A program made the translations under genes and the position numbers. From NCBI RefSeq assembly GCF_000270245.1, contig NC_015635.1, positions 4,030,001-4,094,000 on the forward strand: 64,000 bases of DNA, given 5' to 3'. How positions within the stretch are numbered: position 1 is the first letter of the stretch; each line of letters opens with the position of its first letter. Shown in pieces: positions 1 to 64,000 of the stretch. The DNA comes from Microlunatus phosphovorus NM-1 (GTDB taxonomy: Bacteria; Actinomycetota; Actinomycetes; Propionibacteriales; Propionibacteriaceae). Under the pieces are notes generated by a model that did not search any database, had not been told where the DNA came from, and was given only the letters and a program-made list of their open reading frames with translations.

Positions 1-37
1 GCCCGGTCTTCCGCTCATAGCGACGCGCCACCCTCAC
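1..37 (-). CDS. Start of an unidentified gene (partial)
   Basis: A GTG codon at 37 overlaps the TGA of the DUF4913 gene as GTGA, the coupling used throughout this backbone. The frame then stays open to the window edge and reads MRVARRYERKTG. Only about 12 codons are visible, so no family can be assigned. It is called on the overlap alone. Confidence 0.35.
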   Translation of the reverse strand, partial: MRVARRYERKTG

Positions 38-612
38 ACCTCGCCGGTCTCCAGATCGACGCCTGCGAAGAAGGCATCCTCTGCCTCCTGCCGTGCCGCC
101 ACCGTATCGATCACGAACCGTACGAAGTCCTCGTCGCGATCAGTGATCGGTGAGTCCTCGATGGACGGCGCAGGGTCTTCCCCCGGCCAGCTCGTCTGGC
201 GAGTCGGGCGGTCCCGGTCGAGCCGAGTGCCGCAGGCCGCCACCCAATCGCGGAGACGAGCGCGGGTATCGGCGAAGTCGCGATGCCAGCCGAGCGGTGC
301 CGAGCCGTTCTGCTCCGGGTCGTACGCGCACAGCCAGTGCAGGTGCAGTGCCGACAGCTCCCAGAGGAGTTCGGGGTGCCGATGCCAGTAGGGCGGCACG
401 ACACTGGCCGGAAGACCGTAGGTGTGGCGAAGCCAGTCCACCCATCGGTTCAGTTCAAGCAATTCGGCTTCGAGATCGTTGGCGGTCAGCAGGTTCCAGT
501 TCACTGGATGCGGCGGCTCAGGTACGTCGAATCGTGGTGATGCCGGGCCTGCCTCGGGCGGCGCGTCGCCGTGCTCTTGGAAGAACTGATCGCTCATGGT
601 GGCGTCGCTCAC
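34..612 (-). CDS. DUF4913 family protein
   Basis: This 192-residue soluble protein carries the DUF4913 core at about residues 38-130, with LNRWVDWLRHTYGLPASVVPPYWHRHPEL followed in pieces by WELSALHLHW and GSAPLGWHRDF. The N-terminus is acidic and disordered and the C-terminus is acidic. DUF4913 proteins are common next to conjugation genes in actinobacterial ICEs and plasmids, but their role is unknown. The ATG overlaps the ssb stop as ATGA, so the two are translationally coupled and probably made together with the SSB during transfer or replication. Family assignment is confident; function is not inferable from the sequence. Confidence 0.85.
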   Translation of the reverse strand: MSDATMSDQFFQEHGDAPPEAGPASPRFDVPEPPHPVNWNLLTANDLEAELLELNRWVDWLRHTYGLPASVVPPYWHRHPELLWELSALHLHWLCAYDPEQNGSAPLGWHRDFADTRARLRDWVAACGTRLDRDRPTRQTSWPGEDPAPSIEDSPITDRDEDFVRFVIDTVAARQEAEDAFFAGVDLETGEV

Positions 613-1046
613 ATTCCAATGGCGGTCGCGGTGGACGGCGCAGCCTGCTGAGGGGTGGCGAAGGCCGTGGCATCGCGGCCGGAAGCGCGTTCGCTTCGGT
701 CCACCTGGTAGCGGGTTCGGGCCAGGTCGTGACCGATGCGCGTCGCGATGAACTCCTCGCCCTCGTACCGCTGGCCGTCTCGCTCGTAGGAGTAGCCGCG
801 CACCCGTCCGTCGGCGATGATGTTGTCGCCCTTGGCGAGCCGCGCAGCTCCCTGCTCGGCGGCGCCGCGATACGCGATGAGGTCGTGGAAGGTCGTCTCC
901 AACTGCGTGAAGGAGTTGTCGGGCTCCTTGCGGTAGTGCTCTATCCCGACCTTCATGTACAGGCGCGCGTCACCGCGCTCGGTGTAGCTGAGCTGCGGGT
1001 CCGAGGCAACGAAACCGGAGATGGACTGGTGGGTGCGAATGGCCAT
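609..1046 (-). CDS. ssb: Single-stranded DNA-binding protein
   Basis: The 145-residue product has an OB-fold SSB domain (residues 1-110, opening MAIRTHQSISGFVASDPQL and containing FHDLIAYRGAAEQ and GDNIIADGRVRG). A short tail follows that lacks the acidic DDDIPF tip of chromosomal SSBs. It should coat the transferred strand during conjugation. The start is set by AGGAGG seven bases before ATG. A GCGCACCTG box lies 50 bases upstream, at the end of the coupling-protein gene, with a short CCTGA/TCAGG pairing that could mask the ribosome site. The missing acidic tip suggests a plasmid-type SSB with reduced host partner binding. Confidence 0.9.
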   Translation of the reverse strand: MAIRTHQSISGFVASDPQLSYTERGDARLYMKVGIEHYRKEPDNSFTQLETTFHDLIAYRGAAEQGAARLAKGDNIIADGRVRGYSYERDGQRYEGEEFIATRIGHDLARTRYQVDRSERASGRDATAFATPQQAAPSTATAIGM

Positions 1047-1094
1047 GATGGCCTCCTCCTGAACTCGGGCGACCAGCCGTGCGTGGCCGCTGTG

Positions 1095-2903
1095 TCAGGC
1101 AGGTGCGCTCCCGCGCCCAGGTCCGCGCTCAGGAGACGGGACGGCGAGGAGGGCTTCGAGTTCGTCGCGATCACTGCGGAGCTGTGCGGCGTCGGGCCGG
1201 GTCGGCCAGGCGCGGAGGTCGGTGACGATGGGCGGCGCTGAGCGGAGCATCGTTATGCCGGTGCCGAAAGGCAGGGTGCGGATGCGGTCTGGCGGCAGGA
1301 TCGGGACGCGGCGGATCGAGCGCTGGTTGGAGCGGGTGCCGTGGTCGCCGAGGGTCACGCTGTCGGTGTACTCGTCGCGTTCACCGATGAGCGTGGACAG
1401 GTCTTGGAGGTCGCGGCTGTTCGACGCGCCCCCGAGGATGATCTTGACGATGCTGGCGTCCCAGATCGCGCTGGCCTGGTGCTCGCTCCACCGGTCGCGG
1501 GCTTGGGCGAGGGACTGCAAGACCGGCATGGTCGTGATGCCGGTGCCGCCGCCTTCGGCCATGAGCGTCGGAAGGGACGGCAGTGGGGCGAGGTTGCCGA
1601 TCTCGTCGAGTGCGAGCAGCAGTGGCGGGTCGAGCCGGGCTCCGGGTGAGCGGGAGGCGAGTCGTCGGGCGGTTTCGATGAGGTCTTCGACGAACGCTGC
1701 TACCAGCGATGCGGAGGCTCCTGCTCCGGCGCCGGTGGCGAGCAGGTACAGGCTGCCTTGCTCGGTGAGGAAGGTTTCGGGGTCGAAGTGTTCGTTCGGG
1801 CCTGGTGTGACGGCATCGAGTACGCGAGGGTCGGCGAGGGCGGCGAGGGCGAGGGAGACGCCTTGCCAGATGCTGTCGCGGGTCTTGGGGTCGGCGTCGA
1901 TCATCGCGGCCAGTGAGTCGTCCCAGCCCATCGCCGCGTTCGGGTGGGAGTTGAGGATCGCGACGGCCTCGGATGCGGCGCTGGGGTCAAGAGTCCACCT
2001 GAACAGCTCGGCGGGCGGGCGTCCGTCGAGCGCTGCGGCGTGCAGCAGACTCTGGAGTGCGGTGCGGGTCTTGCCTTCCCAGAACCCGCCGGACTCGACC
2101 CCTCCTGCGCTGAGTCCGGTGGCGGCGGCGAGTCCGTTGGCGCGGATCATCGCGGTCAGCGGATCGTCACAGCCGCGAATGGGTGACCAGCGCAGCCCGG
2201 CGGGGATGCCTTCGGCGAGGTGTTGGGGGTCGAACACGGCGACTGGCCCGCCCTTGCGGCGTCGGGCGCGGAGGGTCGCGGTGAGGTTGTCGGGCCTCGT
2301 GCTGGTGGTGACGACTGCGCCGGGTGCGTCGAGGATCGCGTTGATGACGACGTGCAGGCCTTTGCCGGAGCGGGGTGGGCCGATCAGCAGGATCGAGTCC
2401 TCGACCGATGCCCAGATCTTCGTTCCACGGCTGGCACCGAGCAGGTAGCCGACATCCTGCGGTGCTGGCGACGCCAAGGAGGGCCGCAGCGTGGCCGCGC
2501 GGTGAAGCAGTGCCTTCGCGGAGGCTGCGGCCTTGACCTCATGGCTGGTCGCGATCCCCGCGAGTCGGTGCGGGTCGGTCTCTGTCTTCCGCGTGTGGCG
2601 GCGCAGAACGATCCATACCCATACGATCCCGGCGGCGAGCCCACCCAGAAGCGCGGCGCTGACAAGCCAATAGACGACCGGATTGAGCCCGTCGGCACCG
2701 AGCGCGGTCGCCGGATCACCCGGGTCGAACAGCACGCCAAGCCCCGCCGCCGCGCCAGCGTCGGGCTGCGGCGCGCCGGTGAGAAACGCGGCAACACTGC
2801 CAGCGGCGCGGAGGACGAGAGCGATCCCGAACACTCCGATCAGGCCAATCAAGGCGGCGTTGGTGAGTTCGTCGCCCATGCCCCCGGCCTGCCGCTGGTT
2901 CAT
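1095..2903 (-). CDS. TraG/VirD4-type conjugative coupling protein
   Basis: A 602-residue membrane-anchored ATPase that would bring the relaxase-DNA complex to the type IV secretion channel. Two hydrophobic segments lie at about residues 15-40 and 75-100. The cytoplasmic ATPase domain has a Walker A (GPPRSGKG, about residue 178) and a Walker B region (LLLALDEIGNLAPLPSL). A TraM-recognition-like C-terminal region includes WDASIVKIILGGAS. Length and motif order fit the TraG/TraD/VirD4 family. The ATG overlaps the upstream gene as ATGA. A partial second copy of its Walker region survives as a relic at 62.3-62.6 kb. Confidence 0.92.
   Translation of the reverse strand: MNQRQAGGMGDELTNAALIGLIGVFGIALVLRAAGSVAAFLTGAPQPDAGAAAGLGVLFDPGDPATALGADGLNPVVYWLVSAALLGGLAAGIVWVWIVLRRHTRKTETDPHRLAGIATSHEVKAAASAKALLHRAATLRPSLASPAPQDVGYLLGASRGTKIWASVEDSILLIGPPRSGKGLHVVINAILDAPGAVVTTSTRPDNLTATLRARRRKGGPVAVFDPQHLAEGIPAGLRWSPIRGCDDPLTAMIRANGLAAATGLSAGGVESGGFWEGKTRTALQSLLHAAALDGRPPAELFRWTLDPSAASEAVAILNSHPNAAMGWDDSLAAMIDADPKTRDSIWQGVSLALAALADPRVLDAVTPGPNEHFDPETFLTEQGSLYLLATGAGAGASASLVAAFVEDLIETARRLASRSPGARLDPPLLLALDEIGNLAPLPSLPTLMAEGGGTGITTMPVLQSLAQARDRWSEHQASAIWDASIVKIILGGASNSRDLQDLSTLIGERDEYTDSVTLGDHGTRSNQRSIRRVPILPPDRIRTLPFGTGITMLRSAPPIVTDLRAWPTRPDAAQLRSDRDELEALLAVPSPERGPGRGSAPA
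1100..1108 (-). promoter_or_regulatory. GCGCACCTG box upstream of ssb
   Basis: GCGCACCTG is read on the minus strand, overlapping the last codons of the coupling-protein gene and 54 bases before the ssb ATG. It is one of nine copies of the same box before genes in this window. Function unknown. Confidence 0.45.
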
Positions 2904-3448
2904 GTCAGCCGCCGCACCGCGAGCGTGCCCGAGATGCGCCCGAACAGGATCACCTCGTGCGTGCCGTCGGGCAGGTCGTCGAGGTCGACGAGCGTCCGGG
3001 CTTCGCCGGTTCCGGTGGCGTCAGTGTGGGAGACGATCGTCGCGACGGCGACATCCTCGCCGGGCAGGAACCCGTGACCTGTGACCTCAGCCAAGCGCGG
3101 AACCCGGCGAGCGTGGCGACTCCGACGAGTCTCCGGCACAGGCGTCTCAGACGGGGCCGCTGCGCGTCGGGGCTTGCGGGTGCGGAGGATGTCGGTGAAG
3201 ACGCTGCCGTCGCTCTCGCGCACTTCGACTCGGACGGCGATGGTGCGGTCTTTGGTGATGGCATCCATGAGCGGTCCGAACGTCGCCCGCGTCCACGCGC
3301 TCACGTCCGGGGACGCGAAAAGTGTCCCGTCGACCGTGGCAGTGACGGTGCCGTCTGCGGCGACGGTGACGAGGACGTGCGGCAGCTCGACGGGAGCGGT
3401 CGTGTCGTCGTCGTTCGGGGTGGATCGGCGTGGGCTGGTGAGGTTCAT
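2900..3448 (-). CDS. Backbone protein of unknown function
   Basis: A 182-residue soluble protein. Residues 25-90 look like a beta-rich domain (VLVTVAADGTVTATVDGTLF, then a stretch ending AVRVEVRESDGSVFTDILR). A basic linker follows (TRRSRHARRVPR), then a second small beta domain. I recognise no family. It sits directly before the coupling-protein gene with an ATGA overlap, so it probably assists transfer. The start at 3448 is chosen because it overlaps the stop of a 15-codon leader ORF as ATGA. A longer frame from 3823 is open but crosses the intergenic region and has no ribosome site. Confidence 0.75.
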   Translation of the reverse strand: MNLTSPRRSTPNDDDTTAPVELPHVLVTVAADGTVTATVDGTLFASPDVSAWTRATFGPLMDAITKDRTIAVRVEVRESDGSVFTDILRTRKPRRAAAPSETPVPETRRSRHARRVPRLAEVTGHGFLPGEDVAVATIVSHTDATGTGEARTLVDLDDLPDGTHEVILFGRISGTLAVRRLT

Positions 3449-3492
3449 CGGTGGCCTGTCTCTATAGCCGCATCTTCTTGACCGAGGTTCAT
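3445..3492 (-). CDS. Putative 15-residue leader peptide
   Basis: A short frame reads MNLGQEDAAIETGHR and its TGA overlaps the ATG of the next gene (ATGA at 3445-3448). Its own ATG stands exactly six bases after a GCGCACCTG box, the same spacing seen at 24.64, 27.59 and 35.69 kb. This arrangement suggests translational coupling or attenuation. The peptide does not resemble the two 29-residue leaders beyond M-x-L at the start. Confidence 0.4.
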   Translation of the reverse strand: MNLGQEDAAIETGHR

Positions 3493-3498
3493 GTCTCT

Positions 3499-3507
3499 CA
3501 GGTGCGC
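3499..3507 (-). promoter_or_regulatory. GCGCACCTG box before a leader ORF
   Basis: GCGCACCTG is read on the minus strand, followed by six bases (AGAGAC) and then the ATG of the 15-codon leader. Confidence 0.45.
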
Positions 3508-3544
3508 TCCGCCCGCCCGCTGCAACGGACTTACCGCTTGTCGA

Positions 3545-3574
3545 GAATCCTGACGAACCATCATGATTCCTGAC
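3545..3574 (+). repeat. Two near-identical 10-base direct repeats before the integrase
   Basis: GAATCCTGAC (3545-3554) and GATTCCTGAC (3565-3574) are spaced exactly 20 bases apart, about two helical turns. The first lies 78 bases before the integrase GTG. They could be arm or repressor sites for the integrase or the XRE protein of this module. Confidence 0.45.
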
Positions 3575-3622
3575 ACTTTTGCAGTATTCTTGATGCATGG
3601 TCACAATTCGTGAAGCTGCGGA

Positions 3623-4714
3623 GTGATGAAGCTCGCCGCGATGCGGAGCATCGGAACTGCCAGGGGCTGGCGGTCCGAGGAGGACGCTGCCGACTTCGAG
3701 CAGGAGATCATCGACCAGTACGCCCTCGCGATGGCTGCCGCCGGGCTCAGCGACGGCTACATCGCGCAGTCCAGAGCAGTCGTGTTCGAGTTCCGTCACC
3801 ATCTCGACGTCCCGCTGTGGCAAGCAAGGCCCTCCGACGCGGACGCTTTTCTGGCCGGGCTGCGTCGGGCTGGGCTGGCGGTCACGACGCGGGCGAGCAA
3901 GGCTGGCGCGATCGCGCAGTTCTACGACTTTGCCATCGCCCGGTACCAGGGTGACATCAACGCGCTGACCGAGTGGGTGATCGAGCAGCCTATCGACGAG
4001 TACAACCGGCAGTCCGGCTCGTCGCTGGGTAAGGTCCGTGTGCCGCCGTCCGATGCGGAGATCGATCGGCTCTTCGGTGGGTGGGCCGCCTCACTCCAGG
4101 ACGAGCGGCGCTACCTGCCCGCTGCCAGGAACTACTTTGCTGCGTCGCTCTGGCGAAGGGTTGGGGTGCGCATCACGGAGAGCACGAAGCTCGACATCCG
4201 TGACTGGCGGCCCGATCTCGGGGCGCTGGGTAAGCTGCATGTCCGGTTCGGGAAAGGCTCGCGCGGACGAGGGTCGAAGCAGCGTCTGGTGCCTGCGATC
4301 AACGGGGCGGACAAGCTCATCGACTGGTGGCTCGGCGATGTGCGGCATCGGTTCGGCCCTGATTGGGATGACCCGGATGCCCCGATGATCCCGTCCGAGC
4401 GGTTCGATCACGAGCTCGGTCGTTCCTGGCGGGCCAGCGACGATGTGCTCCGGCGAGGCCTGGCCCGAGCGACTGAGCGGTTCCTGCCCGCCTGGGCCGG
4501 AGGACGGATGACACCGCATGTGCTCCGCCATTACTGCGCGTCGTCGCTGTATCTGGCGGGCATGGATTTGAAAGCCCTGCAAGAGCTGCTGGGGCATCAG
4601 TGGCTGGCGACCACGACGCAGTACATCCACGTTCCGGGCGAGCACGTCGAGGACTCGTGGATGCAAGCGAACCAACGGCTGGAAGACCGATTTGAAGGGA
4701 TGACCACGCGATGA
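3623..4714 (+). CDS. Tyrosine recombinase (trio module 1)
   Basis: A 363-residue site-specific recombinase. A SAM-like core-binding domain (about residues 25-120) precedes the catalytic domain, in which the standard residues are visible: R183 (GVRITE), H299-x-x-R302 (HVLRH), H325 (LGH) and nucleophile Y334 (TTQYIH). It is therefore predicted active. The start is a GTG followed by ATG two codons in. It overlaps the XRE gene by ATGA, and that gene in turn overlaps the zinc-ribbon protein, so the three are co-translated. The same order recurs at 30.1-33.2 kb. It probably moves the adjacent arsenic cargo rather than the whole ICE. Confidence 0.92.
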   Translation: MMKLAAMRSIGTARGWRSEEDAADFEQEIIDQYALAMAAAGLSDGYIAQSRAVVFEFRHHLDVPLWQARPSDADAFLAGLRRAGLAVTTRASKAGAIAQFYDFAIARYQGDINALTEWVIEQPIDEYNRQSGSSLGKVRVPPSDAEIDRLFGGWAASLQDERRYLPAARNYFAASLWRRVGVRITESTKLDIRDWRPDLGALGKLHVRFGKGSRGRGSKQRLVPAINGADKLIDWWLGDVRHRFGPDWDDPDAPMIPSERFDHELGRSWRASDDVLRRGLARATERFLPAWAGGRMTPHVLRHYCASSLYLAGMDLKALQELLGHQWLATTTQYIHVPGEHVEDSWMQANQRLEDRFEGMTTR

Positions 4715-5040
4715 AATGGAACCTGCGAGTCCAGGCCGCCGAGCGCGGCATCTGGAAGTCGGCGGAACTGCGGCGGATGCTCGCCGACGCCGGGCTAGAG
4801 ATCAGCCAGGGCAAGATGTCCGGGCTGTGGACGGGCACCCCGACCACGATCCGGCTGGACGATCTCGATGTCATCTGCCATGTCCTCGGTTGCGAGCCGA
4901 CTGATCTTCTCGTGCCCGAGCCCGAGAAAGTCCGAGCCCGCAAGCCCGGCGCCCGTCGGCGGGTAGAAGCGAGTGGGAGCACGAATATGGTCGCGCCCCG
5001 GTTCGGTCCGAAGAACGATCGGCCGGCGCCGCCGCTATGA
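4711..5040 (+). CDS. Small XRE-type helix-turn-helix protein (trio module 1)
   Basis: A 109-residue Cro/C1-like protein. The helix-turn-helix covers residues 18-66 (SAELRRMLADAGLEISQGKM, then IRLDDLDVICHVLGCEPTDLL), followed by a basic, disordered tail. It lies between the tyrosine recombinase and the zinc-ribbon protein with four-base overlaps on both sides. Its counterpart at 31.7-32.1 kb has the same position and the same VICHVLGCEPTDL-like ending of the domain. It may repress the module or act as a DNA-bending or directionality factor, in the place that TnpC occupies in Tn554-type elements. That comparison is by position only. Confidence 0.85.
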   Translation: MKWNLRVQAAERGIWKSAELRRMLADAGLEISQGKMSGLWTGTPTTIRLDDLDVICHVLGCEPTDLLVPEPEKVRARKPGARRRVEASGSTNMVAPRFGPKNDRPAPPL

Positions 5041-6791
5041 GTCCGGCACGCGGCCCGGACGGACCCTTGAGTCCGCCGCTGCCCTGCACTGCGTGCGGGG
5101 TGAAGCCGGCCGCGTGGCTCACACCCCGAATCGACTTCTGCTACGACTGCATCCCCGGCGGCCCGTTCACACCGCCGGCGTGCAGCAAGTGCGGATCGGC
5201 CGAGTATTACAGCCAAGGGCTCTGCGCCCACTGTCACCCCGGCAGCCCCGGCTTCATCGGCTCCTGCCGCGACTGCCTCGCCTGGGGCGTCTACCGGCAA
5301 CGCAACTGGCGGTGCTGGAAGTGCCGCTGGTGGTTCACGCACTACCCGCAGGGCGAGTGCGTCTCCTGCCACCGCGAGGTCACCATCGGTGAGCAGGGCT
5401 ACTGCCGCCTCTGCCTGGAAACCGCCCGCTACCACCAGACGCCTGGTGAACCGCTCGACCTCGACGCGGCCCGCACGTACGGCCAGCAGCTCTTCCTCGC
5501 CTCGATGAACGACTCCCGCCGGCCCGCAGAACTCCGCCTGCCGATGGCGATGAGCATCCGCGAAGCGCTCAAGGTCATCAACACGCCGCCGCCGGTTCCC
5601 GCCAGCTACCAGCCGGTCCTGTTTCATATCGACCCCGACCCCGAACGCCTCCGTCAGCGCTCCAACGAGATCCGGCTGCGCGACATCACCAGCCGTACCG
5701 ACCACTTCCTCTACGCCCGAGCCCGCGAGTACGCCTGGAGCAAGCGACAGACCAACCAGGTCAGGCGCACCCTGAAAGTCCTGCAGCTCGTGTTCCCCGG
5801 CGCGAATCTGCGCTTTCGCGCCTCTGACATCCTCGCGATGCGCAGCTACGACGACGGCAGCAACATCCGCTCCACCATCGAAGTCCTCGAAGACGCCGGG
5901 CTCCTCATCGACGATCGGGTGCCCTCGTTCACCAAGCTCTTCGAACGCAAGACTCACGCCCTTCCTGAGCCGATGCGATCCCAGCTCGAGCTCTGGCGCG
6001 ACATCATGGTCGACGGCTCCAAGACCCCGCCGCGCCGTCAGCCCCGCGACACGATGACCGTCAAAGGCCAGATGTACGGCATCCTCCCCGCGATCACTCG
6101 CTGGGTCGACGACGGGCGCACCAGCCTCGCAGGGATCAGCACCGAAGACATCCTCGCCGCCCTCCCTGACGACCCCTCCCGTCGCCATACGATGCTGCTC
6201 GGCTTCCGCAGTCTGTTCACGATCCTGCGCGGCCGCAAGCAGGTCTTCACCGACCCGACGAATGCGATCCCGCTGCGCGGCCCGCGGCGCAACACACCGC
6301 TGCCAATGGAGCCCACGGCGATCCGCGACGCCCTGGTCAACCCCGACCCCGCAATCGCGTTGGCCGTCTCGCTCGTCGCCTTCCACGCCCTGACCACGCA
6401 GCAGGTCCAGCACATCCAACTCACCGACATCATCGACGGACGTCTGCGAATGCCCGACGTCCGCTTCATCCCGCTCGCGAAACCTGTCCGCGTCCGCCTG
6501 AGCGCGTGGCTCGACCACCGTGCCCAGCGCTGGCCGGAAACGAAGAACCCCTACCTGCTCGTCACCGTCCAGACCGCGCCCCGTCTCTCGCCGCCCGGCC
6601 GGAACTTCCCCTGGAAGAAGGCCGGAGTGACAGCCCAGGCCCTGCGCACCGACCGGATTCTCTATGAAGTCGAGCAGGCCGGCGGCGACGTCAGGCGCAT
6701 CTGCGACCTCTTCGGCATCGGCATCGAGACCGCGCTGCGCTACTCCCACACCGCCACGGGACCGCAGAACATCACGGCCGACAGTGCGTAG
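5037..6791 (+). CDS. Zinc-ribbon protein with a degenerate tyrosine recombinase domain (module 1)
   Basis: A 584-residue protein. Residues 17-126 contain eight CxxC pairs (CTAC, CYDC, CSKC, CAHC, CRDC, CWKC, CVSC, CRLC), enough for four zinc ribbons. Residues 220-310 resemble a core-binding domain. The C-terminus follows the tyrosine recombinase pattern without its key residues: the box that should hold the first arginine reads AFHALTTQQVQHIQL, the HxxR box reads LRTDRI, and only a final tyrosine (about residue 569, ALRYSHT) remains. It is thus probably a non-cleaving partner of the intact recombinase, perhaps reading DNA through its zinc ribbons. The ATG overlaps the XRE stop. A relative of similar design is at 30.1-31.7 kb. 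Confidence 0.75.
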   Translation: MSPARGPDGPLSPPLPCTACGVKPAAWLTPRIDFCYDCIPGGPFTPPACSKCGSAEYYSQGLCAHCHPGSPGFIGSCRDCLAWGVYRQRNWRCWKCRWWFTHYPQGECVSCHREVTIGEQGYCRLCLETARYHQTPGEPLDLDAARTYGQQLFLASMNDSRRPAELRLPMAMSIREALKVINTPPPVPASYQPVLFHIDPDPERLRQRSNEIRLRDITSRTDHFLYARAREYAWSKRQTNQVRRTLKVLQLVFPGANLRFRASDILAMRSYDDGSNIRSTIEVLEDAGLLIDDRVPSFTKLFERKTHALPEPMRSQLELWRDIMVDGSKTPPRRQPRDTMTVKGQMYGILPAITRWVDDGRTSLAGISTEDILAALPDDPSRRHTMLLGFRSLFTILRGRKQVFTDPTNAIPLRGPRRNTPLPMEPTAIRDALVNPDPAIALAVSLVAFHALTTQQVQHIQLTDIIDGRLRMPDVRFIPLAKPVRVRLSAWLDHRAQRWPETKNPYLLVTVQTAPRLSPPGRNFPWKKAGVTAQALRTDRILYEVEQAGGDVRRICDLFGIGIETALRYSHTATGPQNITADSA

Positions 6792-6846
6792 CCGCCCTCG
6801 GAAGATGAACCTTCGGCAAACACCACCCAGATGCGCCTCGCCGACT

Positions 6847-6878
6847 TGCCGCGTGCTTCGAGAAGCGTCAATATAGAT
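6847..6878 (+). promoter_or_regulatory. Promoter and ArsR-like box of the trxB operon
   Basis: TATAGA at 6872-6877 with TTGCCG at 6847-6852 looks like a promoter whose start would fall at or next to the ATG at 6881, so the transcript is probably leaderless. TTCGA-N6-TCAAT (6857-6872) overlaps the -10 and matches, with one mismatch, the ATYGA-N6-TCRAT boxes before the two arsR genes. Confidence 0.5.
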
Positions 6879-6880
6879 AC

Positions 6881-7855
6881 ATGTCGAATCAAGAGGTCGA
6901 GTTGGTCATCGTCGGGTCCGGTCCCGCCGGGTACACCGCGGCGGTCTACGCTGCTCGTGCGGGGCTTGCCCCGGTCGTGATCGCCGGCTCGTTGACCGCG
7001 GGCGGGGCGTTGATGACGACGACCGAGGTGGAGAACTTCCCCGGCTTCGTCGATGGTGTGCAGGGTCCGGAGTTGATGGAGTCGATGCGGGCGCAGGCTG
7101 AACGGTTCGGCGCTCAGATCGTCTACGACGACGCGACCCGCCTCGACCTCGACGGCGACGTGAAGATCATCGAGACCGGTGCCGGGGCCACGTATCGGGC
7201 GCGGGCGGTGGTCCTGGCGATGGGCTCCGCGTACCGCAAGCTCGACCTCCCCGAGGAGGACCGCTTGTCCGGGCACGGAGTGTCCTGGTGCGCGACGTGC
7301 GACGGGTTCTTCTTCCGCGACCAGGAGATCGCCGTGGTCGGCGGCGGAGACTCCGCGATGGAGGAGGCCCTGTTTCTCACCCGGTTCGCGTCGAAAGTGA
7401 CCGTCGTGCACCGCCGGGACGAGTTCCGGGCGTCGAAGATCATGGCGCAGCGCGTGCTGGACGACCCGAAGATCGAGGTCGCCTGGAACAGCGAGGTCGC
7501 CGCGATCCTCGGCGACGAGCAGGTCACCGGGCTCACGCTGCGCGATAGCGTCACTGGGACCGAGCGGAGACTCGACGCGACGGGGGTGTTCGTCGCGGTC
7601 GGGCACGACCCGCGTTCAGATCTCGTGACCGGCCAGGTCGACACCGACGCGGACGGGTACGTGCGGGTCGCGCACCCGTCGACGCGGACGAACCTGGCCG
7701 GGGTGTTCGCGGCCGGGGATCTCGTCGATCACACGTACCGGCAGGCGATCACCGCCGCGGGCACCGGCTGCGCGGCCGCGCAGGACGCCCAGCACTACCT
7801 GTCGAACCTTGCTCCCGCCACCGTTTCCGCACCTGTTCTGGAGGTTTCCGCATGA
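6881..7855 (+). CDS. trxB: Thioredoxin reductase
   Basis: A 324-residue NADPH- and FAD-dependent reductase that regenerates reduced thioredoxin. It has the N-terminal FAD motif [11 protein letters not shown] (residues 11-21), the redox pair C137-A-T-C140, a second Rossmann motif [12 protein letters not shown] and the closing [16 protein letters not shown] site. Normal family length. It begins a five-gene operon (trxB, trxA, acr3, arsR-arsC fusion, arsC). Placing the reductase and thioredoxin here supplies electrons directly to the thioredoxin-dependent arsenate reductases downstream. The trxA ATG overlaps its TGA. Confidence 0.95.
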
Positions 7856-8178
7856 GCACCGTCACCCCCGTCACCGACGCCACGTTCCGGGCCGAGGTGC
7901 TCGACTCCGAGCTGCCCGTCGTGGTCGACATCTGGGCGGCCTGGTGCGGGCCATGCAAGGCGATCGCCCCGATCCTGGACCAGCTCGCCGGTGAGTACGC
8001 GGGCCGGGTGAAGATCGTGAAGGTCGATGCCGATCAGAACCCCGAGACCGTGACCGCGGCCGGCGTGACCTCGATCCCGACCCTCGGGTTCTATCGGAAC
8101 GGGGAACGGGTGGACGTGTTGATCGGCGCGCACCCGAAGCCCGTCTACGCGACGAAGATCGAGGAGCTGCTCGCATGA
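7852..8178 (+). CDS. trxA: Thioredoxin
   Basis: A 108-residue thioredoxin with the active site W31-C-G-P-C35 and the conserved cis-proline region TSIPTLGFY. It is a cytoplasmic disulfide reductant, here probably for ArsC. It overlaps trxB upstream and acr3 downstream (both ATGA), indicating tight translational coupling in the arsenic operon. Confidence 0.95.
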
Positions 8179-9275
8179 CCGACACCGTGACCCGCACCGC
8201 ACCGAAACGGCTCTCCACACTCGACAAGTGGCTGCCGCTGTGGATCGGCCTCGCCATGGTCGCCGGTCTCCTCCTCGGCCGGTTCGTGCCTGTGCTCTCC
8301 GACGTGCTGTCCGCGATGGAGGTCGGTGGGATCTCGGTCCCGATCGGGCTGGGCCTGCTGGTGATGATGTATCCGGTGCTCGCGAAGGTCCGCTACGACA
8401 AGGTCGCCGCCGTCACCGGAGACAAGAAGCTCCTGGTCTCTTCGCTCGTGCTGAACTGGCTCGTGGGGCCGGCGGTGATGTTCGCCCTGGCCTGGATCTT
8501 CCTGCCGGATCTGCCCGAGTACCGCACCGGGCTGATCATCGTCGGGCTCGCCCGCTGCATCGCGATGGTCGTGATCTGGAACGATCTGGCCTGCGGTGAC
8601 CGGGAAGCGACCGCGGTGCTGGTGGCGATCAACTCGGTGTTCCAGGTCGTCGCGTTCTCCCTGCTGGGCTGGTTCTATCTCACCGTCCTGCCGGGCTGGC
8701 TGGGGCTGGACACGCAAGGGCTGGAGATCTCGGTCTGGCAGATCGCGCTGAATGTGATCGTCTTCCTCGGCGTCCCCCTCGCCGCGGGGTTCGCCTCGCG
8801 GTGGATCGGCGAGAAGCGGAAGGGGCGCGACTGGTACGAGGAGACGTTCCTTCCGAGGGTCGGGCCGTGGGCGCTGTACGGCCTGCTGTTCACGATCGTG
8901 CTGCTGTTCGCCCTCCAGGGCGAACAGGTCACCTCCCGGCCGATGGACGTCGCCCGGATCGCACTTCCCTTGCTGGTGTACTTCGGGCTGATGTGGTTCG
9001 CGGGGCTGCTGCTCGGCAAGGGCATCGGCCTGAGCTACGCGCGATCGACGACGCTCGCGTTCACCGCGGCCGGGAACAACTTCGAACTGGCCATCGCGGT
9101 CGCCATCGGCACCTTCGGCGCGGCCTCCGGGCAGGCCTTGGCGGGGGTCGTCGGCCCGCTCATCGAGGTGCCCGTGTTGGTGGGGCTGGTCTACGTCTCG
9201 CTCTGGGCGGCGAAAGCCTGGTTCCGCACCGACCCCTACGCCACCGAATCCACGATCGAATCGAGGACGTCATGA
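8175..9275 (+). CDS. acr3: ACR3-family arsenite efflux permease
   Basis: A 366-residue inner-membrane carrier with about ten hydrophobic helices, which exports As(III) as the last step of arsenate detoxification. The family cysteine is present at residue 128 (GLARCIAMVVIWNDLACGD), as is the conserved AGNNFELAIAVAIGTFG segment near the C-terminus. Length is normal for ACR3 and unlike the 12-helix ArsB. It overlaps trxA and the arsR-arsC fusion by ATGA. Confidence 0.95.
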   Translation: MTDTVTRTAPKRLSTLDKWLPLWIGLAMVAGLLLGRFVPVLSDVLSAMEVGGISVPIGLGLLVMMYPVLAKVRYDKVAAVTGDKKLLVSSLVLNWLVGPAVMFALAWIFLPDLPEYRTGLIIVGLARCIAMVVIWNDLACGDREATAVLVAINSVFQVVAFSLLGWFYLTVLPGWLGLDTQGLEISVWQIALNVIVFLGVPLAAGFASRWIGEKRKGRDWYEETFLPRVGPWALYGLLFTIVLLFALQGEQVTSRPMDVARIALPLLVYFGLMWFAGLLLGKGIGLSYARSTTLAFTAAGNNFELAIAVAIGTFGAASGQALAGVVGPLIEVPVLVGLVYVSLWAAKAWFRTDPYATESTIESRTS

Positions 9276-10273
9276 CCGACACCGCTGTCCTTCCCGACGC
9301 CGAGGCGTGCGCGCCCTCCGCGATGCACGCGATCGGCGCCGACGCAGCTGCGACTGTGGCCGGGGCGCTCAAGGCGCTGGCGGATCCGCTGCGGCTGCGG
9401 ATGCTGTCCGCGATCGCGACCGACCCGCGCGGCGAGTCCTGCGTGTGCGATCTCGCGGAGCTCGCCGACGTGTCCCAGCCGACCGTCTCCCACCATCTGA
9501 AGGTGTTGAAGGAGACCGGGATGCTGCGGTCCGAGCGGCGCAGTACGTGGGTCTGGTACCGGATCGCGCCGGGCAAGCAGCGCGCCGTCGCGGCCCTCCT
9601 CGACGCGTTCGCACCAGCGGCAGTCGCCGACGAGCCGGAGGACGCTCAGGCGCGAGTTGAAGCGTTGCGGCAGATGGACGCCCGCGTGACCCGGCTCGCC
9701 GAGGAACTGGCCAACGAGCTGACCGGGCTGCACCGTGATGTCGTGATCGCGATCGTGCGCGAGTCCTACGCGGGCCTGGTGCGGTCGGCGAAGCTGACGC
9801 AGCACATGATCCCGCTGACCGAGCGCTTCGCCCGCCAGCGCCTCGCCGACCTCACCCGGGATCGGTCTTCGGGGGTGCCGCAGGTGCTGTTCGTGTGCGT
9901 GCAGAACGCGGGCCGTTCCCAGCTCGCCGCCGCCATCGTCAACCAGCTCGCCGACGGCCGAGTGATCGCCCGTTCCGCAGGCTCGACCCCGGCGTCGGAC
10001 CTGCACCCGCACGTGCGCTCCCTGCTCGTCGAGATCGAAGGCGAGCAGGAGGCTCGGGATGCGTTCCCGAAGCCGCTGACCGACGACGCCGTCCGCGCCG
10101 CGGACGTTGTGGTGACGATGGGCTGCGGCGACGTGTGCCCGATCATCCCGGGTGTCCGCTACGAGGATTGGGCCGTCGGCGACCCCGCCCTCGCCTCCCC
10201 GCAAGGGGTCGACGCGATCCGACACGACATCGAGTCCCGCGTCCGCGCCCTCCTCGCGACCCTCACCGACTGA
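9272..10273 (+). CDS. ArsR-arsenate reductase fusion protein
   Basis: A 333-residue fusion. Residues 25-110 form an ArsR winged helix with the metal-site motif C57-V-C59-DL followed by SQPTVSHHLK. Residues 125-195 are a helical linker (a three-helix dimerisation-like segment). Residues 203-333 are a low-molecular-weight-phosphatase-type arsenate reductase with the P-loop C209-V-Q-N-A-G-R215-S and a MGCGDVCP pair that would serve as resolving cysteines. One chain thus appears to combine sensing and enzyme activity. Whether it still binds DNA is unknown. The start at 9272 overlaps acr3 (ATGA). An open frame extends upstream but lies inside acr3. Confidence 0.9.
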   Translation: MTDTAVLPDAEACAPSAMHAIGADAAATVAGALKALADPLRLRMLSAIATDPRGESCVCDLAELADVSQPTVSHHLKVLKETGMLRSERRSTWVWYRIAPGKQRAVAALLDAFAPAAVADEPEDAQARVEALRQMDARVTRLAEELANELTGLHRDVVIAIVRESYAGLVRSAKLTQHMIPLTERFARQRLADLTRDRSSGVPQVLFVCVQNAGRSQLAAAIVNQLADGRVIARSAGSTPASDLHPHVRSLLVEIEGEQEARDAFPKPLTDDAVRAADVVVTMGCGDVCPIIPGVRYEDWAVGDPALASPQGVDAIRHDIESRVRALLATLTD

Positions 10274-10288
10274 AAGAAGCCAAAGTTC

Positions 10289-10693
10289 ATGACCGTTCAG
10301 CAGCCCTCTGTCCTGTTCGTCTGCGTCCACAACGCCGGCCGCTCCCAGATGGCCGCCGGCTACCTCCGCCACCTCGCCGCAGGCCGCATCGAGGTCCGCT
10401 CGGCCGGGTCCATGCCCGCCGAGCAGATCAACCCCGTGGCCGTCGAAGCCATGCGCGAGGAAGGGATTGACATCACCGCCGAGCAGCCGAAGGTGCTCAC
10501 CACCGAGGCGGTGCAGGCCTCCGACGTGGTGATCACGATGGGCTGCGGCGACGCCTGCCCGTTCTTCCCGGGCAAGCGGTACGAGGACTGGAAGCTCGAC
10601 GACCCCGCCGGACAGGGCATCGAGGCGGTGCGCCCGATCCGCGACGAGATCAAGGGGCGCATCGAAGCGCTCTTGGCAGAGCTGCTCGTCTGA
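10289..10693 (+). CDS. arsC: Arsenate reductase (thioredoxin-coupled)
   Basis: A 134-residue phosphatase-fold arsenate reductase. The nucleophile loop is C12-V-H-N-A-G-R18-SQM, and the downstream cysteines in MGCGDACPFFPG are the expected disulfide relay. The product reduces As(V) to As(III) for export by the ACR3 permease. It is the last gene of the trxB operon, 15 bases after the fusion gene. A close copy (TAEQPK, DDPAGQGIEAVRPIRDEI) is at 27.6-28.0 kb. Confidence 0.95.
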   Translation: MTVQQPSVLFVCVHNAGRSQMAAGYLRHLAAGRIEVRSAGSMPAEQINPVAVEAMREEGIDITAEQPKVLTTEAVQASDVVITMGCGDACPFFPGKRYEDWKLDDPAGQGIEAVRPIRDEIKGRIEALLAELLV

Positions 10694-10710
10694 GGGAGTG
10701 TGAGCGCCGC

Positions 10711-10739
10711 AGGGGCAAGCAACATCGGCGCTTGCCCCT
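10711..10739 (+). terminator. Hairpin terminator after the trxB-arsC operon
   Basis: AGGGGCAAGC (10711-10720) pairs perfectly with GCTTGCCCCT (10730-10739) over a nine-base loop. It lies 18 bases after arsC and before the convergent thioredoxin-like gene. There is no long T run. Confidence 0.6.
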
Positions 10740-10828
10740 CCCATGCTCTTGAGGGAGCTCGATCCATGCGGGGAACATCGTTGTGCCGCGGGTGTGGCCC
10801 GCTAATTGCGTCCCCAGTGGTTGTCGCT

Positions 10829-11137
10829 CTATCGAGAAGCGCCTCGCAGCGCTGCTTCGATCTGCTCCGGCGTGGGCGCTCCGGCGAATCCGCTTTCCGT
10901 CGAGTAGACGCGGCACGCGAGCGAGCGGACCGGTGCGGTCGGGAACAGGTCGACGCCGTCGACTAGGAGCGTGGGTGATCCTCCGAACGGAGAATTCGTC
11001 GCTTCGGCCTCGGTCCGGATGGCTACCAGTTCGACGGCCACGTCCACAAATCCGATTGCGTCCAGCGCAGCACGCGCGTTGGCTTCGGCGATGTCCGTGT
11101 TCGGGCAGTCGAGGATGTGCAACAGTTCGACCTTCAT
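10829..11137 (-). CDS. Thioredoxin-fold metal-resistance accessory protein
   Basis: A 102-residue protein of thioredoxin-like fold: MKVELLHILDCPNTDIAEAN at the start, a single cysteine in the usual active-site position (CPNT), and the cis-proline segment GGSPTLLVDGVDLF. A further cysteine lies in SLACRVY. Similar small proteins accompany mercury and cadmium genes in Actinobacteria, but their function is not established. Its ATG overlaps the stop of the P-type ATPase (ATGA), so it belongs to the cmtR-ATPase operon. Confidence 0.75.
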   Translation of the reverse strand: MKVELLHILDCPNTDIAEANARAALDAIGFVDVAVELVAIRTEAEATNSPFGGSPTLLVDGVDLFPTAPVRSLACRVYSTESGFAGAPTPEQIEAALRGASR

Positions 11138-13041
11138 GCGATCCGCTCTTTTCGGGTCCGAGCCGCGCGGAGCCCGTTGAGGATGACGACGACCTCGGCG
11201 ATCTCGTGCACCAGCACCACCGCGGCCAGCCCCAGCACGCCGAACAGGGCCAGCGGCAGCAGGGCGGCGATGATCAGCAGCGACAGGATGATGTTCTGGT
11301 TGATGATGCGCCTGCCGCGACGGGCGTGGTCGAACGCCCGCGGGAGGAGCCGCAGGTCGTGGCCGGTGAAGGCGACGTCGGCGGACTCGATCGCAGCGTC
11401 GGAGCCGGTCGCGCCCATCGCGATGCCGATGTCCGCGGCGGCCAAGGCGGGGGCGTCGTTGATGCCATCGCCGATCATCGCGACCGAGCCGTGCCCGCCC
11501 AGTTCGCTGATCGCGGTGGCCTTGTCCTCCGGGCGCAGCTCGGCGCGCACGTCCTCGATCCCGGCCTGCGCGGCCAGCGCCCGGGCGGTGCGGGCGTTGT
11601 CACCGGTGAGCATCGTCACCCCGACGCCCTGGGCGGCGAGGGTGCGGACCACCTCTGGGACCTCGGGGCGCAGCTCGTCGCGGACACCGACCGCGGCGAC
11701 CGGGGCGTCGTCGCGGTGCACGATCACGACGGTCATGCCCTGCTCCTCCAAGCCCGCGACCTGGTCCTTGAGCGTCCCCGCGTCCAGCCAGCGGGGGCTA
11801 CCGACTGTGACCCTGGCCCCGTCGATGCTGCCTTCGATGCCGTGCCCGGCCTGCTCGGTCACGTCCAAGGCGGCGGGAGCTCCGGGGGCGGCGGCGGTGA
11901 TCGCGGCGGCCAGCGGGTGGGTGCTGTGCTGCTCCAGCGACGCAGCCCACGCCAACGCCTGCGCCTCGGTCACGCCCTCGGTGGTGAGCACGGCGGTGAC
12001 GGCGGGCTCGTTGCGGGTGAGGGTGCCGGTCTTGTCGACGGCGACGTGGCGGATCACGCCGAACCGCTCGAAGACCTCGCCGGACTTGATGATCACGCCG
12101 AATCTGCTCGCCGAGCCGATCGCGGCGACGACGGTCAGCGGGACCGAGATCGCCAGCGCGCACGGCGACGCGGCGACGAGCACCACGAGGGCGCGGGTGA
12201 TCCACAGCTCCGGGTCGCCCAGCAGCGAGCCGATGATCGCGACGAGAGCGGCGAGGATCAGCACGCCAGGCACGAGCGGCCGGGCGATGCGGTCGGCCAG
12301 GCGGGCACGGTCGCCCTTCTCCGCCTGCGCCTGCTCCACCAGCTCCACGATCGTGGTCAGCGAATTGTCGGTACCCGCCGCGGTCGCCTCGACCTCCAGG
12401 GCACCGGCGGTGTTGATCGCCCCGGCCGACACCGCGTCGCCGGGCTCGACCTCCACCGGGATCGACTCCCCGGTGATCGCCGAGGTGTCCAGGCTCGACC
12501 GGCCCGTGCGGACGATCCCGTCGGTCGCGATCCGCTCACCCGGACGCACGAGCATCAGCTGACCAACGGCCAGATCCTTCGCGGCGACCTCCACGGACGC
12601 GCCATCCCGCCGGATGGTCGCGGTCTCCGGGACCAGCTTGAGCAGCGCCCGCAGCCCGCCGCGGGCGCGATCCATGGCCTTGTCCTCCAGCGCTTCGGCG
12701 ATGGAGTACAGGAACGCCAACGCCGCGGCCTCCTCGACGTAGCCGAGGATCACCGCGCCGACCGCGCTGATCGTCATCAGCAGCCCGATGCCCAGCTTGC
12801 CCGTGAACAGCTTGCGGACCGCGCCGGGCGTGAACGTCGACGCACCCAGCAGCAGGCCGATCCAGAACGCCACCAGCGCCGGGATCTCCGCACCCGTCCA
12901 TTCCAGGACCAGGCCCGTGCCGAAGGCGACGCCGGAGAACACCGGAACCATGATCCCGCGGTCACGCCACCACGGCCGCTCCTCCTCGGCCTCCTCGCCG
13001 ACCCGGGTCTCCGGCTCGTCGCAGCCGCACGCCGCGCTCAC
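11134..13041 (-). CDS. P1B-type metal-exporting ATPase (cadmium/lead/zinc type)
   Basis: A 635-residue ATPase with the phosphorylation site DKTGT, TGES, MIGDGINDAPAL and an HP motif (QHSTHPLA). The transmembrane metal motif is SPC (VAASPCALAISVPL) and the last helices carry LVHEIAEVVVILNGLRA, a pattern close to P1B-4 pumps. There is no N-terminal HMA domain, only a short CGCDEP segment. GTG at 13041 is chosen because it overlaps the cmtR stop (GTGA); a 653-residue frame would run into cmtR. The CmtR partner points to Cd(II)/Pb(II) as inducer, but transport specificity cannot be read from sequence alone. Confidence 0.9.
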   Translation of the reverse strand: MSAACGCDEPETRVGEEAEEERPWWRDRGIMVPVFSGVAFGTGLVLEWTGAEIPALVAFWIGLLLGASTFTPGAVRKLFTGKLGIGLLMTISAVGAVILGYVEEAAALAFLYSIAEALEDKAMDRARGGLRALLKLVPETATIRRDGASVEVAAKDLAVGQLMLVRPGERIATDGIVRTGRSSLDTSAITGESIPVEVEPGDAVSAGAINTAGALEVEATAAGTDNSLTTIVELVEQAQAEKGDRARLADRIARPLVPGVLILAALVAIIGSLLGDPELWITRALVVLVAASPCALAISVPLTVVAAIGSASRFGVIIKSGEVFERFGVIRHVAVDKTGTLTRNEPAVTAVLTTEGVTEAQALAWAASLEQHSTHPLAAAITAAAPGAPAALDVTEQAGHGIEGSIDGARVTVGSPRWLDAGTLKDQVAGLEEQGMTVVIVHRDDAPVAAVGVRDELRPEVPEVVRTLAAQGVGVTMLTGDNARTARALAAQAGIEDVRAELRPEDKATAISELGGHGSVAMIGDGINDAPALAAADIGIAMGATGSDAAIESADVAFTGHDLRLLPRAFDHARRGRRIINQNIILSLLIIAALLPLALFGVLGLAAVVLVHEIAEVVVILNGLRAARTRKERIA

Positions 13042-13397
13042 GCGCCCGCTCCCGTCCCGCAGCAGCCCGGCACCGTGCACTCGGCATCCACGCACGGCGC
13101 GTGCTCGTCCACGGCCAGCGTCACGTCCACCAGCGCCGTGAGCGCCGCCGCGAGGTGCGGGTCGGCGATCTCGTAGCGCGTCTGCCGCCCCTCGGGCTCG
13201 GCGACCACGATCCCGCAGTCGCGCAGACAGGTCAGATGGTTCGACACGTTCGAGCGCGTCAGCTCCAGCTCGCGCGAGAGCACGGCCGGGTAGCTCGGGC
13301 CGTCCAGCAGGGTCATCAGGATCCGGGAACGCGTCGGATCCGCCATGGCCCGGCCCAGCCGGTTCATGACGTCAAGACGCGAAGCAATAGTCAGCAT
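13038..13397 (-). CDS. cmtR: CmtR-type cadmium/lead-sensing ArsR-family repressor
   Basis: A 119-residue winged-helix repressor. It aligns throughout with mycobacterial CmtR (GRAMADPTRSRILMTLLDG, LTRSNVSNHLTCLRDCG). The three ligands known for CmtR are present at the same residue numbers, C57 and C61 in helix 4 and C102 in the tail. It should release DNA on binding Cd(II) or Pb(II) and so induce the ATPase it overlaps. A 35-base palindrome covers its start codon, suggesting autoregulation of a leaderless transcript. Extra cysteines in the tail (ECTVPGCC) could add metal affinity. Confidence 0.92.
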   Translation of the reverse strand: MLTIASRLDVMNRLGRAMADPTRSRILMTLLDGPSYPAVLSRELELTRSNVSNHLTCLRDCGIVVAEPEGRQTRYEIADPHLAAALTALVDVTLAVDEHAPCVDAECTVPGCCGTGAGA

Positions 13398-13424
13398 ACA
13401 CTGAACTATACAGTGAACGCTGAC
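13390..13424 (-). promoter_or_regulatory. Long interrupted palindrome, probable CmtR operator
   Basis: The arms are symmetric on both levels: GTCAGC (13390-13395) with GCTGAC (13419-13424), and CACTG (13399-13403) with CAGTG (13411-13415), with three-base gaps on each side and a seven-base centre. It overlaps the cmtR ATG at 13397-13395. Operator function is inferred from position and symmetry. Confidence 0.65.
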
Positions 13425-13445
13425 CTATTGTCGGCTCCGATAACC

Positions 13446-14651
13446 TCAACTTCGACTATGAACGCCACGCGGCGGGAGGAGTGGCTGCTCCGCGCAGGCC
13501 CTCGTCCACGCGCTGGCGATCATCAGGGCCGTCCCGACTGCAGCCAGGGCGGTCAGGACGGCGAATGCCCTCGCGCAGCTCCCGGTCACCTCGGCGAGGA
13601 CGGCCCCGGCGAACGGGGCGAGGGCAGCGGCCAGCAGGACCGGGAGGCCGAGGACGCCGGAGAGGTGGCCGTAGGCGCGCTCTCCCCAGCGGTCGGTGAT
13701 CGCGGTCGCCTGCAGCAGCGTGGCGATCCCGCGGCCGACTCCGGCGAGCATCGACGCCGCAATCAGCAGGCCCACCGGGCCCGGCACCACGGCCAGGACC
13801 AGCGTGCTCGCAGTCACCAGGATGAACACGGCGGCGGTGCGCGCGGTCAGCGAGGCCCGGTGCGCCAGGCCGGTGTAGACGAGGCGTCCGGCGACCTGGC
13901 CGACGCCCCCGAGGCCGAGCACCCAGGCTGCGGCCCGGGCGTCGAGGCCGCGCTCGAGCATGAGCGGGACCAGGGCCAGCAGGCCCGTGTACATGGCCAG
14001 CGACGCCGCGGTCAAACCGCCCGTGAGCAGCCAGAACCGCGCGCTGCGCAGGACCGCGACGGCATGGGCGCTGTCGGCGGCGGGCGCGTCGCGATGCCCG
14101 CGCGCGGGCCAGGGGTGTCGCAGCAGGAGCCAGTGGGCCGGCACTGTGACGACGGCGAGGGTGGCTGCCGCCCACAGGTAGGTCGCCCGCCAGCCCAGCT
14201 GCTCGCCGGCGGTCGCCGTCAGCGGCGCGAAGACCGTGCTGGCCAGGCCCGCGACGAGCGTGAGCGTGGCCAGTGCCCCGAGGCGGCGTGCGTCGAACCA
14301 GCCGGTGATCGCGGCGAACGCCGGCGGGTAGAGCACCCCGGCCATCGCGGCCCCGGCGAGCACCCAGCCGGCGACGAAGACCGGCAGGCTCCATGCCGTG
14401 CCGATCACCACGAGAGCCAGGACTCCAAGGGCCGACCCGACCGTCATGACCAGCCGCGGTCCGCGCCGGTCGATGACGCGGCCGATCGGCACCCCGACCA
14501 GCGCCGAGACCACCAGTGCCGCCGAGAACGCCGAGGTGACGGCCATCGAGGACCAGCCGGTGTCGGCGCTGATCCGTGGCGCGAGCACCGGGAAGGCGTA
14601 GTAGAGCAGCCCCCAGGAGACGATCTCGGTTACGCACAGCGCCGCCAGCAC
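13446..14651 (-). CDS. MFS transporter in the arsenic island
   Basis: A 401-residue major facilitator with about 12 helices and the loop-2/3 motif GVPIGRVIDRRGPR. The cytoplasmic middle loop is at about residues 185-205. MFS carriers of this kind accompany flavoprotein genes in actinobacterial ars clusters and may export an organoarsenical or oxidised product; the substrate is unknown. GTG at 14651 is the only standard start giving a whole first helix. The frame remains open upstream to a CTG that overlaps the flavoprotein TGA, so a longer N-terminus (SEPGPRPSLGA) is possible. Confidence 0.82.
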   Translation of the reverse strand: MLAALCVTEIVSWGLLYYAFPVLAPRISADTGWSSMAVTSAFSAALVVSALVGVPIGRVIDRRGPRLVMTVGSALGVLALVVIGTAWSLPVFVAGWVLAGAAMAGVLYPPAFAAITGWFDARRLGALATLTLVAGLASTVFAPLTATAGEQLGWRATYLWAAATLAVVTVPAHWLLLRHPWPARGHRDAPAADSAHAVAVLRSARFWLLTGGLTAASLAMYTGLLALVPLMLERGLDARAAAWVLGLGGVGQVAGRLVYTGLAHRASLTARTAAVFILVTASTLVLAVVPGPVGLLIAASMLAGVGRGIATLLQATAITDRWGERAYGHLSGVLGLPVLLAAALAPFAGAVLAEVTGSCARAFAVLTALAAVGTALMIASAWTRACAEQPLLPPRGVHSRS

Positions 14652-14683
14652 CGCTCCCAGCGATGGGCGGGGTCCGGGCTCAC

Positions 14684-15748
14684 TCAGGCAACGGCGGCAC
14701 CCCGCGGCAGCCTGGTCAGGGCGTCGACGACGTGCTGGGCGTCGCGGTGGACCCCGCGCAGCGTGTTCGAGGAGAACGACCGCTGGAACTCCAGGCCGAG
14801 GAAGCCCAGCCCCGGCAGCGCGGTCGAGACACCGCGGTCGTGCCTCGGCCTGCCGGCCCCGTCGAGGACGCCGAGCGAGGTCAGGTAGGTCAGGTGCGGC
14901 CGGTAGCCGGTCGCGAAGATCACGGCGTCGACCTGCTCCCGGGAGACGTCAGGCCACACGACCCCGTCCGGGGACAACGCGGTGAACATGGGCCGCTGGT
15001 CGGGCCGGCCCGCCTCCAGCGCCCGCTTGTACGTGTCGGTCCCGATCACCGGGGTGCCGGTGACGAGCCGTTCGAGGACCGATGGCGGGAGCAGGTCGGC
15101 GCGCGTGAGGCGCAGCCACCAGTGCAGGTCGCGTCCGGCGATCATCTGCGGCGCGAACCGGACCCGGTCCCGCACCGCCAGCGACGTCTCCGCGTGCTCG
15201 GCGAGCTCGTGGGCCACCTGCACGGCGGAGTTGCCCGCGCCGACGACCACGACCCGCTGCCCGGCGAACTCCTCCGGCGACCGGTAGTCGGCCACATGCA
15301 GAACACGACCCTCGAATGCCTCCCGGCCGGGGATCGACGGCACGTGGGGATTGCCGAACGAACCGGAAGCGGCGATGAGCGCGTCGCCGACCAGGCTGCT
15401 CCCGTCAACCAACTCCACCGTGAACGCCGGCCCGTCGGCGGTGACGTCGACGACGCGGGCATTGGTCCGGACCTCGACGCCGAGCTGGTCGGCGTATCCG
15501 CGGATGTACTCGACGACCTCGTCGCGCCCTGGGTAGCCGTCCGGGTCACCGGGGAACCGATACCCGGGGAAGGAACTGAACCGGCGTGGGGAGAACAGGC
15601 GCAGGCTGTCGTAGTAGCACGGCCAGGACCCGACCGGCTCGTCACCGGCCTCCAGGACGACCGGTTCCCAGCCCCGGTCGCGTCCGGTGCGGGCTGCGGC
15701 GAGGCCGGACTGCCCGCCGCCGACGATCAGCAGGCGGCCCCGGCTCAT
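14684..15748 (-). CDS. FAD/NAD(P)-dependent oxidoreductase (ArsO-like)
   Basis: A 354-residue flavoprotein with an FAD motif at the N-terminus (IVGGGQSGLAAA), an NAD(P) motif VVVGAGNSAVQVAHELA at about residue 170 and the ATGYRPHL stretch of flavin monooxygenase-like enzymes. Its ATG overlaps the stop of the next flavoprotein (ATGA). Two tandem flavoproteins with an MFS carrier beside arsR and arsN suggest chemical modification of arsenicals, but the reaction is not known. The longer open frame from 15853 runs into the neighbour and is not used. Confidence 0.85.
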   Translation of the reverse strand: MSRGRLLIVGGGQSGLAAARTGRDRGWEPVVLEAGDEPVGSWPCYYDSLRLFSPRRFSSFPGYRFPGDPDGYPGRDEVVEYIRGYADQLGVEVRTNARVVDVTADGPAFTVELVDGSSLVGDALIAASGSFGNPHVPSIPGREAFEGRVLHVADYRSPEEFAGQRVVVVGAGNSAVQVAHELAEHAETSLAVRDRVRFAPQMIAGRDLHWWLRLTRADLLPPSVLERLVTGTPVIGTDTYKRALEAGRPDQRPMFTALSPDGVVWPDVSREQVDAVIFATGYRPHLTYLTSLGVLDGAGRPRHDRGVSTALPGLGFLGLEFQRSFSSNTLRGVHRDAQHVVDALTRLPRGAAVA

Positions 15749-17064
15749 CTCGTGGTCCTCGCGCCGATCTGGACCAGCTGCGGCGCGGGCGCGCAGCACG
15801 AGTCCGAGGCCGCCTGATCGTCCGGGGCGTCGAACAGGCCAGACCCGCCACACACCCCTGTGTCCGGCAGGACGAGGTCGACGCGCGCGGCAGCCTCACG
15901 GTCGCCGGCGATCGCCGCGACGACGCTGCGGACCTGCTCGAACCCGGTCAGAGCCAGGAACGTCGGCGCCCGCCCGTACGACTTCGCCCCCACGATGTAG
16001 AACCCCGGCTCCGGGTGTGCGAGGTCCGCCGCTCCCGTGGCACGGACGGAGCCGCACGAATGCAGGTTCGGGTCCACCTCGACAGCGACCTTCGCCGGAG
16101 CCTGCAACCGCATGTCGAGATCGAGCCGGATCTCGGACAGGAACGACAGGTCAGGCCGGAACCCGGTCGCGACGAACACGCGCGATGCCGGTTCCAAACG
16201 GCGGCCGTCTTTCGCGAGGAGCACAGCCTGCCCGTCCTCGACCGCTACCTCTTCGGTACGGAACCCGGTGACGAGATCCACAAGCCCGTCCTCGACCGCC
16301 TTCTTCGCCCGCTGACCCAGCGCACCGCGCTCGGGCAGTTCGTCCCCGCTCCCGCCGCCGAACGTGTTGCCGACCGTGCCGCGGCGCAGCACCCAGCTGA
16401 TCCGCGTCCCCGGCACCCGCTTCGCTACCCGCGACAGTATCCCGATCGTCGTCGCCGCAGAATGACCGTTGCCGACCACCACCACATGCTGACCGGCCAA
16501 GCCCAGGGCATCGTCGATCGCGGGCATGCGATGCTCCACCAGCCCCGCATCGACTGCAGCCTCCTCGCCGAGCGCGGGGAGACCGTCAGCGCCCGCGGGA
16601 TTCGGGGTGTACCAGGTGCCCGACGCGTCGATCACCGCGTCGGTCTCGATCCGCTCCTGCCCACCATCCGTGCGGCGGACGTGCACGACGAACGGTTGCT
16701 CCGCTCGCCCGGCATCGACCGCGAGATCTCGCCCCTTGCGCGCCACGCCGACCACACGAGCCCCATACCGGACCCGGTCGCCCAGCGCGTCCGCAAGCGG
16801 AGCGAGATACCCCTCGATCCACTGCGCCCCGGTCGGATAGCCCTTCTCCGGCGCCACCCACCCCGTCGGCTCCAGCAGGCGACGAGACGCCGCATCGGTG
16901 AGCTCCGTCCACGGCGAGAACAGCCGCACATGTCCCCACTCCGCAACAGCTGCCCCCGGACCATCACCGGCCTCCAGCACGAGCGGGTTCAATCCGCGTT
17001 CCAGTAGATGCGCGGCCGCTGCGAGCCCCTGCGGGCCTGCACCGATAACGACGACGGAAACCAT
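15745..17064 (-). CDS. FAD-dependent oxidoreductase with a C-terminal cysteine pair
   Basis: A 439-residue flavoprotein: FAD motif VVVIGAGPQGLAAAAHL at the N-terminus, NAD(P) motif VVVVGNGHSAATTIGIL at about residue 200, and VFVATGFRPDLSFLSE. The tail contains CGGSGLF and SDSCCAPAP; a vicinal cysteine pair could bind As(III). It is the first gene of the minus-strand operon divergent from arsR, and two ArsR boxes lie between them. The start at 17064 (MVSVVV) fits the FAD fold; the 13 codons upstream of it overlap an ArsR box. Confidence 0.85.
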   Translation of the reverse strand: MVSVVVIGAGPQGLAAAAHLLERGLNPLVLEAGDGPGAAVAEWGHVRLFSPWTELTDAASRRLLEPTGWVAPEKGYPTGAQWIEGYLAPLADALGDRVRYGARVVGVARKGRDLAVDAGRAEQPFVVHVRRTDGGQERIETDAVIDASGTWYTPNPAGADGLPALGEEAAVDAGLVEHRMPAIDDALGLAGQHVVVVGNGHSAATTIGILSRVAKRVPGTRISWVLRRGTVGNTFGGGSGDELPERGALGQRAKKAVEDGLVDLVTGFRTEEVAVEDGQAVLLAKDGRRLEPASRVFVATGFRPDLSFLSEIRLDLDMRLQAPAKVAVEVDPNLHSCGSVRATGAADLAHPEPGFYIVGAKSYGRAPTFLALTGFEQVRSVVAAIAGDREAAARVDLVLPDTGVCGGSGLFDAPDDQAASDSCCAPAPQLVQIGARTTR

Positions 17065-17079
17065 ACCCAACCTCCATGC

Positions 17080-17132
17080 ATTGACGTTCTTCAATATGAG
17101 CAAGCCTGCCTCACGTATCGACAGATGTCAAT
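17080..17132. promoter_or_regulatory. Paired ArsR boxes between the flavoprotein operon and arsR
   Basis: ATTGA-N6-TCAAT (17080-17095) and ATCGA-N6-TCAAT (17117-17132) lie 37 bases apart in the divergent promoter region. The second has the same central bases (CAGATG) as a box before the arsR at 29.66 kb, and the match extends to ATGCGT on its right. Confidence 0.65.
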
Positions 17133-17152
17133 GCGTAGGGCAGAATGGAGCC

Positions 17153-17500
17153 ATGAACACCCTTCCCGCGACCATCGTGAGCACCCCCGAAGCCTCGACC
17201 TGTTGCATCCCGGGCCAACCGCTCGACGATGCGACCGCACAGCAGCTCGCCCGGGTGTTCAAAGCGCTCGGCGACCCCACCCGGGTCAAGCTCATGGCGA
17301 TGATCGTCGGCAGCAGCGAGGGCGAGATGTGCGTGTGCGACCTCACCGAACCCGTCGGACTGTCGCAGCCGACCGTGTCACACCACATGAAGCTCCTTGT
17401 CGAAGCCGGACTCGTGACCCGCGAGCAACGCGGTAAGTGGGCCTACTACCAGCCCACAACCGACACGCTCGCCACTGCCGCGCGGGCGTTCCTCTCCTGA
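17153..17500 (+). CDS. arsR: Arsenite-responsive repressor
   Basis: A 115-residue winged-helix repressor. An N-terminal C17-C18 pair together with CVCDL ahead of SQPTVSHHMK resembles the three-cysteine site of Corynebacterium ArsR, which differs from the site of enterobacterial ArsR. It probably controls its own gene and the divergent flavoprotein-MFS operon through the boxes at 17080-17132. Its product is very similar to the ArsR at 29.66 kb (FKALGDPTRV, LTEPVGLSQPTVSHHMK, REQRGKWAYY), so the two may cross-regulate. Confidence 0.92.
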   Translation: MNTLPATIVSTPEASTCCIPGQPLDDATAQQLARVFKALGDPTRVKLMAMIVGSSEGEMCVCDLTEPVGLSQPTVSHHMKLLVEAGLVTREQRGKWAYYQPTTDTLATAARAFLS

Positions 17501-17523
17501 CGCCAGATTCCCGGTTCCGGCCG

Positions 17524-18120
17524 ATGGTCGAGTCCGACTGGCCCGAGGTCGCGAGCATCTACCAAGCCGGGATCGCCACCGGGCACGCCACCTTCGAAGC
17601 TTTGCCGCCCGCGAACTGGGCCGCGTTCATCACTTGCAAACGCTCCGAGCTGAGCCTGGTAGCCCTCAACTCCGCAGATCGGGTCATCGGATGGGTCGCC
17701 GCGGCCCCCACCTCAACACGGACCGCCTATGCGGGCGTCGTCGAACACTCGATCTACATCCACCCGGATGCTGCAGGACAAAGCGCCGGCTCCAGGCTCC
17801 TGACCGCATTCCTCGCCGTCGCCGACCACGCGGGCGTCTGGACGGTCCAATCCTCAATCTTCCCCGAAAACACCACAAGTCTGCGCCTTCACGAGCGCGC
17901 CGGATTCCGCACCGTCGGCAGGCGAGAACGCATCGCCAGTATGGACTACGGCCCGCACGCCGGCCGCTGGCGCGACACCATCCTCGTCGAACGCCGCACC
18001 CCTGGTGATCCGGCAAGAAGCCAGGCTGAGGTTGCATCTTCCGCGAACACGCACACTCACACACGCTCCAGCGACCTCTCGACCCGCATATTCACGCCGA
18101 ATCGACTTCAGGAATCCTGA
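17524..18120 (+). CDS. arsN1: GNAT acetyltransferase, ArsN1-like
   Basis: A GNAT-fold protein with IYQAGIATGHATFE at the start, the acetyl-CoA loop IHPDAAGQSAGSRLL, and ENTTSLRLHERAGFRTVGRRERIA followed by WRDTILVERR. This matches the phosphinothricin/arsinothricin acetyltransferase family. Known ArsN1 enzymes acetylate the arsenical antibiotic arsinothricin, and location directly after arsR supports that role. ATG at 17524 is the first standard start after arsR but clips the first strand; a CTG at 17497 overlapping the arsR TGA would restore it, and an ATG at 17437 lies inside arsR. The basic tail after about residue 160 overlaps the convergent VirB4-type gene by 29 bases. Confidence 0.85.
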   Translation: MVESDWPEVASIYQAGIATGHATFEALPPANWAAFITCKRSELSLVALNSADRVIGWVAAAPTSTRTAYAGVVEHSIYIHPDAAGQSAGSRLLTAFLAVADHAGVWTVQSSIFPENTTSLRLHERAGFRTVGRRERIASMDYGPHAGRWRDTILVERRTPGDPARSQAEVASSANTHTHTRSSDLSTRIFTPNRLQES

Positions 18121-19606
18121 ACTTGCGGGGAATTCCCGCTGCGCGGCTGCTGGTGTCGAACAGGGCGAGTTCGTCGGGGTGGAGCTGGTGTTGGCAGACG
18201 AAGCTCCTGGCCTTGATCCGCCACAGTCCTTGGCCGACGCCGAGGTTCGGCAAGAGCTGCTGCTCGGTGCCGGTCAGGCCGAGTGCGGTCGCGGTCGGTC
18301 CGAGTTGGTCGGACTCCTGCCGGTACACGATCCGCGTCTCGGCGTTTGCGAGAAGTGAGTTGGCCAGGGAGCGCATGGCGGAGCCTTGGTCTCCCACGTT
18401 GTCGAGGTCGGTGAGCTTGTGGAAGATCAGCATGTTCGCGATGCCGTAGTGCCGGGCGAGTCGCCAGTGTGCATCCATCCGCCGCAGCAGCGCCGGGTGG
18501 GACATGAGCCGCCAGGCCTCGTCGTAGATCACCCACCGCTGCCCACCGTTCGGGTCGAGCAGCGCGGACTCCATCCACGCCGACGAGCAGGTCATCAACA
18601 CCGAGATCAGGGTTGAGTTCTCGGTGACCCGCGAGAGGTCGAGCGAGATCATTGGCAACGACGGATCGAACGCGACCGTGGAAGGCCCGTCGAACAGTCC
18701 GGCCAGGTCGCCGGCGACGAGCCGGCGTAGTGCGTGGCCGACGAGCCTGCCGTCTTCGGCCAGCCTGCCGTCGGCATCGGTGCTCGGGCTGAGGATGTGA
18801 TCGACGACCATCGGCAGGATCGGCACGTCGTTCTCTCGCACCGTCTGGGTTAGGGCGATGTCGATCGCGGTGTGCTCCAACGGCGACAACCCGCGCGCGA
18901 GCACGGTCTCTGCGAGCGCGCCGATCAGGTCACGGCGTCGCGCGGCGACGGTCGATGCCCATTGCTCGTCCGAGAGGCCGCTGGGCCGGTGGCCTTCATC
19001 GAGCGGGTTCAGGCGAGTGTTGAGGCCGTGGCCGAGGACGATGGCTCTGCCGCCGACGGCGTTGGCGACGGCGGTGTGTTCGCCCTTCGGGTCGCCGGGC
19101 ACGTACACGCGCCTCCCGAACGGCAGCGACCGCGTGTAGAGGGACTTGGCCAGCGAGGACTTGCCTGAGCCGACGATCCCCGCCAGCACCACGTTGGGTG
19201 CGGTGATGATGCCGCGTGCGTAGAGCACCCACGGGTCGTAGACGAAACTCCCGCCGGAGTAGAGGTCCTGGCCGACGAACACGCCATCGGCACCGAGACC
19301 GCCCTCGGCGACGAACGGGTACGCACCCGCCAGCGTCGCCGACGTGTCCTGATGCCGCGTCAAATGGAACCGACCCGGCGTGCGCAACCGCGCAGCACCC
19401 GGCTCGCCGGCCTTCGGTAGATAGACCGTCGCGCGGCGCTCGGCGCGCTCCTCCTCGGCCTTTGCCTTCGCGGCGGCGATCGCGGTCCTTCGCTGCTCGG
19501 TGTGGAGCCTGGCCTCGGCTTTGCGGCGCTGCTTGCGGAGCTTGCGCCGCTCCTTCGACGGTGCGACCAGAACGGCGGTGTGCAGCCGTGCGCGATTCTC
19601 GGTCAC
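18092..19606 (-). CDS. VirB4/TraC-type conjugation ATPase
   Basis: A 504-residue ATPase that would power the type IV secretion channel. A basic coiled-coil at residues 15-60 (KERRKLRKQRRKAEARLH) precedes the RecA-like domain, with Walker A GIVGSGKSS (about residue 147) and Walker B QRWVIYDEAW. GTG at 19606 overlaps the stop of the upstream gene (GTGA). The extra N-terminal half of classical VirB4 is missing and is probably supplied by SCO6880 at 20.9-22.4 kb. The 3-prime end carries a 15-base palindrome at the edge of the arsenic island. Confidence 0.9.
   Translation of the reverse strand: MTENRARLHTAVLVAPSKERRKLRKQRRKAEARLHTEQRRTAIAAAKAKAEEERAERRATVYLPKAGEPGAARLRTPGRFHLTRHQDTSATLAGAYPFVAEGGLGADGVFVGQDLYSGGSFVYDPWVLYARGIITAPNVVLAGIVGSGKSSLAKSLYTRSLPFGRRVYVPGDPKGEHTAVANAVGGRAIVLGHGLNTRLNPLDEGHRPSGLSDEQWASTVAARRRDLIGALAETVLARGLSPLEHTAIDIALTQTVRENDVPILPMVVDHILSPSTDADGRLAEDGRLVGHALRRLVAGDLAGLFDGPSTVAFDPSLPMISLDLSRVTENSTLISVLMTCSSAWMESALLDPNGGQRWVIYDEAWRLMSHPALLRRMDAHWRLARHYGIANMLIFHKLTDLDNVGDQGSAMRSLANSLLANAETRIVYRQESDQLGPTATALGLTGTEQQLLPNLGVGQGLWRIKARSFVCQHQLHPDELALFDTSSRAAGIPRKFRIPEVDSA
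18107..18121. repeat. 15-base palindrome at the 3-prime end of the VirB4-type gene
   Basis: TTCAGGAATCCTGAA is symmetric around one base and encodes the last codons of the ATPase. Its GATTCCTGA half is also found at 3565-3573 beside the island 1 integrase. It could be part of a target site. Confidence 0.4.
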
Positions 19607-20433
19607 CGCACCAGCCCCCGCGCCTGCTTGACCGCCGTGATCTTGGCCGGCTCGAACCATGACCCATCCCGCTTCGCCGCGGGCACATCGGCCCGCGGCG
19701 AAGCGCCCGGCGACGAGTACGACACCAGCAGCTCCGGCCCCGGCTGCACCGGAGCCGGTCCGACCTGTTCGGCGTCCGGGCGCTCTGCCTCCGGTTCGGT
19801 GTAGCGGCGCAGGAGCGAGACGTAGCCGACGTGCGGGTTGACGACCAGCGCGTAGTCACCAGAGATCGCCACCCGGTCGTTGGTGCCCTCGCCGGGCTCG
19901 TCGTAGACGTATCCGTTCTCCAGCGCGGCCTGCGTGGTCTCGTCGCCGTAGTCCCACTGCGCGAGGAAGTCCACCGCATCGACATGCCCCAGCTCGCCGA
20001 GGATGCGCAACGGCCGGCCGGCCTCCTCGCCCTGGAGGAATACCACGCTGACCCACCGCGACCGCGCGGCCTCCTCGACGGCGGGCTCGGGGCGCCAGGC
20101 GATCCGCCCCGCCGCGATGAACCCTTCCGCGAGCCGGTCGTACGCCCGGTCGATCAGGCTCGCCGCCTGACGAAGCTCTTCTGCAGCAGCGCGAGCGTCC
20201 CGCACTCCTGCCTCGTGGCTCCCGGCGTCGTTGAAGGCGTGCGCGGCCTTGCGCTCGTGAACATCAGCGATCTGGTCGAGCGCCTGCCGCAGCGAGCGCA
20301 TCCCCGAGGAGAGATCACCGATCACCCCATACATCTCGGCGGGCTGATCGAAGCCCCGGCTCGCGTGAGCGAGTCCGCGCAAGGCTTCGGGTGCCTCTGC
20401 GGCGTCGGCAGTCGAATCGAAGAACGTGGGCAT
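19603..20433 (-). CDS. Conjugation-region protein of unknown function
   Basis: A 276-residue soluble protein. Residues 20-110 are alpha-helical (GDLSSGMRSLRQALDQIADV onward, likely coiled coil). Residues 125-200 form a mixed domain (VSVVFLQGEEAGRPLRILGE, VDFLAQWDYGDETTQ, VAISGDYALVVNPHVGYVSLLRRY), followed by a proline-rich tail. No family recognised. It overlaps the VirB4-type gene (GTGA) and so is probably a channel or regulatory component. Its ribosome site lies in a strong hairpin and a GCGCACCTC box stands 31 bases upstream, so its translation may be controlled. Confidence 0.8.
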   Translation of the reverse strand: MPTFFDSTADAAEAPEALRGLAHASRGFDQPAEMYGVIGDLSSGMRSLRQALDQIADVHERKAAHAFNDAGSHEAGVRDARAAAEELRQAASLIDRAYDRLAEGFIAAGRIAWRPEPAVEEAARSRWVSVVFLQGEEAGRPLRILGELGHVDAVDFLAQWDYGDETTQAALENGYVYDEPGEGTNDRVAISGDYALVVNPHVGYVSLLRRYTEPEAERPDAEQVGPAPVQPGPELLVSYSSPGASPRADVPAAKRDGSWFEPAKITAVKQARGLVR

Positions 20434-20438
20434 GGTGG

Positions 20439-20472
20439 ACCTCCTGACACGTTGTGTGTCCTGGAGGTGCGC
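20439..20472 (-). promoter_or_regulatory. Hairpin masking the Shine-Dalgarno, with GCGCACCTC box
   Basis: In the transcript, ACCTCC pairs with the ribosome site GGAGGT and GACAC pairs with GTGTC, around a five-base loop (ACAAC). On the plus strand the arms are 20439-20450 and 20456-20468. The box GCGCACCTC (20464-20472) supplies the anti-Shine-Dalgarno arm. The whole hairpin ends five bases before the ATG. Confidence 0.6.
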
Positions 20473-20599
20473 CTACGTGCCCAGCCGACGTGAGTCAGAG
20501 GCAGCGGCGCGCCGTGGCTACCAAGAGGTGCGACTGCAAGCTGCCCGGCGGCATGGCCCAAATGAGATCATGGGGTGAAGGACTACCAGGAGGTGCCCG

Positions 20600-20866
20600 A
20601 TGGGAAGCTGGGGCGACGCGATGATCGACGCGATTGAGACCGGAAGACGGAACGGGCAATTGGGCCTCATCGTTGAGGGCTATGACGCTGCCGCCAGCAT
20701 CAGCTTGGAGGCGATCACAGAGGTACTCGACAGGATCGAAGCGAAGATTGAGGCGGGCAAGAGTTTGTCTGCCGACGAGAAGGTCTTGCGTGCCGAGCTG
20801 TACCCCATCAAGTCCAAGATCGAACGGAAGTTGGCGGAGTACTGGCAGACGAACTATGGCCTCTGA
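20600..20866 (+). CDS. Small helical protein of unknown function
   Basis: An 88-residue, charged, mostly helical protein (ITEVLDRIEAKIEAGKSLSA and AELYPIKSKIERKLAEYWQ). AGGAGGTG stands three bases before the ATG, the main support for it. It is the only plus-strand gene inside the channel operon, between the unknown gene at 20.4 kb and SCO6880 at 20.9 kb, so it must have its own promoter. No family recognised. Confidence 0.65.
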   Translation: MGSWGDAMIDAIETGRRNGQLGLIVEGYDAAASISLEAITEVLDRIEAKIEAGKSLSADEKVLRAELYPIKSKIERKLAEYWQTNYGL

Positions 20867-20920
20867 AGTCGGCGAGATGCATCCGTCTGCTGATTGAGTT
20901 CGAGCGTCAGGATCGCAGCC

Positions 20921-22390
20921 CTATACCTTCCGGCAGAGCGGGAGCGCGGCGGCAGTGAATGCGGCGGCTTGCTGGCCGACGAGCAGCCGCGTCTCACAGG
21001 AGGCTTGGATCGCGGCCTGCTCGATCGCGGCCACTGCGGCATCGAGTTCCTCGACGGTGGATGCGGAGACCGCGACGAGGCCGGTGTAGCGGAGGATGCC
21101 GTGTCCGGCGGTGAGGTCGGCTTCTTGCTGGAGCACGTCGTGGTACTCGGCGGTCTGCGAGGCGTCCTCGATCTGGCCGATCTTGGCCCGCTGGGCCTGG
21201 TCGGAGATGTGCTCGACCTTCTTCTTGCGGATGTCGCGAGCCGCAGCGTCGGAGCGCATGGGGGTGCAGATCAGCGAGAACGACCGTTGGATGCCGGTGG
21301 ACAGCAACACCGGCGACAGGAACCCCGGATACACCAGCGACCGCGGCCACTCGCTGACCCAGAGCACAGCGTGCTGGGCGGAGTCGGTGCGCAGCCGTCC
21401 CCAGGTCTCGGTGACTGCGACCGGCCCCGCAGTCGCGAGCGACTGGCCGAGCCTGCCGTGCCGCTCCAGGGTGGCAGCGATGGCTGGGTCGTAGGCGGAG
21501 CGCAGCATCACCGCGATCTGCCCCGGGGTCAGCCATCCCGAGGGCGAGAGGTCGGCGGAGCGGAGCGCGGCGACGAGGGTGTTCATTTCCTGCCGCAGGA
21601 CGGCGGCGGCACCGCGTATCCCACCGCCCGCAGTCCTGATCTGCCGCGCGCTGGTCTTCATGTCGAGTGACAGTGAGAGTGTGGTGGCGTGGCGTTCGCC
21701 GGCGGGTCCGGCGCGGTCGATGAGTTCGGCGTAGGTGTCGGCTGCCCATGATCCGTCCGGGGTGCCGTGGGTGGCCCACCATTCGGCCAGTCCGGTGCCA
21801 GAGTCCGGCAGCGTGCGCTCCAAGACCTGAAGAGTGGCGATCCGCCCGGAGCGGCAGACCGTGGCCAGCACGCGGCCCCAGGAGCTGACGCGGCGTTCCT
21901 GCTCGCCGGGATCGAGGAGCACGAACGCGGGATGGGTAACCTCGCACACCACGGTCAACGTGGCCGAGTGGGGGTCGTGGATCATCCCGGCGCCGGTGTC
22001 GGGGTCGGTGTACTCGCGCAGTCGCGCCATGTCGCCGGGCAGGGCGAGGGTACCGACGGGGCGCGGGACGACGATCCTGCGCCGGTACAGCAGTTGCCCG
22101 CCGGTGGTGCGCCACAGCCACCAGCACGCGATGGGCAGCCACTCCACGATGGGCCGGCCCGAGATGGGTATCCAGGTCAGCGCGGCGGCCAGTACCCAGA
22201 TGGGCGCGGTGTAGGCGAGGAGCATGCCGCCGCCGGCGTAGAACGCGCCGATGAGCGTGGCACCGCCCATGGCGAGCGTGATGAGCTGGGTCAGCGACAG
22301 GCCGAGGAGGACACCGCGGCGGGTGAGGCGGGAGAACTTCACCGGCACGAGTTCGCCCGCGGCGGGACGGTCGTGGTTCGTGCTGCTCAT
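20921..22390 (-). CDS. SCO6880-family conjugation protein
   Basis: A 489-residue protein of the SCO6880 type found in actinobacterial transfer regions. Two or three membrane helices lie near the N-terminus (residues 30-90, RGVLLGLSLTQLITLAMGGA and APIWVLAAALTWIPISGRP). A large soluble domain follows (SLSLDMKTSARQIRTAGGG, VLWVSEWPRSLVYPGFL, TPMRSDAAARDIRKKKVEHI). It probably combines VirB3-like membrane and VirB4 N-terminal functions beside the ATPase. It begins four bases after trbL. A fragment of a second copy survives at 62.5-62.6 kb. Confidence 0.88.
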   Translation of the reverse strand: MSSTNHDRPAAGELVPVKFSRLTRRGVLLGLSLTQLITLAMGGATLIGAFYAGGGMLLAYTAPIWVLAAALTWIPISGRPIVEWLPIACWWLWRTTGGQLLYRRRIVVPRPVGTLALPGDMARLREYTDPDTGAGMIHDPHSATLTVVCEVTHPAFVLLDPGEQERRVSSWGRVLATVCRSGRIATLQVLERTLPDSGTGLAEWWATHGTPDGSWAADTYAELIDRAGPAGERHATTLSLSLDMKTSARQIRTAGGGIRGAAAVLRQEMNTLVAALRSADLSPSGWLTPGQIAVMLRSAYDPAIAATLERHGRLGQSLATAGPVAVTETWGRLRTDSAQHAVLWVSEWPRSLVYPGFLSPVLLSTGIQRSFSLICTPMRSDAAARDIRKKKVEHISDQAQRAKIGQIEDASQTAEYHDVLQQEADLTAGHGILRYTGLVAVSASTVEELDAAVAAIEQAAIQASCETRLLVGQQAAAFTAAALPLCRKV

Positions 22391-22393
22391 CGT

Positions 22394-23788
22394 CTACTCC
22401 TTCGGTGGGCGTGGCGCGGGCGGCGGGGGCTGCTTCGGCGGCGGTGACGGGTCGGTGCTCGGCGGTCGTGGTGCAGGGCTCGACGGCGGTGCCGCAGGTG
22501 AGGCTGCGGGCGGTGGCGGTGTCTGCGCGGCTGCGTCGGCGGCGTGCTCGCCCTGGGCTCCCAGCGCGGTTCCGGCCTTTGGGCCGGCGGTCGCTGCACC
22601 CTTGGCGACACTCGCGCCGACCACGACCCCGGCGGCCACGGGGCCGGCGGCCACGGGGCCGGCTGCCGCTGCGCCGCCACCTGCTGCGGCGCCTCCACCG
22701 GCTGCGCCTCCGCCGCTCGCGGCGGGTGCCGGTGCTGGGGTCTTTGGCGGTGGCGGTGCGCTGCTACCTCCGCCGGAACCTCCGCCCGCGTTCCCGCCGC
22801 TGCTGGTTCCGTCGAGCACCCTCTTCGGGTCGCCGCCGCCTTGCGGCTTGGTCGGCACCGGGATCGGGCGGTTGAGGGCGCTCTTGGCATCCTGCTCGGA
22901 GCCGATCGCGTGGTACATGTCGAACCCGACGAACGCGATGAACTTGTACGTCAGGTACGGCGCGAACGCGGCCATCGCCATCAGCACGATCCCCGCGATG
23001 GGATCACTGACCGAGGCGAGATCGGCGTCGATCGGTGCCGAGACCTGGGTGATCGCGACAAGGAACATCACGACGAGCACGAGCTTGGAGCAGATCAGCG
23101 CGACGACGAACATCGCCCACTTCCCGATCCACCCCCGCGAGGCATCCCACGAGGCGCCAGAGAACGCGAGCGGCGCGAACACGACCGCCACCAGCAGGAG
23201 TGCCTTCCTGACGAGGAGGGACAGCCACACGATCGCGGCGGCGGTGATCGCGAGGCCGGCCATGAAGATCGTGATGATCGCGCCCACGCCGGGAGCGGCG
23301 ATGTTGATGCCGACCAGCCCTGCGGCGAGGAGAGCGATCTTGTCGCCCATCGACTCGGTGGTCTCCCCGGCGGCCTGCACGGTCCCGATGCACAACTGGT
23401 CGACGACTTCCAGCAGCAGTGCCGTCAACGTGATGACCACGAACGACCCGAGCACGGACTTCGCCAGTCCGAGGGCGGCCCGGGTGAGGGCGGTGGGGTC
23501 GCGGCGGATCAAGCCGGTGATGAGTTGGAGGCAGAAGAAGATCAGCATCACGAAGACCGCGATGCCGAACAGCAGGTTGTAGACGGCGATGTAGCCGGGC
23601 TTGGTGACATCCACCAGAGTCGTGGTGTCGAAGACCGACCAGACCGCCTCAAACAGCCACCCGGCGGCGGCACCCATCGCCTGGGCGAGCCAGTCGAACG
23701 GGGCCGCGACCAACGACGCGGCTCCTTCGCCGACGGCATCGCAGACTGAGGAGATCACGGGAACGTCGCACACGCCCATCACGAACAC
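22394..23788 (-). CDS. TrbL/VirB6-type polytopic channel protein
   Basis: A 464-residue protein. Residues 60-290 hold about six hydrophobic helices (NLLFGIAVFVMLIFFCLQLI, LLLVAVVFAPLAFSG, WAMFVVALICSKLVLVVMFL) in the TrbL/VirB6 order. From about residue 310 the tail is almost entirely Gly, Ala and Pro (GGGAAGGG, AAGPVAAGPVAAG, PPPPAPRPPKE) and is presumably disordered. Two cysteines at the N-terminus (CDVPVISSVC) may form a disulfide. Start is GTG at 23788 or ATG at 23779; neither has a strong ribosome site. Confidence 0.88.
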   Translation of the reverse strand: MFVMGVCDVPVISSVCDAVGEGAASLVAAPFDWLAQAMGAAAGWLFEAVWSVFDTTTLVDVTKPGYIAVYNLLFGIAVFVMLIFFCLQLITGLIRRDPTALTRAALGLAKSVLGSFVVITLTALLLEVVDQLCIGTVQAAGETTESMGDKIALLAAGLVGINIAAPGVGAIITIFMAGLAITAAAIVWLSLLVRKALLLVAVVFAPLAFSGASWDASRGWIGKWAMFVVALICSKLVLVVMFLVAITQVSAPIDADLASVSDPIAGIVLMAMAAFAPYLTYKFIAFVGFDMYHAIGSEQDAKSALNRPIPVPTKPQGGGDPKRVLDGTSSGGNAGGGSGGGSSAPPPPKTPAPAPAASGGGAAGGGAAAGGGAAAAGPVAAGPVAAGVVVGASVAKGAATAGPKAGTALGAQGEHAADAAAQTPPPPAASPAAPPSSPAPRPPSTDPSPPPKQPPPPAPRPPKE

Positions 23789-23810
23789 CAGCTCTCGACG
23801 ATGAGGCGGG

Positions 23811-24131
23811 TCAGACGGACTGGCCGACGTTCCAGAAGAAGTTGATGAGCGTCACGCTCGCTCCACAGATCACCGCCGCGCCGCAGGAGACGAGGACGCC
23901 GATCTTCCCGCGCGAAGCGAGGTGCGGGTTGGAGGAGTTCGCGCCGAAGCCCCACACGATCGCAGACACGATCAACGCCAGCACAGACAGGATGAGGCCG
24001 ATGGACATCACGGCGCCGACGATGGTGCGCAGCTGGTTGATCCCCGGCAGGCCGTTGGTGTTGGGGTCGATGTTGATGTCCATCGGCACCAGCAGCGGCG
24101 CGGACGTGACGTTGGCGAGCAGATCGAACAC
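23811..24131 (-). CDS. DUF6112 small membrane protein (copy 2)
   Basis: A 106-residue protein with two hydrophobic helices (IVGAVMSIGLILSVLALIVSAIVWGFGA and IGVLVSCGAAVICGASVTLINFFWNVGQ) separated by a short polar loop (NPHLASRGK). It matches DUF6112, a family of small transfer-region membrane proteins of VirB2-pilin-like size. Start is GTG at 24131, after AAGGAG. A GTGCACCTG box lies 60 bases upstream and a hairpin separates it from copy 1. Confidence 0.85.
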   Translation of the reverse strand: MFDLLANVTSAPLLVPMDINIDPNTNGLPGINQLRTIVGAVMSIGLILSVLALIVSAIVWGFGANSSNPHLASRGKIGVLVSCGAAVICGASVTLINFFWNVGQSV

Positions 24132-24190
24132 GGTGGGTCTCCTTGGCGACGGGCGGCCCGCCCGCGGACTCGCAGACGGGGTACACGCGA

Positions 24191-24199
24191 CAGGTGCAC
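24191..24199 (-). promoter_or_regulatory. GTGCACCTG box before DUF6112 copy 2
   Basis: GTGCACCTG is read on the minus strand, 60 bases before the GTG start and just downstream of the hairpin that follows copy 1. This is consistent with a new transcription or processing start. Confidence 0.45.
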
Positions 24200-24226
24200 C
24201 CCGTGACCCCTCGAAGCGGAGACGAC

Positions 24227-24256
24227 GATGCCCACGCCGGTGAGGACGTGGGCATC
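24227..24256 (-). terminator. Hairpin between the two DUF6112 genes
   Basis: GATGCCCACG (24227-24236) pairs with CGTGGGCATC (24247-24256), a perfect 10-base stem with a 10-base loop, 25 bases after the end of DUF6112 copy 1. It may be an attenuator or partial terminator. Confidence 0.5.
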
Positions 24257-24280
24257 GAGAGGCTCTAAGTTGTCTTGGCG

Positions 24281-24547
24281 TCAGAGTTGTTGCCCCAGGT
24301 TGAGCAGCCAGTTCATCCAGGCCACGCCGCCTCCGGCGAGGCCGGCGGCACCGACGGCGACGAGGACGCCGATGCGTCCCTTGCTGGCGGTCGCGTAGTT
24401 GCCGTGAGCCGTCGCGATGGCCCACACGATCGCCGAGACGATCAACATGAGCACGGCGACGATCAGAACGAACGTCAGGAGCGCACCGACCACGGCGCGG
24501 AGGCCGCCGATGCCGCCGAGCCCGTCGAAATCGGGAAAGACACCCAT
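24281..24547 (-). CDS. DUF6112 small membrane protein (copy 1)
   Basis: An 88-residue protein with two hydrophobic segments (VVGALLTFVLIVAVLMLIVSAIVWAIA and IGVLVAVGAAGLAGGGVAWMNWLLNLGQ). It is a relative of the 106-residue copy 2 (shared LIVSAIVW, GRIGVLV, NLGQ). It is probably a pilin-like or channel subunit. Its ATG follows the stop of a 29-residue leader peptide by six bases, implying translational coupling. Confidence 0.85.
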   Translation of the reverse strand: MGVFPDFDGLGGIGGLRAVVGALLTFVLIVAVLMLIVSAIVWAIATAHGNYATASKGRIGVLVAVGAAGLAGGGVAWMNWLLNLGQQL

Positions 24548-24553
24548 CCTCGA

Positions 24554-24643
24554 TCAGCCCGCCCAGAGAGTCGGATGATCGATGTGGCAGAGTGGCCCCC
24601 GGCAGTAGGAGCCAGGACTGTTCGCGAGAAGGTGGAGGCTCAT
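24554..24643 (-). CDS. Putative 29-residue leader peptide (copy A)
   Basis: This frame opens MSLHLLANSPGSYCRG and ends CHIDHPTLWAG. It has the same length as a frame at 27503-27592, with the shared end H-x-DHPTL. Both start exactly six bases after a CACCTG box and stop 4-6 bases before the next gene's ATG. The two also share the DNA stretch TCGATCATCCGAC. It is probably a translated leader controlling DUF6112 copy 1; as a gene it is unproven. Confidence 0.5.
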   Translation of the reverse strand: MSLHLLANSPGSYCRGPLCHIDHPTLWAG

Positions 24644-24649
24644 GCCTGA

Positions 24650-24658
24650 CAGGTGCGC
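24650..24658 (-). promoter_or_regulatory. GCGCACCTG box before leader peptide A
   Basis: GCGCACCTG is read on the minus strand, six bases before the leader ATG. TAGCCT about 20 bases further upstream could be a -10 element. Confidence 0.45.
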
Positions 24659-24754
24659 CAGTTGACTCAGGCTAGTCTCGGGCTTTCGTTGGTGAGGTCG
24701 CCGGTGTCCGTGTTGTGAACGTGGAAAGTGCTCCTGATCTGGGAGGATAGGACT

Positions 24755-25062
24755 TGTCTAGAGTCCGTAGTCGCTCAGTTCGAGGAGCACCTTCAGGGTG
24801 AAGACTACCGGGTCGTATCCACGCCCTCATATTGTCACGGCGGACGTGCCCCCGGTCGGTCACGCGGGTGGTGTGCTGTTGACGGAGACCGTGCGCGCTG
24901 CGGGCCTGGATCGGGCCCTGTCGGCTGCATTAGGGCGGTGGCGGCGCCGGCCCGCGGGGCACGATCCGGGCAAGGTGATCCTCGACCTCGCGATCACCGT
25001 TGCGCTCGGCGGGGACGCGCTCTCCGACCTCGCGACGCTGCGCGCCGAGCCGGGTGATACGG
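24755..25062 (+). pseudogene. 5-prime fragment of an IS1380-family transposase
   Basis: The frame from 24798 reads MKTTGSYPRPHIVTADVPPV, then GHAGGVLLTETVRAAGLDRAL and GHDPGKVILDLAITVALGGDALSDLATLRAEPG. This is the start of an IS1380-type transposase. Similarity ends abruptly after AEPG (about 25060), where the family would continue with LFGPVASDPT, and a short unrelated tail follows. Only about 85 of the usual 450-plus residues remain, so the element is dead. It lies at the left edge of cargo island 2. Confidence 0.75.
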
Positions 25063-25159
25063 CCATACCCCATTCCACAACATAGGTAGTGAATTGCTGG
25101 CGCATGACACTAGCAAGACGAGCAAGGGCAACTCAAGTGAGTTGCAGGGAATCGTGGGG

Positions 25160-25744
25160 CTATGAGTGGTTGGGAGTGCTGATGGTCCTTGCTCGGCTCT
25201 GGTGGCGTCGAGCCTTGCTGCGGTTGCCGCAGGTCTCCATCGAGCACCATCTGCGGCTACGGTTGCGGCTTGCGTCGATGAAGAGCCAGCCGCAACCGGG
25301 ACACTCCCGTACGCGTTCGAGCTGTGGGTCGGTGAGCAGGTCGATCGCTGACGTCGCGATCCGGGCGACCAGAACCGGGTGGCTGACCCGCGTCGGCCAG
25401 CGCCGCGATGCGGCCCCCGCGGTCACCTCGTAGCCGAAGTCGATCAGGCCGTGCGCGTGCAGAGATGTGAGCGTGTCGACGGCGTCCGCTGGTGGCGTCT
25501 CCTGCCTGGCGAGCGGAGCGAAGGTGCGGTAGATCGCATCGCGGAGCGCGATCAGGTCATCGCGTTCCTTCTGCTGCGAGCCTCCGGTCGTGGGCAGTCC
25601 GACGGAGCGTGACCATGCCTCGACGCCCGGGTCGATCAGCCAGTCTCGGTCGGTGACCACCATCCGGTTCGGGATCGTGTTCGCCAGCTCCAGGCACAAC
25701 GAGCCGGCCACATGATCGAGGCGTTCAGGCTCAGTGGAGTCCAC
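25160..25744 (-). CDS. CGNR zinc-finger transcriptional regulator (DUF1470/ABATE)
   Basis: A 194-residue protein. The ABATE domain (residues 8-130) opens VAGSLCLELANTIPNR. The C-terminal CGNR zinc finger (RVRECPGCGWLFIDASRNRSR, then WCSMETCGNRSKARRH) has the four expected cysteines. Members are putative stress-responsive regulators. It is divergent from an MFS transporter with a palindrome between them, so it probably represses or activates that exporter and itself. The extra tail (QSRARTISTPNHS) is low complexity. Confidence 0.88.
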   Translation of the reverse strand: MDSTEPERLDHVAGSLCLELANTIPNRMVVTDRDWLIDPGVEAWSRSVGLPTTGGSQQKERDDLIALRDAIYRTFAPLARQETPPADAVDTLTSLHAHGLIDFGYEVTAGAASRRWPTRVSHPVLVARIATSAIDLLTDPQLERVRECPGCGWLFIDASRNRSRRWCSMETCGNRSKARRHQSRARTISTPNHS

Positions 25745-25765
25745 CGGATCAGTCTATCGCGAAAC

Positions 25766-25795
25766 CTAACCGGTAACATAGCTTACACTGGTTAG
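25766..25795. promoter_or_regulatory. Palindromic operator between the CGNR regulator and MFS gene
   Basis: CTAACC (25766-25771) and GGTTAG (25790-25795) are perfect inverted arms, and an inner GGTAA/TTACA partly extends the symmetry. The MFS ATG follows the right arm directly and the regulator ATG is 21 bases to the left, so both transcripts are likely leaderless and controlled by one site. Confidence 0.55.
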
Positions 25796-27028
25796 ATGGT
25801 GCGCATGTCTGGTCCGTTCCGGGTGCTCTGGCTGACCACGGCATCCGCGAATCTCGGCGACGGCGTCGTCTTGACCGCGTTGCCGCTGATCGCCCTCGCC
25901 GCCGGTGCGAGCGCGGCCGAAGTCGCCCTGGTCGCAACGGTGGCGACGGTGGCGTGGCCGTTCGTGGGGCTGCACGCCGGATGGGTCGTTGATCGAGTCT
26001 CGGTGGGACGCCTGCTGCTGGCGGCAAACATGATGCGGGCAGGCGCACTGGCGCTGCTGACCTGGGCGATCGTGGCCGACGTGACTGCGCTGCCTGCCGT
26101 GTTCGCCGCAGCGCTGGTCTACGGAGTTGCCGAGACCGTGGTCGACACGGCGATCACGGCATCCGTGCCACGCCTCGTGACCGCCCCGCTGCTCACCGGC
26201 GCGAACAGCCGGCTCGAAGCGACGGCAAACACGCTGAACGCCTTCGCGGGTCCGCCGCTCGCTGGCGCCCTCGTGAGCGTGTCCGCCACGCTCGCCGCAG
26301 CGACGGGAAGTGCGCTCTACGCGGTCACTGCGCTCGGTTGCGTGTTCCTGCTCCGCACGCTCCGGCGCCGATCACAGCGCGAGCCACGAAAGCCGTCCAC
26401 CGATCAGGGTCGAGTCCGGGATGGACTCGTCTTCCTGTGGCGACATCCCGTACTCCGGCCATTGACGGCGTTCACCGCCACCATGAACCTCGTATGGAGC
26501 GCCTGGCTCGCCGTCTTCGTCGTATACGCGGTCGACCCTGGCCCCCTGGCGCTGAGCCCGGTCGGCTACGGCTGGCTGATCGCTGCGATGTCGATCGGCG
26601 GCATCGCGGCCGCGATCCTCATCCCGAAGCTCCGCAGAATCGTGTCTGTCCCGACGTTGCTGTTCGCCGACTTGGTCGGCACGGTGCTGCTCGTACTGCC
26701 AGCGGCGATCGGCGCGCCGCTGTGGGCGATCGCGAGCGGAATCGTGCTCGCCGGCGCCGGATCGAGCGTGTGGCGCATCCTGGTCGCCGTCATCCGACAG
26801 GAGCAGACCCCCGGTGCCCTCCTCGGGCGCGTCTACTCGGCATCCCGAGTGATCAGCTGGGGTGCCCTGCCTGTCGGCTCCGCGCTCGCCGCCGTGCTCG
26901 CGAACTGGACAGGTGTGCAGTCCGTCCTCACCACTTCCAGCATCCTCGCCGTCGGAACCGCGGCATCGTTCCCTCTGCTACGAATGCGAACACGGATAGC
27001 CTCGATGAACACGCCCGAGAGCGCATAG
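25796..27028 (+). CDS. MFS exporter
   Basis: A 410-residue major facilitator with about 12 helices (opening FRVLWLTTASANLGDGVVLTALPLIAL; middle loop RRRSQREPRKPSTDQGRVRDGLVFLWRHP). It resembles macrolide-type drug exporters of the MFS-3 group. The substrate is unknown. It is regulated with the divergent CGNR protein. The ATG immediately follows the operator palindrome, with no ribosome site, consistent with a leaderless message. Confidence 0.88.
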   Translation: MVRMSGPFRVLWLTTASANLGDGVVLTALPLIALAAGASAAEVALVATVATVAWPFVGLHAGWVVDRVSVGRLLLAANMMRAGALALLTWAIVADVTALPAVFAAALVYGVAETVVDTAITASVPRLVTAPLLTGANSRLEATANTLNAFAGPPLAGALVSVSATLAAATGSALYAVTALGCVFLLRTLRRRSQREPRKPSTDQGRVRDGLVFLWRHPVLRPLTAFTATMNLVWSAWLAVFVVYAVDPGPLALSPVGYGWLIAAMSIGGIAAAILIPKLRRIVSVPTLLFADLVGTVLLVLPAAIGAPLWAIASGIVLAGAGSSVWRILVAVIRQEQTPGALLGRVYSASRVISWGALPVGSALAAVLANWTGVQSVLTTSSILAVGTAASFPLLRMRTRIASMNTPESA

Positions 27029-27141
27029 TGTCGCACGTTGACCGCAGCCACTTTGTCCCAGATATCGTAAGGTCGCCTGCTCGATGGATTGAGCGCCGCA
27101 GATCACGCGAATCGCTGGATCAGGCCGAGGTACTCAATATG

Positions 27142-27498
27142 TCAAGGCTTCTCCACCAATAACCCGCCGATCTTCAGCACGTCCTTCACGAATCGCTGCA
27201 CCTTGCTCACTTCGCCGGGCGTGCAGTTCAAGAGAACCTTGACCTCGGTGTCTCGCTTTGCCCGATCTACGGTTAGGAGAATCGCTACGACTCCGGCGCT
27301 GCCATCGGTTCCGACGAATACATCGATTCCATCGCCATCGGCGCTCATGGTTCCCTCAAGGTACCCATAGTCGACCGGATAGATCGCATTTGGGATGCGC
27401 GGATGTGTCGTGCCGCGCGGACGATCTATGACAACCTCTGAGGTCTGCACCAGATGGACAAGCGCTTCAAAAAAGGGCTCCGAGCTGGCGTCTGTCAT
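27142..27498 (-). CDS. Short inorganic pyrophosphatase-like protein
   Basis: A 118-residue protein of the family I pyrophosphatase fold: IDRPRGTTHPRIPNAIYPVDYGYLEGT, with DGDGIDVFVG as the acidic metal-binding loop, then TVDRAKRDTEVKVLLNCT. It is much shorter than the 165-175 residues of cellular enzymes and belongs to a short actinobacterial variant whose activity I cannot confirm. It follows leader peptide B by four bases and lies downstream of arsC, arsM and the aquaporin gene, so it may be transcribed with them. Confidence 0.75.
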   Translation of the reverse strand: MTDASSEPFFEALVHLVQTSEVVIDRPRGTTHPRIPNAIYPVDYGYLEGTMSADGDGIDVFVGTDGSAGVVAILLTVDRAKRDTEVKVLLNCTPGEVSKVQRFVKDVLKIGGLLVEKP

Positions 27499-27502
27499 GT
27501 AG

Positions 27503-27592
27503 CTAGTTCACCGGCAGGGTCGGATGATCGAAGTGCCGGAATAGCCGGGGTTCCACGCTTCGATGAAACCTGGTGAGTGTTGCGAGCTTCAT
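27503..27592 (-). CDS. Putative 29-residue leader peptide (copy B)
   Basis: This frame opens MKLATLTRFHRSVEPR and ends RHFDHPTLPVN. Same length, same H-x-DHPTL ending and same box-to-ATG spacing as copy A at 24.6 kb, but here it precedes the pyrophosphatase-like gene. Conservation of the leader with two different downstream genes suggests that the leader itself matters. Confidence 0.5.
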   Translation of the reverse strand: MKLATLTRFHRSVEPRLFRHFDHPTLPVN

Positions 27593-27598
27593 GCCGTG

Positions 27599-27607
27599 CA
27601 GGTGCGT
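27599..27607 (-). promoter_or_regulatory. ACGCACCTG box before leader peptide B
   Basis: ACGCACCTG is read on the minus strand, six bases before the leader ATG and 27 bases after the arsC stop. CAGGAGCG just upstream is shared with the box at 37.63 kb. Confidence 0.45.
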
Positions 27608-27633
27608 CAGGCGCTCCTGCGACGGCCGGGCGG

Positions 27634-28035
27634 TCAGGTGAGTTGCGTGATGAGGTCGCGGATGCGGCGTTCGATCTCGTCCCGGATCGGACGGACGGCC
27701 TCGATGCCCTGGCCGGCGGGGTCGTCCAGTTCCCAGTCTTCGTAGCGTTTGCCGGGGAAGATCGGGCAGGTGTCGCCGCAGCCCATCGTGATGACGACAT
27801 CGGCCGCTTGGACGGCATCGGTGGTCAGCAGCTTGGGCTGTTCGGCGGTGATGTCGATGCCGACCTCGCCCATCGCGGCGACGACGGCGGGGTTGAGCTG
27901 GTCGGCGGGCTCGGACCCGGCGGAGCGGACCTCGATGCGATCCCCGGCGAGGTGGGTGAGGAGGCCGGCGGCCATCTGGGAGCGTCCGGCGTTGTGGACG
28001 CAGACGAACAGCACGGTCGGGGTGTTCTCGGTCAT
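27634..28035 (-). CDS. arsC: Arsenate reductase (thioredoxin-coupled)
   Basis: A 133-residue enzyme with loop VCVHNAGRSQM and the relay cysteines in MGCGDTCPIFPG. It is closely similar to the arsC at 10.29 kb, so the element holds three ArsC domains in all (two free, one fused to ArsR). It overlaps the aquaporin gene by ATGA and would use the TrxA/TrxB pair encoded on island 1. Confidence 0.95.
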   Translation of the reverse strand: MTENTPTVLFVCVHNAGRSQMAAGLLTHLAGDRIEVRSAGSEPADQLNPAVVAAMGEVGIDITAEQPKLLTTDAVQAADVVITMGCGDTCPIFPGKRYEDWELDDPAGQGIEAVRPIRDEIERRIRDLITQLT

Positions 28036-28739
28036 GGGGTGCTCCTGGTGATGAGGCGGGCGAGGAAGTAAGCGGCGGGCAGCGCGAGGGTTTGGGCGGC
28101 GAGGAACATCGCCGCGGAGGCGGGGTTGATGCCGGTGAAGGTGTCGGTGCCGATGCGGGCGAGGGTGACGGCGGGGTTGGCGAACGCGGTCGAGCTGGTG
28201 AACCACATGGCTGCGGTGATGTAGCCGCCGACCGCGACACCGACGCGCAGCGGATCGCGGGTGCGGGCGGTCAGGACGACGACCAGGAGCAGCCCGACGG
28301 TGGCGATGAACTCGCCCAGCAGCACCGGCCCGTCCGCGCGCTCAGCGGTCGCGAGCGTGAGCGGCGGCAGGGCGAACATGATGTTGGCGAGGGTCACCCC
28401 GAGCGCGGCCCCGGTGAGTTGCGCTCCGATCGCCGCGGCCGCCTGCCGGGTCGAGAGGTCCCGCCGGGCGCGGGCCACGAGCGTGACGAGCGGGTAGAAC
28501 GCGGCCGAGACCTGACCGAGGGCGATGAGCGCGGCCAAGGCGGCGCCGGTGGCGATGGCGTTGACCAGCAGCGCCAGTCCAGGGCTGTGGGGGAAGGCTT
28601 GGTCGGCGGCGATACCCGAGCCGATGATCGCCGCGACCAGTAGCGCGGTCCCGGTCGCTTCGGCGGCGACGACGCCGACCAGCCCGCCGCGCGTTGGCAT
28701 CGCGCGAGCGGAGGGCGCGGCAAGGGCTGCGTCGGTCAC
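28032..28739 (-). CDS. Aquaporin-family channel with one degenerate NPA box
   Basis: A 235-residue membrane protein with six hydrophobic helices. The second half carries a proper NPA box and following arginine (FANPAVTLARIGTDTFTGI). In the first half the NPA position reads GQVSAAFYPLVTL instead of the usual H-x-NPA-V. Aquaglyceroporins in ars operons (AqpS) let As(III) leave the cell down its gradient. The altered first loop may change the pore. It lies between arsM and arsC with an ATGA overlap to arsC. Confidence 0.85.
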   Translation of the reverse strand: MTDAALAAPSARAMPTRGGLVGVVAAEATGTALLVAAIIGSGIAADQAFPHSPGLALLVNAIATGAALAALIALGQVSAAFYPLVTLVARARRDLSTRQAAAAIGAQLTGAALGVTLANIMFALPPLTLATAERADGPVLLGEFIATVGLLLVVVLTARTRDPLRVGVAVGGYITAAMWFTSSTAFANPAVTLARIGTDTFTGINPASAAMFLAAQTLALPAAYFLARLITRSTP

Positions 28740-28759
28740 GTCGGGCGCCGGCGTGGAGC

Positions 28760-29569
28760 TCAGCCGGCGGGCTTGGTGGCGCGGATGATCGCGGAGTGCA
28801 TGCCGTCGGCGGCTTCGTGGGTGAACTCCACGGTGGCGTCGGTGAACCCGACTGCGGCGAGCCCGTCGAGGTATTCGGTCTTGGCGAGGGCTCCGGCGAT
28901 GCAGCCGACGTAGGAGCCGCGCTCGGCCCGCTGCTCGGGGGTGAGGTGGTCTTCGGCGACGACATCGGAGATGCCGATGCGTCCGCCGGGGGCCAGGACG
29001 CGGAACATCTCGGCGAGGACGGCGGGCTTGTCAGTGGAGAGATTGATGACGCAGTTGGAGATCACCACATCCACGGACTCGTCGGGCAGCGGCACGTCCT
29101 CGATGGTGCCCTTCAAGAACTCCACGTTGCTCGCGCCCGCCTTGGCCGCGTTCTCACGGGCTAGGCCCAGCATCTCGTCGGTCATGTCCACCCCGTAGGC
29201 GAACCCGGTAGGCCCGACGCGCCGGGCCGAAAGCAGCACGTCGATGCCGCCGCCGGAGCCCAGGTCGAGGACTCGCTCGCCCTCGTGGAGGTCGGCGACC
29301 GCGGTCGGGTTTCCGCAGCCCAGGCTGGCTTCGACTGCCTCGATGGGCAGCCCGGCGGTGGTGGCGTCGTCGTAGAGGCTCGCGCCGAAGCTCCGCTCGG
29401 CGGTGGTGCCGCAACACGAGGACGCGGCGGGGCCGCAGCAGGAGTCCTCGACCAGCAGGTTCGCGTTGCGGGTGCCGGCCTTGACCGCGGTCGCGGCTCC
29501 GGCGTAGCGGGCGCGGACCTGCTCGCGCAGCCCGGCGCTCTCGCTGGCGTTCTCGGTGTTCTCGGTCAT
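28760..29569 (-). CDS. arsM: Arsenite S-adenosylmethionine methyltransferase
   Basis: A 269-residue methyltransferase that converts As(III) to methylated arsenicals. The SAM motif is [20 protein letters not shown]. The As(III)-binding cysteines expected for ArsM are visible: the N-terminal ones in [14 protein letters not shown] and ASLGCGNP, then [11 protein letters not shown] and YVGCIAGAL. The pair of CC motifs near residues 44 and 52 is typical of actinobacterial ArsM. It is first in the operon divergent from arsR, behind two ArsR boxes. Confidence 0.95.
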
Positions 29570-29605
29570 GGTGTGCTCCGTTCGTGTCGGAAGGAATCAA
29601 GTCAC

Positions 29606-29639
29606 ATCGATAATGGTCGATGCATCGACAGATGTCAAT
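29606..29639. promoter_or_regulatory. Paired ArsR boxes between arsM and arsR
   Basis: ATCGA-N6-TCGAT (29606-29621) and ATCGA-N6-TCAAT (29624-29639) lie side by side in the divergent promoter. The second and its right flank are identical to the box at 17117-17132 over GCG-containing flanking bases. Confidence 0.65.
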
Positions 29640-29659
29640 GCGTTGGGTAGTGTGAAGGC

Positions 29660-30040
29660 ATGACGACTTCGCTTCCGCTGCTGACCACGGACGCTGCCGG
29701 GTGCTGCGCGCCGGTGACCGCGGGCGTGATGGAGGCAGACGACGCGAAGCGGTTGGCGCGGACGTTCAAGGCGCTGGGCGACCCCACGCGCGTTCGGCTG
29801 CTGTCGATGATCGCCGCGCAGTCCGGTGCCGAGGCGTGCGTGTGCGATCTGACCGAGCCGGTCGGGCTGTCCCAGCCCACGGTGTCGCATCACATGAAGC
29901 AGCTCGTCGACGCCGGGCTGGTCACCCGCGAGCAGCGCGGCAAGTGGGCCTATTACGCGATCGTCCCCGAGACGCTGGCGATGCTCAGCGGCGTGCTTGA
30001 TCCGCAGTCATTGCGGGCCGGAGTCGGCTCGTCCTGCTGA
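29660..30040 (+). CDS. arsR: Arsenite-responsive repressor
   Basis: A 126-residue ArsR with C15-C16 at the N-terminus and CVCDL at about residue 60, resembling the three-cysteine As(III) site of Corynebacterium ArsR. The helix-turn-helix is SQPTVSHHMKQLV. It is a paralogue of the ArsR at 17.15 kb, with the same operator sequence. It probably controls arsM-aquaporin-arsC and itself. Confidence 0.93.
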   Translation: MTTSLPLLTTDAAGCCAPVTAGVMEADDAKRLARTFKALGDPTRVRLLSMIAAQSGAEACVCDLTEPVGLSQPTVSHHMKQLVDAGLVTREQRGKWAYYAIVPETLAMLSGVLDPQSLRAGVGSSC

Positions 30041-30071
30041 CCTGGGCCAGGGCGTTGTCGATGGTTGTCGG

Positions 30072-31739
30072 TTATCGGTGTTGGGCGGCGTAGCGGTTCC
30101 AGGAGGCGCCGGAGAGTTCGGCCCAGCGGGTCGCGTTGCCGATGCTGATCCCGATCAGTTCGGCGAACACCGCCGGTGGCGTGGTCGAGGCCAGGTGGAG
30201 CATTGCGGTGTTGCGGCTGGCCCGTGCTCTGATCCCGAGTCGGTTCATCCGGGCCATGAGCGAGGCGGGATGCAGGTGGGTGCCGGCGTTCTTGCCGGTG
30301 AACAGCCACCGGGCATCGGCCAGGGTGCTCGCGGTGCCGAAGGGCTTGGCGGCCGGCAGTGCGGTGAGCAGCCCGTCGAGGGGCGGGATGAGCAGTATCG
30401 GCTCGGGTCCCAGGCGCAGGTAGGTTCCGTCGTCGCGGGTGAGGAGGTCGTTGGTGGTGAGGGCGACGATCTTGGCGACGGGCTGGGCGTAGAGCAGGAT
30501 CAAGCAGGCCGCGGCGCGGTCCTCGGTGCTGGCGGCGTCGGGATCGTGCAGGAGGCGGCGGGCGAGGGCGAGCTGGGCTTCGGGGTCGACCTCGTGGCCG
30601 GGGTTCTTCTGGGGCACCGGGTGGGGCAGTGCGCATCGGATCAGGTGGCCGCCGCGTTTGAGCCAGCGGATGAAGTCCAGCCGTCCGCTGCGGTCGGTGA
30701 CCAGCCAGGCGTCGAGACAGGCTTGCGGACAGTCGTCGGGGCCGTGGCCGTGGACGGCAAGGTGATCGAGGAAGCCCTTGGCGGTCTGGATATCGCGCCG
30801 GCAGCGGTCTGCGGTCGCGGCAGAGATGACTCCGTGCCGGTTGGTCTTGGCGCGGCCGGCGACCTGCCAGCGTGCGTAGCGGGACAGCATCCCGCGCAGC
30901 TCGGGATCGCTCACCTCGGCGACGATGTCGCTCACGTAGCGGTGCAGCCGGGCGGCGTTCTCATCGCGGGACGGCAACGCGCCGGCGGTGACGAGCATGG
31001 CGCGCAGGTAGGTCACCGAGAACACCTGCGGCATGGCGTCCAGGCCGTCGTGGCTCAGTTCGATCCTGCCCTGGGTGATGTCGGTGAGCAGGTGCAGGCT
31101 GGCGAGGTTGTGCCAGTTGTTCAGCAGCGACCGCGGCCGCTCGGTCGCCACCAGCGCGTCGCGCACCGGGATCAGCTCAGGCCGGATCATCCCGTCGTGC
31201 CCGGTGAGTGCGGCGTCGATGCGTTGCGTGGCTTGGCAGGCGAAGCAGCGGGGCCGGCCGTGGTTCGTGGTGCGGCGACCGAGGGCGTGCTGGCCGCAGA
31301 TCGAGCAGTCGATCACCGGCGCCTGGTAGCAGGTCGGGCAAACATCCGGGCTCGTGGCGGTGGCCTTCAACGCCACCCGCCGCGACCTGCCGCAGACCCC
31401 GCACGGACGGTGCGGGTTGCGGTAGCAGCGGGCGCAGAGACTTCGCGCCGATGGGCCGCTCGTGCCGCTGGCTCGGGTGGCGAGCGGCCCCACCCTGCCG
31501 CAGTCGTCGCAGGCATCCTCCGCCGCTCGGGTGCGGGCGTAGCAGGTCACGCAGACCGCCCCGCCATCCTTCGTGCGGGCGTTGACCCGCCGTGTTCTGC
31601 CGCAGCCGGTGCAGAGCTCGTGCTGTGCGCGGCGGGCGCGGCAGGCCCGGCACTCGCCCCGGTCCAGGGCATGGTTCCAGCGCAGGTTCTTCACCCGTCC
31701 GCAGCGGAAGCAGGTGCCGAGGACGATCGTGGACGCCAC
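30072..31739 (-). CDS. Zinc-ribbon protein with a dead tyrosine recombinase domain (module 2)
   Basis: A 555-residue protein. Residues 10-190 contain ten CxxC pairs (CFRC, CRAC, CTGC, CVTC, CDDC, CARC, CGVC, CPTC, CSIC, CFAC), enough for five zinc ribbons. The C-terminus follows the recombinase layout without its catalytic residues: the first-arginine box reads LLYAQPVAKIVALT, the HxxR box reads RASRNTAM, and the nucleophile position is tryptophan (about residue 539, ATRWAEL). It therefore cannot cleave DNA as a tyrosine recombinase. It lies in the same place as the 584-residue protein of module 1. GTG start, eight bases after the XRE gene. Confidence 0.72.
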   Translation of the reverse strand: MASTIVLGTCFRCGRVKNLRWNHALDRGECRACRARRAQHELCTGCGRTRRVNARTKDGGAVCVTCYARTRAAEDACDDCGRVGPLATRASGTSGPSARSLCARCYRNPHRPCGVCGRSRRVALKATATSPDVCPTCYQAPVIDCSICGQHALGRRTTNHGRPRCFACQATQRIDAALTGHDGMIRPELIPVRDALVATERPRSLLNNWHNLASLHLLTDITQGRIELSHDGLDAMPQVFSVTYLRAMLVTAGALPSRDENAARLHRYVSDIVAEVSDPELRGMLSRYARWQVAGRAKTNRHGVISAATADRCRRDIQTAKGFLDHLAVHGHGPDDCPQACLDAWLVTDRSGRLDFIRWLKRGGHLIRCALPHPVPQKNPGHEVDPEAQLALARRLLHDPDAASTEDRAAACLILLYAQPVAKIVALTTNDLLTRDDGTYLRLGPEPILLIPPLDGLLTALPAAKPFGTASTLADARWLFTGKNAGTHLHPASLMARMNRLGIRARASRNTAMLHLASTTPPAVFAELIGISIGNATRWAELSGASWNRYAAQHR

Positions 31740-31747
31740 TCGGTCGC

Positions 31748-32092
31748 TCAGTCCCCAGCGGGCTTGATGACCGCGCGCGTCGGGCGGTTCTTACTCCCGC
31801 TCGTCGGTGGCTTGGCCTTGTCGGTGGTGCCGGTCTTGCGGCCCCGCCGCGACGATGCGGCGACGTAGGGCTCGATGAGGTCGCTCGGCGTGCAGCCGAA
31901 GATGTCGCAGAGCGCGGCGAGGAGCTGCATGTTCATCCGCTCCGGGGTTCCGCTGACGATCCGGTAGACCTGGCTGGCGTTCATCACCACGCCCCGGTCG
32001 GCCAGCAGCGGCACCAGGTCGGTGGTGGCGAACATGCCGTGCTCGCCCATGATCTTGCGCAGGTGCCAGTGGTAGGCGACGGTCTTGGTCAT
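31748..32092 (-). CDS. Small XRE-type helix-turn-helix protein (trio module 2)
   Basis: A 114-residue protein: helix-turn-helix at residues 25-75 (LVPLLADRGVVMNASQVYRI, then MQLLAALCDIFGCTPSDLI) and a basic tail (SRRGRKTGTTDKAK). It corresponds to the XRE protein of module 1 in size, position and the ending DIFGCTPSDLI versus HVLGCEPTDLL. The ATG overlaps the integrase stop (ATGA). The longer open frame to 32290 is inside the integrase gene. Confidence 0.85.
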   Translation of the reverse strand: MTKTVAYHWHLRKIMGEHGMFATTDLVPLLADRGVVMNASQVYRIVSGTPERMNMQLLAALCDIFGCTPSDLIEPYVAASSRRGRKTGTTDKAKPPTSGSKNRPTRAVIKPAGD

Positions 32093-33216
32093 CGTGATCC
32101 TCCCTCGATCGCTTCCGGTGGAGTGAACGCCGCATCCAGGGCGCGGCGCAGCGTGCGGTTGCGGTAGTCCCCGGAGACGCCGGTGTAGAGGGCGGTGGTC
32201 GATCCCCAGCGATGCCCGACCTGCTGCTGCACGAACAGCGGGTCGAAGCCGTCCTCGATCAGATGCGTCACATAGGAGTGCCGCAGACAATGCGGATGCA
32301 GCACCGGGTCCAGGCCGAGGTCGTCACGCCAGTCAGCGAACCGGTCGTCGATGTGCTCCAGGCGGATGCGAGTCTGTCGCTCGGTCGGCCACAGGATCGA
32401 CTCGTTCGCGATGTCGAACCGGGGCCGGACCTCGGTGACGTACTCCTCGATGACGGGGCGGGTCCAGTCGAACACCGCCAGCACCGCCCGACGGCGAGGC
32501 GGTGACCCTTTCATCGCCTTGCCCCAGCGGACATTGCAGACCCCGAACCGGCCGAACTCCCAGCCCTGCGGGTTGCGGGTGAAGTCGTGCAGGTCAAGCA
32601 TCGCTGCCTTGCGGCGGCGCAGCCCGAAGGCGTAGATCGTCTTGAACAAGGTCGCGTCGCGGAACAGCGTCTGCCATCCCTTCCGGCCCGACGAACGCGC
32701 CCGATCCACCAGATCGTCGGCGTAGTCGAAGAACGCCTGCAACTCCGCCCGACACAAGGGCCGGACCGCAGGGCGTGCCTCGTGGTCGCTGGTGTGGATG
32801 ACAGTGTTCCACTCATGGCAGACCTGGGTCGGGTGCGTGCCGAACAGGTCGACGCAGCGGTCGACCCAGCCGTAGCGGTGGTCGATCAGGTAGTCGCAGA
32901 ACAAGGCCACCGCGTTCTGATACGCCCGCACCGTCGAGACCGCCAACGGCCGCGGACCCGACACCAGCGAGGTCGTCCACTCCTCGACATCGGCCGGGGA
33001 CCACTCCCACGGAGGGGTGTTGCAGAAGTCGGCGAACCGGCGCACCTGCGAGGCCCTGGTCTTGATCGTCTGCGCCGCCAGCATCCGCGAGGTTTGCTGC
33101 GTCGTCCAGCCCGCCAACATCTCATCGAAGAACTGCTCCGCTGGCCTCAGCAACGAGACGTTCCCCAACGGCAGCACGCCGCCCGACAGCGGCGGAGGTT
33201 CGTCGTTCAGGCCCAT
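32089..33216 (-). CDS. Tyrosine recombinase (trio module 2)
   Basis: A 375-residue recombinase with a complete catalytic set: R200 (AFGLRRRKAAML), H309-x-x-R312 (HPHCLRHSY), H335 (VGHRWGS) and Y344 (TALYTGV). The core-binding domain is at about residues 25-125. It is divergent in sequence from the module 1 enzyme, so the two modules are old relatives and not a recent duplication. Two inverted loxP-like sites lie 13-160 bases upstream of its start, between it and the M23 gene. Confidence 0.92.
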   Translation of the reverse strand: MGLNDEPPPLSGGVLPLGNVSLLRPAEQFFDEMLAGWTTQQTSRMLAAQTIKTRASQVRRFADFCNTPPWEWSPADVEEWTTSLVSGPRPLAVSTVRAYQNAVALFCDYLIDHRYGWVDRCVDLFGTHPTQVCHEWNTVIHTSDHEARPAVRPLCRAELQAFFDYADDLVDRARSSGRKGWQTLFRDATLFKTIYAFGLRRRKAAMLDLHDFTRNPQGWEFGRFGVCNVRWGKAMKGSPPRRRAVLAVFDWTRPVIEEYVTEVRPRFDIANESILWPTERQTRIRLEHIDDRFADWRDDLGLDPVLHPHCLRHSYVTHLIEDGFDPLFVQQQVGHRWGSTTALYTGVSGDYRNRTLRRALDAAFTPPEAIEGGSR

Positions 33217-33228
33217 ACCAAGAGGCTA

Positions 33229-33257
33229 CATCAGATGCACGATTCATGCATCTGATG
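33229..33257 (+). repeat. loxP-like recombination site 1
   Basis: Perfect 11-base inverted arms CATCAGATGCA (33229-33239) and TGCATCTGATG (33247-33257) flank a seven-base spacer CGATTCA. Arm and spacer sizes are those of tyrosine-recombinase core sites. It starts 13 bases before the integrase gene. Confidence 0.65.
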
Positions 33258-33348
33258 CAATCCAAGCCACGAAACGCCAGGTCAGGGGCGGGCCACGCAC
33301 TAGACTCAGGCTTGCCGCATCGCCGCGGATCGGCGCGATTCCGCCGTG

Positions 33349-33377
33349 CAGCAAGTGCATGAATCGTGCATTAGATG
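33349..33377 (-). repeat. loxP-like recombination site 2 (inverted relative to site 1)
   Basis: Read on the minus strand: CATCTAATGCA, the same spacer CGATTCA, then TGCACTTGCTG. The left arm matches site 1 at 9 of 11 bases and the right arm at 8 of 11. The site lies 13 bases beyond the M23 stop codon, at the junction of backbone and island. Confidence 0.6.
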
Positions 33378-33389
33378 CAACTTCCGAGA

Positions 33390-34994
33390 TTATACTTTCA
33401 CGGTGATATGCAGGTGGTCGTAGTGGCCGCCGGTGACGTTGCCGGGGTCGTGCATTCCGCCGCCGTTGTAGGGCCGCCACCCCTGGTCGTCGCGGGCGAG
33501 GGACCAGATTTTGCCCTGCCAGATCAGGTACTCGACCCCGAGCACTTCGGCGTTGTCCTTCATCCAGTTGGTGACCTTCCACCCGGCCTCCAACTGGGCG
33601 GGTGTCGGATAGTGGCCGATGGCGTTGCCGAAGGTGATGTCGCACGCCCGCCCAAGCGGGTGCTCCGACTTCGTGCCCGGCCTCGGTGAGTAGCAGCCCC
33701 AGCCGGTGTCGGGGAACGCAGCCTTGGTCTGGGCCATGAGGTGCGCGAGCCGCGCGGTGATCTTCCCGTTGCTGGTGGGGTCGTCCACCATCTGATCCGG
33801 GTCACCCGTCAACGGGGTCGGCGCGCCAGCCGTACCAGTCTGGCATCCCTCGGCCGGCCCGGAAGCGGCTTCGGGGAGGTTCGCCGCGCCGTGGTCGTTG
33901 AGCCACTTCGCCGGGTCGATCGCTTCGCCGTTGGTACCGCCGGGGCGGACCTCGAAGTGCAAATGATTGCCGGTGGACATGCCGGATGTCCCGACATCGC
34001 CGATGTGCTGCCCGGCGCTCACGCGGTCGCCGACATGAACGAGGATGCCGGCCTGCCACATGTGCGCGTAGGCGGTCGCGACGGTCTTGCCGTTGATGGC
34101 GTGCTCGATGACGATGAGCCCGCCGTAGCCACCGCTGAACTCGGCGACCGTCACGGTGCCGTCTGCGGCGGCGAGGATCGACGTGTCGGCCGGGGCGGCC
34201 AGGTCCAGGCCGGTGTGGAAGGAGTGCTCGCCGGTGATCGGATGGATGCGCGGCCCGAACCCGTCGGTCTTGACCCAAGTCCCTTCCGGCAGCGGGAACA
34301 CCACGCGCGACGACTCGGTCACGCCAACGACGGGGCCGCCACGTCCGCCGGTGCGGGTGAGGGCGTCGAGGATCGCATCAGCCACGGGCGCGTAGTTGCG
34401 GTACCTGTCGGGAAACGCACTGACCTCGACCGACTGGGCGGCCTCACCGGGGTCCATCCGTTCCCAGCCGGGAATGTCGAGCAGGCCGCGCGGGCTCGGA
34501 TAGTTCGGGCCGTCAGGGCCGCCGAAGAACGCGGCGGCTTGGTAGTTCGGGTCCATCAACTCGGCGACGGTGCCCCATCCCGATTGCGGGCGCATCTGGA
34601 ACAGGCCGAGTGAGTCGTGGTCGCCGCCGTTGCCGTCGTTGGGGTAGTTCGCGGACTCGGGGTAGGTACCGGTGTTGGTGAGCATCCGCAGCGTGGACTC
34701 GGTGAGCGCGGCCATCAGCGCGACCTTCACGCCAGGCCGGCCCACACCGTCGATCCGGCCGCCGACCGTGATGATCGTCGCGGCGTGGGTGAGCTGCCGC
34801 TTGTTCAGCGTGAAGGTGTAGCCGTCCGCGGTGGTCACTTGGAGGCTGTCGGGGACGTTGCCGACCGAGAGCGTGCCGGTGGTGGTGCACGCGGCGATGG
34901 CGGCGGGGTTCATCAGCACCCCGATCGCCAGCAGCAGCATCGCCGGGCCGAAGAACAGCGCGGCGAGCGCGAGAACAGCGAACTTCTTGAACAC
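33390..34994 (-). CDS. Secreted M23 peptidase/transglycosylase-like cell-wall hydrolase
   Basis: A 534-residue protein. An N-terminal signal or membrane anchor (VLALAALFFGPAMLLLAIGVL) is followed by a VirB1-like region (LMAALTESTLRMLTNTGT, SLGLFQMRPQSGWGT). The M23 LytM-type domain (HTGLDLAAPADTSILAAADG, HVGDRVSAGQHIG, GNHLHFEV) has its zinc ligands. The C-terminal domain contains SEHPLGRACDITFG and YDHLHITV. It probably opens peptidoglycan for the transfer channel. The GTG start at 34994 follows GAGGACAGG. The upstream open frame to 35369 lies within the next gene. Confidence 0.88.
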   Translation of the reverse strand: MFKKFAVLALAALFFGPAMLLLAIGVLMNPAAIAACTTTGTLSVGNVPDSLQVTTADGYTFTLNKRQLTHAATIITVGGRIDGVGRPGVKVALMAALTESTLRMLTNTGTYPESANYPNDGNGGDHDSLGLFQMRPQSGWGTVAELMDPNYQAAAFFGGPDGPNYPSPRGLLDIPGWERMDPGEAAQSVEVSAFPDRYRNYAPVADAILDALTRTGGRGGPVVGVTESSRVVFPLPEGTWVKTDGFGPRIHPITGEHSFHTGLDLAAPADTSILAAADGTVTVAEFSGGYGGLIVIEHAINGKTVATAYAHMWQAGILVHVGDRVSAGQHIGDVGTSGMSTGNHLHFEVRPGGTNGEAIDPAKWLNDHGAANLPEAASGPAEGCQTGTAGAPTPLTGDPDQMVDDPTSNGKITARLAHLMAQTKAAFPDTGWGCYSPRPGTKSEHPLGRACDITFGNAIGHYPTPAQLEAGWKVTNWMKDNAEVLGVEYLIWQGKIWSLARDDQGWRPYNGGGMHDPGNVTGGHYDHLHITVKV

Positions 34995-35007
34995 GAGACG
35001 CCTGTCC

Positions 35008-35694
35008 TCATCGCAGCGGGTTGTCGAGCTGGGACAGCCGCAACAGGTGACAGGTCGGGTAGGCCGGGGCGCAGACGATGAACACGGTGAACGACACGGC
35101 GTGCTCGCTGGATACGGGTTCGCCGTTCCACAGGCCGTCGCGGTGCCGGGTGCCCTCGATCGTGTACGCGGTCGTGCCGGGTGCGATCTGGCCGGGTTGT
35201 GCCTGCGCCACGGCATCGGCCCACGCCTCCGGGATGACCGCGCAGTCGATGGTGAGGTGTTGGCGGGTCTCGTGCTTGCGCAGCTCGATCCACGCCTCCC
35301 GCGTCGGCAAGAAGCTCGCCAGGTCGGAGGCAAGGCCGGCCTGTTCGGTGCCGGACGGGTCACCGACATCGAGGATCGCGGCCGTGTAGTCCAGGGGCAT
35401 GAGGCCGCTGGTGGTGTCCCACGCGAAGATCGCCTCCGCGACCTTGCGGGCGAACGTCTCCGGGTCCGCCGACCGGGGCACCACAGGCAACCGCGGTGAC
35501 GACGGGCCAGGCGTCGTCAGCGTGTGAGACGGCGACGGCGACGGCGCGGGTTCGGGTGCCGGGGTGCTGGTGGTGCGGGGGCCGAGGATGAGGCCGTAGA
35601 CGCCGACCCCGACGAGGATCAGCAGCACCAGGCCGGCGGCGATGAGCGCGACCAGACGGCCACGCGGAAACGACGGAGCGGGAGAAGTCTTCAT
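35008..35694 (-). CDS. Single-pass membrane conjugation protein of unknown family
   Basis: A 228-residue protein with one membrane helix (LVALIAAGLVLLILVGVGVYGLILG, residues 14-38), a Pro/Ser/Thr linker, then an extracytoplasmic domain (DPETFARKVAEAIFAWDTTSG onward, ending VFIVCAPAYPTCHLLRLSQL). The arrangement is that of VirB8/TcpC-like NTF2-fold channel proteins, but that assignment is a guess. The ATG stands exactly six bases after a GTGCACCTG box, and AGGGG within those bases is the only ribosome site. Confidence 0.8.
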   Translation of the reverse strand: MKTSPAPSFPRGRLVALIAAGLVLLILVGVGVYGLILGPRTTSTPAPEPAPSPSPSHTLTTPGPSSPRLPVVPRSADPETFARKVAEAIFAWDTTSGLMPLDYTAAILDVGDPSGTEQAGLASDLASFLPTREAWIELRKHETRQHLTIDCAVIPEAWADAVAQAQPGQIAPGTTAYTIEGTRHRDGLWNGEPVSSEHAVSFTVFIVCAPAYPTCHLLRLSQLDNPLR

Positions 35695-35700
35695 GCCCCT

Positions 35701-35709
35701 CAGGTGCAC
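35701..35709 (-). promoter_or_regulatory. GTGCACCTG box at a gene start
   Basis: GTGCACCTG is read on the minus strand, then AGGGGC and the ATG of the membrane protein. Here the box-plus-six arrangement leads into a full gene instead of a leader peptide. Confidence 0.45.
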
Positions 35710-35745
35710 CCCGACCGCCAGCCAGCCACAGCCGAGGATCGTGAA

Positions 35746-36744
35746 TCAGAGGGCGCGCAGGCGCGGAGCCTCTGACTCTTGTTGGCGTGCGGCGTGGAGG
35801 TCGGTGGCGAACCGGCGGGCGCCTTCGGCGGTCGCGTAGAACGCTTCGGCCTGCTCGTCGGTGAGCTGGGCCGCGAGCTCGTCCAGGTCGTAGTGCAGCC
35901 ACCACGAGTCAAGTTCGGTCCAGGTCAGCACGAACGCCCGCACCGCATACCTGGCATCCGGCACCACAGGCGCAGCAGGGGTGGGCTTCTTCGCCCGCTT
36001 CTTCTTGCCCTTCTGCTCCTTCGTCTGGGCGTCCACGCGGGCGAGGGCTTGTTCAGCCAGGTCGTGCAGATGGGCGTCGTCGGCGGCTTGGTGGATGTCG
36101 CGGATGCGCTGATACACCGGATCGACCGGCCCGCCGGCCTCGATCTTCACCAACCCGGCCTGCGCCTCAGCGCGCAGCGGTTCGGGGGTGTCGGGGTCGG
36201 TGGCGAGGTGTTGCAGGTAGCCGATCTTGTCCATCGTCTTGTACGAGGGAGCGCCGGGGATCATCGCGGCGGCCTGCTCGCGAACCTTGCCCGGCGGGGT
36301 CAACGGGGGTGGAAAGTTTCCACCCCCGTTCCACCGGGGCTGATTCTCAGTCGAGAACTGCGTCGCAGCGTCCCGCCGGGCGGCGTCCTCGGCCATCAAC
36401 GTCTTGATTTCGCGGTAGAGGCCGGCGGCTTCCAGCGGGGAGAGAGTCTTGTGGAGCTGGTTGTCGTCCTGCTCGGCCAGCAGGTGCCCCAACCTGTCCG
36501 AGATGCTGGAGCGCACCCAGACGTTGACGGTGCGCCAGCCGAGCTGTTTGATCGCCGCGAGCCGCCGTACTCCGCACACCAGCAGCCCGTCCGGGGTGAT
36601 GGTGATGGGTTGCAGCAGCCCGTCCCGCTCGATCGACGCCGCGAGCGCGTCGAGGTCACCGAGGTCTCGGCGGTGGCGGCGGCCGACCTGGATCGACTCG
36701 ACGGTCCGGTCGAGTTCGATGTGCCCTGTCGCCGCGGTCATCAC
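35746..36744 (-). CDS. ParB-family partition-like protein
   Basis: A 332-residue protein with the ParB N-terminal domain (DLDALAASIERDGLLQPITI, VCGVRRLAAIKQLGWRTVNV). A central helical part and a C-terminal region rich in lysine (KEQKGKKKRAKK), then a distinct helical end (LTWTELDSWWLHYDLDELAAQL), follow. No ParA partner is visible in the window, so it may act as a transfer or copy regulator rather than in segregation. GTG start overlaps the upstream gene (GTGA). Confidence 0.88.
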   Translation of the reverse strand: MMTAATGHIELDRTVESIQVGRRHRRDLGDLDALAASIERDGLLQPITITPDGLLVCGVRRLAAIKQLGWRTVNVWVRSSISDRLGHLLAEQDDNQLHKTLSPLEAAGLYREIKTLMAEDAARRDAATQFSTENQPRWNGGGNFPPPLTPPGKVREQAAAMIPGAPSYKTMDKIGYLQHLATDPDTPEPLRAEAQAGLVKIEAGGPVDPVYQRIRDIHQAADDAHLHDLAEQALARVDAQTKEQKGKKKRAKKPTPAAPVVPDARYAVRAFVLTWTELDSWWLHYDLDELAAQLTDEQAEAFYATAEGARRFATDLHAARQQESEAPRLRAL

Positions 36745-37607
36745 GCACCCCTGCGTCGGGTGTGGGGTGCGGCGTGGCTGATGGTCGCTACGAGCCCGTC
36801 ATTGCCCAGCAGGACGGGCAGGCCTTCGCCGATCAGGAGCCGCAGCAGGATGCCGCGGCCTTCGCCGGTTGCTCCGTAGCCGGGCGTGGTGCGGCCCAGC
36901 AGCACTCGCAGCAGCACCGTCCACGAGGCGGCGGGGACATCGAGCAGGGCGCGGGCGTGCCGGTCGCGGCGCAGCGCCTCATAGGTGCCGGTGCGTGACC
37001 CGATCCGGGCGAGGGCTTCGCAGACGTGCTCGATCGCCGGGCGGGCGGTGCCCTCGGGCCAGCCCAGCAGCATGAACAACAAGATCGCGTCCTCCACCGC
37101 GCCGGTCACCGACGCCGGCTCACCCACATCCGCATCGGGTTCGTCGTTGTCGTGGTGGTGGGGGTCGGTGACGTGGAACGCCGGGTGGTAGTCCGACAGG
37201 GTGTTCTCGCGTTCGGAGAGCCGTTCGGGGTCGTGGAAGCAGGAGATGTGCGGACGCCGGGCTTGATGCACCGAGCACAGCAGTCCTTGGCCGCGCTCTT
37301 CGGCGATGCAGGTGATCCGTACCGCATGCGTCACGACGGCCCAGGGGTCGTCGGCCTCGCGGGCGGCGCGGGTGCGCATCACGTCGAACGCCGCCGACGC
37401 GGCCTCCCACGGGTCCAGGCCGTGCTTGCGCGCCAGCGGCGTGTACTTCTCCGCGGCGTAGGTCATCAGTTCGGCGGCTACCGGGTCGTGTTCCCACGCT
37501 CCGGGGCCGGCGTCGTGGAGCCGGTGCAGCAGGGCGCGCAGGCCCTCACCGCTGGTGTAGTCCTCACCCGCCGGATCGGTCGCCGTCGTCTTGGTGGTTG
37601 TGGTCAT
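36741..37607 (-). CDS. Backbone protein of unknown function
   Basis: A 288-residue mostly helical protein (YTSGEGLRALLHRLHDAGPG; ALLDVPAASWTVLLRVLLGR). It contains a histidine/acidic stretch (HVTDPHHHDNDEPDADVGEP). Two helical halves resemble a sigma-factor-like or regulatory fold, but I recognise no family. The start at 37607 follows AGGAGGTG. A GCGCACCTG box 24 bases upstream can pair with that ribosome site. Confidence 0.75.
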   Translation of the reverse strand: MTTTTKTTATDPAGEDYTSGEGLRALLHRLHDAGPGAWEHDPVAAELMTYAAEKYTPLARKHGLDPWEAASAAFDVMRTRAAREADDPWAVVTHAVRITCIAEERGQGLLCSVHQARRPHISCFHDPERLSERENTLSDYHPAFHVTDPHHHDNDEPDADVGEPASVTGAVEDAILLFMLLGWPEGTARPAIEHVCEALARIGSRTGTYEALRRDRHARALLDVPAASWTVLLRVLLGRTTPGYGATGEGRGILLRLLIGEGLPVLLGNDGLVATISHAAPHTRRRGA

Positions 37608-37614
37608 GGTCAGG

Positions 37615-37638
37615 GCACCTCCTGGCAGGCAGGTGCGC
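37615..37638 (-). promoter_or_regulatory. GCGCACCTG box pairing with the ribosome site
   Basis: In the transcript, GCACCT of the box (plus-strand 37631-37636) is complementary to AGGTGC of the Shine-Dalgarno region (37615-37620), a six-base stem ahead of the ATG at 37607. The box itself is 37630-37638. Confidence 0.5.
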
Positions 37639-37699
37639 CGGTCGCTCCTGGCGACCGTCACCCCGTCGTGCTGGGTGTCCATGACTCATCACCACCCCG

Positions 37700-38107
37700 T
37701 TACCTCATCCCGACCCCGGACCGTGCCGGACCCTCGACGTGCTGGCCGCGACGACCGAACGCCGACAACGGCGGCAACCGCTTCGCCCGCTCCGACACCG
37801 ACCGCGCCCCCGTGACGATGGTTGAGCGGAGCCGGCGGCCCTGCTCGCTGTTGAACTCGATCCCACGCCCCGCCAGAGTCCCGCTGGAACGCACGATCAG
37901 ATCGGTCGGGCGCACCCACTCCACGCCCCGGCCGCGCACCTGATCTATGCGCTCTCGCACCGCCTGCCGGCGGGCAGACGCTTGCTTGACCGCATCTGGC
38001 GTCCCCGCCGCCTCGGCCGCCTCGGCTGCTTCGGTGTCGGGCTTCTTGGCCTGTTCGGGTTCGATGCGGCGGGGTGGTTGCTCGCGCATCAGGTCATCGG
38101 TGCTCAT
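37700..38107 (-). CDS. Small basic backbone protein of unknown function
   Basis: A 135-residue protein. An acidic, alanine-rich N-terminal third (EPEQAKKPDTEAAEAAEAAG) precedes a basic C-terminal two thirds (SARRQAVRERIDQVRGRGVE, SERAKRLPPLSAFGRRG). No family recognised. The ATG overlaps the DUF2637 gene stop (ATGA), which supports it as a real gene. Confidence 0.7.
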   Translation of the reverse strand: MSTDDLMREQPPRRIEPEQAKKPDTEAAEAAEAAGTPDAVKQASARRQAVRERIDQVRGRGVEWVRPTDLIVRSSGTLAGRGIEFNSEQGRRLRSTIVTGARSVSERAKRLPPLSAFGRRGQHVEGPARSGVGMR

Positions 38108-38799
38108 GGTGTCGCTCCCTCCAAGACAGCCCGTGGTTGCTCGGGCTCATCGGGTTGGTGCGCGTCGGCGAACCAGCGGCCCACTGTCGAGGGATGCACA
38201 TCGAGCGTCCGGGCGATCTTCTTGTTCGACCACCCCGACTCCCTCAGCTCCGCCGCCCGCACCCGACGATCCGGCACCTCGGCAGGAACGAGCCGTGCCA
38301 ACTCCGGGGTCGGTGACGCCACGGCAGGCGATTCGGTCGGCACAGCTTCGAGCGCGACCGGTTCACGAACGCCGGCCGCTTCGGTGGCAGGTTGGGTGGT
38401 GGTGCGGATGAGGACGACGGTCAGATGGGTCGAGGCGAGCAGCACCACGGGCGGGACAGCCGCGACCGCCGCCGCGAGCCCGGCCGGTACGTCGGCGTCG
38501 GCGGCGACGATCGCGTGCAGCGCGTTCGCGGTCACCGACACCGCGGCACCGCCGATCAGCAGTGTCCACGGATACCAGGCCGCCCGCTCGCCCGCGAGCG
38601 CGACCACGGCGACGGTGGAGACGACGATCACGCCATCGACGATCAGGGGCCATGCCCAGGCCTGCCCTTCCCCAATACCGGCGCGGTGGGCGAGGTCCGC
38701 CAGTGCGGTGAAGGACAGCCAGAACGCGCCGGCCGCGATGAACACGGTCCCAACGACCGAGGTGATGACCGCCCACCTGCGGCCACTCCACCCGGTCAC
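38104..38799 (-). CDS. DUF2637 membrane protein with a C-terminal helix-turn-helix
   Basis: A 231-residue protein. Four membrane helices fill residues 10-130 (VGTVFIAAGAFWLSFTALADLA, AWAWPLIVDGVIVVSTVAVVAL, PWTLLIGGAAVSVTANALHAIVAA, VPPVVLLASTHLTVVLI) as in DUF2637 proteins of actinobacterial plasmids. A proline-rich linker then leads to a helix-turn-helix (LRESGWSNKKIARTLDVHPS, then TVGRWFAD). It could tie element DNA to the membrane. It overlaps genes on both sides by ATGA. Confidence 0.88.
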   Translation of the reverse strand: MTGWSGRRWAVITSVVGTVFIAAGAFWLSFTALADLAHRAGIGEGQAWAWPLIVDGVIVVSTVAVVALAGERAAWYPWTLLIGGAAVSVTANALHAIVAADADVPAGLAAAVAAVPPVVLLASTHLTVVLIRTTTQPATEAAGVREPVALEAVPTESPAVASPTPELARLVPAEVPDRRVRAAELRESGWSNKKIARTLDVHPSTVGRWFADAHQPDEPEQPRAVLEGATP

Positions 38800-39737
38800 G
38801 ACAAACCCCGCGACGCGGACTCTGGCGCTGCCCGATCACAGCGAGCGAACCCATCGGCAGACGCGCCGGGAGCGTCGGCGGGCGCGCGCTGGCGGGCTCC
38901 CGCGCCGACGCTTCGGTAGGCGCTGTGGACGGTGCGGGTGATTTCCCGCTCGCCGAAGTCCGACTGCGCCGCGGTCACCATCGCATCCACCGCATCGGTG
39001 ACAGGGACGCCGCCTTCGGCGAGACGGCACGAGGCCCAGAACAGTTTCAGATTCCGGTCGGTCGCTTGCCGGCTCAGCCACGCCGCCAACCTGTCCGCGT
39101 CCGCACCGTCGCTGTCCCGAGCGGGCACGGCGTGATGGGTCGGGGCGGGGCGGGGGTCGAGGAAGTCACGCAGCCGCTCGGAGTCCACAGGCAACGGCTG
39201 CCCGAGGTATTCGCCGCCTCCGACCTTGTACCGGCTGGCGATGCCGTCGATGATGCGGATCGAGGGCGGGGCGATGATGTAGCCGCCGTCGCCCCGGAAG
39301 TCGATACCCACACTCCCGGCCTGCCAGGAACGCTGCTCCACGCCCGGGATCGCCGGGAAGTAGGCGTGCTGCCCGCCGGTCGGTGTGCTCACCAGCAGAC
39401 CCCAACCCTTGACCAGGCCAGCGTCGCCGGCACGGACGAACGCACGCAGGCCATCGACCGGGCGATGCACATCGACGTCCACCACGACCAGGCCTGATGC
39501 GGCGCCGGTCGGGATGCCGATGTTCGCCCACGGGTGTAGGCGCCACCATGCCCGTACCTGCCGCTTGTCGGTTGTCGCGTCGAGGAAGCCCTGCCCGTCC
39601 CGGATCAACGGCGTTTTGCCGCCCGGCGCGCACGGGAACACGGGCACGCCTCCCTCAGCGAGCAGCATCGCCGCATGATTCAGCCGCCAGCCACGGCCCG
39701 CCTTGGCGAGCACTTCCAGCGCATCCTGGCCAGCCAT
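38796..39737 (-). CDS. Bifunctional DNA primase/polymerase
   Basis: A 313-residue protein of the archaeo-eukaryotic Prim-Pol family: GGVPVFPCAPGGKTPLIRDG, then the metal-binding LVVVDVDVHRP, STPTGGQHAYF and IDFRGDGGYIIAPPS. It probably primes synthesis of the transferred strand. The ATG at 39737 shares its first base with the ArdC stop codon. The C-terminal 30 residues are low complexity (APADAPGASADG). No helicase domain is attached. Confidence 0.9.
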   Translation of the reverse strand: MAGQDALEVLAKAGRGWRLNHAAMLLAEGGVPVFPCAPGGKTPLIRDGQGFLDATTDKRQVRAWWRLHPWANIGIPTGAASGLVVVDVDVHRPVDGLRAFVRAGDAGLVKGWGLLVSTPTGGQHAYFPAIPGVEQRSWQAGSVGIDFRGDGGYIIAPPSIRIIDGIASRYKVGGGEYLGQPLPVDSERLRDFLDPRPAPTHHAVPARDSDGADADRLAAWLSRQATDRNLKLFWASCRLAEGGVPVTDAVDAMVTAAQSDFGEREITRTVHSAYRSVGAGARQRAPADAPGASADGFARCDRAAPESASRGLS

Positions 39738-40810
39738 CACAGCCCCCGTCCCGCCAGCGCCGGCGCACCCGCCGACGGGCGCTCGGGCAGCGGTGCCGCC
39801 GACCGAGACGACGCCTCCGACGCCGGCACGTCCCGGGTGAGGCCGGGCGGGGTGCCGTTGGCGACCTGGAAGGTATCGAGCTGGTCGAGAATGCCCAGCG
39901 CCGTCTTGCGCACCCGCTCGCCGGTGGCTTTGATGACCTCCGCCGGTTCGGTGTCCTTCACCGACGACGCCCACCCCGCCACATACGGGATCGTGTAGCC
40001 GCTGGTGTCCATGCCGTGCGCGGCGCCGATCATCAACGCGACCGATTCGGCCTCCACCTCTCGGATGCCGCGGTGCTGGCGGGCTTCCTCATCCTTGGGG
40101 TCGTGCATCAGCACATGCGCCAGCTCATGCACCAATGTGGCGACCTGGTTGACCTCCGTCACGTCGGTGCGAACCGATACCTGCCGCGTCGTGTAGTCGG
40201 TCAGGCCGTCCGCGCCCCCGATCTGCCCGGCATCCGCTACCCGCACCACCTCGAACCCCAGCGCCTCGACCTGCGCGACCAGGCCGTCCCACAACCCCGC
40301 CGGTGCTTCGCCGTCCAGCAGCTTCGGCGCGGGAGTCTCCGGGATCGGATCGCCCTCGGTCTGCGTCACGTCCCACACGTAGGCGGGCCGAGCGCCCACC
40401 ATCCGGGTACGCACGACCTCGTTGACCTTGTGCTTCTCCCGTGGCCCCAACCTGCGCCACGACGACGGATCGGCCGGGTTCGATGAGGCGAAGCGGCCAG
40501 TGACCGGGGCGAAGATCATGTAGCCTGGCTGGCCCTTCTGCACCTGACGGCCGAGCTGCTGCCACTGCCGATACCCAGCCACGAATGACGGCACCGGGTT
40601 CGGCACCCGGCCGGCCTCGAACGCAGCCTCGTGCTGGACCCAGATCAGCAGCGTGTTGTTGAACGAGCGCGACCGGAACCGAGCCGCGAACTCCAACGCC
40701 CGCGCCCAGTCCTCACCGGACACCAGCGTCTCCACCGCGCCAGTCAGCCGCTCATGCAGCTCATCGAGCTTCGCGTCCCGCGCAGCCCGCGCTTCCTCCG
40801 TCACAGCCAT
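39737..40810 (-). CDS. ArdC-like antirestriction protein with a metallopeptidase domain
   Basis: A 357-residue protein. The N-terminal ArdC/DUF1738 ssDNA-binding domain has FRSRSFNNTLLIWVQ, VAGYRQWQQLGRQVQKGQPG and YMIFAPV. It is followed by a zinc metallopeptidase domain with VATLVHELAHVLMHD and a distal REVEAES. ArdC proteins protect incoming single-stranded DNA from restriction, which fits its place as an early-entry gene. ATG at 40810 follows GGGAGG and is preferred to 40831. A variant box (GCGTACCTC, 40860-40868) lies 50 bases upstream. Confidence 0.9.
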   Translation of the reverse strand: MAVTEEARAARDAKLDELHERLTGAVETLVSGEDWARALEFAARFRSRSFNNTLLIWVQHEAAFEAGRVPNPVPSFVAGYRQWQQLGRQVQKGQPGYMIFAPVTGRFASSNPADPSSWRRLGPREKHKVNEVVRTRMVGARPAYVWDVTQTEGDPIPETPAPKLLDGEAPAGLWDGLVAQVEALGFEVVRVADAGQIGGADGLTDYTTRQVSVRTDVTEVNQVATLVHELAHVLMHDPKDEEARQHRGIREVEAESVALMIGAAHGMDTSGYTIPYVAGWASSVKDTEPAEVIKATGERVRKTALGILDQLDTFQVANGTPPGLTRDVPASEASSRSAAPLPERPSAGAPALAGRGL

Positions 40811-41140
40811 CGTCTGACCTCCCTTCGCCAAGACCGCCGAGGGGCGGCCGTGCGACTGTGAGGTACGCCGGGAAAATCAAGGAGACGAGACGAGCCAGGG
40901 GACGACCGAGACTGTCAGGTCGCATGAGGAACCCAACGAGTCTCTACCGGACTACACGCCCAGACCCGCCCACAGCGGGGATGGTGACCGATCCGGCGGT
41001 TATCGCTCGGAATCGTGCGCGCTTCACGCGGAAACGCCGGCAGCCCGGCGCTGCCTCATCGGCCGGATTCGTGACCCAGCCATGAGGCCCGATCGGCCAC
41101 TCCACGAACTCAGGCGAGGGCCTTGGTCGCTTGGTGTCTA
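40811..41140. other. Intergenic stretch between ArdC and the AraC gene
   Basis: These 330 bases hold no gene I can support. A 75-codon plus-strand frame (40858-41085) is arginine-rich, lacks a ribosome site and resembles no protein. The GCGTACCTC variant box at 40860-40868 is the only recognisable signal. The stretch is probably the leading promoter region of the ardC operon. Confidence 0.5.
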
Positions 41141-42109
41141 CTAGGAGTGCGGGAGTCCATGCGGATCGCTCGGTGATTCGCGACTGGCGTGGGTTCGACT
41201 CAGACTGCGGTATCGGCGCGGTGTCACGCCGACGCTTCGGCGGAACTGTCGGGTTGCGAAGTCAGGCGCGTCCCAACCCACCTCGCGTGCGATCACCGCG
41301 ATCGACGCATCTGTCGTGCGCAGGAGCCCAGCCATCCGCTCCGTGCGCAGCATCGTCAGATACGCAATAGGCGACTTGCCATACGCCTCCGCAAACAGCC
41401 GACCCACCTGAGATTTCGACAGGTGTACCTCATCAGCGAGGTCACCCATCGACCAGCGACGCGCCAGATCAGCGCGCAGGAGCTCCGCCACCTTTCGGGC
41501 CTCCCCACGCAGCGGCGCGAACCGGCGGTGCCGAGGCGAAACCGGCCACGCTCTCGCCCGTTGCGTCGGGGAGGTGCGGATCGGCGAGGTCTTGATGAAC
41601 GGTGCGATGACATGAGCGATGGAGAACCAGAGCGCCTGCATCCGGTAGAAGTTCTCCACGAACCGGCCATCGACGCTGAGCGCCACCAGCTCGTCAAGCC
41701 ACGGCATGAGCATCCCGGCACGATCTTCCCCGAGACGGAGAATCTGCGCCGGCTCGGTGTACACGGTATTGGCGAACCCCTGGGCATCGAGTCGATCCTG
41801 CAAGAGTCCGACGTACTGCCAGAACACCTGATCGACCACGTAGTCCGTGTCAGCGTAGATCGTTGTCACACTGACGTGTCCCTCGGGCTCCGACCCGCAC
41901 AACGTGTTCGCGCCGAGCAAGATCACATCGCCGATGGTAACTGGCTGCTGTCCGAACTCGCTGAACAAGATTGCGGAGCCGTCACGGACCACGATCACCT
42001 TCACGCAGTCATACGCCACCGGCCCCACCGGCCGATGAATGGTGCGGGTTCGAGCCAACAAGGCCGCGTAGGGCGTCATGCCTGGCCCTGGTGTTGATCC
42101 GTTCACCAT
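41141..42109 (-). CDS. AraC-family regulator (copy 1)
   Basis: A 322-residue protein. An AraC-binding-like N-terminal domain (RPVGPVAYDCVKVIVVRDGS; DVILLGANTLCGSEPEG) precedes a C-terminal double helix-turn-helix (WSMGDLADEVHLSKSQVGRL; SIAVIAREVGWDAPDFATRQ). It is extremely similar along its length to the protein at 54.1-55.1 kb, including EPAQILRLGEDRAG and MQALWFSIAHVI. It probably regulates transfer genes. Start could also be the internal ATG at 42079. Confidence 0.9.
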   Translation of the reverse strand: MVNGSTPGPGMTPYAALLARTRTIHRPVGPVAYDCVKVIVVRDGSAILFSEFGQQPVTIGDVILLGANTLCGSEPEGHVSVTTIYADTDYVVDQVFWQYVGLLQDRLDAQGFANTVYTEPAQILRLGEDRAGMLMPWLDELVALSVDGRFVENFYRMQALWFSIAHVIAPFIKTSPIRTSPTQRARAWPVSPRHRRFAPLRGEARKVAELLRADLARRWSMGDLADEVHLSKSQVGRLFAEAYGKSPIAYLTMLRTERMAGLLRTTDASIAVIAREVGWDAPDFATRQFRRSVGVTPRRYRSLSRTHASRESPSDPHGLPHS

Positions 42110-42183
42110 GACCGTGCCATCGCGCGTTCAATATCAACCAGTGGAGACTGTCGCCCGTGCCGACGATTCGTATGACCCGCGCG

Positions 42184-43734
42184 TCAGGTCTGGTAGCCGA
42201 TGACGGTCATCATGCCGGTTTCGGCGTGGTAGATGTTGTGGCAGTGTGCGGCCCATTGGCCGGGATTGTCGGCGTCGAAGTCGATGGTCAGGGTCTGCTT
42301 TGGCAGGATGATCGAGGTGTCCTTGCGCGGCCCACCGTCTGAGTGCTGGTAGGTGTGGCCGTGTAGGTGGAAGGGATGCCACATCTCGGTCTCGTTGACC
42401 AGACGGAGGCGCACTCGCTCACCGGCCCGGACCGCCTGCGCGTCGCGCAGCGGCTGGGTCGGGTCGAACCGCTGGCCGTTGATGCCCCAGTCGTAGTCGG
42501 CCATCGAGCCGGTGAGCGTCAGGGTGATCTCCCGGTCGGCAGCCTTGGCGTCGAGAGCCACGCCGGTAGTAGCGGTGAGGATCGCGGCGGTGCCGACCTG
42601 ATCGCTGTCCAACTCAGTGACCTTGACATCCGATGCTGGTGCTCCGCCGCCGCCGGTGCGCACTACGGCGAAGGCGCGTTCGCGTTTGCCTTCGGCCTGT
42701 GCCACGAGTGGGAACGCGCCGTCGCCGAGGGTGACGAGGAGGTCGTAGCGTTCGCCCATGCCGAGCAGAACACTGTCCACTTCAACAGGTTCGACGGGGA
42801 ATCCGTCAGTGTGGGTCACGGTGAGGCGGTGCCCGCCGATCGCGATTCGGAAGGCGGTGTCACCGCCGGCGTTGATGAGTCGTATCCGTACTCGGCCGCC
42901 GGGTGTGCCGGTGAACTGGGCCGGGTCGGCGGCAGGTTTGCCGTTGATGAGGTAGTGCGGGTAGTAGACGTCTCCGGCGTCGCCGCCGAGCAGGTCGGAG
43001 GTGGCGCCCATGAGGGTGTTGCCCATCCGCATGAACATGTCGTCCATCCCGCCCATGTCGCTCATCCCGCGTGACAGCTCGGCGAGGACTTGCTCGGGGG
43101 TGGCGGTGACGCCATCGAGCCAGTCGTCCAGGACGATGACCCACTCGTCGTCGTAGGACAGGGGCTCGGTCGGGTCCTCGATGATGAGCGCTCCGTACAG
43201 CCCGCTGTCGAGCTGCGCGCCGACGTGGGGGTGGAACCAGTAGGTGCCCGGATCGGGTGCGATGAACTCATAGTTGAACGTGCCACCGGCAGCGATGGGT
43301 TGCTGGGTGACGGGCGGCACGCCGTCCATGTCGTTGCGCAGTGCGAGCCCGTGCCAGTGCACGGAGGTTTCGACGGGGAGCTGGTTGCGGACGGTCGCCT
43401 TCAGGGTGTCGCCGGCTCCGAGGCGGATGATCGGGGCGGGTACGGCGCCGTAGGCGAAGGTCTGAGCAGTGGTGCCGGCGAGGTCCAGGCTGGCCGATGC
43501 CGCTGTGAGCGTGACTGCGGTGGTCTTTCCGTTGCCGCCCCGTTGCCGTTCCCGGTCTCGCACGGCGGCGCTGTCCGGGTTCACCCAGGCGGCGGAGGAG
43601 GTGCAGCTGGCGAGGGCGAGCGTCGCCGCCGCGCCCACTCCGAGGCCGAGGCCGAGAAACGCGCGCCTGCTCCACAGCCGCTCTATGCCGAGGCCGGAAT
43701 CATGACGGAGCGGGAGCCGGCTGGCCGGGCTCAT
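42184..43734 (-). CDS. Multicopper oxidase (periplasmic-side, lipid-anchored)
   Basis: A 516-residue copper oxidase that likely oxidises Cu(I) outside the membrane. A twin-arginine start ([11 protein letters not shown]) is joined to a lipobox (LALASC), so it appears to be exported folded and lipid-anchored. All four copper motifs are present: [17 protein letters not shown] and [14 protein letters not shown] methionine-rich loop ([20 protein letters not shown]) lies between the second and third domains, as in Cu(I)-handling CueO. The ATG overlaps the ATPase stop (ATGA). Confidence 0.93.
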
Positions 43735-46250
43735 CGGAGTGCCCCGTTCGGGGAAGGCTCAACCGGCCCGGCCGGCTCGCTCGCGGCGGCGCTGCCTGGT
43801 GCGGGTGCTTGGTCGGGCAGGCGGAGTCGTTTGAGGAGCAGGGCGTTGACCGCGACGATGACGCTGGAGCCGGACATGCTGATCGCCGCGATTTCCGGGG
43901 TGAGCATGATCCCGAACGCCGGGTAGAACACACCGGCGGCGATGGGCAGCGCGATGGCGTTGTAGCCGATGGCCCAGCCGAGGTTCTGCCGCATCTTGCG
44001 CAGGGTGCCTTTCCCGATCCGCAGCGCGACCGGCACGTCGAGTGGGTCGGAGCGCATGAGAACGACGTCGGCGGTCTCGATCGCGACGTCGGTGCCGGCG
44101 CCGATCGCGATGCCGAGGTCGGCTTGGGCGAGCGCGGGTGCGTCGTTGACGCCATCGCCGACCATCGCAACCTTCCTCCCGGCTGTCTGTAGCTCGGCGA
44201 CCTTGGCGGACTTGTCTTCGGGCAGCACGTCGGCGATCACGGTGTCGATGCCCAGCAGCGAGGCGATGCGTTGCGCGGTGGGCTGGTTGTCGCCGGTCAG
44301 CATGACGGCCTCGATACCGGCTTCGTGGAGGGCGTCGATCGCGGCTTTCGCGGTCTCGCGGGGGGCGTCGGCCAGTGCGATCACCCCGCCGATGTCGCCG
44401 TCGACGGCGAACATGATCGCGGTGCGCCCGCTTGCCGCGAGGGCTTCGCGTGCGGCGTCGATCTGGCTGGTGTCGATCCGTTCCTGGGCCATCAGCCGGG
44501 TGTTGCCGAGCACGACCCGGTGCCCGTCGACGGTGGCGATCGCGCCTTGCCCGGTGATGTTGCGGAACGCGGTTGCGGTGCGGCGTGGGATGTCGCGGGC
44601 GTCGGCGTAGGCGACGATCGCTTTCGCCAGAGGGTGCTCCGATTCTCGTTCGGCGGCCACGACGAAGGACAGCAGGTCCAGGTCGTCGGTGCCGACCGCG
44701 AGATAGTCGGTGACTTCGGGCTCGCCCTTGGTGAGCGTGCCGGTCTTATCGAACACCACGGTGTCGATCCGGGCGGCGGTCTCGATGCCGGTGGCGTTCT
44801 TGAACAGCACCCCGCGTTTGGCGCCCAATCCGGTGCCGACCATGATCGCGGTCGGGGTCGCCAGGCCCAGGGCGTCGGGGCAGGTGATGACGACCACGGT
44901 GATCGCGAACAGGATCGCCATCGGCACCTCCGCACCGGCGAGGAACCAGACCAGGAACGTGAGGGTGCCGCCGATCAGGGCGACCAGCACCAGCCAGAAC
45001 GCGGCCCGGTCCGCGAGCCGCTGACCGGGAGCCTTGGAGTTCTGCGCCTCCTGCACCAGTTTCACGATCTGCGCCAGCGCCGTATCGGCACCGACCTTTG
45101 TCGCCCGTACTCGAAGCGTGCCGACCGTGTTCACGGTCGCGCCGATCACGGCCGAGCCGGGCGTCTTCTCGACCGGCATCGACTCGCCGGTGACCATCGA
45201 CTCATCGACCTCCGACGTGCCGTCTACCACCTCCCCATCGGTCGGGACCTTCGCGCCTGGCCGGACGAGCAGCAGATCACCGGGAACGACCTCGGCGGTG
45301 GGGATGTCGACCTCGTTGCCGTCGCGGATCACGACCGCGCGGGCCGGGGCGAGTTCCAGCAGTCGGCGGATGGCGTCGTTCGCGCCGCCGCGGGCGCGCA
45401 TCTCGACCCAGTGGCCGAGAAGTACGAAGGTGGCGAGCACACTGGCGGCTTCGTAGAACACTTCCCCGCCGCCGGTCAGGGTGATGGCGAGGCTGTAGAG
45501 CCAGCCCGCGCCGATACCGACCGCGACCAGCACCATCATGTCCAGCGTCTTCGCGCGCAGCGCCCGGTAGGCGCCGTCGAAGAAGATCCAGGCCGCGTAG
45601 AAGATCACCGGCAGCGACAAGATCAGGGAGAACACGTCATCCCGGAGCCCGAACGGTGCCGAGACGGTGAACCCGATGACCTCCCGGCCGATCGGAGACC
45701 ACAAGGTGATCGGGATGGACAGGATCAGCGCGACCAGGAAACGGTTGCGCATGTCACGGATCATCGCGTCCATCGACATGCCGCCGTGGTGGCCGCCGTG
45801 CCCCATCACATCCTGCGCGGTTGCCGGTGCCGAGTCGCCATGCGCGTGAGCCGGCTCCGGCGAGGCCAGCGCCATGTCGTGGCCGGCATGGGCGGAGTGA
45901 TCGTGCCCCGTGTCGCCGGTTGCTCCGTGGTGGTGATGTTGCGGCGCGCTGTCGTGGTGGGAGGGAGGGGCCGTCGAGCGCGAGGCGTGCGGCTCGTCGC
46001 TGGGGTGGCAGATGTGCTGCGGCACGGACTGTCCGGCACAATGGAATCCGCACTCGGTGACCCAGGCGCGGAGCTGCTGGACAGATGTCAGCTCGGGGTC
46101 GTAGGTGACATTCGCGGTCTGCGCGACCGGGTTCACCTCGACGGTGACCACTCCGGGCCGTCGCCCCAGGGTCTTCTCGGCGAGTTGTGAAGAGGAGGCC
46201 CAATGCAGACCGGCCACCTCTAGGACGACGGTGTTCATCTTCTTGTTCAT
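43731..46250 (-). CDS. CopB-like copper-exporting P-type ATPase with a CPD motif
   Basis: An 839-residue P1B ATPase. An HMA-like N-terminal domain (residues 7-70) has lost its CxxC (LHWASSSQ in its place). A His-rich linker ([22 protein letters not shown]) leads to [20 protein letters not shown] as in CopB. It has DKTGT, TGES, SEHPLA and [10 protein letters not shown]. The membrane metal motif reads [12 protein letters not shown], aspartate replacing the histidine of CopB (CPH) or the cysteine of CopA (CPC). The last helices ([20 protein letters not shown]) are CopB/CopA-like. Transport of copper is inferred from the neighbouring copper genes. Confidence 0.9.
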
Positions 46251-46282
46251 GGCGTTTCCTATGACTGTTGTTCAGCCCAGCC

Positions 46283-47149
46283 CTACAGGGCGGGCAGGAT
46301 GGTGGTGGCCTGGTCGCCGTCGAGGGCGACGATGCCGCGGTCGTCCACGAGATGGACGACACCTGACGGGGCAAGACCGAGGGCTGCGACGGTCCCCTGC
46401 GCGGTACCGATCGGTGTCCACGCCGCCTGGCCGCTGCGCCGCCAGAGCTGCCCATCGGTATCGACACCGACCAGTTCGTTTCCGGCCGCATCGAGCAGAT
46501 ACAGCGTGGGTGCATCAGCAACCAGTCCGAAGGCGGCAGCGTTGTCGTCGCTGGCGAACAGCCCGCTTTGGGTGGCCACATAGATCACGCCGTCTGCGGT
46601 GACCGCAAGATCAGCGGCGGTTATCTCGCTGCCAGCCATCCAGGTGCTGCCGGAGTCGCCGCTGATCTGTACCACGGGACTGCTCGACCCGATCCCGTAC
46701 ACCTGCCCATCGGGACCGGCGGTCAGGACGTGGAAGTCCTCCTCGCCCGTGAACGCGAGCGGCTCCCAGCTCTGCCCGCCGTCCTCGCTGCGGATGATGC
46801 CAAGATTCGGTGACCCCAACTCCGAAGGCGTGTCCATGCCGGGATGCCCGGAAGCGATCAGCACGCCGTCCGTGACGGTCAGGCCCATCACGTCGAAGTC
46901 GTAGCCACCCAACGGACCTTCCACAGAGCCTTCGGCATCGACCCGGTACAGGCCCATATGGGTAGCGACCAGGATCGTGGCACCGGCCTCGGGCACCACC
47001 GCATGGATGTGCCCGAACGCGACCGGAGTCTGCGCCGCCGGAGACGGCGTGGAGAAGGTGCCACAACCAGCAAGCACAGTGACAGCAGCTACGGCGGCAG
47101 CGAGCGCGACGAGCGCGCGGCAAGGTGAGGAACGAAGACGAGAGAACAT
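46283..47149 (-). CDS. Lipoprotein with a BNR/sialidase-type beta-propeller
   Basis: A 288-residue exported lipoprotein: signal peptide and lipobox (VTVLAGC), then repeated blades such as IIRSEDGGQSWEPL and VQISGDSGSTWMAG (Asp-box motifs) and GLFASDDNAAAFG. It resembles the F510_1955-type glycosylhydrolase-like proteins common in actinobacterial copper clusters. No catalytic role is established; it may bind copper or shield the wall. Start at 47149 (MFSRLRSSPCRALVAL) gives a normal signal peptide. An open frame extends further upstream. Confidence 0.82.
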   Translation of the reverse strand: MFSRLRSSPCRALVALAAAVAAVTVLAGCGTFSTPSPAAQTPVAFGHIHAVVPEAGATILVATHMGLYRVDAEGSVEGPLGGYDFDVMGLTVTDGVLIASGHPGMDTPSELGSPNLGIIRSEDGGQSWEPLAFTGEEDFHVLTAGPDGQVYGIGSSSPVVQISGDSGSTWMAGSEITAADLAVTADGVIYVATQSGLFASDDNAAAFGLVADAPTLYLLDAAGNELVGVDTDGQLWRRSGQAAWTPIGTAQGTVAALGLAPSGVVHLVDDRGIVALDGDQATTILPAL

Positions 47150-47257
47150 CAAAGGGGGCCTTCCGGGAGAGCAGGACGACGACAGATACGGCCGATGGGT
47201 AGGCGAAGGGAGCCGGCCGCGAAGCGCACCGGTGTCAAGAGCAGCGGCAGGACGGTG

Positions 47258-47288
47258 GGGAGCCCGCACCATGGGTGGTCGGGCTCCC
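47258..47288 (-). terminator. Hairpin after the DUF305 gene
   Basis: GGGAGCCCG (47258-47266) pairs with CGGGCTCCC (47280-47288) over a 13-base loop, 24 bases after the DUF305 stop. There is no T run. Confidence 0.5.
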
Positions 47289-47311
47289 ACGCCCGCTCCT
47301 GTCGAGGACGG

Positions 47312-47932
47312 CTAGAGGCTGTCCAGAATCTCTTGCATCGTGGTGACCTCGGCCTTCTGGCCGTCGATGACCTGCTGCGCCAGTTCCAGCACATCCGGGT
47401 TCTGCCCGTTGGACAGCTCCATCTCGGCCATCATGATCGCGCCGTTGTGGTGCTCGATCATTCCTTGCAGGAACAGTCGGGTCGCCTCGACGCCGGTCGC
47501 AGACTCCAACGCGGTCATGTCCTCCTCGGACATCATGCCGCCGCCGTGGTCCATGCCGTCCATGCCGCCCATGGACGGGTCGGGTGAGGGCAGACCCCAC
47601 TCCTGCAGCCAGCCCTGCATGGTCTCGATCTCGGGCCCCTGGGCGTCCTTGATCTGCTGAGCCAGCGTCACCACCCGCTCATCGATCCCGTCTTTGCCGA
47701 GGATCAGATCAGCCATCTCGATGGCCTGCTGATGGTGCGGGATCATCATCGTCACGAACATCTCGTCCGCAGCGTTGAAGTCTCCGCTAGCCTCCGACGA
47801 GGAGGGGCTGGAACTTGACGAGCCGTGATCCATCCCGGGCATCCCGCCGGGGTCGTTATTCTGCCCGCAACCGGCGAGCACCAGAGTCGTAATGAGCGCG
47901 GTCGAAGCCAGCGCAGCCATGCGCATACGCAT
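47312..47932 (-). CDS. DUF305 copper-associated lipoprotein
   Basis: A 206-residue exported lipoprotein (lipobox LVLAGC). Two DUF305 repeats carry the metal-binding pattern MMIPHHQQAIEMADLIL and MIEHHNGAIMMAEMEL, with a Met/His-rich loop between them (PSMGGMDGMDHGGGMM). DUF305 proteins of the CopM type bind copper outside the membrane. It lies between the DUF6153 and propeller lipoprotein genes in the copper block. Confidence 0.9.
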   Translation of the reverse strand: MRMRMAALASTALITTLVLAGCGQNNDPGGMPGMDHGSSSSSPSSSEASGDFNAADEMFVTMMIPHHQQAIEMADLILGKDGIDERVVTLAQQIKDAQGPEIETMQGWLQEWGLPSPDPSMGGMDGMDHGGGMMSEEDMTALESATGVEATRLFLQGMIEHHNGAIMMAEMELSNGQNPDVLELAQQVIDGQKAEVTTMQEILDSL

Positions 47933-48049
47933 GATGAAGTTGTCCTTTCGTCAGTCGAATGAAGAGTCGCGGTCCATCCACACCCCGGTCGGGGCATGAC
48001 AGACAGGCATCACCCGAACCCGATGGTCCGTGGGACGCCACAGCGCAAC

Positions 48050-48541
48050 TCAGGTGCGACTGATCGAAAGAACGATGAGAGAAGGCGGACGCGCGCGTGG
48101 CAGCACCGCGCCCCCCAGCAGCGGCAACGCGCGAACAGCAAGCAGCCGCGTCAGCCACCCGCGGCCCAGTAGCCTGGGAGCGAGCAGGAGGACCAAGCCG
48201 ATCAGGAGCGCGATCACGCACCCCAGCATCAGCATCGAATGGCTCGGTGCCGGTTCCCCGCACCCATCACAGTGCGTCTCACCGGCTGCGGCGGCATCGC
48301 TCGTGTTGGAGCCGGCCATCTGATCCGCTACAGGGGCCGACATGGCCTCGTCCGGACCCGCCTTGGCAGCGATGTGTTCGGTCTCGATCGTCAGGGTCGG
48401 GGAGGTATGCCCCATCGGGCCGGACATGCTCAGAACGTGCATCGCGAACAGCCCAGCGATCACCATCATCAGCAGGCCGAACACGAGCAGGCCAGGACGA
48501 CGAGGCGACCCGCCGGTCATCACCGAGCGAAGAGCACCCAT
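48050..48541 (-). CDS. DUF6153 membrane protein
   Basis: A 163-residue protein: first hydrophobic segment LLVFGLLMMVIAGLFAMHVLSM, an extracytoplasmic loop with THCDGCGEPAPSHSM (potential copper ligands), and a second segment SMLMLGCVIALLIGLVLLLAP. It is typical of DUF6153 proteins beside copper genes in Actinobacteria. ATG at 48541 follows AAAGGAGG and is preferred to the open frame from 48589. Confidence 0.82.
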   Translation of the reverse strand: MGALRSVMTGGSPRRPGLLVFGLLMMVIAGLFAMHVLSMSGPMGHTSPTLTIETEHIAAKAGPDEAMSAPVADQMAGSNTSDAAAAGETHCDGCGEPAPSHSMLMLGCVIALLIGLVLLLAPRLLGRGWLTRLLAVRALPLLGGAVLPRARPPSLIVLSISRT

Positions 48542-48662
48542 CGCCGTCCTCCTTTCGACCTCCGAGTCCATAAGCCTCACGGTTTGCATGATCGTTGCTC
48601 ACTACGGTAAAGCATCGCGCCACGAAGCCACCTGAGCGCCCGTGGCGGCGATGCTCAACCGG

Positions 48663-48908
48663 TCAGGCGGCGTGCGCGTATCGCGCGGGGTCGGCGTCCC
48701 ACAGCGGGCCGCATCCGGCGCAGCAGAACCAGTACCGCTTGCCCTCGTAATCCCGGTACAGGCCCTGCTGCTCAGCCCGCTCCGGGTCCACCAGATTGTT
48801 CGGCATCACCGGACACCGCACCAAGTTCTCCGCGTCCGGTGCCGGGTGATGGTGATGAGGGTGAGACTGCGCCTCGTGCCCATCGTGATGATGATCGTGA
48901 CTCGACAT
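48663..48908 (-). CDS. YHS/TRASH-type metal-binding protein
   Basis: An 81-residue protein. A histidine-rich N-terminus (SSHDHHHDGHEAQSHPHHHH) precedes a YHS-like domain with VRCPVMPNNLVD, YEGKRYWFCCAGCGPLW and DPARY. The cysteines (CPVM, FCCAGC) and histidines suggest copper binding or chaperoning in the cytoplasm. It is the first gene of the copper block, behind the CsoR-type palindrome. Confidence 0.85.
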   Translation of the reverse strand: MSSHDHHHDGHEAQSHPHHHHPAPDAENLVRCPVMPNNLVDPERAEQQGLYRDYEGKRYWFCCAGCGPLWDADPARYAHAA

Positions 48909-48990
48909 GCTCCACGTCCTCTCTAACGATGTTCCGCTGCCGTGATTCTGCGCCGACGTCGTAGCTGACGTTGCGCGACTACCTCCAACA

Positions 48991-49007
48991 ATACCCCATA
49001 GGGGTAT
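48991..49007. promoter_or_regulatory. CsoR-type copper operator
   Basis: ATACCCCATAGGGGTAT has seven-base perfect arms (ATACCCC/GGGGTAT) with a three-base centre, the form of known CsoR operators. It lies about 83 bases before the YHS gene and would control the minus-strand copper operon. No csoR gene is visible in the window. Confidence 0.7.
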
Positions 49008-49143
49008 ACTGACATCGGCTGCACCCCCATCCCATCGATCGATCCGATGCCGACACGCACATCGTCGAGCAATGCTGCTCAAAGGCCCGCTCCGATGCAG
49101 CCATGTCGCGGCTGGGCGGGTGCTCATCGCCCGCCGTCGTTCA

Positions 49144-50244
49144 TCAAGTCATCGACAGCGCCAAGGCAGCCGAGGCTTGAAGCGGAACGACCCCGTTGCC
49201 GAGGGCGGTGATCTGCTGGTTCTGCGTCAGTCCGTGGTCGGGGTCAGTGACCCATCTGGCCGGGAGCCCCATGATCCATTCCACGAACTCGGGTGCTGGT
49301 CGTGGCCCTTCGCCTTCGTTCAGGAGGTTCAAGAGTGCGGGGGCTGGTGCTTCCCGTCCGGTGATGTGTTCCCATCGGGCGATGGCTCCGGCGTAGCGTC
49401 CCCAGCGGTGAAGATGCCGTCGATCAGGTGCCACAGCGTCTCCGGCTCGGCTTGCTTGCTCGGCGAGCCATCCGGTCCGTGAAGCGCAAAGTCGATGAGC
49501 TGATGGCTCAACGTGATAGTGCCCCGCCGAGCCCGAACTTGATCGACCGTCTCCCCTCCGCGCTTGGCATCCGTCGCTACCGGTGTCCGGAAGAATGCGG
49601 TGGGCGAGGATGAAGACTCGGAAGCGGGGATGTGGTGCGCCGATGGCGGAAGCGGGTAGCCCGATCCATCGTGCATCCATCCCGAGGTCGGCCAGGTCTC
49701 CGAGAACGGCGCCGGCCGCCCGGAGAGGTCGAGCTGCGTTGTCTCCCAAACCCCACGGGTCGAGTTCCAGGTTGCGAAGGGTTGCAGGGTCGGGGGTTGC
49801 ATCGTCGGGGTCGCGGTGCTCATCGTCGTCTCCTTCCAAGGGTGTGCGGACGGCCATCGTGGAGAGCAGGCCGCGCACGTTCTCGATGACGACCAGCTCG
49901 GGTTGAAGAACGTCGATCGCGGCTGCCATGTGTGTCCAGAGGCCGGATCGTGTGCCGGGCGCGAGGCCGGCACGTCGGCCGGCGACCGATACTTCTTGAC
50001 AGGGGAATCCACCACAGAGCACATCGACGGGTTCGACGTCGCGCCAGTCGATGGTGGTGATGTCGCCGAGGTTCGGGGCGTCAGGCCAGTGGTGGGAGAA
50101 GATGCGGGCGACGTGCTTGTTGATTTCGGAGAACCAGATCGTCTCCGCCCCGAGGGCGTGTTCGATAGCGAGGTCGAGCCCGCCGTACCCAGAGAAGAGC
50201 GATCCGACTCTGAGTGGGCGGTCGTGCTGAGTGGGGTCGTGCAT
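49144..50244 (-). CDS. DNA (cytosine-5) methyltransferase
   Basis: A 366-residue C5 methyltransferase: SAM motif LRVGSLFSGYGGLDLA, catalytic loop GGFPCQEVSVAGRRAG, ENV motif ELVVIENVRG, and C-terminal motifs RWVTDPDHGLTQNQQITALG and NGVVPLQA. It probably protects the element from restriction. Residues about 225-290 (DTGSDGCQARRGDGRSSSGS onward) look unlike the family, and the same DNA reads as a protein-like sequence in another frame (49329-49823). The segment is therefore either overprinted or affected by two compensating frameshifts. It is divergent from the relaxase. Confidence 0.85.
   Translation of the reverse strand: MHDPTQHDRPLRVGSLFSGYGGLDLAIEHALGAETIWFSEINKHVARIFSHHWPDAPNLGDITTIDWRDVEPVDVLCGGFPCQEVSVAGRRAGLAPGTRSGLWTHMAAAIDVLQPELVVIENVRGLLSTMAVRTPLEGDDDEHRDPDDATPDPATLRNLELDPWGLGDNAARPLRAAGAVLGDLADLGMDARWIGLPASAIGAPHPRFRVFILAHRILPDTGSDGCQARRGDGRSSSGSAGHYHVEPSAHRLCASRTGWLAEQASRAGDAVAPDRRHLHRWGRYAGAIARWEHITGREAPAPALLNLLNEGEGPRPAPEFVEWIMGLPARWVTDPDHGLTQNQQITALGNGVVPLQASAALALSMT
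49329..49823 (-). CDS. Phage-type ORF nested inside the methyltransferase gene
   Basis: A 164-codon frame lies wholly within the methyltransferase gene. It begins MSTATPTMQPPTLQPFATWN, continues with WETTQLDLSGRPAPFSETWP, SGWMHDGSGYPLPPSAH, FFRTPVATDAKRGGETVDQV and LSHQLIDFALHGPDGS, and ends GDATPEPSPDGNTSPDGKHQ. A strong ribosome site (GGAAGGAG) stands six bases before its ATG. The composition is protein-like, and from memory it resembles actinophage proteins found near methylase genes. The alternative is that its second half belongs to the methyltransferase after a frameshift. Confidence 0.55.
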   Translation of the reverse strand: MSTATPTMQPPTLQPFATWNSTRGVWETTQLDLSGRPAPFSETWPTSGWMHDGSGYPLPPSAHHIPASESSSSPTAFFRTPVATDAKRGGETVDQVRARRGTITLSHQLIDFALHGPDGSPSKQAEPETLWHLIDGIFTAGDATPEPSPDGNTSPDGKHQPPHS

Positions 50245-50551
50245 GAGGGCTCCGGCCGATGGGTGATCCCCGACCGGACTCTGTAAGGGAAGTCGTCGCC
50301 GGGCTGGTCATCCGGCAGGTGCACCACCGTCCCGAACTGCCATCCGTCGATCAGCGGCACGCCGCGACGATCCCCGCCCCGCGCACCTTCGAGAACCGCG
50401 ACGTTGGCTCCGCGCCAACTCGCTCCCCGCCGGAGTCGCCCGGCCCCACCTGAGCCACCACACGTCTTTCTGTAGAGGCGCAACCGCGCGTTGACGCGGC
50501 CGAGAGCGGCGGGGTCCGGCTCACCTTGCGGGCACGGAAGGGAGGCTGCTG
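50245..50551. other. Divergent region between methyltransferase and relaxase; possible oriT
   Basis: About 307 bases separate the two divergent genes. They contain a GTGCACCTG-like match (50309-50317) and a perfect six-base hairpin GTTGGC/GCCAAC (50403-50408, 50414-50419). For MobF elements the origin of transfer often lies beside the relaxase gene, so this is the first place to look, but no nic site can be recognised. An open minus-strand frame across it has no proper end and is not called. Confidence 0.3.
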
Positions 50552-53500
50552 GTGACGGTTTCGATGCGCGTGATGACGGCCGGGGATGGTTACAAGTACC
50601 TGCTCCGCTCGGTCGCGGCCGGTGACGGTGACCGCTCCCTCTCGACGCCGTTGACGCGCTACTACGCCGAGGCGGGGAACCCGCCCGGGTTCTGGATCGG
50701 CCAGGGCCTCGCCGCTCTCGGGCACGGCGAGCTGACGACCGGCTCGGAGGTGTCGGAGGCGCAGCTCGAGCTGCTGATCGGGTCGGGTCGTGATCCGATC
50801 ACTGGTGACCCGCTCGGCAAGGCGTACCCGACGTTCGCGCCCGTGGCCGACCGGATCGAACGCCGCATCAAAGCCCTCGACGCCGAGTTGGGGCCGGCGG
50901 CGCGGGCGGTCGAGACGGCACGGATCGAGGCCGAGGAAATCGAGCGTGGAACGCGGCGTGCGGTGGCGGGGTTCGACTTCACGTTCTCGGTGCCCAAGAG
51001 CGTGTCGGCGTTGTGGGCGGTCGCCGACGCCGGGACGCAAGCGTTGATCGCGGACGCGCATCATGCGGCGGTTGCAGAGCTGGTTGCGTTCATTGAAGGC
51101 GAGGTTGCAGTCACTCGCACCGGCGCGGACGGCCCCGAGGGCACGGTTGCGCACGTCGATGTCCTCGGCGTCGCCGCAACCGCGTTCGATCACTACGACT
51201 CCCGGGCGGGCGATCCGCAGTTGCATACCCACGTCGTCATCAGCAACAAGGTCAAGACCGCCCAAGACGGCAAGTGGCGCGCCCTCGCCGGCAGGCCGAT
51301 GCACGCCGCGGTCGTCGCGGTCTCCGAGCTCTACAACGCCGCCCTGGCCGACCAGCTCACCCGGACTCTCGGCATCGAGTGGGAGAGCCGCGACCGGGGA
51401 CGGGACCGCAACCCCGCCTGGGAACTCGTCGGCGTCACCGAAGAACTGATCGGTGAGTTCTCCACCCGGTCACATCACATCGAGGCTGAGAAAGAACGCC
51501 TCATCGCCGAGTACGTCGCCACGCACGGCCGGCAGCCCTCCGCGCGGATCGTGTTGAAGCTGCGCGCCCAAGCGACCCTGGCGACCCGGCCGGAGAAGCA
51601 CATCCACTCGCTCGCAGACCTGACCCGCCAATGGCGAGAACGCGCCGGCCGGGTGCTCGGGCAGGACGCGACCGGCTGGGCACGCACCCTCACCCGCCAG
51701 GCAGCGGACGCACCGGCGCGGGTATTGCGGGCCGATGACGTGCCGCTGGATGTCGTGCGCGAGGTCGGGCTGTCGGTGATGGCGGTCGTAAGTGAGAAGC
51801 GGTCGACGTGGATGCGCTGGAACCTGCACGCCGAAGCCTCCCGGCAGATGATGGGCTGGCGGTTCGGCACGATGCTGGATCGGGAGGCGATCACCGGGCT
51901 CGTAGTCGATGCCGCCGAACAAGCCTCGCTGCGCCTGACCCCTCCCGAACTCGCGTCCAGCCCGGTGCAGTTCCGCCGATCTGATGGCACCTCACGGTTC
52001 CGGCCACACGCCTCGGTCCTGTTCTCATCCGAAGCCCTGCTCGCCGCCGAAGACCGACTCCTTGCCCGCGCCGACACTCTCGCGGGGCCGGTGGTGGGTT
52101 TGGAGACGGTCGAGCAGATCACCAGCCGTCCCGACCCAAGGGGCCGGATGCTCGGTGAGGATCAAGCCGCAGCCCTCGCGGCGATCGCCGTCTCTGGCCG
52201 CACCCTCGACGTACTGGTCGGCCCCGCCGGCGCAGGCAAGACCACCGCCATGAACGCGCTCCGCCGAGCATGGGAGAAGGAGCATGGCCCCGGTTCCGTG
52301 GTCGGACTCGCCCCGTCCGCCGTCGCCGCGCAGGTCCTCGCGGACGATCTGGGGGTCGTCACGGAGAACACGGCGAAATGGTGGCAGAACCACCTCATGC
52401 ACGGCACCACGTTTGAGGCCGGCCAGCTCATCATCATCGACGAGGCATCCCTGGCCGGCACCGCCTCTCTCGACCGCATCACCGCCGAAGCCGAGCAAGC
52501 CGGCGCGAAGACGCTGCTGGTTGGTGACTGGGGGCAACTCCAATCGGTCGACGCCGGCGGCGCGTTCTCGATGCTCGTCCACGCCCGCGACGACACCCCC
52601 GAACTACTCGACATCCACCGCTTCACCCACCGGTGGGAGAAGACCACCTCCCTCCAGCTCCGCCACGGCCGGCCCGAGGCGATCGACACCCTCATCGACC
52701 ACGACCGCATCACCGGCGGCGAACAGGAAGCCATGATCGATGCCGCCTATGGCGCGTGGCGGCACGACCTCGCCGCCGGGCGGGCGTCGATCCTCGTCGC
52801 CGAGACCCACGAGACCGTCACCGCCCTCAACGCCCGCGCACGAGCTGACAGGATCATTGACGGCACCGTGCACGGCACCCGTGAAGTCGGGCTGCATGAC
52901 GGCACCGCCGTATCGGAAGGCGATCTGGTCATCACTCGCCACAACGACCGCCGCCTCCGCAACGGCCGCTCCTGGGTCCGTAACGGCGACCGCTGGACCG
53001 TCGCCGGCGTCCACGCGGACGGGTCGGTCAGCATCCGCCCGGTCGGCCGCCGGCGCCGTGGCGGGATCGTCCTGCCCGCTGACTACGTGGCCGAACACCT
53101 CGACCTCGGCTACGCGATCACCGCCCACCGAGCGCAAGGCGTGACCACCGACACCGCGCACGTCATCGCCACCGCGACCACGACGCGGGAGAACTTCTAC
53201 GTCGCCATGACCCGCGGCGCTGACGGCAACTACGCCTACGTGGTTCTCGATCGGCCCGACGACAGCCATGGGGTGCCGCACCCCAGCGACAACCCAGACG
53301 CCACCGCCCGATCGGTGCTCTACGGTGTGATCCAGCACATCGGCGCCGAACTCTCCGCGCACGAGACGATCACCGCCGAGCACGAACGGTGGAGCAACAT
53401 CGGCCAGCTCGCTGCCGAGTACGAAACCATCGCCCAAGCCGCCCAACACGACCGCTGGGGCGCCCTCCTTGCCGCCGCCGGACTCGCGAGTGCGCAGGTC

Positions 53501-54112
53501 GATGCTGTGCTCGACTCTGACGCCTACCCGGCCCTGTCGGCCGAGCTTCGGCACGCCGAAGCCAACCACCACGACCTCGACACCCTGCTGCCGCGTCTCA
53601 TCGCCGCGCGGGGGCTGGGCGATGCGGACGACATCGCTTCGGTGATCCACGCCCGCGTCGCCCGCGCCACGGCCCGGCCTGCCGGGTCCGGCCGCACACG
53701 CAAACCGCCTCGGCTCATCGCCGGCCTCATCCCATACGCGCACGGGCCGATGGCCGACGACATGCGCCAAGCGCTGGACGAGCGCCATGAGCTGATCGAG
53801 GCCCGCGCCGACGCCGTGCTCACGGGCGCGCTTACCGACAAGGCACTGTGGACAGCCCAACTCGGCCCGGCGCCGAAGGACGCGAAGCAGCGGAGGGCTT
53901 GGCGGCGCGCGGCCGTCATCGTTGCGGCGTACCGGGACCGCTACCAGATCACCGACGACCGAAGCCCGCTCGGCCCCGCACCGCAGAGCACCCGGCAGAA
54001 GATCGACGCCGCCCGCGCCCGCGCTGCCCTCGATCGCGCACGCGCCATCACGGACGAGACGCAGCCCGAACCTGCGAGGTCGGCCACCACGCGCCCCGCG
54101 CGAACCCTCTGA
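50552..54112 (+). CDS. MobF-family relaxase-helicase
   Basis: An 1186-residue protein that would nick and unwind the element for transfer. The TrwC-like relaxase domain (residues 1-320) has the nucleophile tyrosine pair TRYYAEAG (Y37, Y38) and the histidine triad region QLHTHVVISNK. The helicase domain has Walker A LVGPAGAGKTTAMN (about residue 560), Walker B LIIIDEASLAG and a UvrD-C-like motif YAITAHRAQGVTTD followed by YVAMTRG. The C-terminal 200 residues are helical and basic. It is the only long plus-strand gene of the backbone. GTG start with GGGAGG upstream. Confidence 0.95.
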   Translation: MTVSMRVMTAGDGYKYLLRSVAAGDGDRSLSTPLTRYYAEAGNPPGFWIGQGLAALGHGELTTGSEVSEAQLELLIGSGRDPITGDPLGKAYPTFAPVADRIERRIKALDAELGPAARAVETARIEAEEIERGTRRAVAGFDFTFSVPKSVSALWAVADAGTQALIADAHHAAVAELVAFIEGEVAVTRTGADGPEGTVAHVDVLGVAATAFDHYDSRAGDPQLHTHVVISNKVKTAQDGKWRALAGRPMHAAVVAVSELYNAALADQLTRTLGIEWESRDRGRDRNPAWELVGVTEELIGEFSTRSHHIEAEKERLIAEYVATHGRQPSARIVLKLRAQATLATRPEKHIHSLADLTRQWRERAGRVLGQDATGWARTLTRQAADAPARVLRADDVPLDVVREVGLSVMAVVSEKRSTWMRWNLHAEASRQMMGWRFGTMLDREAITGLVVDAAEQASLRLTPPELASSPVQFRRSDGTSRFRPHASVLFSSEALLAAEDRLLARADTLAGPVVGLETVEQITSRPDPRGRMLGEDQAAALAAIAVSGRTLDVLVGPAGAGKTTAMNALRRAWEKEHGPGSVVGLAPSAVAAQVLADDLGVVTENTAKWWQNHLMHGTTFEAGQLIIIDEASLAGTASLDRITAEAEQAGAKTLLVGDWGQLQSVDAGGAFSMLVHARDDTPELLDIHRFTHRWEKTTSLQLRHGRPEAIDTLIDHDRITGGEQEAMIDAAYGAWRHDLAAGRASILVAETHETVTALNARARADRIIDGTVHGTREVGLHDGTAVSEGDLVITRHNDRRLRNGRSWVRNGDRWTVAGVHADGSVSIRPVGRRRRGGIVLPADYVAEHLDLGYAITAHRAQGVTTDTAHVIATATTTRENFYVAMTRGADGNYAYVVLDRPDDSHGVPHPSDNPDATARSVLYGVIQHIGAELSAHETITAEHERWSNIGQLAAEYETIAQAAQHDRWGALLAAAGLASAQVDAVLDSDAYPALSAELRHAEANHHDLDTLLPRLIAARGLGDADDIASVIHARVARATARPAGSGRTRKPPRLIAGLIPYAHGPMADDMRQALDERHELIEARADAVLTGALTDKALWTAQLGPAPKDAKQRRAWRRAAVIVAAYRDRYQITDDRSPLGPAPQSTRQKIDAARARAALDRARAITDETQPEPARSATTRPARTL

Positions 54113-54114
54113 GT

Positions 54115-55062
54115 TCAGCCCGTCTGCTGTGCAGCGTGCCGGCGGCTGATGGCCCGATACTTGCTCGGCGTGACGCCGACGCTGCGCCGGAACTGCCGTG
54201 CCGCGAAGTCGGGGTCATGCCACCCGACAGCATGGGCGATCGCCGCGATTGAAATCTCGGTGGATCGCAACAGCCCGGCCATCTGCTCGGTACGCAGCAT
54301 CGTCAGATACGCGATTGGTGACTTCCCGAACGCCTCCACGAATACCCGACCCACCTGCGACTTCGACACATGCAACTCGTCGGCCAGATCGCCTACCGAC
54401 CAGTGCCGAACCGGATCGGCCCGCAACAACTCCGCGCCCCGCCGGGCCTCACTACGGATCGGCGCAAACCGGCGATGCCGGGGCTGGGTCGGCCAGCCCG
54501 TCGCTCGTTGCGTGGAGGACGTGCGGATCGGTGAGGTCTTGATGAACGGGAAGATGACATGGGCGATGGAGAACCACAGCGCCTGCATCCGGTGAAAGTT
54601 CTCGACGGGCCGCGCCTCGATACTCAGAGCGACCAGCTCGTCCAGCCACGGCATCAACTGACCCGCCCGATCCTCGCCAAGACGGAGAATCTGCGCCGGC
54701 TCGGTATAGATCGTTGCGGCGAACTCCAGTGCATCGAGTCGGTCTTGCAGGAAGCCGACATGCTGCCAGAACACCTGGTCGATCACATAGTCGGTGTCTG
54801 CATAGATCGTCGTCACCGTGATGCGACCTTCGGGCTCGCTGCCGCAGAGAGTGTTCGCGCCCAGCACGATCACGTCGCCGACCTTGACGGGCTTCTGGCC
54901 GAACTCGCTGAACAGGATCGCGGAGCCATCCCTGACGACGATGATCTTCACGCAGTCGTAGGCGAGTGGCCCGACCGGGCGATGCACTGTTCGTGTGTTG
55001 GCGATAATCGGTGCGAAGGCACAGGGGATTTCCACGCACCTGTCGCGCGATGGGATGGCCAT
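54115..55062 (-). CDS. AraC-family regulator (copy 2)
   Basis: A 315-residue protein nearly identical in many blocks to the one at 41.1 kb (CVEIPCAFAPIIANTRTVHR, then DCVKIIVVRDGSAILFSEFG; helix-turn-helix WSVGDLADELHVSKSQVGRV and HDPDFAARQFRRSVGVTPSK). The two differ scattered along their length, so the duplication is not recent. It is convergent with the relaxase gene, their stops two bases apart. Confidence 0.9.
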   Translation of the reverse strand: MAIPSRDRCVEIPCAFAPIIANTRTVHRPVGPLAYDCVKIIVVRDGSAILFSEFGQKPVKVGDVIVLGANTLCGSEPEGRITVTTIYADTDYVIDQVFWQHVGFLQDRLDALEFAATIYTEPAQILRLGEDRAGQLMPWLDELVALSIEARPVENFHRMQALWFSIAHVIFPFIKTSPIRTSSTQRATGWPTQPRHRRFAPIRSEARRGAELLRADPVRHWSVGDLADELHVSKSQVGRVFVEAFGKSPIAYLTMLRTEQMAGLLRSTEISIAAIAHAVGWHDPDFAARQFRRSVGVTPSKYRAISRRHAAQQTG

Positions 55063-55149
55063 ATCGCACTAGCCACGGCCGTGCCCGTAGGAAGCCGACT
55101 GTTCGACACCGAGGACATGACCGCCTCTCCGGCGTCGGCGAGCTGGCAC

Positions 55150-56448
55150 TTACATCCCCTTGGTGATCCGCTGAATCTTGTCGAGTCGGTCGCGTACGGC
55201 GTGCTCGTTGCCGCGGTCCGTGGGTTGGTAGTAGGAGCGATCTGCCAGTTGGTCGGGAAGGTATTGCTGACGAAGCACGCCTCGGGGATCGTTATGTGGC
55301 GACTTGTAGCCCTTGCCGGGGCCGAGCAGTGTGGCGCCACGGTTGTGCGAGTGTCGTAGGTGAATCGGCACGACGCCGAACCCGCCTCGACGTACGTCAG
55401 AAATGGCGGCGTCGATAGCGGCGATCACGGTGTTCGACTTGGGAGCTGTCGCGATGTAGATGGTGGCCTCAGCCAACGGGATTCTTGCTTCGGGCCAGCC
55501 GATCAACTGGGCCGCTTCGGCGGCGGCGACTGCGATCAGAAGCGCCTGAGGGTCCGCCATTCCAACGTCCTCTGCGGCGTGTACAACGAGCCTGCGGGCG
55601 ATGAAGCGCGGGTCTTCGCCTGCCTCGATCATGCGGGCGAGATAGTGGATCGCAGCGTCCGGGTCCGATCCGCGCATCGACTTGATGAAGGCGCTGGTCA
55701 CGTTATGGTGCTCGTCCCCGTCGCGGTCGTAGCGCAGCAGCGCACGGTCAACGGATGCTGCTACGACTTCAACCGTCACGACCGGCTTGGCCGCCGATTC
55801 AGTGGCCTTGTCGGCGGCTACGGTCGCAGCAGCGGCTTCTAACGCAGTCAGCGCACGCCGGGCATCGCCCGAAGCAAGTTGGATCAAGACTTCGCGCGCA
55901 TCGTCGGCCACTTCGATGCTGCCTGCCATGCCCCGGTCATCGGTGATGGCCCGTGACAAGAGCGCGCGCAGTTCGTCGTCCGCCAGGGGCTCCAACGTAA
56001 GGAGAAGCGAGCGCGAGAGCAGCGGGCTGACGACCGAAAAGGATGGGTTCTCCGTAGTCGCGGCGACCAACGTCACCCACCCGTTCTCTACGCCCGGCAG
56101 CAAGGCATCTTGCTGAGACTTGGTGAACCGATGGATTTCGTCTAGGAATAGCACCGTTGAAGTGCCATAGAGGTCGAGGTCGGCCTGGGCTCGTTCCATC
56201 GCTGCACGAACCTCTCTGACCCCGGAGCTGACTGCGGACAGCTCGATGAATGATCGCCCACTGGAATGAGCGATGGCTTGAGCGAGCGTGGTCTTGCCGG
56301 TTCCCGGCGGTCCCCACAAGATCACCGACACCGCGCCGGCGCCGTCAGCAGAAGCGAGTACCCGCAACGGTGAACCGCTCTGCAATAGATGCTGCTGTCC
56401 TACAACCTCGTCAAGCGAGCGTGGGCGCATCCGAACCGCAAGCGGCAT
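55150..56448 (-). CDS. rarA: Replication-associated recombination protein A
   Basis: A 432-residue AAA+ clamp-loader-like ATPase (RarA/MgsA): [20 protein letters not shown], Walker [14 protein letters not shown], Walker [28 protein letters not shown], and the C-terminal tetramer region ([30 protein letters not shown]). It acts at stalled forks. It is full length, so this copy is probably functional and unusual as accessory DNA next to a relaxase. Start is ATG at 56448 by family alignment; in-frame ATGs up to 56562 exist. Confidence 0.9.
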
Positions 56449-56519
56449 GTTGATCGCTATGGGAAGTCTGTTCACAGTTGGTTTCATCTTTCGGGTGGGC
56501 GGTCTCGGCTTCATGCGTT

Positions 56520-56894
56520 CTACGGCGGTGGCCGATGTGGGGCGTACTGGTTCTGAATCCACCGGCAGATCGCTTCCACGACGTAGGAGCGTTCGGAGTG
56601 ATCGAGCGGACGGCCAGCGGGGATGTCATGCCAGCGGGCCAGGCAGGTGCGGCAGCAGGTTGCCGTGGCGTGCTGGGCGACGAAGACAGGGTGGCCACGA
56701 TATGGCGTCTGCTTACCGTCGTTGCGAGGATTGGCGGGGGCGAGCCGTGCCCGGATCAACTCGTCGGCGTGTTTGCGAACTACTGCTAGACCACGAAGGT
56801 CAACAACGGCTTTGTCTCTGCCTTGCAGCCGGAACTTGGCTCGGAAGTGGTGCCGGCCGATTCGCTCCAGCCTCCTGTCGAGTGCGTCGGTCAT
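56520..56894 (-). CDS. DUF4186 protein
   Basis: A 124-residue protein with the DUF4186 signature: [66 protein letters not shown]. The CxxC and histidines suggest a zinc site. Function unknown. Its ATG overlaps the DUF488 stop (ATGA), so the two are coupled, a pairing that may reflect a shared DNA-repair or stress role. Confidence 0.88.
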
Positions 56895-57373
56895 GGCCGG
56901 AGGTGCTGGATGGAGAGTCCGTGTTCTTCGGCAAACCGCTGCGCGATGAGAGAGCGGTGGCACGCTTCGGGGTCACGTTCAACGCAGAGCAGTGCTGCGG
57001 TGATTCCAGTCGGCAGCGACTCAGCGATTGTCGTCAGGTCGGCGTGATCGAGTATCTCGGCCGTGTAGCGGCGTGTGTACTCGACGGCAAGCTCGCGCCG
57101 GTTGCGCTTCCCGACTCCCTGACGATGGTCCTCCGCGTATTGAAGATGCCGAAGCTCGGTCGTTGGTGCGAGTTCACGGCGGTGCTGGTACTCGATACGG
57201 GCATGGGAGAGGGCTCCTTGGAGGCGGAGCGAGTTGGCCCAGGCGTACTCGGGCCCGCGGACGCCGCGCCGCTGGCGAACGTCGATCAGAACTGTGACTT
57301 CGGCTCCCTCCAGTCGTTGCAGGAACGAGTCGGCGTTGAAGCCGTAGACACCGATGGTCTTGATCGTGGGCAT
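56891..57373 (-). CDS. DUF488 protein
   Basis: A 160-residue protein of the DUF488 family: TIGVYGFNADSFLQRLEGAE, VLIDVRQRRGVRGPEYAWAN, and the closing LLCVERDPEACHRSLIAQRF with its conserved CxxxxxxCHR. The function of the family is unknown. It is translated just before the DUF4186 gene, downstream of a strong hairpin. Confidence 0.88.
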   Translation of the reverse strand: MPTIKTIGVYGFNADSFLQRLEGAEVTVLIDVRQRRGVRGPEYAWANSLRLQGALSHARIEYQHRRELAPTTELRHLQYAEDHRQGVGKRNRRELAVEYTRRYTAEILDHADLTTIAESLPTGITAALLCVERDPEACHRSLIAQRFAEEHGLSIQHLRP

Positions 57374-57392
57374 AGGGGTTCTCCTTTCCGCC

Positions 57393-57430
57393 CTGCTGCT
57401 CGCGCCGGTGAGGGCTGGCGCGAGCAGCAG
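57393..57430 (-). terminator. Strong hairpin between ridA and the DUF488 gene
   Basis: CTGCTGCTCGCGCC (57393-57406) pairs perfectly with GGCGCGAGCAGCAG (57417-57430), a 14-base stem with a 10-base loop. It follows the ridA stop by 18 bases. Confidence 0.65.
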
Positions 57431-57448
57431 TAGAGCGGCGTGGTCGCG

Positions 57449-57844
57449 CTACGCGACGGCAGTTCCTTCGAGTTCGACCATCTGGCCAGGGATCGCAAGC
57501 CGGGTGACTCCGAGCATCGTGGTCGTCGGCGCGACTTCGGCAGCACCCAGTCGACCGGCGAGGACCCCGTAGTGCGGGAACAGCGCGTCGACGTCGGTGG
57601 TGTAGACGTTCAGGCGGACGAGGTTCGCCAGCGACATGCCCGCCTCCGCGAGCACGGCTTCGAGATTGTCCACGGCAAGCGCGAGCTGCGCGGCGATGTC
57701 ACCATCGTGCTCGGGCCGACCATCCTTGCTCATCGCGGTCTGCCCCGAGATGTACAGGGTGCGCGACTGCCCGGAGACCACCTCGCCTTGGTTGAACCCC
57801 ATCTCCAGCGACCAGGTCACCGGGTTGACTGCTGAACGTTCCAT
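57449..57844 (-). CDS. RidA-family protein
   Basis: A 131-residue protein of the YjgF/YER057c/RidA family (VVSGQSRTLYISGQTAMSKD; LVRLNVYTTDVDALF; PTTTMLGVTRLAIPGQMVEL). Members hydrolyse reactive enamines, but the arginine of the active RidA subgroup is replaced here (GVTRLA retains an Arg at a shifted position), so activity is uncertain. It is divergent from a WYL regulator that probably controls it. Confidence 0.87.
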   Translation of the reverse strand: MERSAVNPVTWSLEMGFNQGEVVSGQSRTLYISGQTAMSKDGRPEHDGDIAAQLALAVDNLEAVLAEAGMSLANLVRLNVYTTDVDALFPHYGVLAGRLGAAEVAPTTTMLGVTRLAIPGQMVELEGTAVA

Positions 57845-57932
57845 TGCCACTCCAATCGTTGCGACTGTGAGCGCCCGGCTGCCGTTTGCTGCCGTCCTCG
57901 ACGCCCACAAGACCAGCCTTCCAACCAATCAC

Positions 57933-57945
57933 GACACCCTGTGTC
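57933..57945. promoter_or_regulatory. Palindrome between ridA and the WYL regulator
   Basis: GACAC (57933-57937) and GTGTC (57941-57945) flank three bases in the divergent promoter region, 25 bases before the regulator ATG. Likely operator of the WYL protein. Confidence 0.5.
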
Positions 57946-57969
57946 ATGTTTTTTGGTAAGAATGGAGAC

Positions 57970-58947
57970 ATGCGTGCGGATCGGTTGGTCTCGCTGGTGC
58001 TGCTGCTGCGCCAGCGCGGTCGGATGACCGCCGAAGACCTCGCAGGAGAGCTGGAAGTGTCCACGCGCACGGTGCTCCGCGACATCGAGGCGCTGTCCAC
58101 CGCAGGAGTGCCGGTCTACGCTGATCGCGGCAGGCACGGTGGGTTCTCGCTACTGCCGGGGTTCCGCACCGAACTGACCGGGCTGAACCACGATGAAGCC
58201 CTCGCGCTGTTGACGGCAGGGTCAGGCCGCGGAGAACAGGTGTTCGGACTCAGTTCGGCGCTGGCATCCGCGATGCGCAAGGTCGTCGACGCTCTGCCCG
58301 ACGGTCACCGAGCCAGCCTGGACGATGCCGCCCGGCGCTTCCTGGTCGAGCCCGAGACCGACCTCCTCTCCCGCAAGCTCGTCACCGAGGACGTTCCTCC
58401 CGCCGTCATGCGCGAGGTCCGCCAAGCAGTCCTCGTCGGACATCGACTGCGTTTCGACTACGCCGCCCCCGACAAAGAGCCCCGGTCGCATACTGTCGAT
58501 CCGATCGGGCTGGTCACCGTCCGCGACCGCACCTATCTGCTAGCGACCAAGCACGGAGACAGCCGAACCTACCGACTCTCGCGGATGCTAAGCGCCGAAG
58601 AACTACCGGAAGCCGCCGAGCGTCCCGAACAGGTCGACCTTGACCGCATCTGGGCTGAGCGGACTGCGCAGTTCCTCTCCGAGAACCACATTCCCGTGCT
58701 CGTCCGCGTCAACCCGTCCCGGCGAGAAGAACTGCTCAGCAGTGCCCGCGCCGTTCGGGCCGAGGAACTCGAAGCTGATGGCTGGGTGCGGCTGGAAGTG
58801 ATGTTCGAGGACTTGCGGCACGCAGTCTGGGCCATCTGGCAACTCGACACCAACGCGGACGTGCTGGCCCCCGACTCGCTGCGAACAGCCCTTCGCGACC
58901 GCGCAACCATTCTGGCCACGCGCTACTCGCAGGAAGTTGGTCCGTAG
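57970..58947 (+). CDS. YafY-type HTH/WYL-domain regulator
   Basis: A 325-residue regulator: winged helix at residues 5-60 (LVSLVLLLRQRGRMTAEDLA, then STRTVLRDIEALSTAGVPV), WYL domain at about residues 135-215 (VGHRLRFDYAAPDKEPRSHT, VDPIGLVTVRDRTYLLA), and a C-terminal WCX domain. ATG at 57970 follows AATGGAG. It is divergent from ridA with a palindrome between them, so it probably controls both. Confidence 0.92.
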   Translation: MRADRLVSLVLLLRQRGRMTAEDLAGELEVSTRTVLRDIEALSTAGVPVYADRGRHGGFSLLPGFRTELTGLNHDEALALLTAGSGRGEQVFGLSSALASAMRKVVDALPDGHRASLDDAARRFLVEPETDLLSRKLVTEDVPPAVMREVRQAVLVGHRLRFDYAAPDKEPRSHTVDPIGLVTVRDRTYLLATKHGDSRTYRLSRMLSAEELPEAAERPEQVDLDRIWAERTAQFLSENHIPVLVRVNPSRREELLSSARAVRAEELEADGWVRLEVMFEDLRHAVWAIWQLDTNADVLAPDSLRTALRDRATILATRYSQEVGP

Positions 58948-58959
58948 CGAACTCTCGGC

Positions 58960-59956
58960 TCACATAGAGAGGCCAGAACCCCCAGGGGTCGCGTGACGAA
59001 AGTCGCGGCCAATCACCGATCGTGTAACGCTCCGATCGGCCCTCTCGTCTGCGTCGAGCAGGGCGATGACATCGCTGGCCTGACTGACGACGGACGCGAC
59101 CCCTTGCTTGATGAGTTGGTTTGGGCCGTTGCTGACGGCGCTGGTCACGGGGCCGGGTACTGCGCCGATGCTCCGGCCGAGGTCGTGCGCGGCGCGCACA
59201 GTCGCAAGCGACCCAGACCGCACGCCCGCCTCCGGGATCACCACGCCGCCCGAAAGTGCGGCCATCAGCCGGCTCCGTGAGATGAACCTCTCCCGCGTCG
59301 GTGTGGTGCCCGGTGGGAGCTCACTCACCAGGAGGCCGGTGTCGCCGATCCGATCCAGCAGTTCGGTGTGTGCGGCTGGGTAGCGGCGATCCAAGCCCGT
59401 TGCCAGGACAGCGATCGTCTGTCCGCCGGCGGCGAGCACGCCCCGGTGCGCCGCACTGTCGATGCCGTACGCGCCGCCGGCGATGACCACCCGTTCCTCA
59501 TCGGCCAGACCCGCCGCAAGTTCGCTGGTGACGTGTTCGCCGTAGTGGGTGGACGCGCGAGCACCGGTGATCGTTCCGATCGCTCAGCGCCGTCGCTAGG
59601 AACGACGACGCGCCCTGCGTCCACAGCACATAAGGGGCGCGGTCGCCCAGGTCGTCCAGCCCGGCGGGCCACTCTCGATCCGCCGGGATCAGCGTGCCGA
59701 ACCCGTACTGCTCGGCCTCGGCCACGCGCTCCATCAGGTCGGGCGCGATCCGTGCCCGCAGGCGCTCACGCCACAACAGAACGTCGGCACGCCCCAGCCC
59801 CGTCACGTAGTGATCGGACTCCACCAGGCTCAGCGTCGCAACGCCGCCGTGGCGACCCAGGATGTATCCGGTCGTCAGATCGTCCGGCTCAGCGAGCATC
59901 GACAGCACAATCCGCGCCATCCGTTCGCCCTGCACCTGCTCCGCCAACGTCGCCAT
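58960..59956 (-). pseudogene. dprA: DNA-processing protein DprA, frameshifted
   Basis: The N-terminal part (from ATG at 59956, MATLAEQVQGERMARIVLSM to FLATALSD) and the Rossmann part (IGTITGARASTHYGEHVTSE, then VVIAGGAYGIDSAAHRG and SELPPGTTPTRERFISRSR) are in different frames. They join near 59575-59585, where a single-base change would give one reading frame of about 332 residues. DprA loads RecA on single-stranded DNA in natural transformation. The shift could be a sequencing error, since both halves are otherwise intact. A GTGCACCTC box (59991-59999) lies 35 bases before the start. Confidence 0.85.
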
Positions 59957-60165
59957 GATCGGTGTCCTTCCACTCCAAGGTCACCGACGAGGTGCACCGC
60001 CGAGTGCCACCGATAGGGGTTCCCTTCGTCGCAGCTCAGACGTACAGTTGAGGACGAGGCAGGTTCTCAACTCTGCGGGTCCTTCGGGACGGCCCCTCGT
60101 GGGCACTCACTCATAGCTGCCTCAGCGGTCAGCTGCGCCGTTGCTATGACAAGACGAGGCCCGAC

Positions 60166-60543
60166 ATGACTCAGTTCGCACTCTCCACGATTTTCAGCAT
60201 CCGCTACCGGCTGCTCAGGTACGCGCCGACCAACATCCTGTTGATCCGCACCCACGGTCGTCATGGACTCAGGTGGTTCCTGCTCGCCGTCGGCTTGGCC
60301 GCGATGTTCTTCTACGCCGCCGCGATCTGCACCACGATCCTCAACCACGACGGCCCTGGCTGGCTCAACGCGCTGGTGATCCTGTTCACCTGGAACGGTT
60401 TCAAGATGCTTCGGATCGACCCGGTGACGCTTGTGCTTCGGCGGTACATCCGCGTGACCCGGCCTGACCGACGCGCGAGCACCGACGTGCACCGCGAGGA
60501 AGCACAGGCTCATGAGGTCGAGACGGCGGGAGCGTCCCGATGA
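60166..60543 (+). CDS. Small membrane protein of unknown function
   Basis: A 125-residue protein with two hydrophobic helices (WFLLAVGLAAMFFYAAAICTTIL and WLNALVILFTWNGFKML) and a charged tail (EEAQAHEVE). No family recognised. It overlaps the next gene by ATGA and is followed by a terminator, so the pair forms a small operon. Confidence 0.75.
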   Translation: MTQFALSTIFSIRYRLLRYAPTNILLIRTHGRHGLRWFLLAVGLAAMFFYAAAICTTILNHDGPGWLNALVILFTWNGFKMLRIDPVTLVLRRYIRVTRPDRRASTDVHREEAQAHEVETAGASR

Positions 60544-60782
60544 GCGCCGGCGAAGTCGATCGCTCAGACGACTCGGCCACGACGAGCAAGCCACGCAAGA
60601 CCCCGCCTGCGCGGATGCGCAACTACCGCATCGTGGCCGAACCGCGCACCGAGCCGGACCTACACAAGCTCGCTCAGCTCTTCATTGGCATGGCCCTCGC
60701 ACGCACCGATGCCGAACGTCAGGAGCGACGCGATGCCGCCGCGCCACCTCGACAAGAGCCGCCCCAGGATGTCGGCAACTGA
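60540..60782 (+). CDS. Small charged protein of unknown function
   Basis: An 80-residue protein (PPARMRNYRIVAEPRTEPDL; HKLAQLFIGMALARTDAERQ). Probably a short helix with disordered ends. Support comes from the ATGA overlap with the membrane-protein gene and the terminator directly after it. Similar short proteins occur near the ends of actinobacterial ICEs, but I cannot name a family. Confidence 0.7.
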   Translation: MSAGEVDRSDDSATTSKPRKTPPARMRNYRIVAEPRTEPDLHKLAQLFIGMALARTDAERQERRDAAAPPRQEPPQDVGN

Positions 60783-60795
60783 GGTTGGCAACAGG

Positions 60796-60826
60796 AAGGC
60801 CACCGGGAACTCTCCCCGGTGGCCTT
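60796..60826. terminator. Bidirectional hairpin terminator
   Basis: AAGGCCACCGGG (60796-60807) pairs perfectly with CCCGGTGGCCTT (60815-60826) over seven bases. It separates the convergent ends of the 80-residue gene and the helix-turn-helix gene. Confidence 0.75.
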
Positions 60827-60834
60827 CATCTGCT

Positions 60835-61281
60835 TCACGCGCTAATCGCGGATGCCTCGACCAGCGCACGCCGCACGGCCTTGCGATCCACGCCCATGCT
60901 CTGCGCGATCGCCCTCATCGAGACACCGCCGAGGTGGAGGCGCACGGCCTCGGCCGCTTCATCGACCCCGAGCCCCGGACGACGACGCCCGACGCGGCGC
61001 CGGGTCAGATGAGCCGACACCGTGGCGCGATGCACGCCGTACCTGTCAGCCAGCTCGTTGACCGTCGCGCCGTCGAGATAGTCGTCTACGAGTCGGTCGA
61101 CCTCGGAGGCGGTGAGAAAGGTTTGAAGATTCTCAATCCTCCGAACCACGGTGCCCCGAGAGTCCTGCGTCGGGGCGGTTTCCGGGCGCTGAGACACCCT
61201 GTAGACGCCCCGCTTCCAGCGTGTGACCAGGGTCTTCGTGCGCGGGGTAAGGTTTGCGAACGTACTACGCAGGGACCCCAT
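60835..61281 (-). CDS. Helix-turn-helix protein associated with a serine recombinase
   Basis: A 148-residue protein with two helix-turn-helix segments: LTASEVDRLVDDYLDGATVN, ELADRYGVHRATVSAHLTRR and LHLGGVSMRAIAQSMGVDRK followed by AVRRAL. Such proteins often follow large serine recombinase genes in Actinobacteria. An open frame extends to 61449 but runs through the recombinase 3-prime end, so ATG at 61281 is preferred. Its recombinase partner is decayed. Confidence 0.7.
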   Translation of the reverse strand: MGSLRSTFANLTPRTKTLVTRWKRGVYRVSQRPETAPTQDSRGTVVRRIENLQTFLTASEVDRLVDDYLDGATVNELADRYGVHRATVSAHLTRRRVGRRRPGLGVDEAAEAVRLHLGGVSMRAIAQSMGVDRKAVRRALVEASAISA

Positions 61282-62132
61282 GTGGGCGAGGTTCAAACTT
61301 TCGACCAAGGAACCACCCTCGGTCCGGGTTTGAACCTCGCTCTTCTTCTTGGCCTCGGCCGCCCAGGTCAGCGCGTTGCCTTGCACCCCCGGATCGCACA
61401 GCGTCGTAGGGCCGCTGGTAGGCGACCTGGGGTTCGCCGTCCTCGTCAATCGAGATAGCGGTGAAGAACGCCTGGTTGCACAGCCGCCGGTTGGCGTCGT
61501 CGCAGCCGCGATAGATGTCTGCGGCGTGTGCGAGCAGGCCGAGCGAGTCGTCCAGGTTGGCGCGGGCCGCGGCGTATTCGTCGTGGTGGGCGGCGATCCG
61601 GTTGTTGATCGCGTCCAGCTCGGCGTAGTGGGCTTGCAGCAGCTTGACCCGCTCGTCGTCCAGCCGGTCGCGGTCGGTCGTCAGTCGAGCCAGTTCCTTG
61701 GTCTCCGATGCCATGAGCCGGTCGAACTCCGCGTGCAGCATCCCGGCCAGGCCCTGTCGGGGTCTCGCCACCGACTTGGATCGTCTCGTACAGCCCTTCG
61801 ATCAGGCGCTCTACGTCCTCGATCAGCATGGCCTGACGGGTGCAGTCGCTCTTGCGGCCGTGGCGTCCCCGAAGGCGTCTGTCGATGTTCTCGCTGGCCG
61901 ACACCAGCATCACGCCGGCGTCGCGGAGAGCGAGGTGGATGGTCACGTCGTCGGCGCGGTTGCGGGCCAGCCGATCGACCTTGTGGACGATGCAGTAGTT
62001 GACCTGATGCTCGGTGACGTACCGGATCATCCGCATCAGCTCGGGCCGGTCCGCCTTGCGCGCGGACTCCCCGGCGCCCACGAACTCGGCCACGATGGTC
62101 GCGCCGATCTGGTCGGCATTGACGATGGTCAT
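61265..62132 (-). pseudogene. Decayed large serine recombinase
   Basis: Parts of a serine recombinase remain in two frames. The first (from 62132) has IGATIVAEFVGAGESARKAD, CIVHKVDRLARNRADDVTIH and DAGVMLVSASENID, then jumps to RRLRGRHGRKSDCTRQAMLI. A large middle segment with the recombinase domain and most of the zinc ribbon is missing. Near 61770 the frame changes to LAGMLHAEFDRLMASETKEL, continuing to CNQAFFTAISIDEDGEPQVA. The catalytic serine at the N-terminus is also missing. It is non-functional and marks the edge of an older element. Confidence 0.8.
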
Positions 62133-62311
62133 GGGCTCTCCTCCGCAGTTGGTGGTCCAATGCGTCCACCGCAGAGTGCGTCAACTGCGAATGTTGATCG
62201 TGAGAAGAGCCCGAAGGCTGTAGGACATGACCGCGAACGGCCAAGTAGATTGCCCCGCCGAGACGGCGAGGTAGGACCGCGACATCCGCCTCTACGACGG
62301 ACGCCTTCTTT

Positions 62312-62632
62312 CTACGGCGCGAGTCCGGTGGCGCGGATCATCGCCGTCTGCGGTGACTCGCAGCCCCGGATCGGTGACCACCGCATCCCGGCGGGTAGGC
62401 CCTCGGCCAAGTGCTGCGGGTCGAAGATCGCCACCGGGCCGATCCGGCGGCGGACGCGCATGGTCGCGGTGAGGTCATCCGGCCGAGTCGAGATCACCAT
62501 GACGGCACCGGATGCGTCGAGGATCGCCGGGATCACCAGATGCAGCCCCTTCCCGCGATGGACACCCAGGTCAGCACGGCGGCGAGCAGCCAGACCGGGG
62601 CGGTGTAGGCCCGCAGCATCCAGCAGGTGCGC
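62312..62632 (-). pseudogene. Fused relic of SCO6880 and TraG genes
   Basis: The frame reads LRAYTAPVWLLAAVLTWVSI, matching SCO6880 (AYTAPIWVLAAALTWIPIS), and then at GKGLHLVIPAILDASGAVMV passes straight into the TraG sequence (STRPDDLTATMRVRR, FDPQHLAEGLPAGMRWSPIR). A deletion has joined two conjugation genes that lie 18 kb apart in the main element. It ends after MIRATGLAP. The sequences differ enough from the intact copies to come from another ICE. Confidence 0.8.
62624..62632 (-). promoter_or_regulatory. GCGCACCTG match at the head of the relic
   Basis: GCGCACCTG is read on the minus strand just before the relic. It may be a real copy or only codons of the old SCO6880 gene. Confidence 0.25.
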
Positions 62633-62654
62633 TGACACGCTCACTCGGCGAGCG

Positions 62655-63536
62655 TCAGGGTTGTGTAGGGATCGTCGTCAGAGCCAGGGCTGCCAGCAGT
62701 TGGAGCCGTTCCGCTGTGGGAGAGGCGGGTTCGGCGATGTAGGCGGACAGTGCGATCGACGGGCTGGAGTCGAGGGTGAGTTCCTCGAACCCGAGGACGA
62801 GGTCGCCGACCTCGCGATGATGGAGGGCCTTGCTGCCGGCGCGATGCTTGCCGACGTCGTGGGCGCCCCAACGGATACGGAAGTCCTCGCTTCGCGTGGA
62901 GAGCTCCCCGACAAGGGCGGTAAGACGTGATTCGTGCGGAGTGGTCGCGGCCTGGGCCCGCAGCATTCGCACGACGGTAGCCGCGGTGTCGTCGAGGTCG
63001 GCGTAGAACTCCCCGGCCGCGGGGTCGAGGAACACGAACGAGGCCAAGTTGGGCGGCGCGGCCGCGGATCTCCTGGTCGGGCTGTCGTAGACGACGGAGA
63101 ACAGTGCTCGGCCCAGCGGGTTCGCGGCCAGGATGTCCAGGCACCCGTTGTGCGCGATGACCGGCGTGGTGTTCATGGAGTCGATGAGCAGCTGCGCCTG
63201 CCGCGGAACCGTCGAGGACGGCTTGGCCCGCTTGCGGGCGCGGGCGGGTCGGCGGACCGCGCGGGCGAGATCGTAGAGGTAGGCGGTCTCGTCGTCGGTC
63301 ATGTGCAGAGCACGGGCGACGGCATCGAGGACCTCGTCGGAGACGCCGGTGAGGTCGCCCTTTTCGATCCGGGTGTAGTAGTCGACTGAGACCCCGGAGA
63401 GTATGGCGACCTCCTCGCGGCGAAGACCTGGCACGCGGCGGACGTCGCTGCCTGTGGGCAGGCCGGCCATGTCCGGGGTTATTTTCGCGCGGCGGGTGGA
63501 CAGGAAGTCCCGCACGTTCTCGTCCTTCGTCGTCAC
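62655..63536 (-). CDS. XRE regulator with an MmyB-like ligand-binding domain
   Basis: A 293-residue regulator: helix-turn-helix at residues 10-80 (VPGLRREEVAILSGVSVDYY, TRIEKGDLTGVSDEVLDAVA) and an MmyB-like sensor domain (PVIAHNGCLDILAANPLGRA; FADLDD-like FYADLDDTAATVVRML; WGAHDVGKHRAGSKALHHRE). Regulators of this type usually sit beside a short-chain dehydrogenase or hydrolase that they control; here the hydrolase at 63.7 kb is divergent. Confidence 0.92.
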   Translation of the reverse strand: MTTKDENVRDFLSTRRAKITPDMAGLPTGSDVRRVPGLRREEVAILSGVSVDYYTRIEKGDLTGVSDEVLDAVARALHMTDDETAYLYDLARAVRRPARARKRAKPSSTVPRQAQLLIDSMNTTPVIAHNGCLDILAANPLGRALFSVVYDSPTRRSAAAPPNLASFVFLDPAAGEFYADLDDTAATVVRMLRAQAATTPHESRLTALVGELSTRSEDFRIRWGAHDVGKHRAGSKALHHREVGDLVLGFEELTLDSSPSIALSAYIAEPASPTAERLQLLAALALTTIPTQP

Positions 63537-63724
63537 ATCTCGAGCCTACGAACGTCTGCTGACCAGAGCCAGGCTCTGCGGGAACCCCGGAGAGCTTGGC
63601 TCGGGCAGTGGGGGGTTCCAACGGAACCTTCCGCGGCTGTCGGACGCATTCCACGATGGAACTGTTCGGTGCGACGGGGATCGCCAAACGCGGCCCATGC
63701 ACAGACCCGAAGCGAAGGAGAACC

Positions 63725-64000
63725 ATGAGCGAGAACATCGACATCAAGACCTTGAATGGCTATGGCACCACGCTGGCTGCTGTCATCAACTTTCCGCCGG
63801 ACTTCGACACGTCGAAGGCTTATCCGGCCATCGTCGTCTCCCACCCTGGCGGCGGTGTGAAGGAGCAGACTGCGGGCCTGTATGCAGGCAAGCTCGCCGA
63901 CGCCGGGTTCGTGACAGTCGCCTACGACGCCTCGTTCCAAGGCGCGAGCACCGGCGAGCCCCGTCAGTTGGAGAACCCCCACATCCGCACCGAGGACGTG
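63725..64000 (+). CDS. Alpha/beta hydrolase (partial, runs off the window)
   Basis: The first 92 codons read MSENIDIKTLNGYGTTLAAV, AIVVSHPGGGVKEQTAGLYA and FVTVAYDASFQGASTGEPRQ. This is the start of a dienelactone-hydrolase-like alpha/beta hydrolase, with an oxyanion-loop HPGGG. The nucleophile lies beyond the window. It is divergent from the MmyB-like regulator, its probable controller. The ATG follows GAAGGAG by six bases. Confidence 0.88.
   Translation, partial: MSENIDIKTLNGYGTTLAAVINFPPDFDTSKAYPAIVVSHPGGGVKEQTAGLYAGKLADAGFVTVAYDASFQGASTGEPRQLENPHIRTEDV

Follow-up and report, generated by a model that had tools for sequence, protein, structure and literature searches.

The window (the whole stretch of 64,000 nucleotides analysed here, part of an actinobacterial chromosome) carries two copies of a three-gene module, in each of which the gene for a tyrosine recombinase (YR) is followed by those for a small XRE protein and for a larger protein, called P3 hereafter (Table 1). 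In copy 1, the three genes are linked by two ATGA overlaps; the int1 product matches PF00589 (E 3e-15) with R183, K211, H299, R302, H325 and Y334, and the xre1 product matches HTH_26 (PF13443, E 4e-15). Int1 and Int2 both present the R-K-HxxR-H/W-Y set in the PF00589 fold, and each Int catalytic residue is kept in 60-63 of 63 sequences. The intact YR, the small XRE protein and the 584-residue protein of the initial annotation are thus borne out by the open reading frames and the Pfam matches, and the same gene order that it saw at 30.1-33.2 kb is found at 33216-30072 on the reverse strand. The four-base overlaps that it described are present at both junctions of copy 1, but in copy 2 only the int and XRE genes overlap by 4 bp, the XRE and P3 genes being separated by a gap of about 8 bp.

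Table 1. Features of the two module copies and their surroundings, in window coordinates
Feature	Position	Strand	Description
TraM/T4CP-type coupling protein gene	1095-2903	-	backbone left of element 1
Element 1	3457-18133	+	14,677 bp; module at left end, metal-resistance cargo, right end within 3' end of ATPase gene
Element 1 ends			left TGTCTCTA..., right ...CTTGCGGGGAAT
Element 1 iterons	3544-3613	+	four, ~20 bp apart, AATCCTGAC-like, between left end and int1; read from the sequence
int1	3623-4714	+	YR, 363 aa, complete catalytic residues
xre1	4711-5040	+	109 aa, Cro/C1-type HTH protein, HTH_26; 4-bp overlap on either side
P3-1	5037-6791	+	584 aa; eight N-terminal CxxC pairs, predicted YR-fold C-terminus without R-I and His residues
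Element 1 cargo	6881-18120		names from annotated relatives and reading
Right-end site of element 1	18083-18133	+	inverted arms CCCGCATATTC ... GAACTTGCGGG, then GAAT
Arms of element 1			right arm GAACTTGCGGG, left arm CCCGCATCTTC-like
T4SS (VirB4-like) ATPase gene	18092-19660	-	target of element 1
Element 2	about 24564-33398	-	~8.8 kb; module at right end, arsenic cargo; left end uncertain by a few bp
Element 2 cargo	25160-30040		names by reading, except ArsM
P3-2	30072-31739	-	ten CxxC pairs, predicted dead YR-fold C-terminus; homology to P3-1 over 275 columns (probability 96.7, E 4e-10)
xre2	31748-32092	-	HTH_26 protein
int2	32089-33216	-	YR, 25% identity to int1
Second palindromic site	33227-33259		immediately upstream of int2; candidate operator
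Palindromic site	33347-33380		beside int2-side end of element 2; putative recombination site
M23-peptidase T4SS gene	33390-35369	-	target of element 2

At E<=1, P3-1 is assigned to none of the Pfam and NCBIfam families, with stray matches only at E<=10, and a search of PHROGs with P3 at E<=0.01 finds none either. When the AlphaFold model of P3-1 (mean pLDDT 72, pTM 0.37) is compared with the PDB by Foldseek, all 18 matches at E<=0.001 are YRs and the match spans the core-binding and the catalytic parts; the TM-scores are low (0.31-0.44, by target length) and the rmsd is high, as expected if the domain orientation is poorly modelled. Furthermore, the P3 family profile reaches XerA by sequence (E 0.0018). 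These matches uphold the recombinase-like C-terminus already read in the third protein, which is predicted to have a tyrosine recombinase fold made of a core-binding and a catalytic domain, and the eight CxxC pairs of P3-1 are enough for the four zinc ribbons attributed to it. With a residue register set by motif order and by a profile match to Int that falls short of significance (E 0.38), and not by coordinates, R-I, the HxxR His and the LGH His are not conserved in the copy-1 type, the HxxR His being lost by register, with Q in 30 of 45 sequences, while R537 and Y569, which correspond to the Arg and the Tyr, occur in 45 of 45; in the copy-2 type, Trp occupies the Tyr position in 5 of 5. The first Arg and the HxxR box had been reported as missing: R-I and the HxxR His are indeed absent, but an Arg equivalent, R537, is present throughout the copy-1 type. 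As judged from this register, P3 would lack the complete catalytic residues of an active YR, and the copy-1 type may not be wholly dead, given the Tyr and the one Arg equivalent. A copy-2-type P3 is also encoded by a viral contig (L112).

Elements 1 and 2 were inserted independently into a single type IV secretion (T4SS) operon. Each carries one terminal module, and T4SS backbone lies between them from 18.13 to 24.56 kb. The initial annotation had placed both copies at the edge of one arsenic island and did not mention that the insertion sites are conjugation genes; a single composite island framed by two modules is rejected because the T4SS backbone intervenes and each insertion has its own empty site. 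In the case of element 1, the empty site is exact in L143 and L144, where window positions 3457 and 18134 map to one base, and L114/L115 also give the sequence of the empty site. Element 2, whose site is the 3' end of the M23-peptidase gene and the start of DUF6112, is absent from L040/L039 and from L143, and in L147 and L177 this site is taken by related elements. The question of empty sites elsewhere, raised by the first reading, is thus answered for both elements, with empty sites in backbones of about 90-92% identity. The related empty site reveals no target duplication at element 1, or at most 1 bp, and neither a classical target duplication nor a terminal inverted repeat is seen at its extreme ends. 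Arms resembling CCCGCANNTTC lie about 10 bp inside its left end and flank the right-end site on both sides, and it is from this right-end site that the ATPase gene takes its new last codons and its stop; the iterons are candidate binding sites for the recombinase or the XRE protein. The cargo of element 1 comprises arsenic genes (arsenite transporter, ArsR, arsenate reductases) together with thioredoxin reductase/thioredoxin, a P-type ATPase, an MFS transporter, flavoproteins and an acetyltransferase, and that of element 2 a CGNR-type protein, an MFS transporter, an inorganic pyrophosphatase-like protein, an arsenate reductase, an aquaporin-like protein, ArsM and ArsR.

The ends recur outside the window: of 11 left ends compared, nine read TGTCTCTA and two read TATCTCTA, and the flanks beside them are of nine different kinds. 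In 16 aligned relatives, homology starts at window 3456-3459 in 10 (in L048 at the contig end), continues past this edge in L043 and L069, and starts inward (3541-3584) in four. The module thus lies at one end of a cargo-bearing insertion which has defined ends, and it moves independently of the backbone. In the window, its site is fixed, being the 3' end of a conserved conjugation (T4SS) gene in which element sequence takes the place of the last codons and the stop.

The three genes keep their order in 62 of the 66 copy 1 relatives (71 loci in all) with enough upstream sequence to test it, which confirms the recurrence of this order in other genomes. T4SS genes lie on the expected side and strand in 57 of the 71 loci and in the reverse arrangement in none; the other 14 show no T4SS gene. 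Six of these are on contigs shorter than 8.4 kb, while in L046, L048, L055, L104 and L108-L111 one side or the other extends for 5 kb or more. Since many copy 1 relatives in other actinobacteria thus also lie in T4SS operons, they look like cargo elements hitch-hiking on conjugative DNA. Two more distant modules adjoin Tad-pilus genes instead, and no T4SS gene was found near L178, a copy 2 relative. A P3-1-type match at E<=1e-20 occurs in only 4 of 396 genomes of the phylum, its own included. In 21 hand-picked loci (210 pairs), the similarities of P3 and of the backbone protein TraM are nearly uncoupled (Spearman 0.19): P3 is at least 90% identical with TraM below 80% in 25 pairs, TraM at least 85% with P3 below 60% in 8, and the extremes are P3 47% at TraM 100% and P3 99% at TraM 71%. 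The module therefore moves, and this uncoupling supports the early suggestion of a distinct family of cargo-moving elements; a precise empty site and independent movement, two marks of an integrative element, are both found.

In the model that we propose, which is probably correct, the two copies serve as recombination modules of integrative elements that insert site-specifically. The weight that we give to it and to its rivals comes from the empty sites in L143/L144 and from the P3/TraM uncoupling. Int would be the sole cutting subunit, and P3, as a zinc-ribbon partner of YR fold, would bind the att DNA, occupy those positions in the synapse where no cutting takes place, and confer site choice or direction. 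The XRE protein would regulate the operon and/or serve as an accessory factor, a role that TnpC, GinD or Srap would have elsewhere. Having left as a circle, the element would integrate into another conjugative element, at an att site new to it, and use that element as its vehicle. A broader proposal, whose chances we judge evenly balanced, is a widespread class of actinobacterial hitch-hikers whose att sites are the 3' ends of genes of conjugation or secretion operons. They would be moved by a complex in which a single active YR is joined by an XRE protein and by a YR-fold protein that has zinc ribbons but no catalysis, with families that divide the genes of the same T4SS operon among themselves and stack side by side. 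If so, conjugation genes as att sites would amount to piggy-backing, the target guaranteeing transport, and the entry of arsenic and other metal-resistance cassettes into actinobacterial conjugative elements at fixed spots would be explained.

Could the element be a GInt or an SE, the known multi-YR islands with a dead YR-fold subunit? The GInt, a genomic island with three integrases (ginABCD; PMC5385486), resembles it in its site-specific insertion, recombination operon at one end, short other end and variable cargo (2.5-70 kb), in its ability to overlap a gene end, with the product unaltered, and in its YR-like GinC without the first Arg and small fourth protein; GInts are reported in Proteobacteria, Verrucomicrobia, Bacteroidetes and Firmicutes, with 10-17 nt imperfect repeats as flanks. 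The SE, a strand-biased circularizing integrative element (intA-tfp-intB-srap; PMC10214605, PMC9345347), has few target sites, a YR-fold protein without RHRY, Tfp, and a small protein, Srap, whose N-terminus is predicted to be weakly TetR-like and whose C-terminus to form a coiled coil. In gene disruptions, all subunits of the GInt and all four genes of the SE are needed (PMC5385486, PMC10214605), which also speaks for our model. However, both have two complete YRs and four genes, whereas the module has one YR in three genes, and it further differs from the GInt by an HTH_26 protein in mid-operon and by CxxC ribbons; neither ginABCD nor intA-tfp-intB-srap is found here. The gene content described in these papers sets the module apart, and its assignment to either group is unlikely.

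It is likewise improbable that P3, with its active site shifted, works as another active recombinase beside Int, the pair acting like TnpA/TnpB of Tn554, an element without target duplication: R537 and Y569 are invariant in the copy-1 type, but this type conserves neither R-I nor His, and the copy-2 type has Trp at the Tyr position. In Van Houdt et al. 2012 (PMC3414803), the actinobacterial Tn554-like elements combine a YR of about 350-410 aa with a long YR of 600-830 aa; they share with the module the short YR, the long partner, the hosts and the plasmids, and differ by catalytic motifs in both YRs and by a third protein that is TnpC or missing. The plasmid pNOCA01 carries both the module and a Tn554-like pair, at different places: its long YR retains HxxR, LGH and Tyr, no XRE gene separates the pair, and int1 matches the short YR in the C-terminal motif only. 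Comparison with this pair leads us to reject Tn554-like membership, two catalytically complete YRs being lacking with P3 incomplete.

We consider it quite improbable that the module belongs to the backbone of the conjugative elements as a resident system (for instance for dimer resolution, or as their integrase), passed on together with the T4SS operon, and that resistance cargo has piled up beside it. Its place and orientation in the operon are constant and several cargo-less copies directly adjoin the ATPase gene, but a resident system does not fit the empty sites in close backbones, the divergent P3 beside identical TraM, or the element ends common to loci with different flanks. Among 30 ATPase loci, the right-end motif of the clade occurs in one, the window's own, and a module gene within 1.5 kb in none, own included, a control blind to other right ends and to long cargo. 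In six ATPase loci followed over at most 20 kb, TraM lies directly behind without a module in three, a module is present in one (L186), and neither arrangement is found in L184 and L185. Finally, P3 as mainly a regulator or silencer of target-operon transcription through its N-terminal ribbons would suit these ribbons, the XRE neighbour and the XRE-family regulator annotation of some P3-2 matches, but the YR-fold match across the core-binding and catalytic parts and the tight coupling to int make it very improbable.

Among other known systems, the gamma-mobile-trio (GmtX/Y/Z) also combines a trio having YR subunits with cargo, but differs in giving no significant match to the module proteins: P3 has no match at E<=1 in its NCBIfam families, and GmtY (E 0.02) and GmtZ (E 0.25) meet int2 in the C-terminal motif only. 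The RIT elements (recombinases in trio, ritABC) share three overlapping genes with the module, yet all three encode YRs with a possible catalytic motif (PMC3414803), whereas the middle gene here is HTH_26. The claim that the Tn554-type and RIT sets differ from the module thus holds, on account of the incomplete P3 and of this middle gene. We found in the open literature no description of a set that joins a single active YR to an XRE protein and a dead zinc-ribbon partner and that targets conjugation operons; such a set may be in print elsewhere. The dead YR partner is not new as a principle, GinC of GInts and Tfp of SEs being known examples, each with a small auxiliary protein (PMC5385486, PMC10214605). 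If our broader proposal is true, the module would offer a minimal system of three proteins and one cutter in which to study what a catalytically dead recombinase partner does, a question common to GInts and SEs.

Alignment of the window with its relatives (L plus a number designates the locus of one relative, W plus a number a window position) shows that the backbone identity runs to W3457 and resumes at W18134, two positions that fall on the same base in L143 and likewise in L144, whose backbones are about 90-92% identical and do not carry element 1. The stretch from 24.56 to 33.40 kb is also absent from L143, and L144 (continued in L147) holds a related element at this second site. These matching breakpoints, together with the second gap in L143, indicate two elements with T4SS genes between them. 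The single island of the initial annotation is therefore abandoned, since T4SS backbone separates the two insertions and each of them has an empty site of its own. The empty sites that it proposed to look for elsewhere exist, for element 1 in L143, L144 and L114/L115 and for element 2 in L143; at the natural empty site of L114/L115, at most one base is shared and none is lost.

Coordinates of the two elements and of their module genes in the window
Feature	Position	Length	Strand
element 1	3457-18133	14,677 bp	
int, copy 1	3623-4714		+
xre, copy 1	4711-5040		+
P3, copy 1	5037-6791		+
element 2	about 24564-33398		
int, copy 2	33216-32089		opposite to copy 1
xre, copy 2	32092-31748		opposite to copy 1
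P3, copy 2	31739-30072		opposite to copy 1

The window (positions 4030001-4094000 of a 5,683,123-bp single-contig chromosome) holds, inside the chromosome, a conjugative backbone with a coupling protein, a VirB4-like ATPase, an SCO6880-like protein, an M23 peptidase and a ParB-like protein. The four-base overlaps between the module genes are present in copy 1 as ATGA overlaps; in copy 2 an ATGA overlap joins int to xre, and a short gap separates xre from P3. Int1 and Int2, both PF00589 proteins, share 25% identity, and both xre products are HTH_26 proteins. The Int catalytic residues are kept in Int1 and 62 ORFs of more than 300 aa from relatives: R183 in 63/63, K211, H299, R302 and Y334 each in 61/63, and H325 in 60/63. 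At about 9270-10273 of the window, an ArsR-type regulator and an arsenate reductase-like domain are apparently fused in one ORF, behind which comes a second arsenate reductase gene.

One scan of genome contigs yielded 71 loci related to copy 1, of which 66 contain a P3 ORF preceded by 1.4 kb or more of sequence. The proposal that the three-gene order recurs in other genomes is upheld by 62 of these 66 testable loci, where int and xre are in order; the exceptions are L044 (int gone by internal deletion), L071 (P3 alone), L109 (broken frames) and L110 (a fragment). Outside this count stand L057 and L104 (shorter upstream, both genes present), L088 and L101 (cut by a contig end) and L111 (no P3 ORF). 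The deletion in L044 (9687-9786) fuses the left end region to xre, removing int and keeping P3 and the cargo. Of the 71 loci, 46 have a minus-strand TraM gene on the left, 43 a minus-strand ATPase or SCO6880 gene on the right, and 32 both; the reverse orientation of these three genes occurs in none. Neither side matched in 14 loci; contigs below 8.4 kb account for six of them, and the other eight have 5 kb or more of sequence on one side. This count excludes M23 matches, one of which, in L092, is on the plus strand. Plasmid records match P3-1 (92) and P3-2 (241) at E<=1e-5. P3-1-type matches at E<=1e-20, some partial, occur in 4/396 sampled genomes of the phylum and P3-2-type matches in 21/197 genomes of the class, the window's own included in each case. 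The copy-2-type surroundings were inspected at L147 and at two of 29 other class-sample matches, L177 and L178: L147 and L177 occupy the same M23 site as element 2, and no T4SS gene was found in the 20 kb of L178. Distant copy-1 types adjoin Tad-pilus genes (L012, L179); in L179 (pNOCA01, 4371-7631) the module lies between genes of the Tad-pilus operon, not of a T4SS.

Each element inserts in the final codons of its T4SS target gene and provides a new gene end, IPRKFRIPEVDSA-stop for the ATPase and V-stop for the M23 peptidase; in the right-end sequences of L051, L052 and L069, the ATPase's own stop codon is retained just ahead of the junction. Among 16 relatives aligned at the left edge, the match starts at W3456-3459 in ten (in L048 at a contig end), extends into the flank in L043 and L069, and starts 84-127 bp further in in L052, L054, L055 and L056. 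In the element-1 clade, the left ends compared (eleven, from the window and ten relatives) start with TGTCTCTA in nine cases and TATCTCTA in two (L040, L042); one flank is common to L040, L042 and L049 and the other eight are all different. Each of eleven right ends shows GAACTTGCGGG, or a version of it with single changes, and then GAAT, GAAC, TTTC or TTTT. An opposed CCCGCATCTTC-like arm lies about 30 bp inward, and the same arm recurs about 10 bp in from the left end; four iterons spaced by about 20 bp lie between this end and int1. Element 2 has two palindromes, one next to its int-side end and one upstream of int2. The left flank of L053 ends (about 8405-8420) in GAACTTCTAGACGTTT, the right end of a different element in L106 (about 14620-14635), as if two elements were stacked at one att site.

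Could the module be a resident backbone gene? This does not fit a comparison of 21 chosen loci, made up of the window and 20 of the 46 loci that have TraM to their left, in which P3 and TraM identities hardly vary together (Spearman 0.19 for 210 non-independent pairs, nominal p 0.006). P3 is at least 90% identical with TraM below 80% in 25/210 pairs, and TraM at least 85% with P3 below 60% in 8/210, as in L042 and L086 (TraM 100%, P3 47%); the window and L106 give 97% and 48%. Nor does it fit the ATPase loci. The ATPase is present in 43/147 genomes of the order, and among 30 of its loci the right-end motif of the window's clade occurs only at the window's own and no module gene lies within the 1.5 kb fetched, a control that would miss both long cargo and right ends of another kind. 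The sequence beyond the ATPase was followed further at six loci: TraM comes next, and the module is absent, in L187, L188 and L189; a module is present in L186; L184 and L185 fit neither pattern. In L185 (1-5807), the ATPase and TraM are separated by about 3.7 kb of other DNA that lacks the module, and the sequence behind the ATPase stop resembles the right end of an element. TraM is also 100% identical between L049 and L086; the contigs of L042, L049 and L086 are assigned to Cellulosimicrobium, Microlunatus and a Nanopelagicales MAG, which suggests that the conjugative backbone, too, crosses families, unless a bin is mixed. The TraM gene of plasmid NZ_CP072877 has a partial counterpart of about 90% identity at window positions 62315-62621; this piece, with another short one, is perhaps the remnant of another conjugative backbone.

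Neither P3-1 nor P3-2 has a Pfam or NCBIfam match at E<=1; homology between their two families extends across 275 columns (probability 96.7, E 4e-10). Their N-termini are full of CxxC pairs, eight and ten respectively. The recombinase fold suspected in the C-terminus is supported by an AlphaFold model built from 45 relatives (mean pLDDT 72, pTM 0.37), whose 18 matches to PDB chains at E<=0.001, with low TM-scores and high rmsd, all fall on tyrosine recombinases (XerA, lambda Int, IntI4, XerD, archaeal Xer, Cre, XerH), and by the P3 profile, which finds XerA from sequence (E 0.0018). When P3 is put in register with Int by the order of the motifs, a direct profile match of the two being not significant (E 0.38), the first Arg is not conserved and the HxxR His is Gln in 30/45, Arg in 13/45, Asn in 1/45 and His in 1/45. 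The reported loss of the HxxR box is thus only partly correct, for its Arg equivalent is retained, with the Tyr equivalent, in 45/45; copy-2-type P3 has Trp at the Tyr position in 5/5.

These elements have defined ends, a choice of site, cargo and a movement independent of the backbone. Int would be the cutting subunit, P3 would act as a DNA-binding partner within the synapse, the XRE protein would regulate or assist, and transfer would result from riding on the conjugative element. It is surprising that only one subunit would cut, paired with a dead zinc-ribbon partner, and that conjugation genes are chosen as attachment sites. No group like this module figures in the available part of the YR classification of PMC8138268. 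As far as the accessible text of PMC3414803 goes, RIT elements possess three YRs and actinobacterial Tn554-like elements two complete ones, whereas the module has one; in the Tn554-like pair of pNOCA01 (411 and about 800 aa), a plasmid that holds a module of the present kind at another place, the long YR has HxxR, LGH and Tyr. The closest tested precedents are the GInts and SEs. Both, in the portions available, have two complete YRs and four genes, in contrast to one complete YR and three genes here, and their recombination genes, that of a dead YR-fold protein included, are reported there to be needed (PMC5385486 for GInts; PMC10214605, PMC9345347 for SEs).
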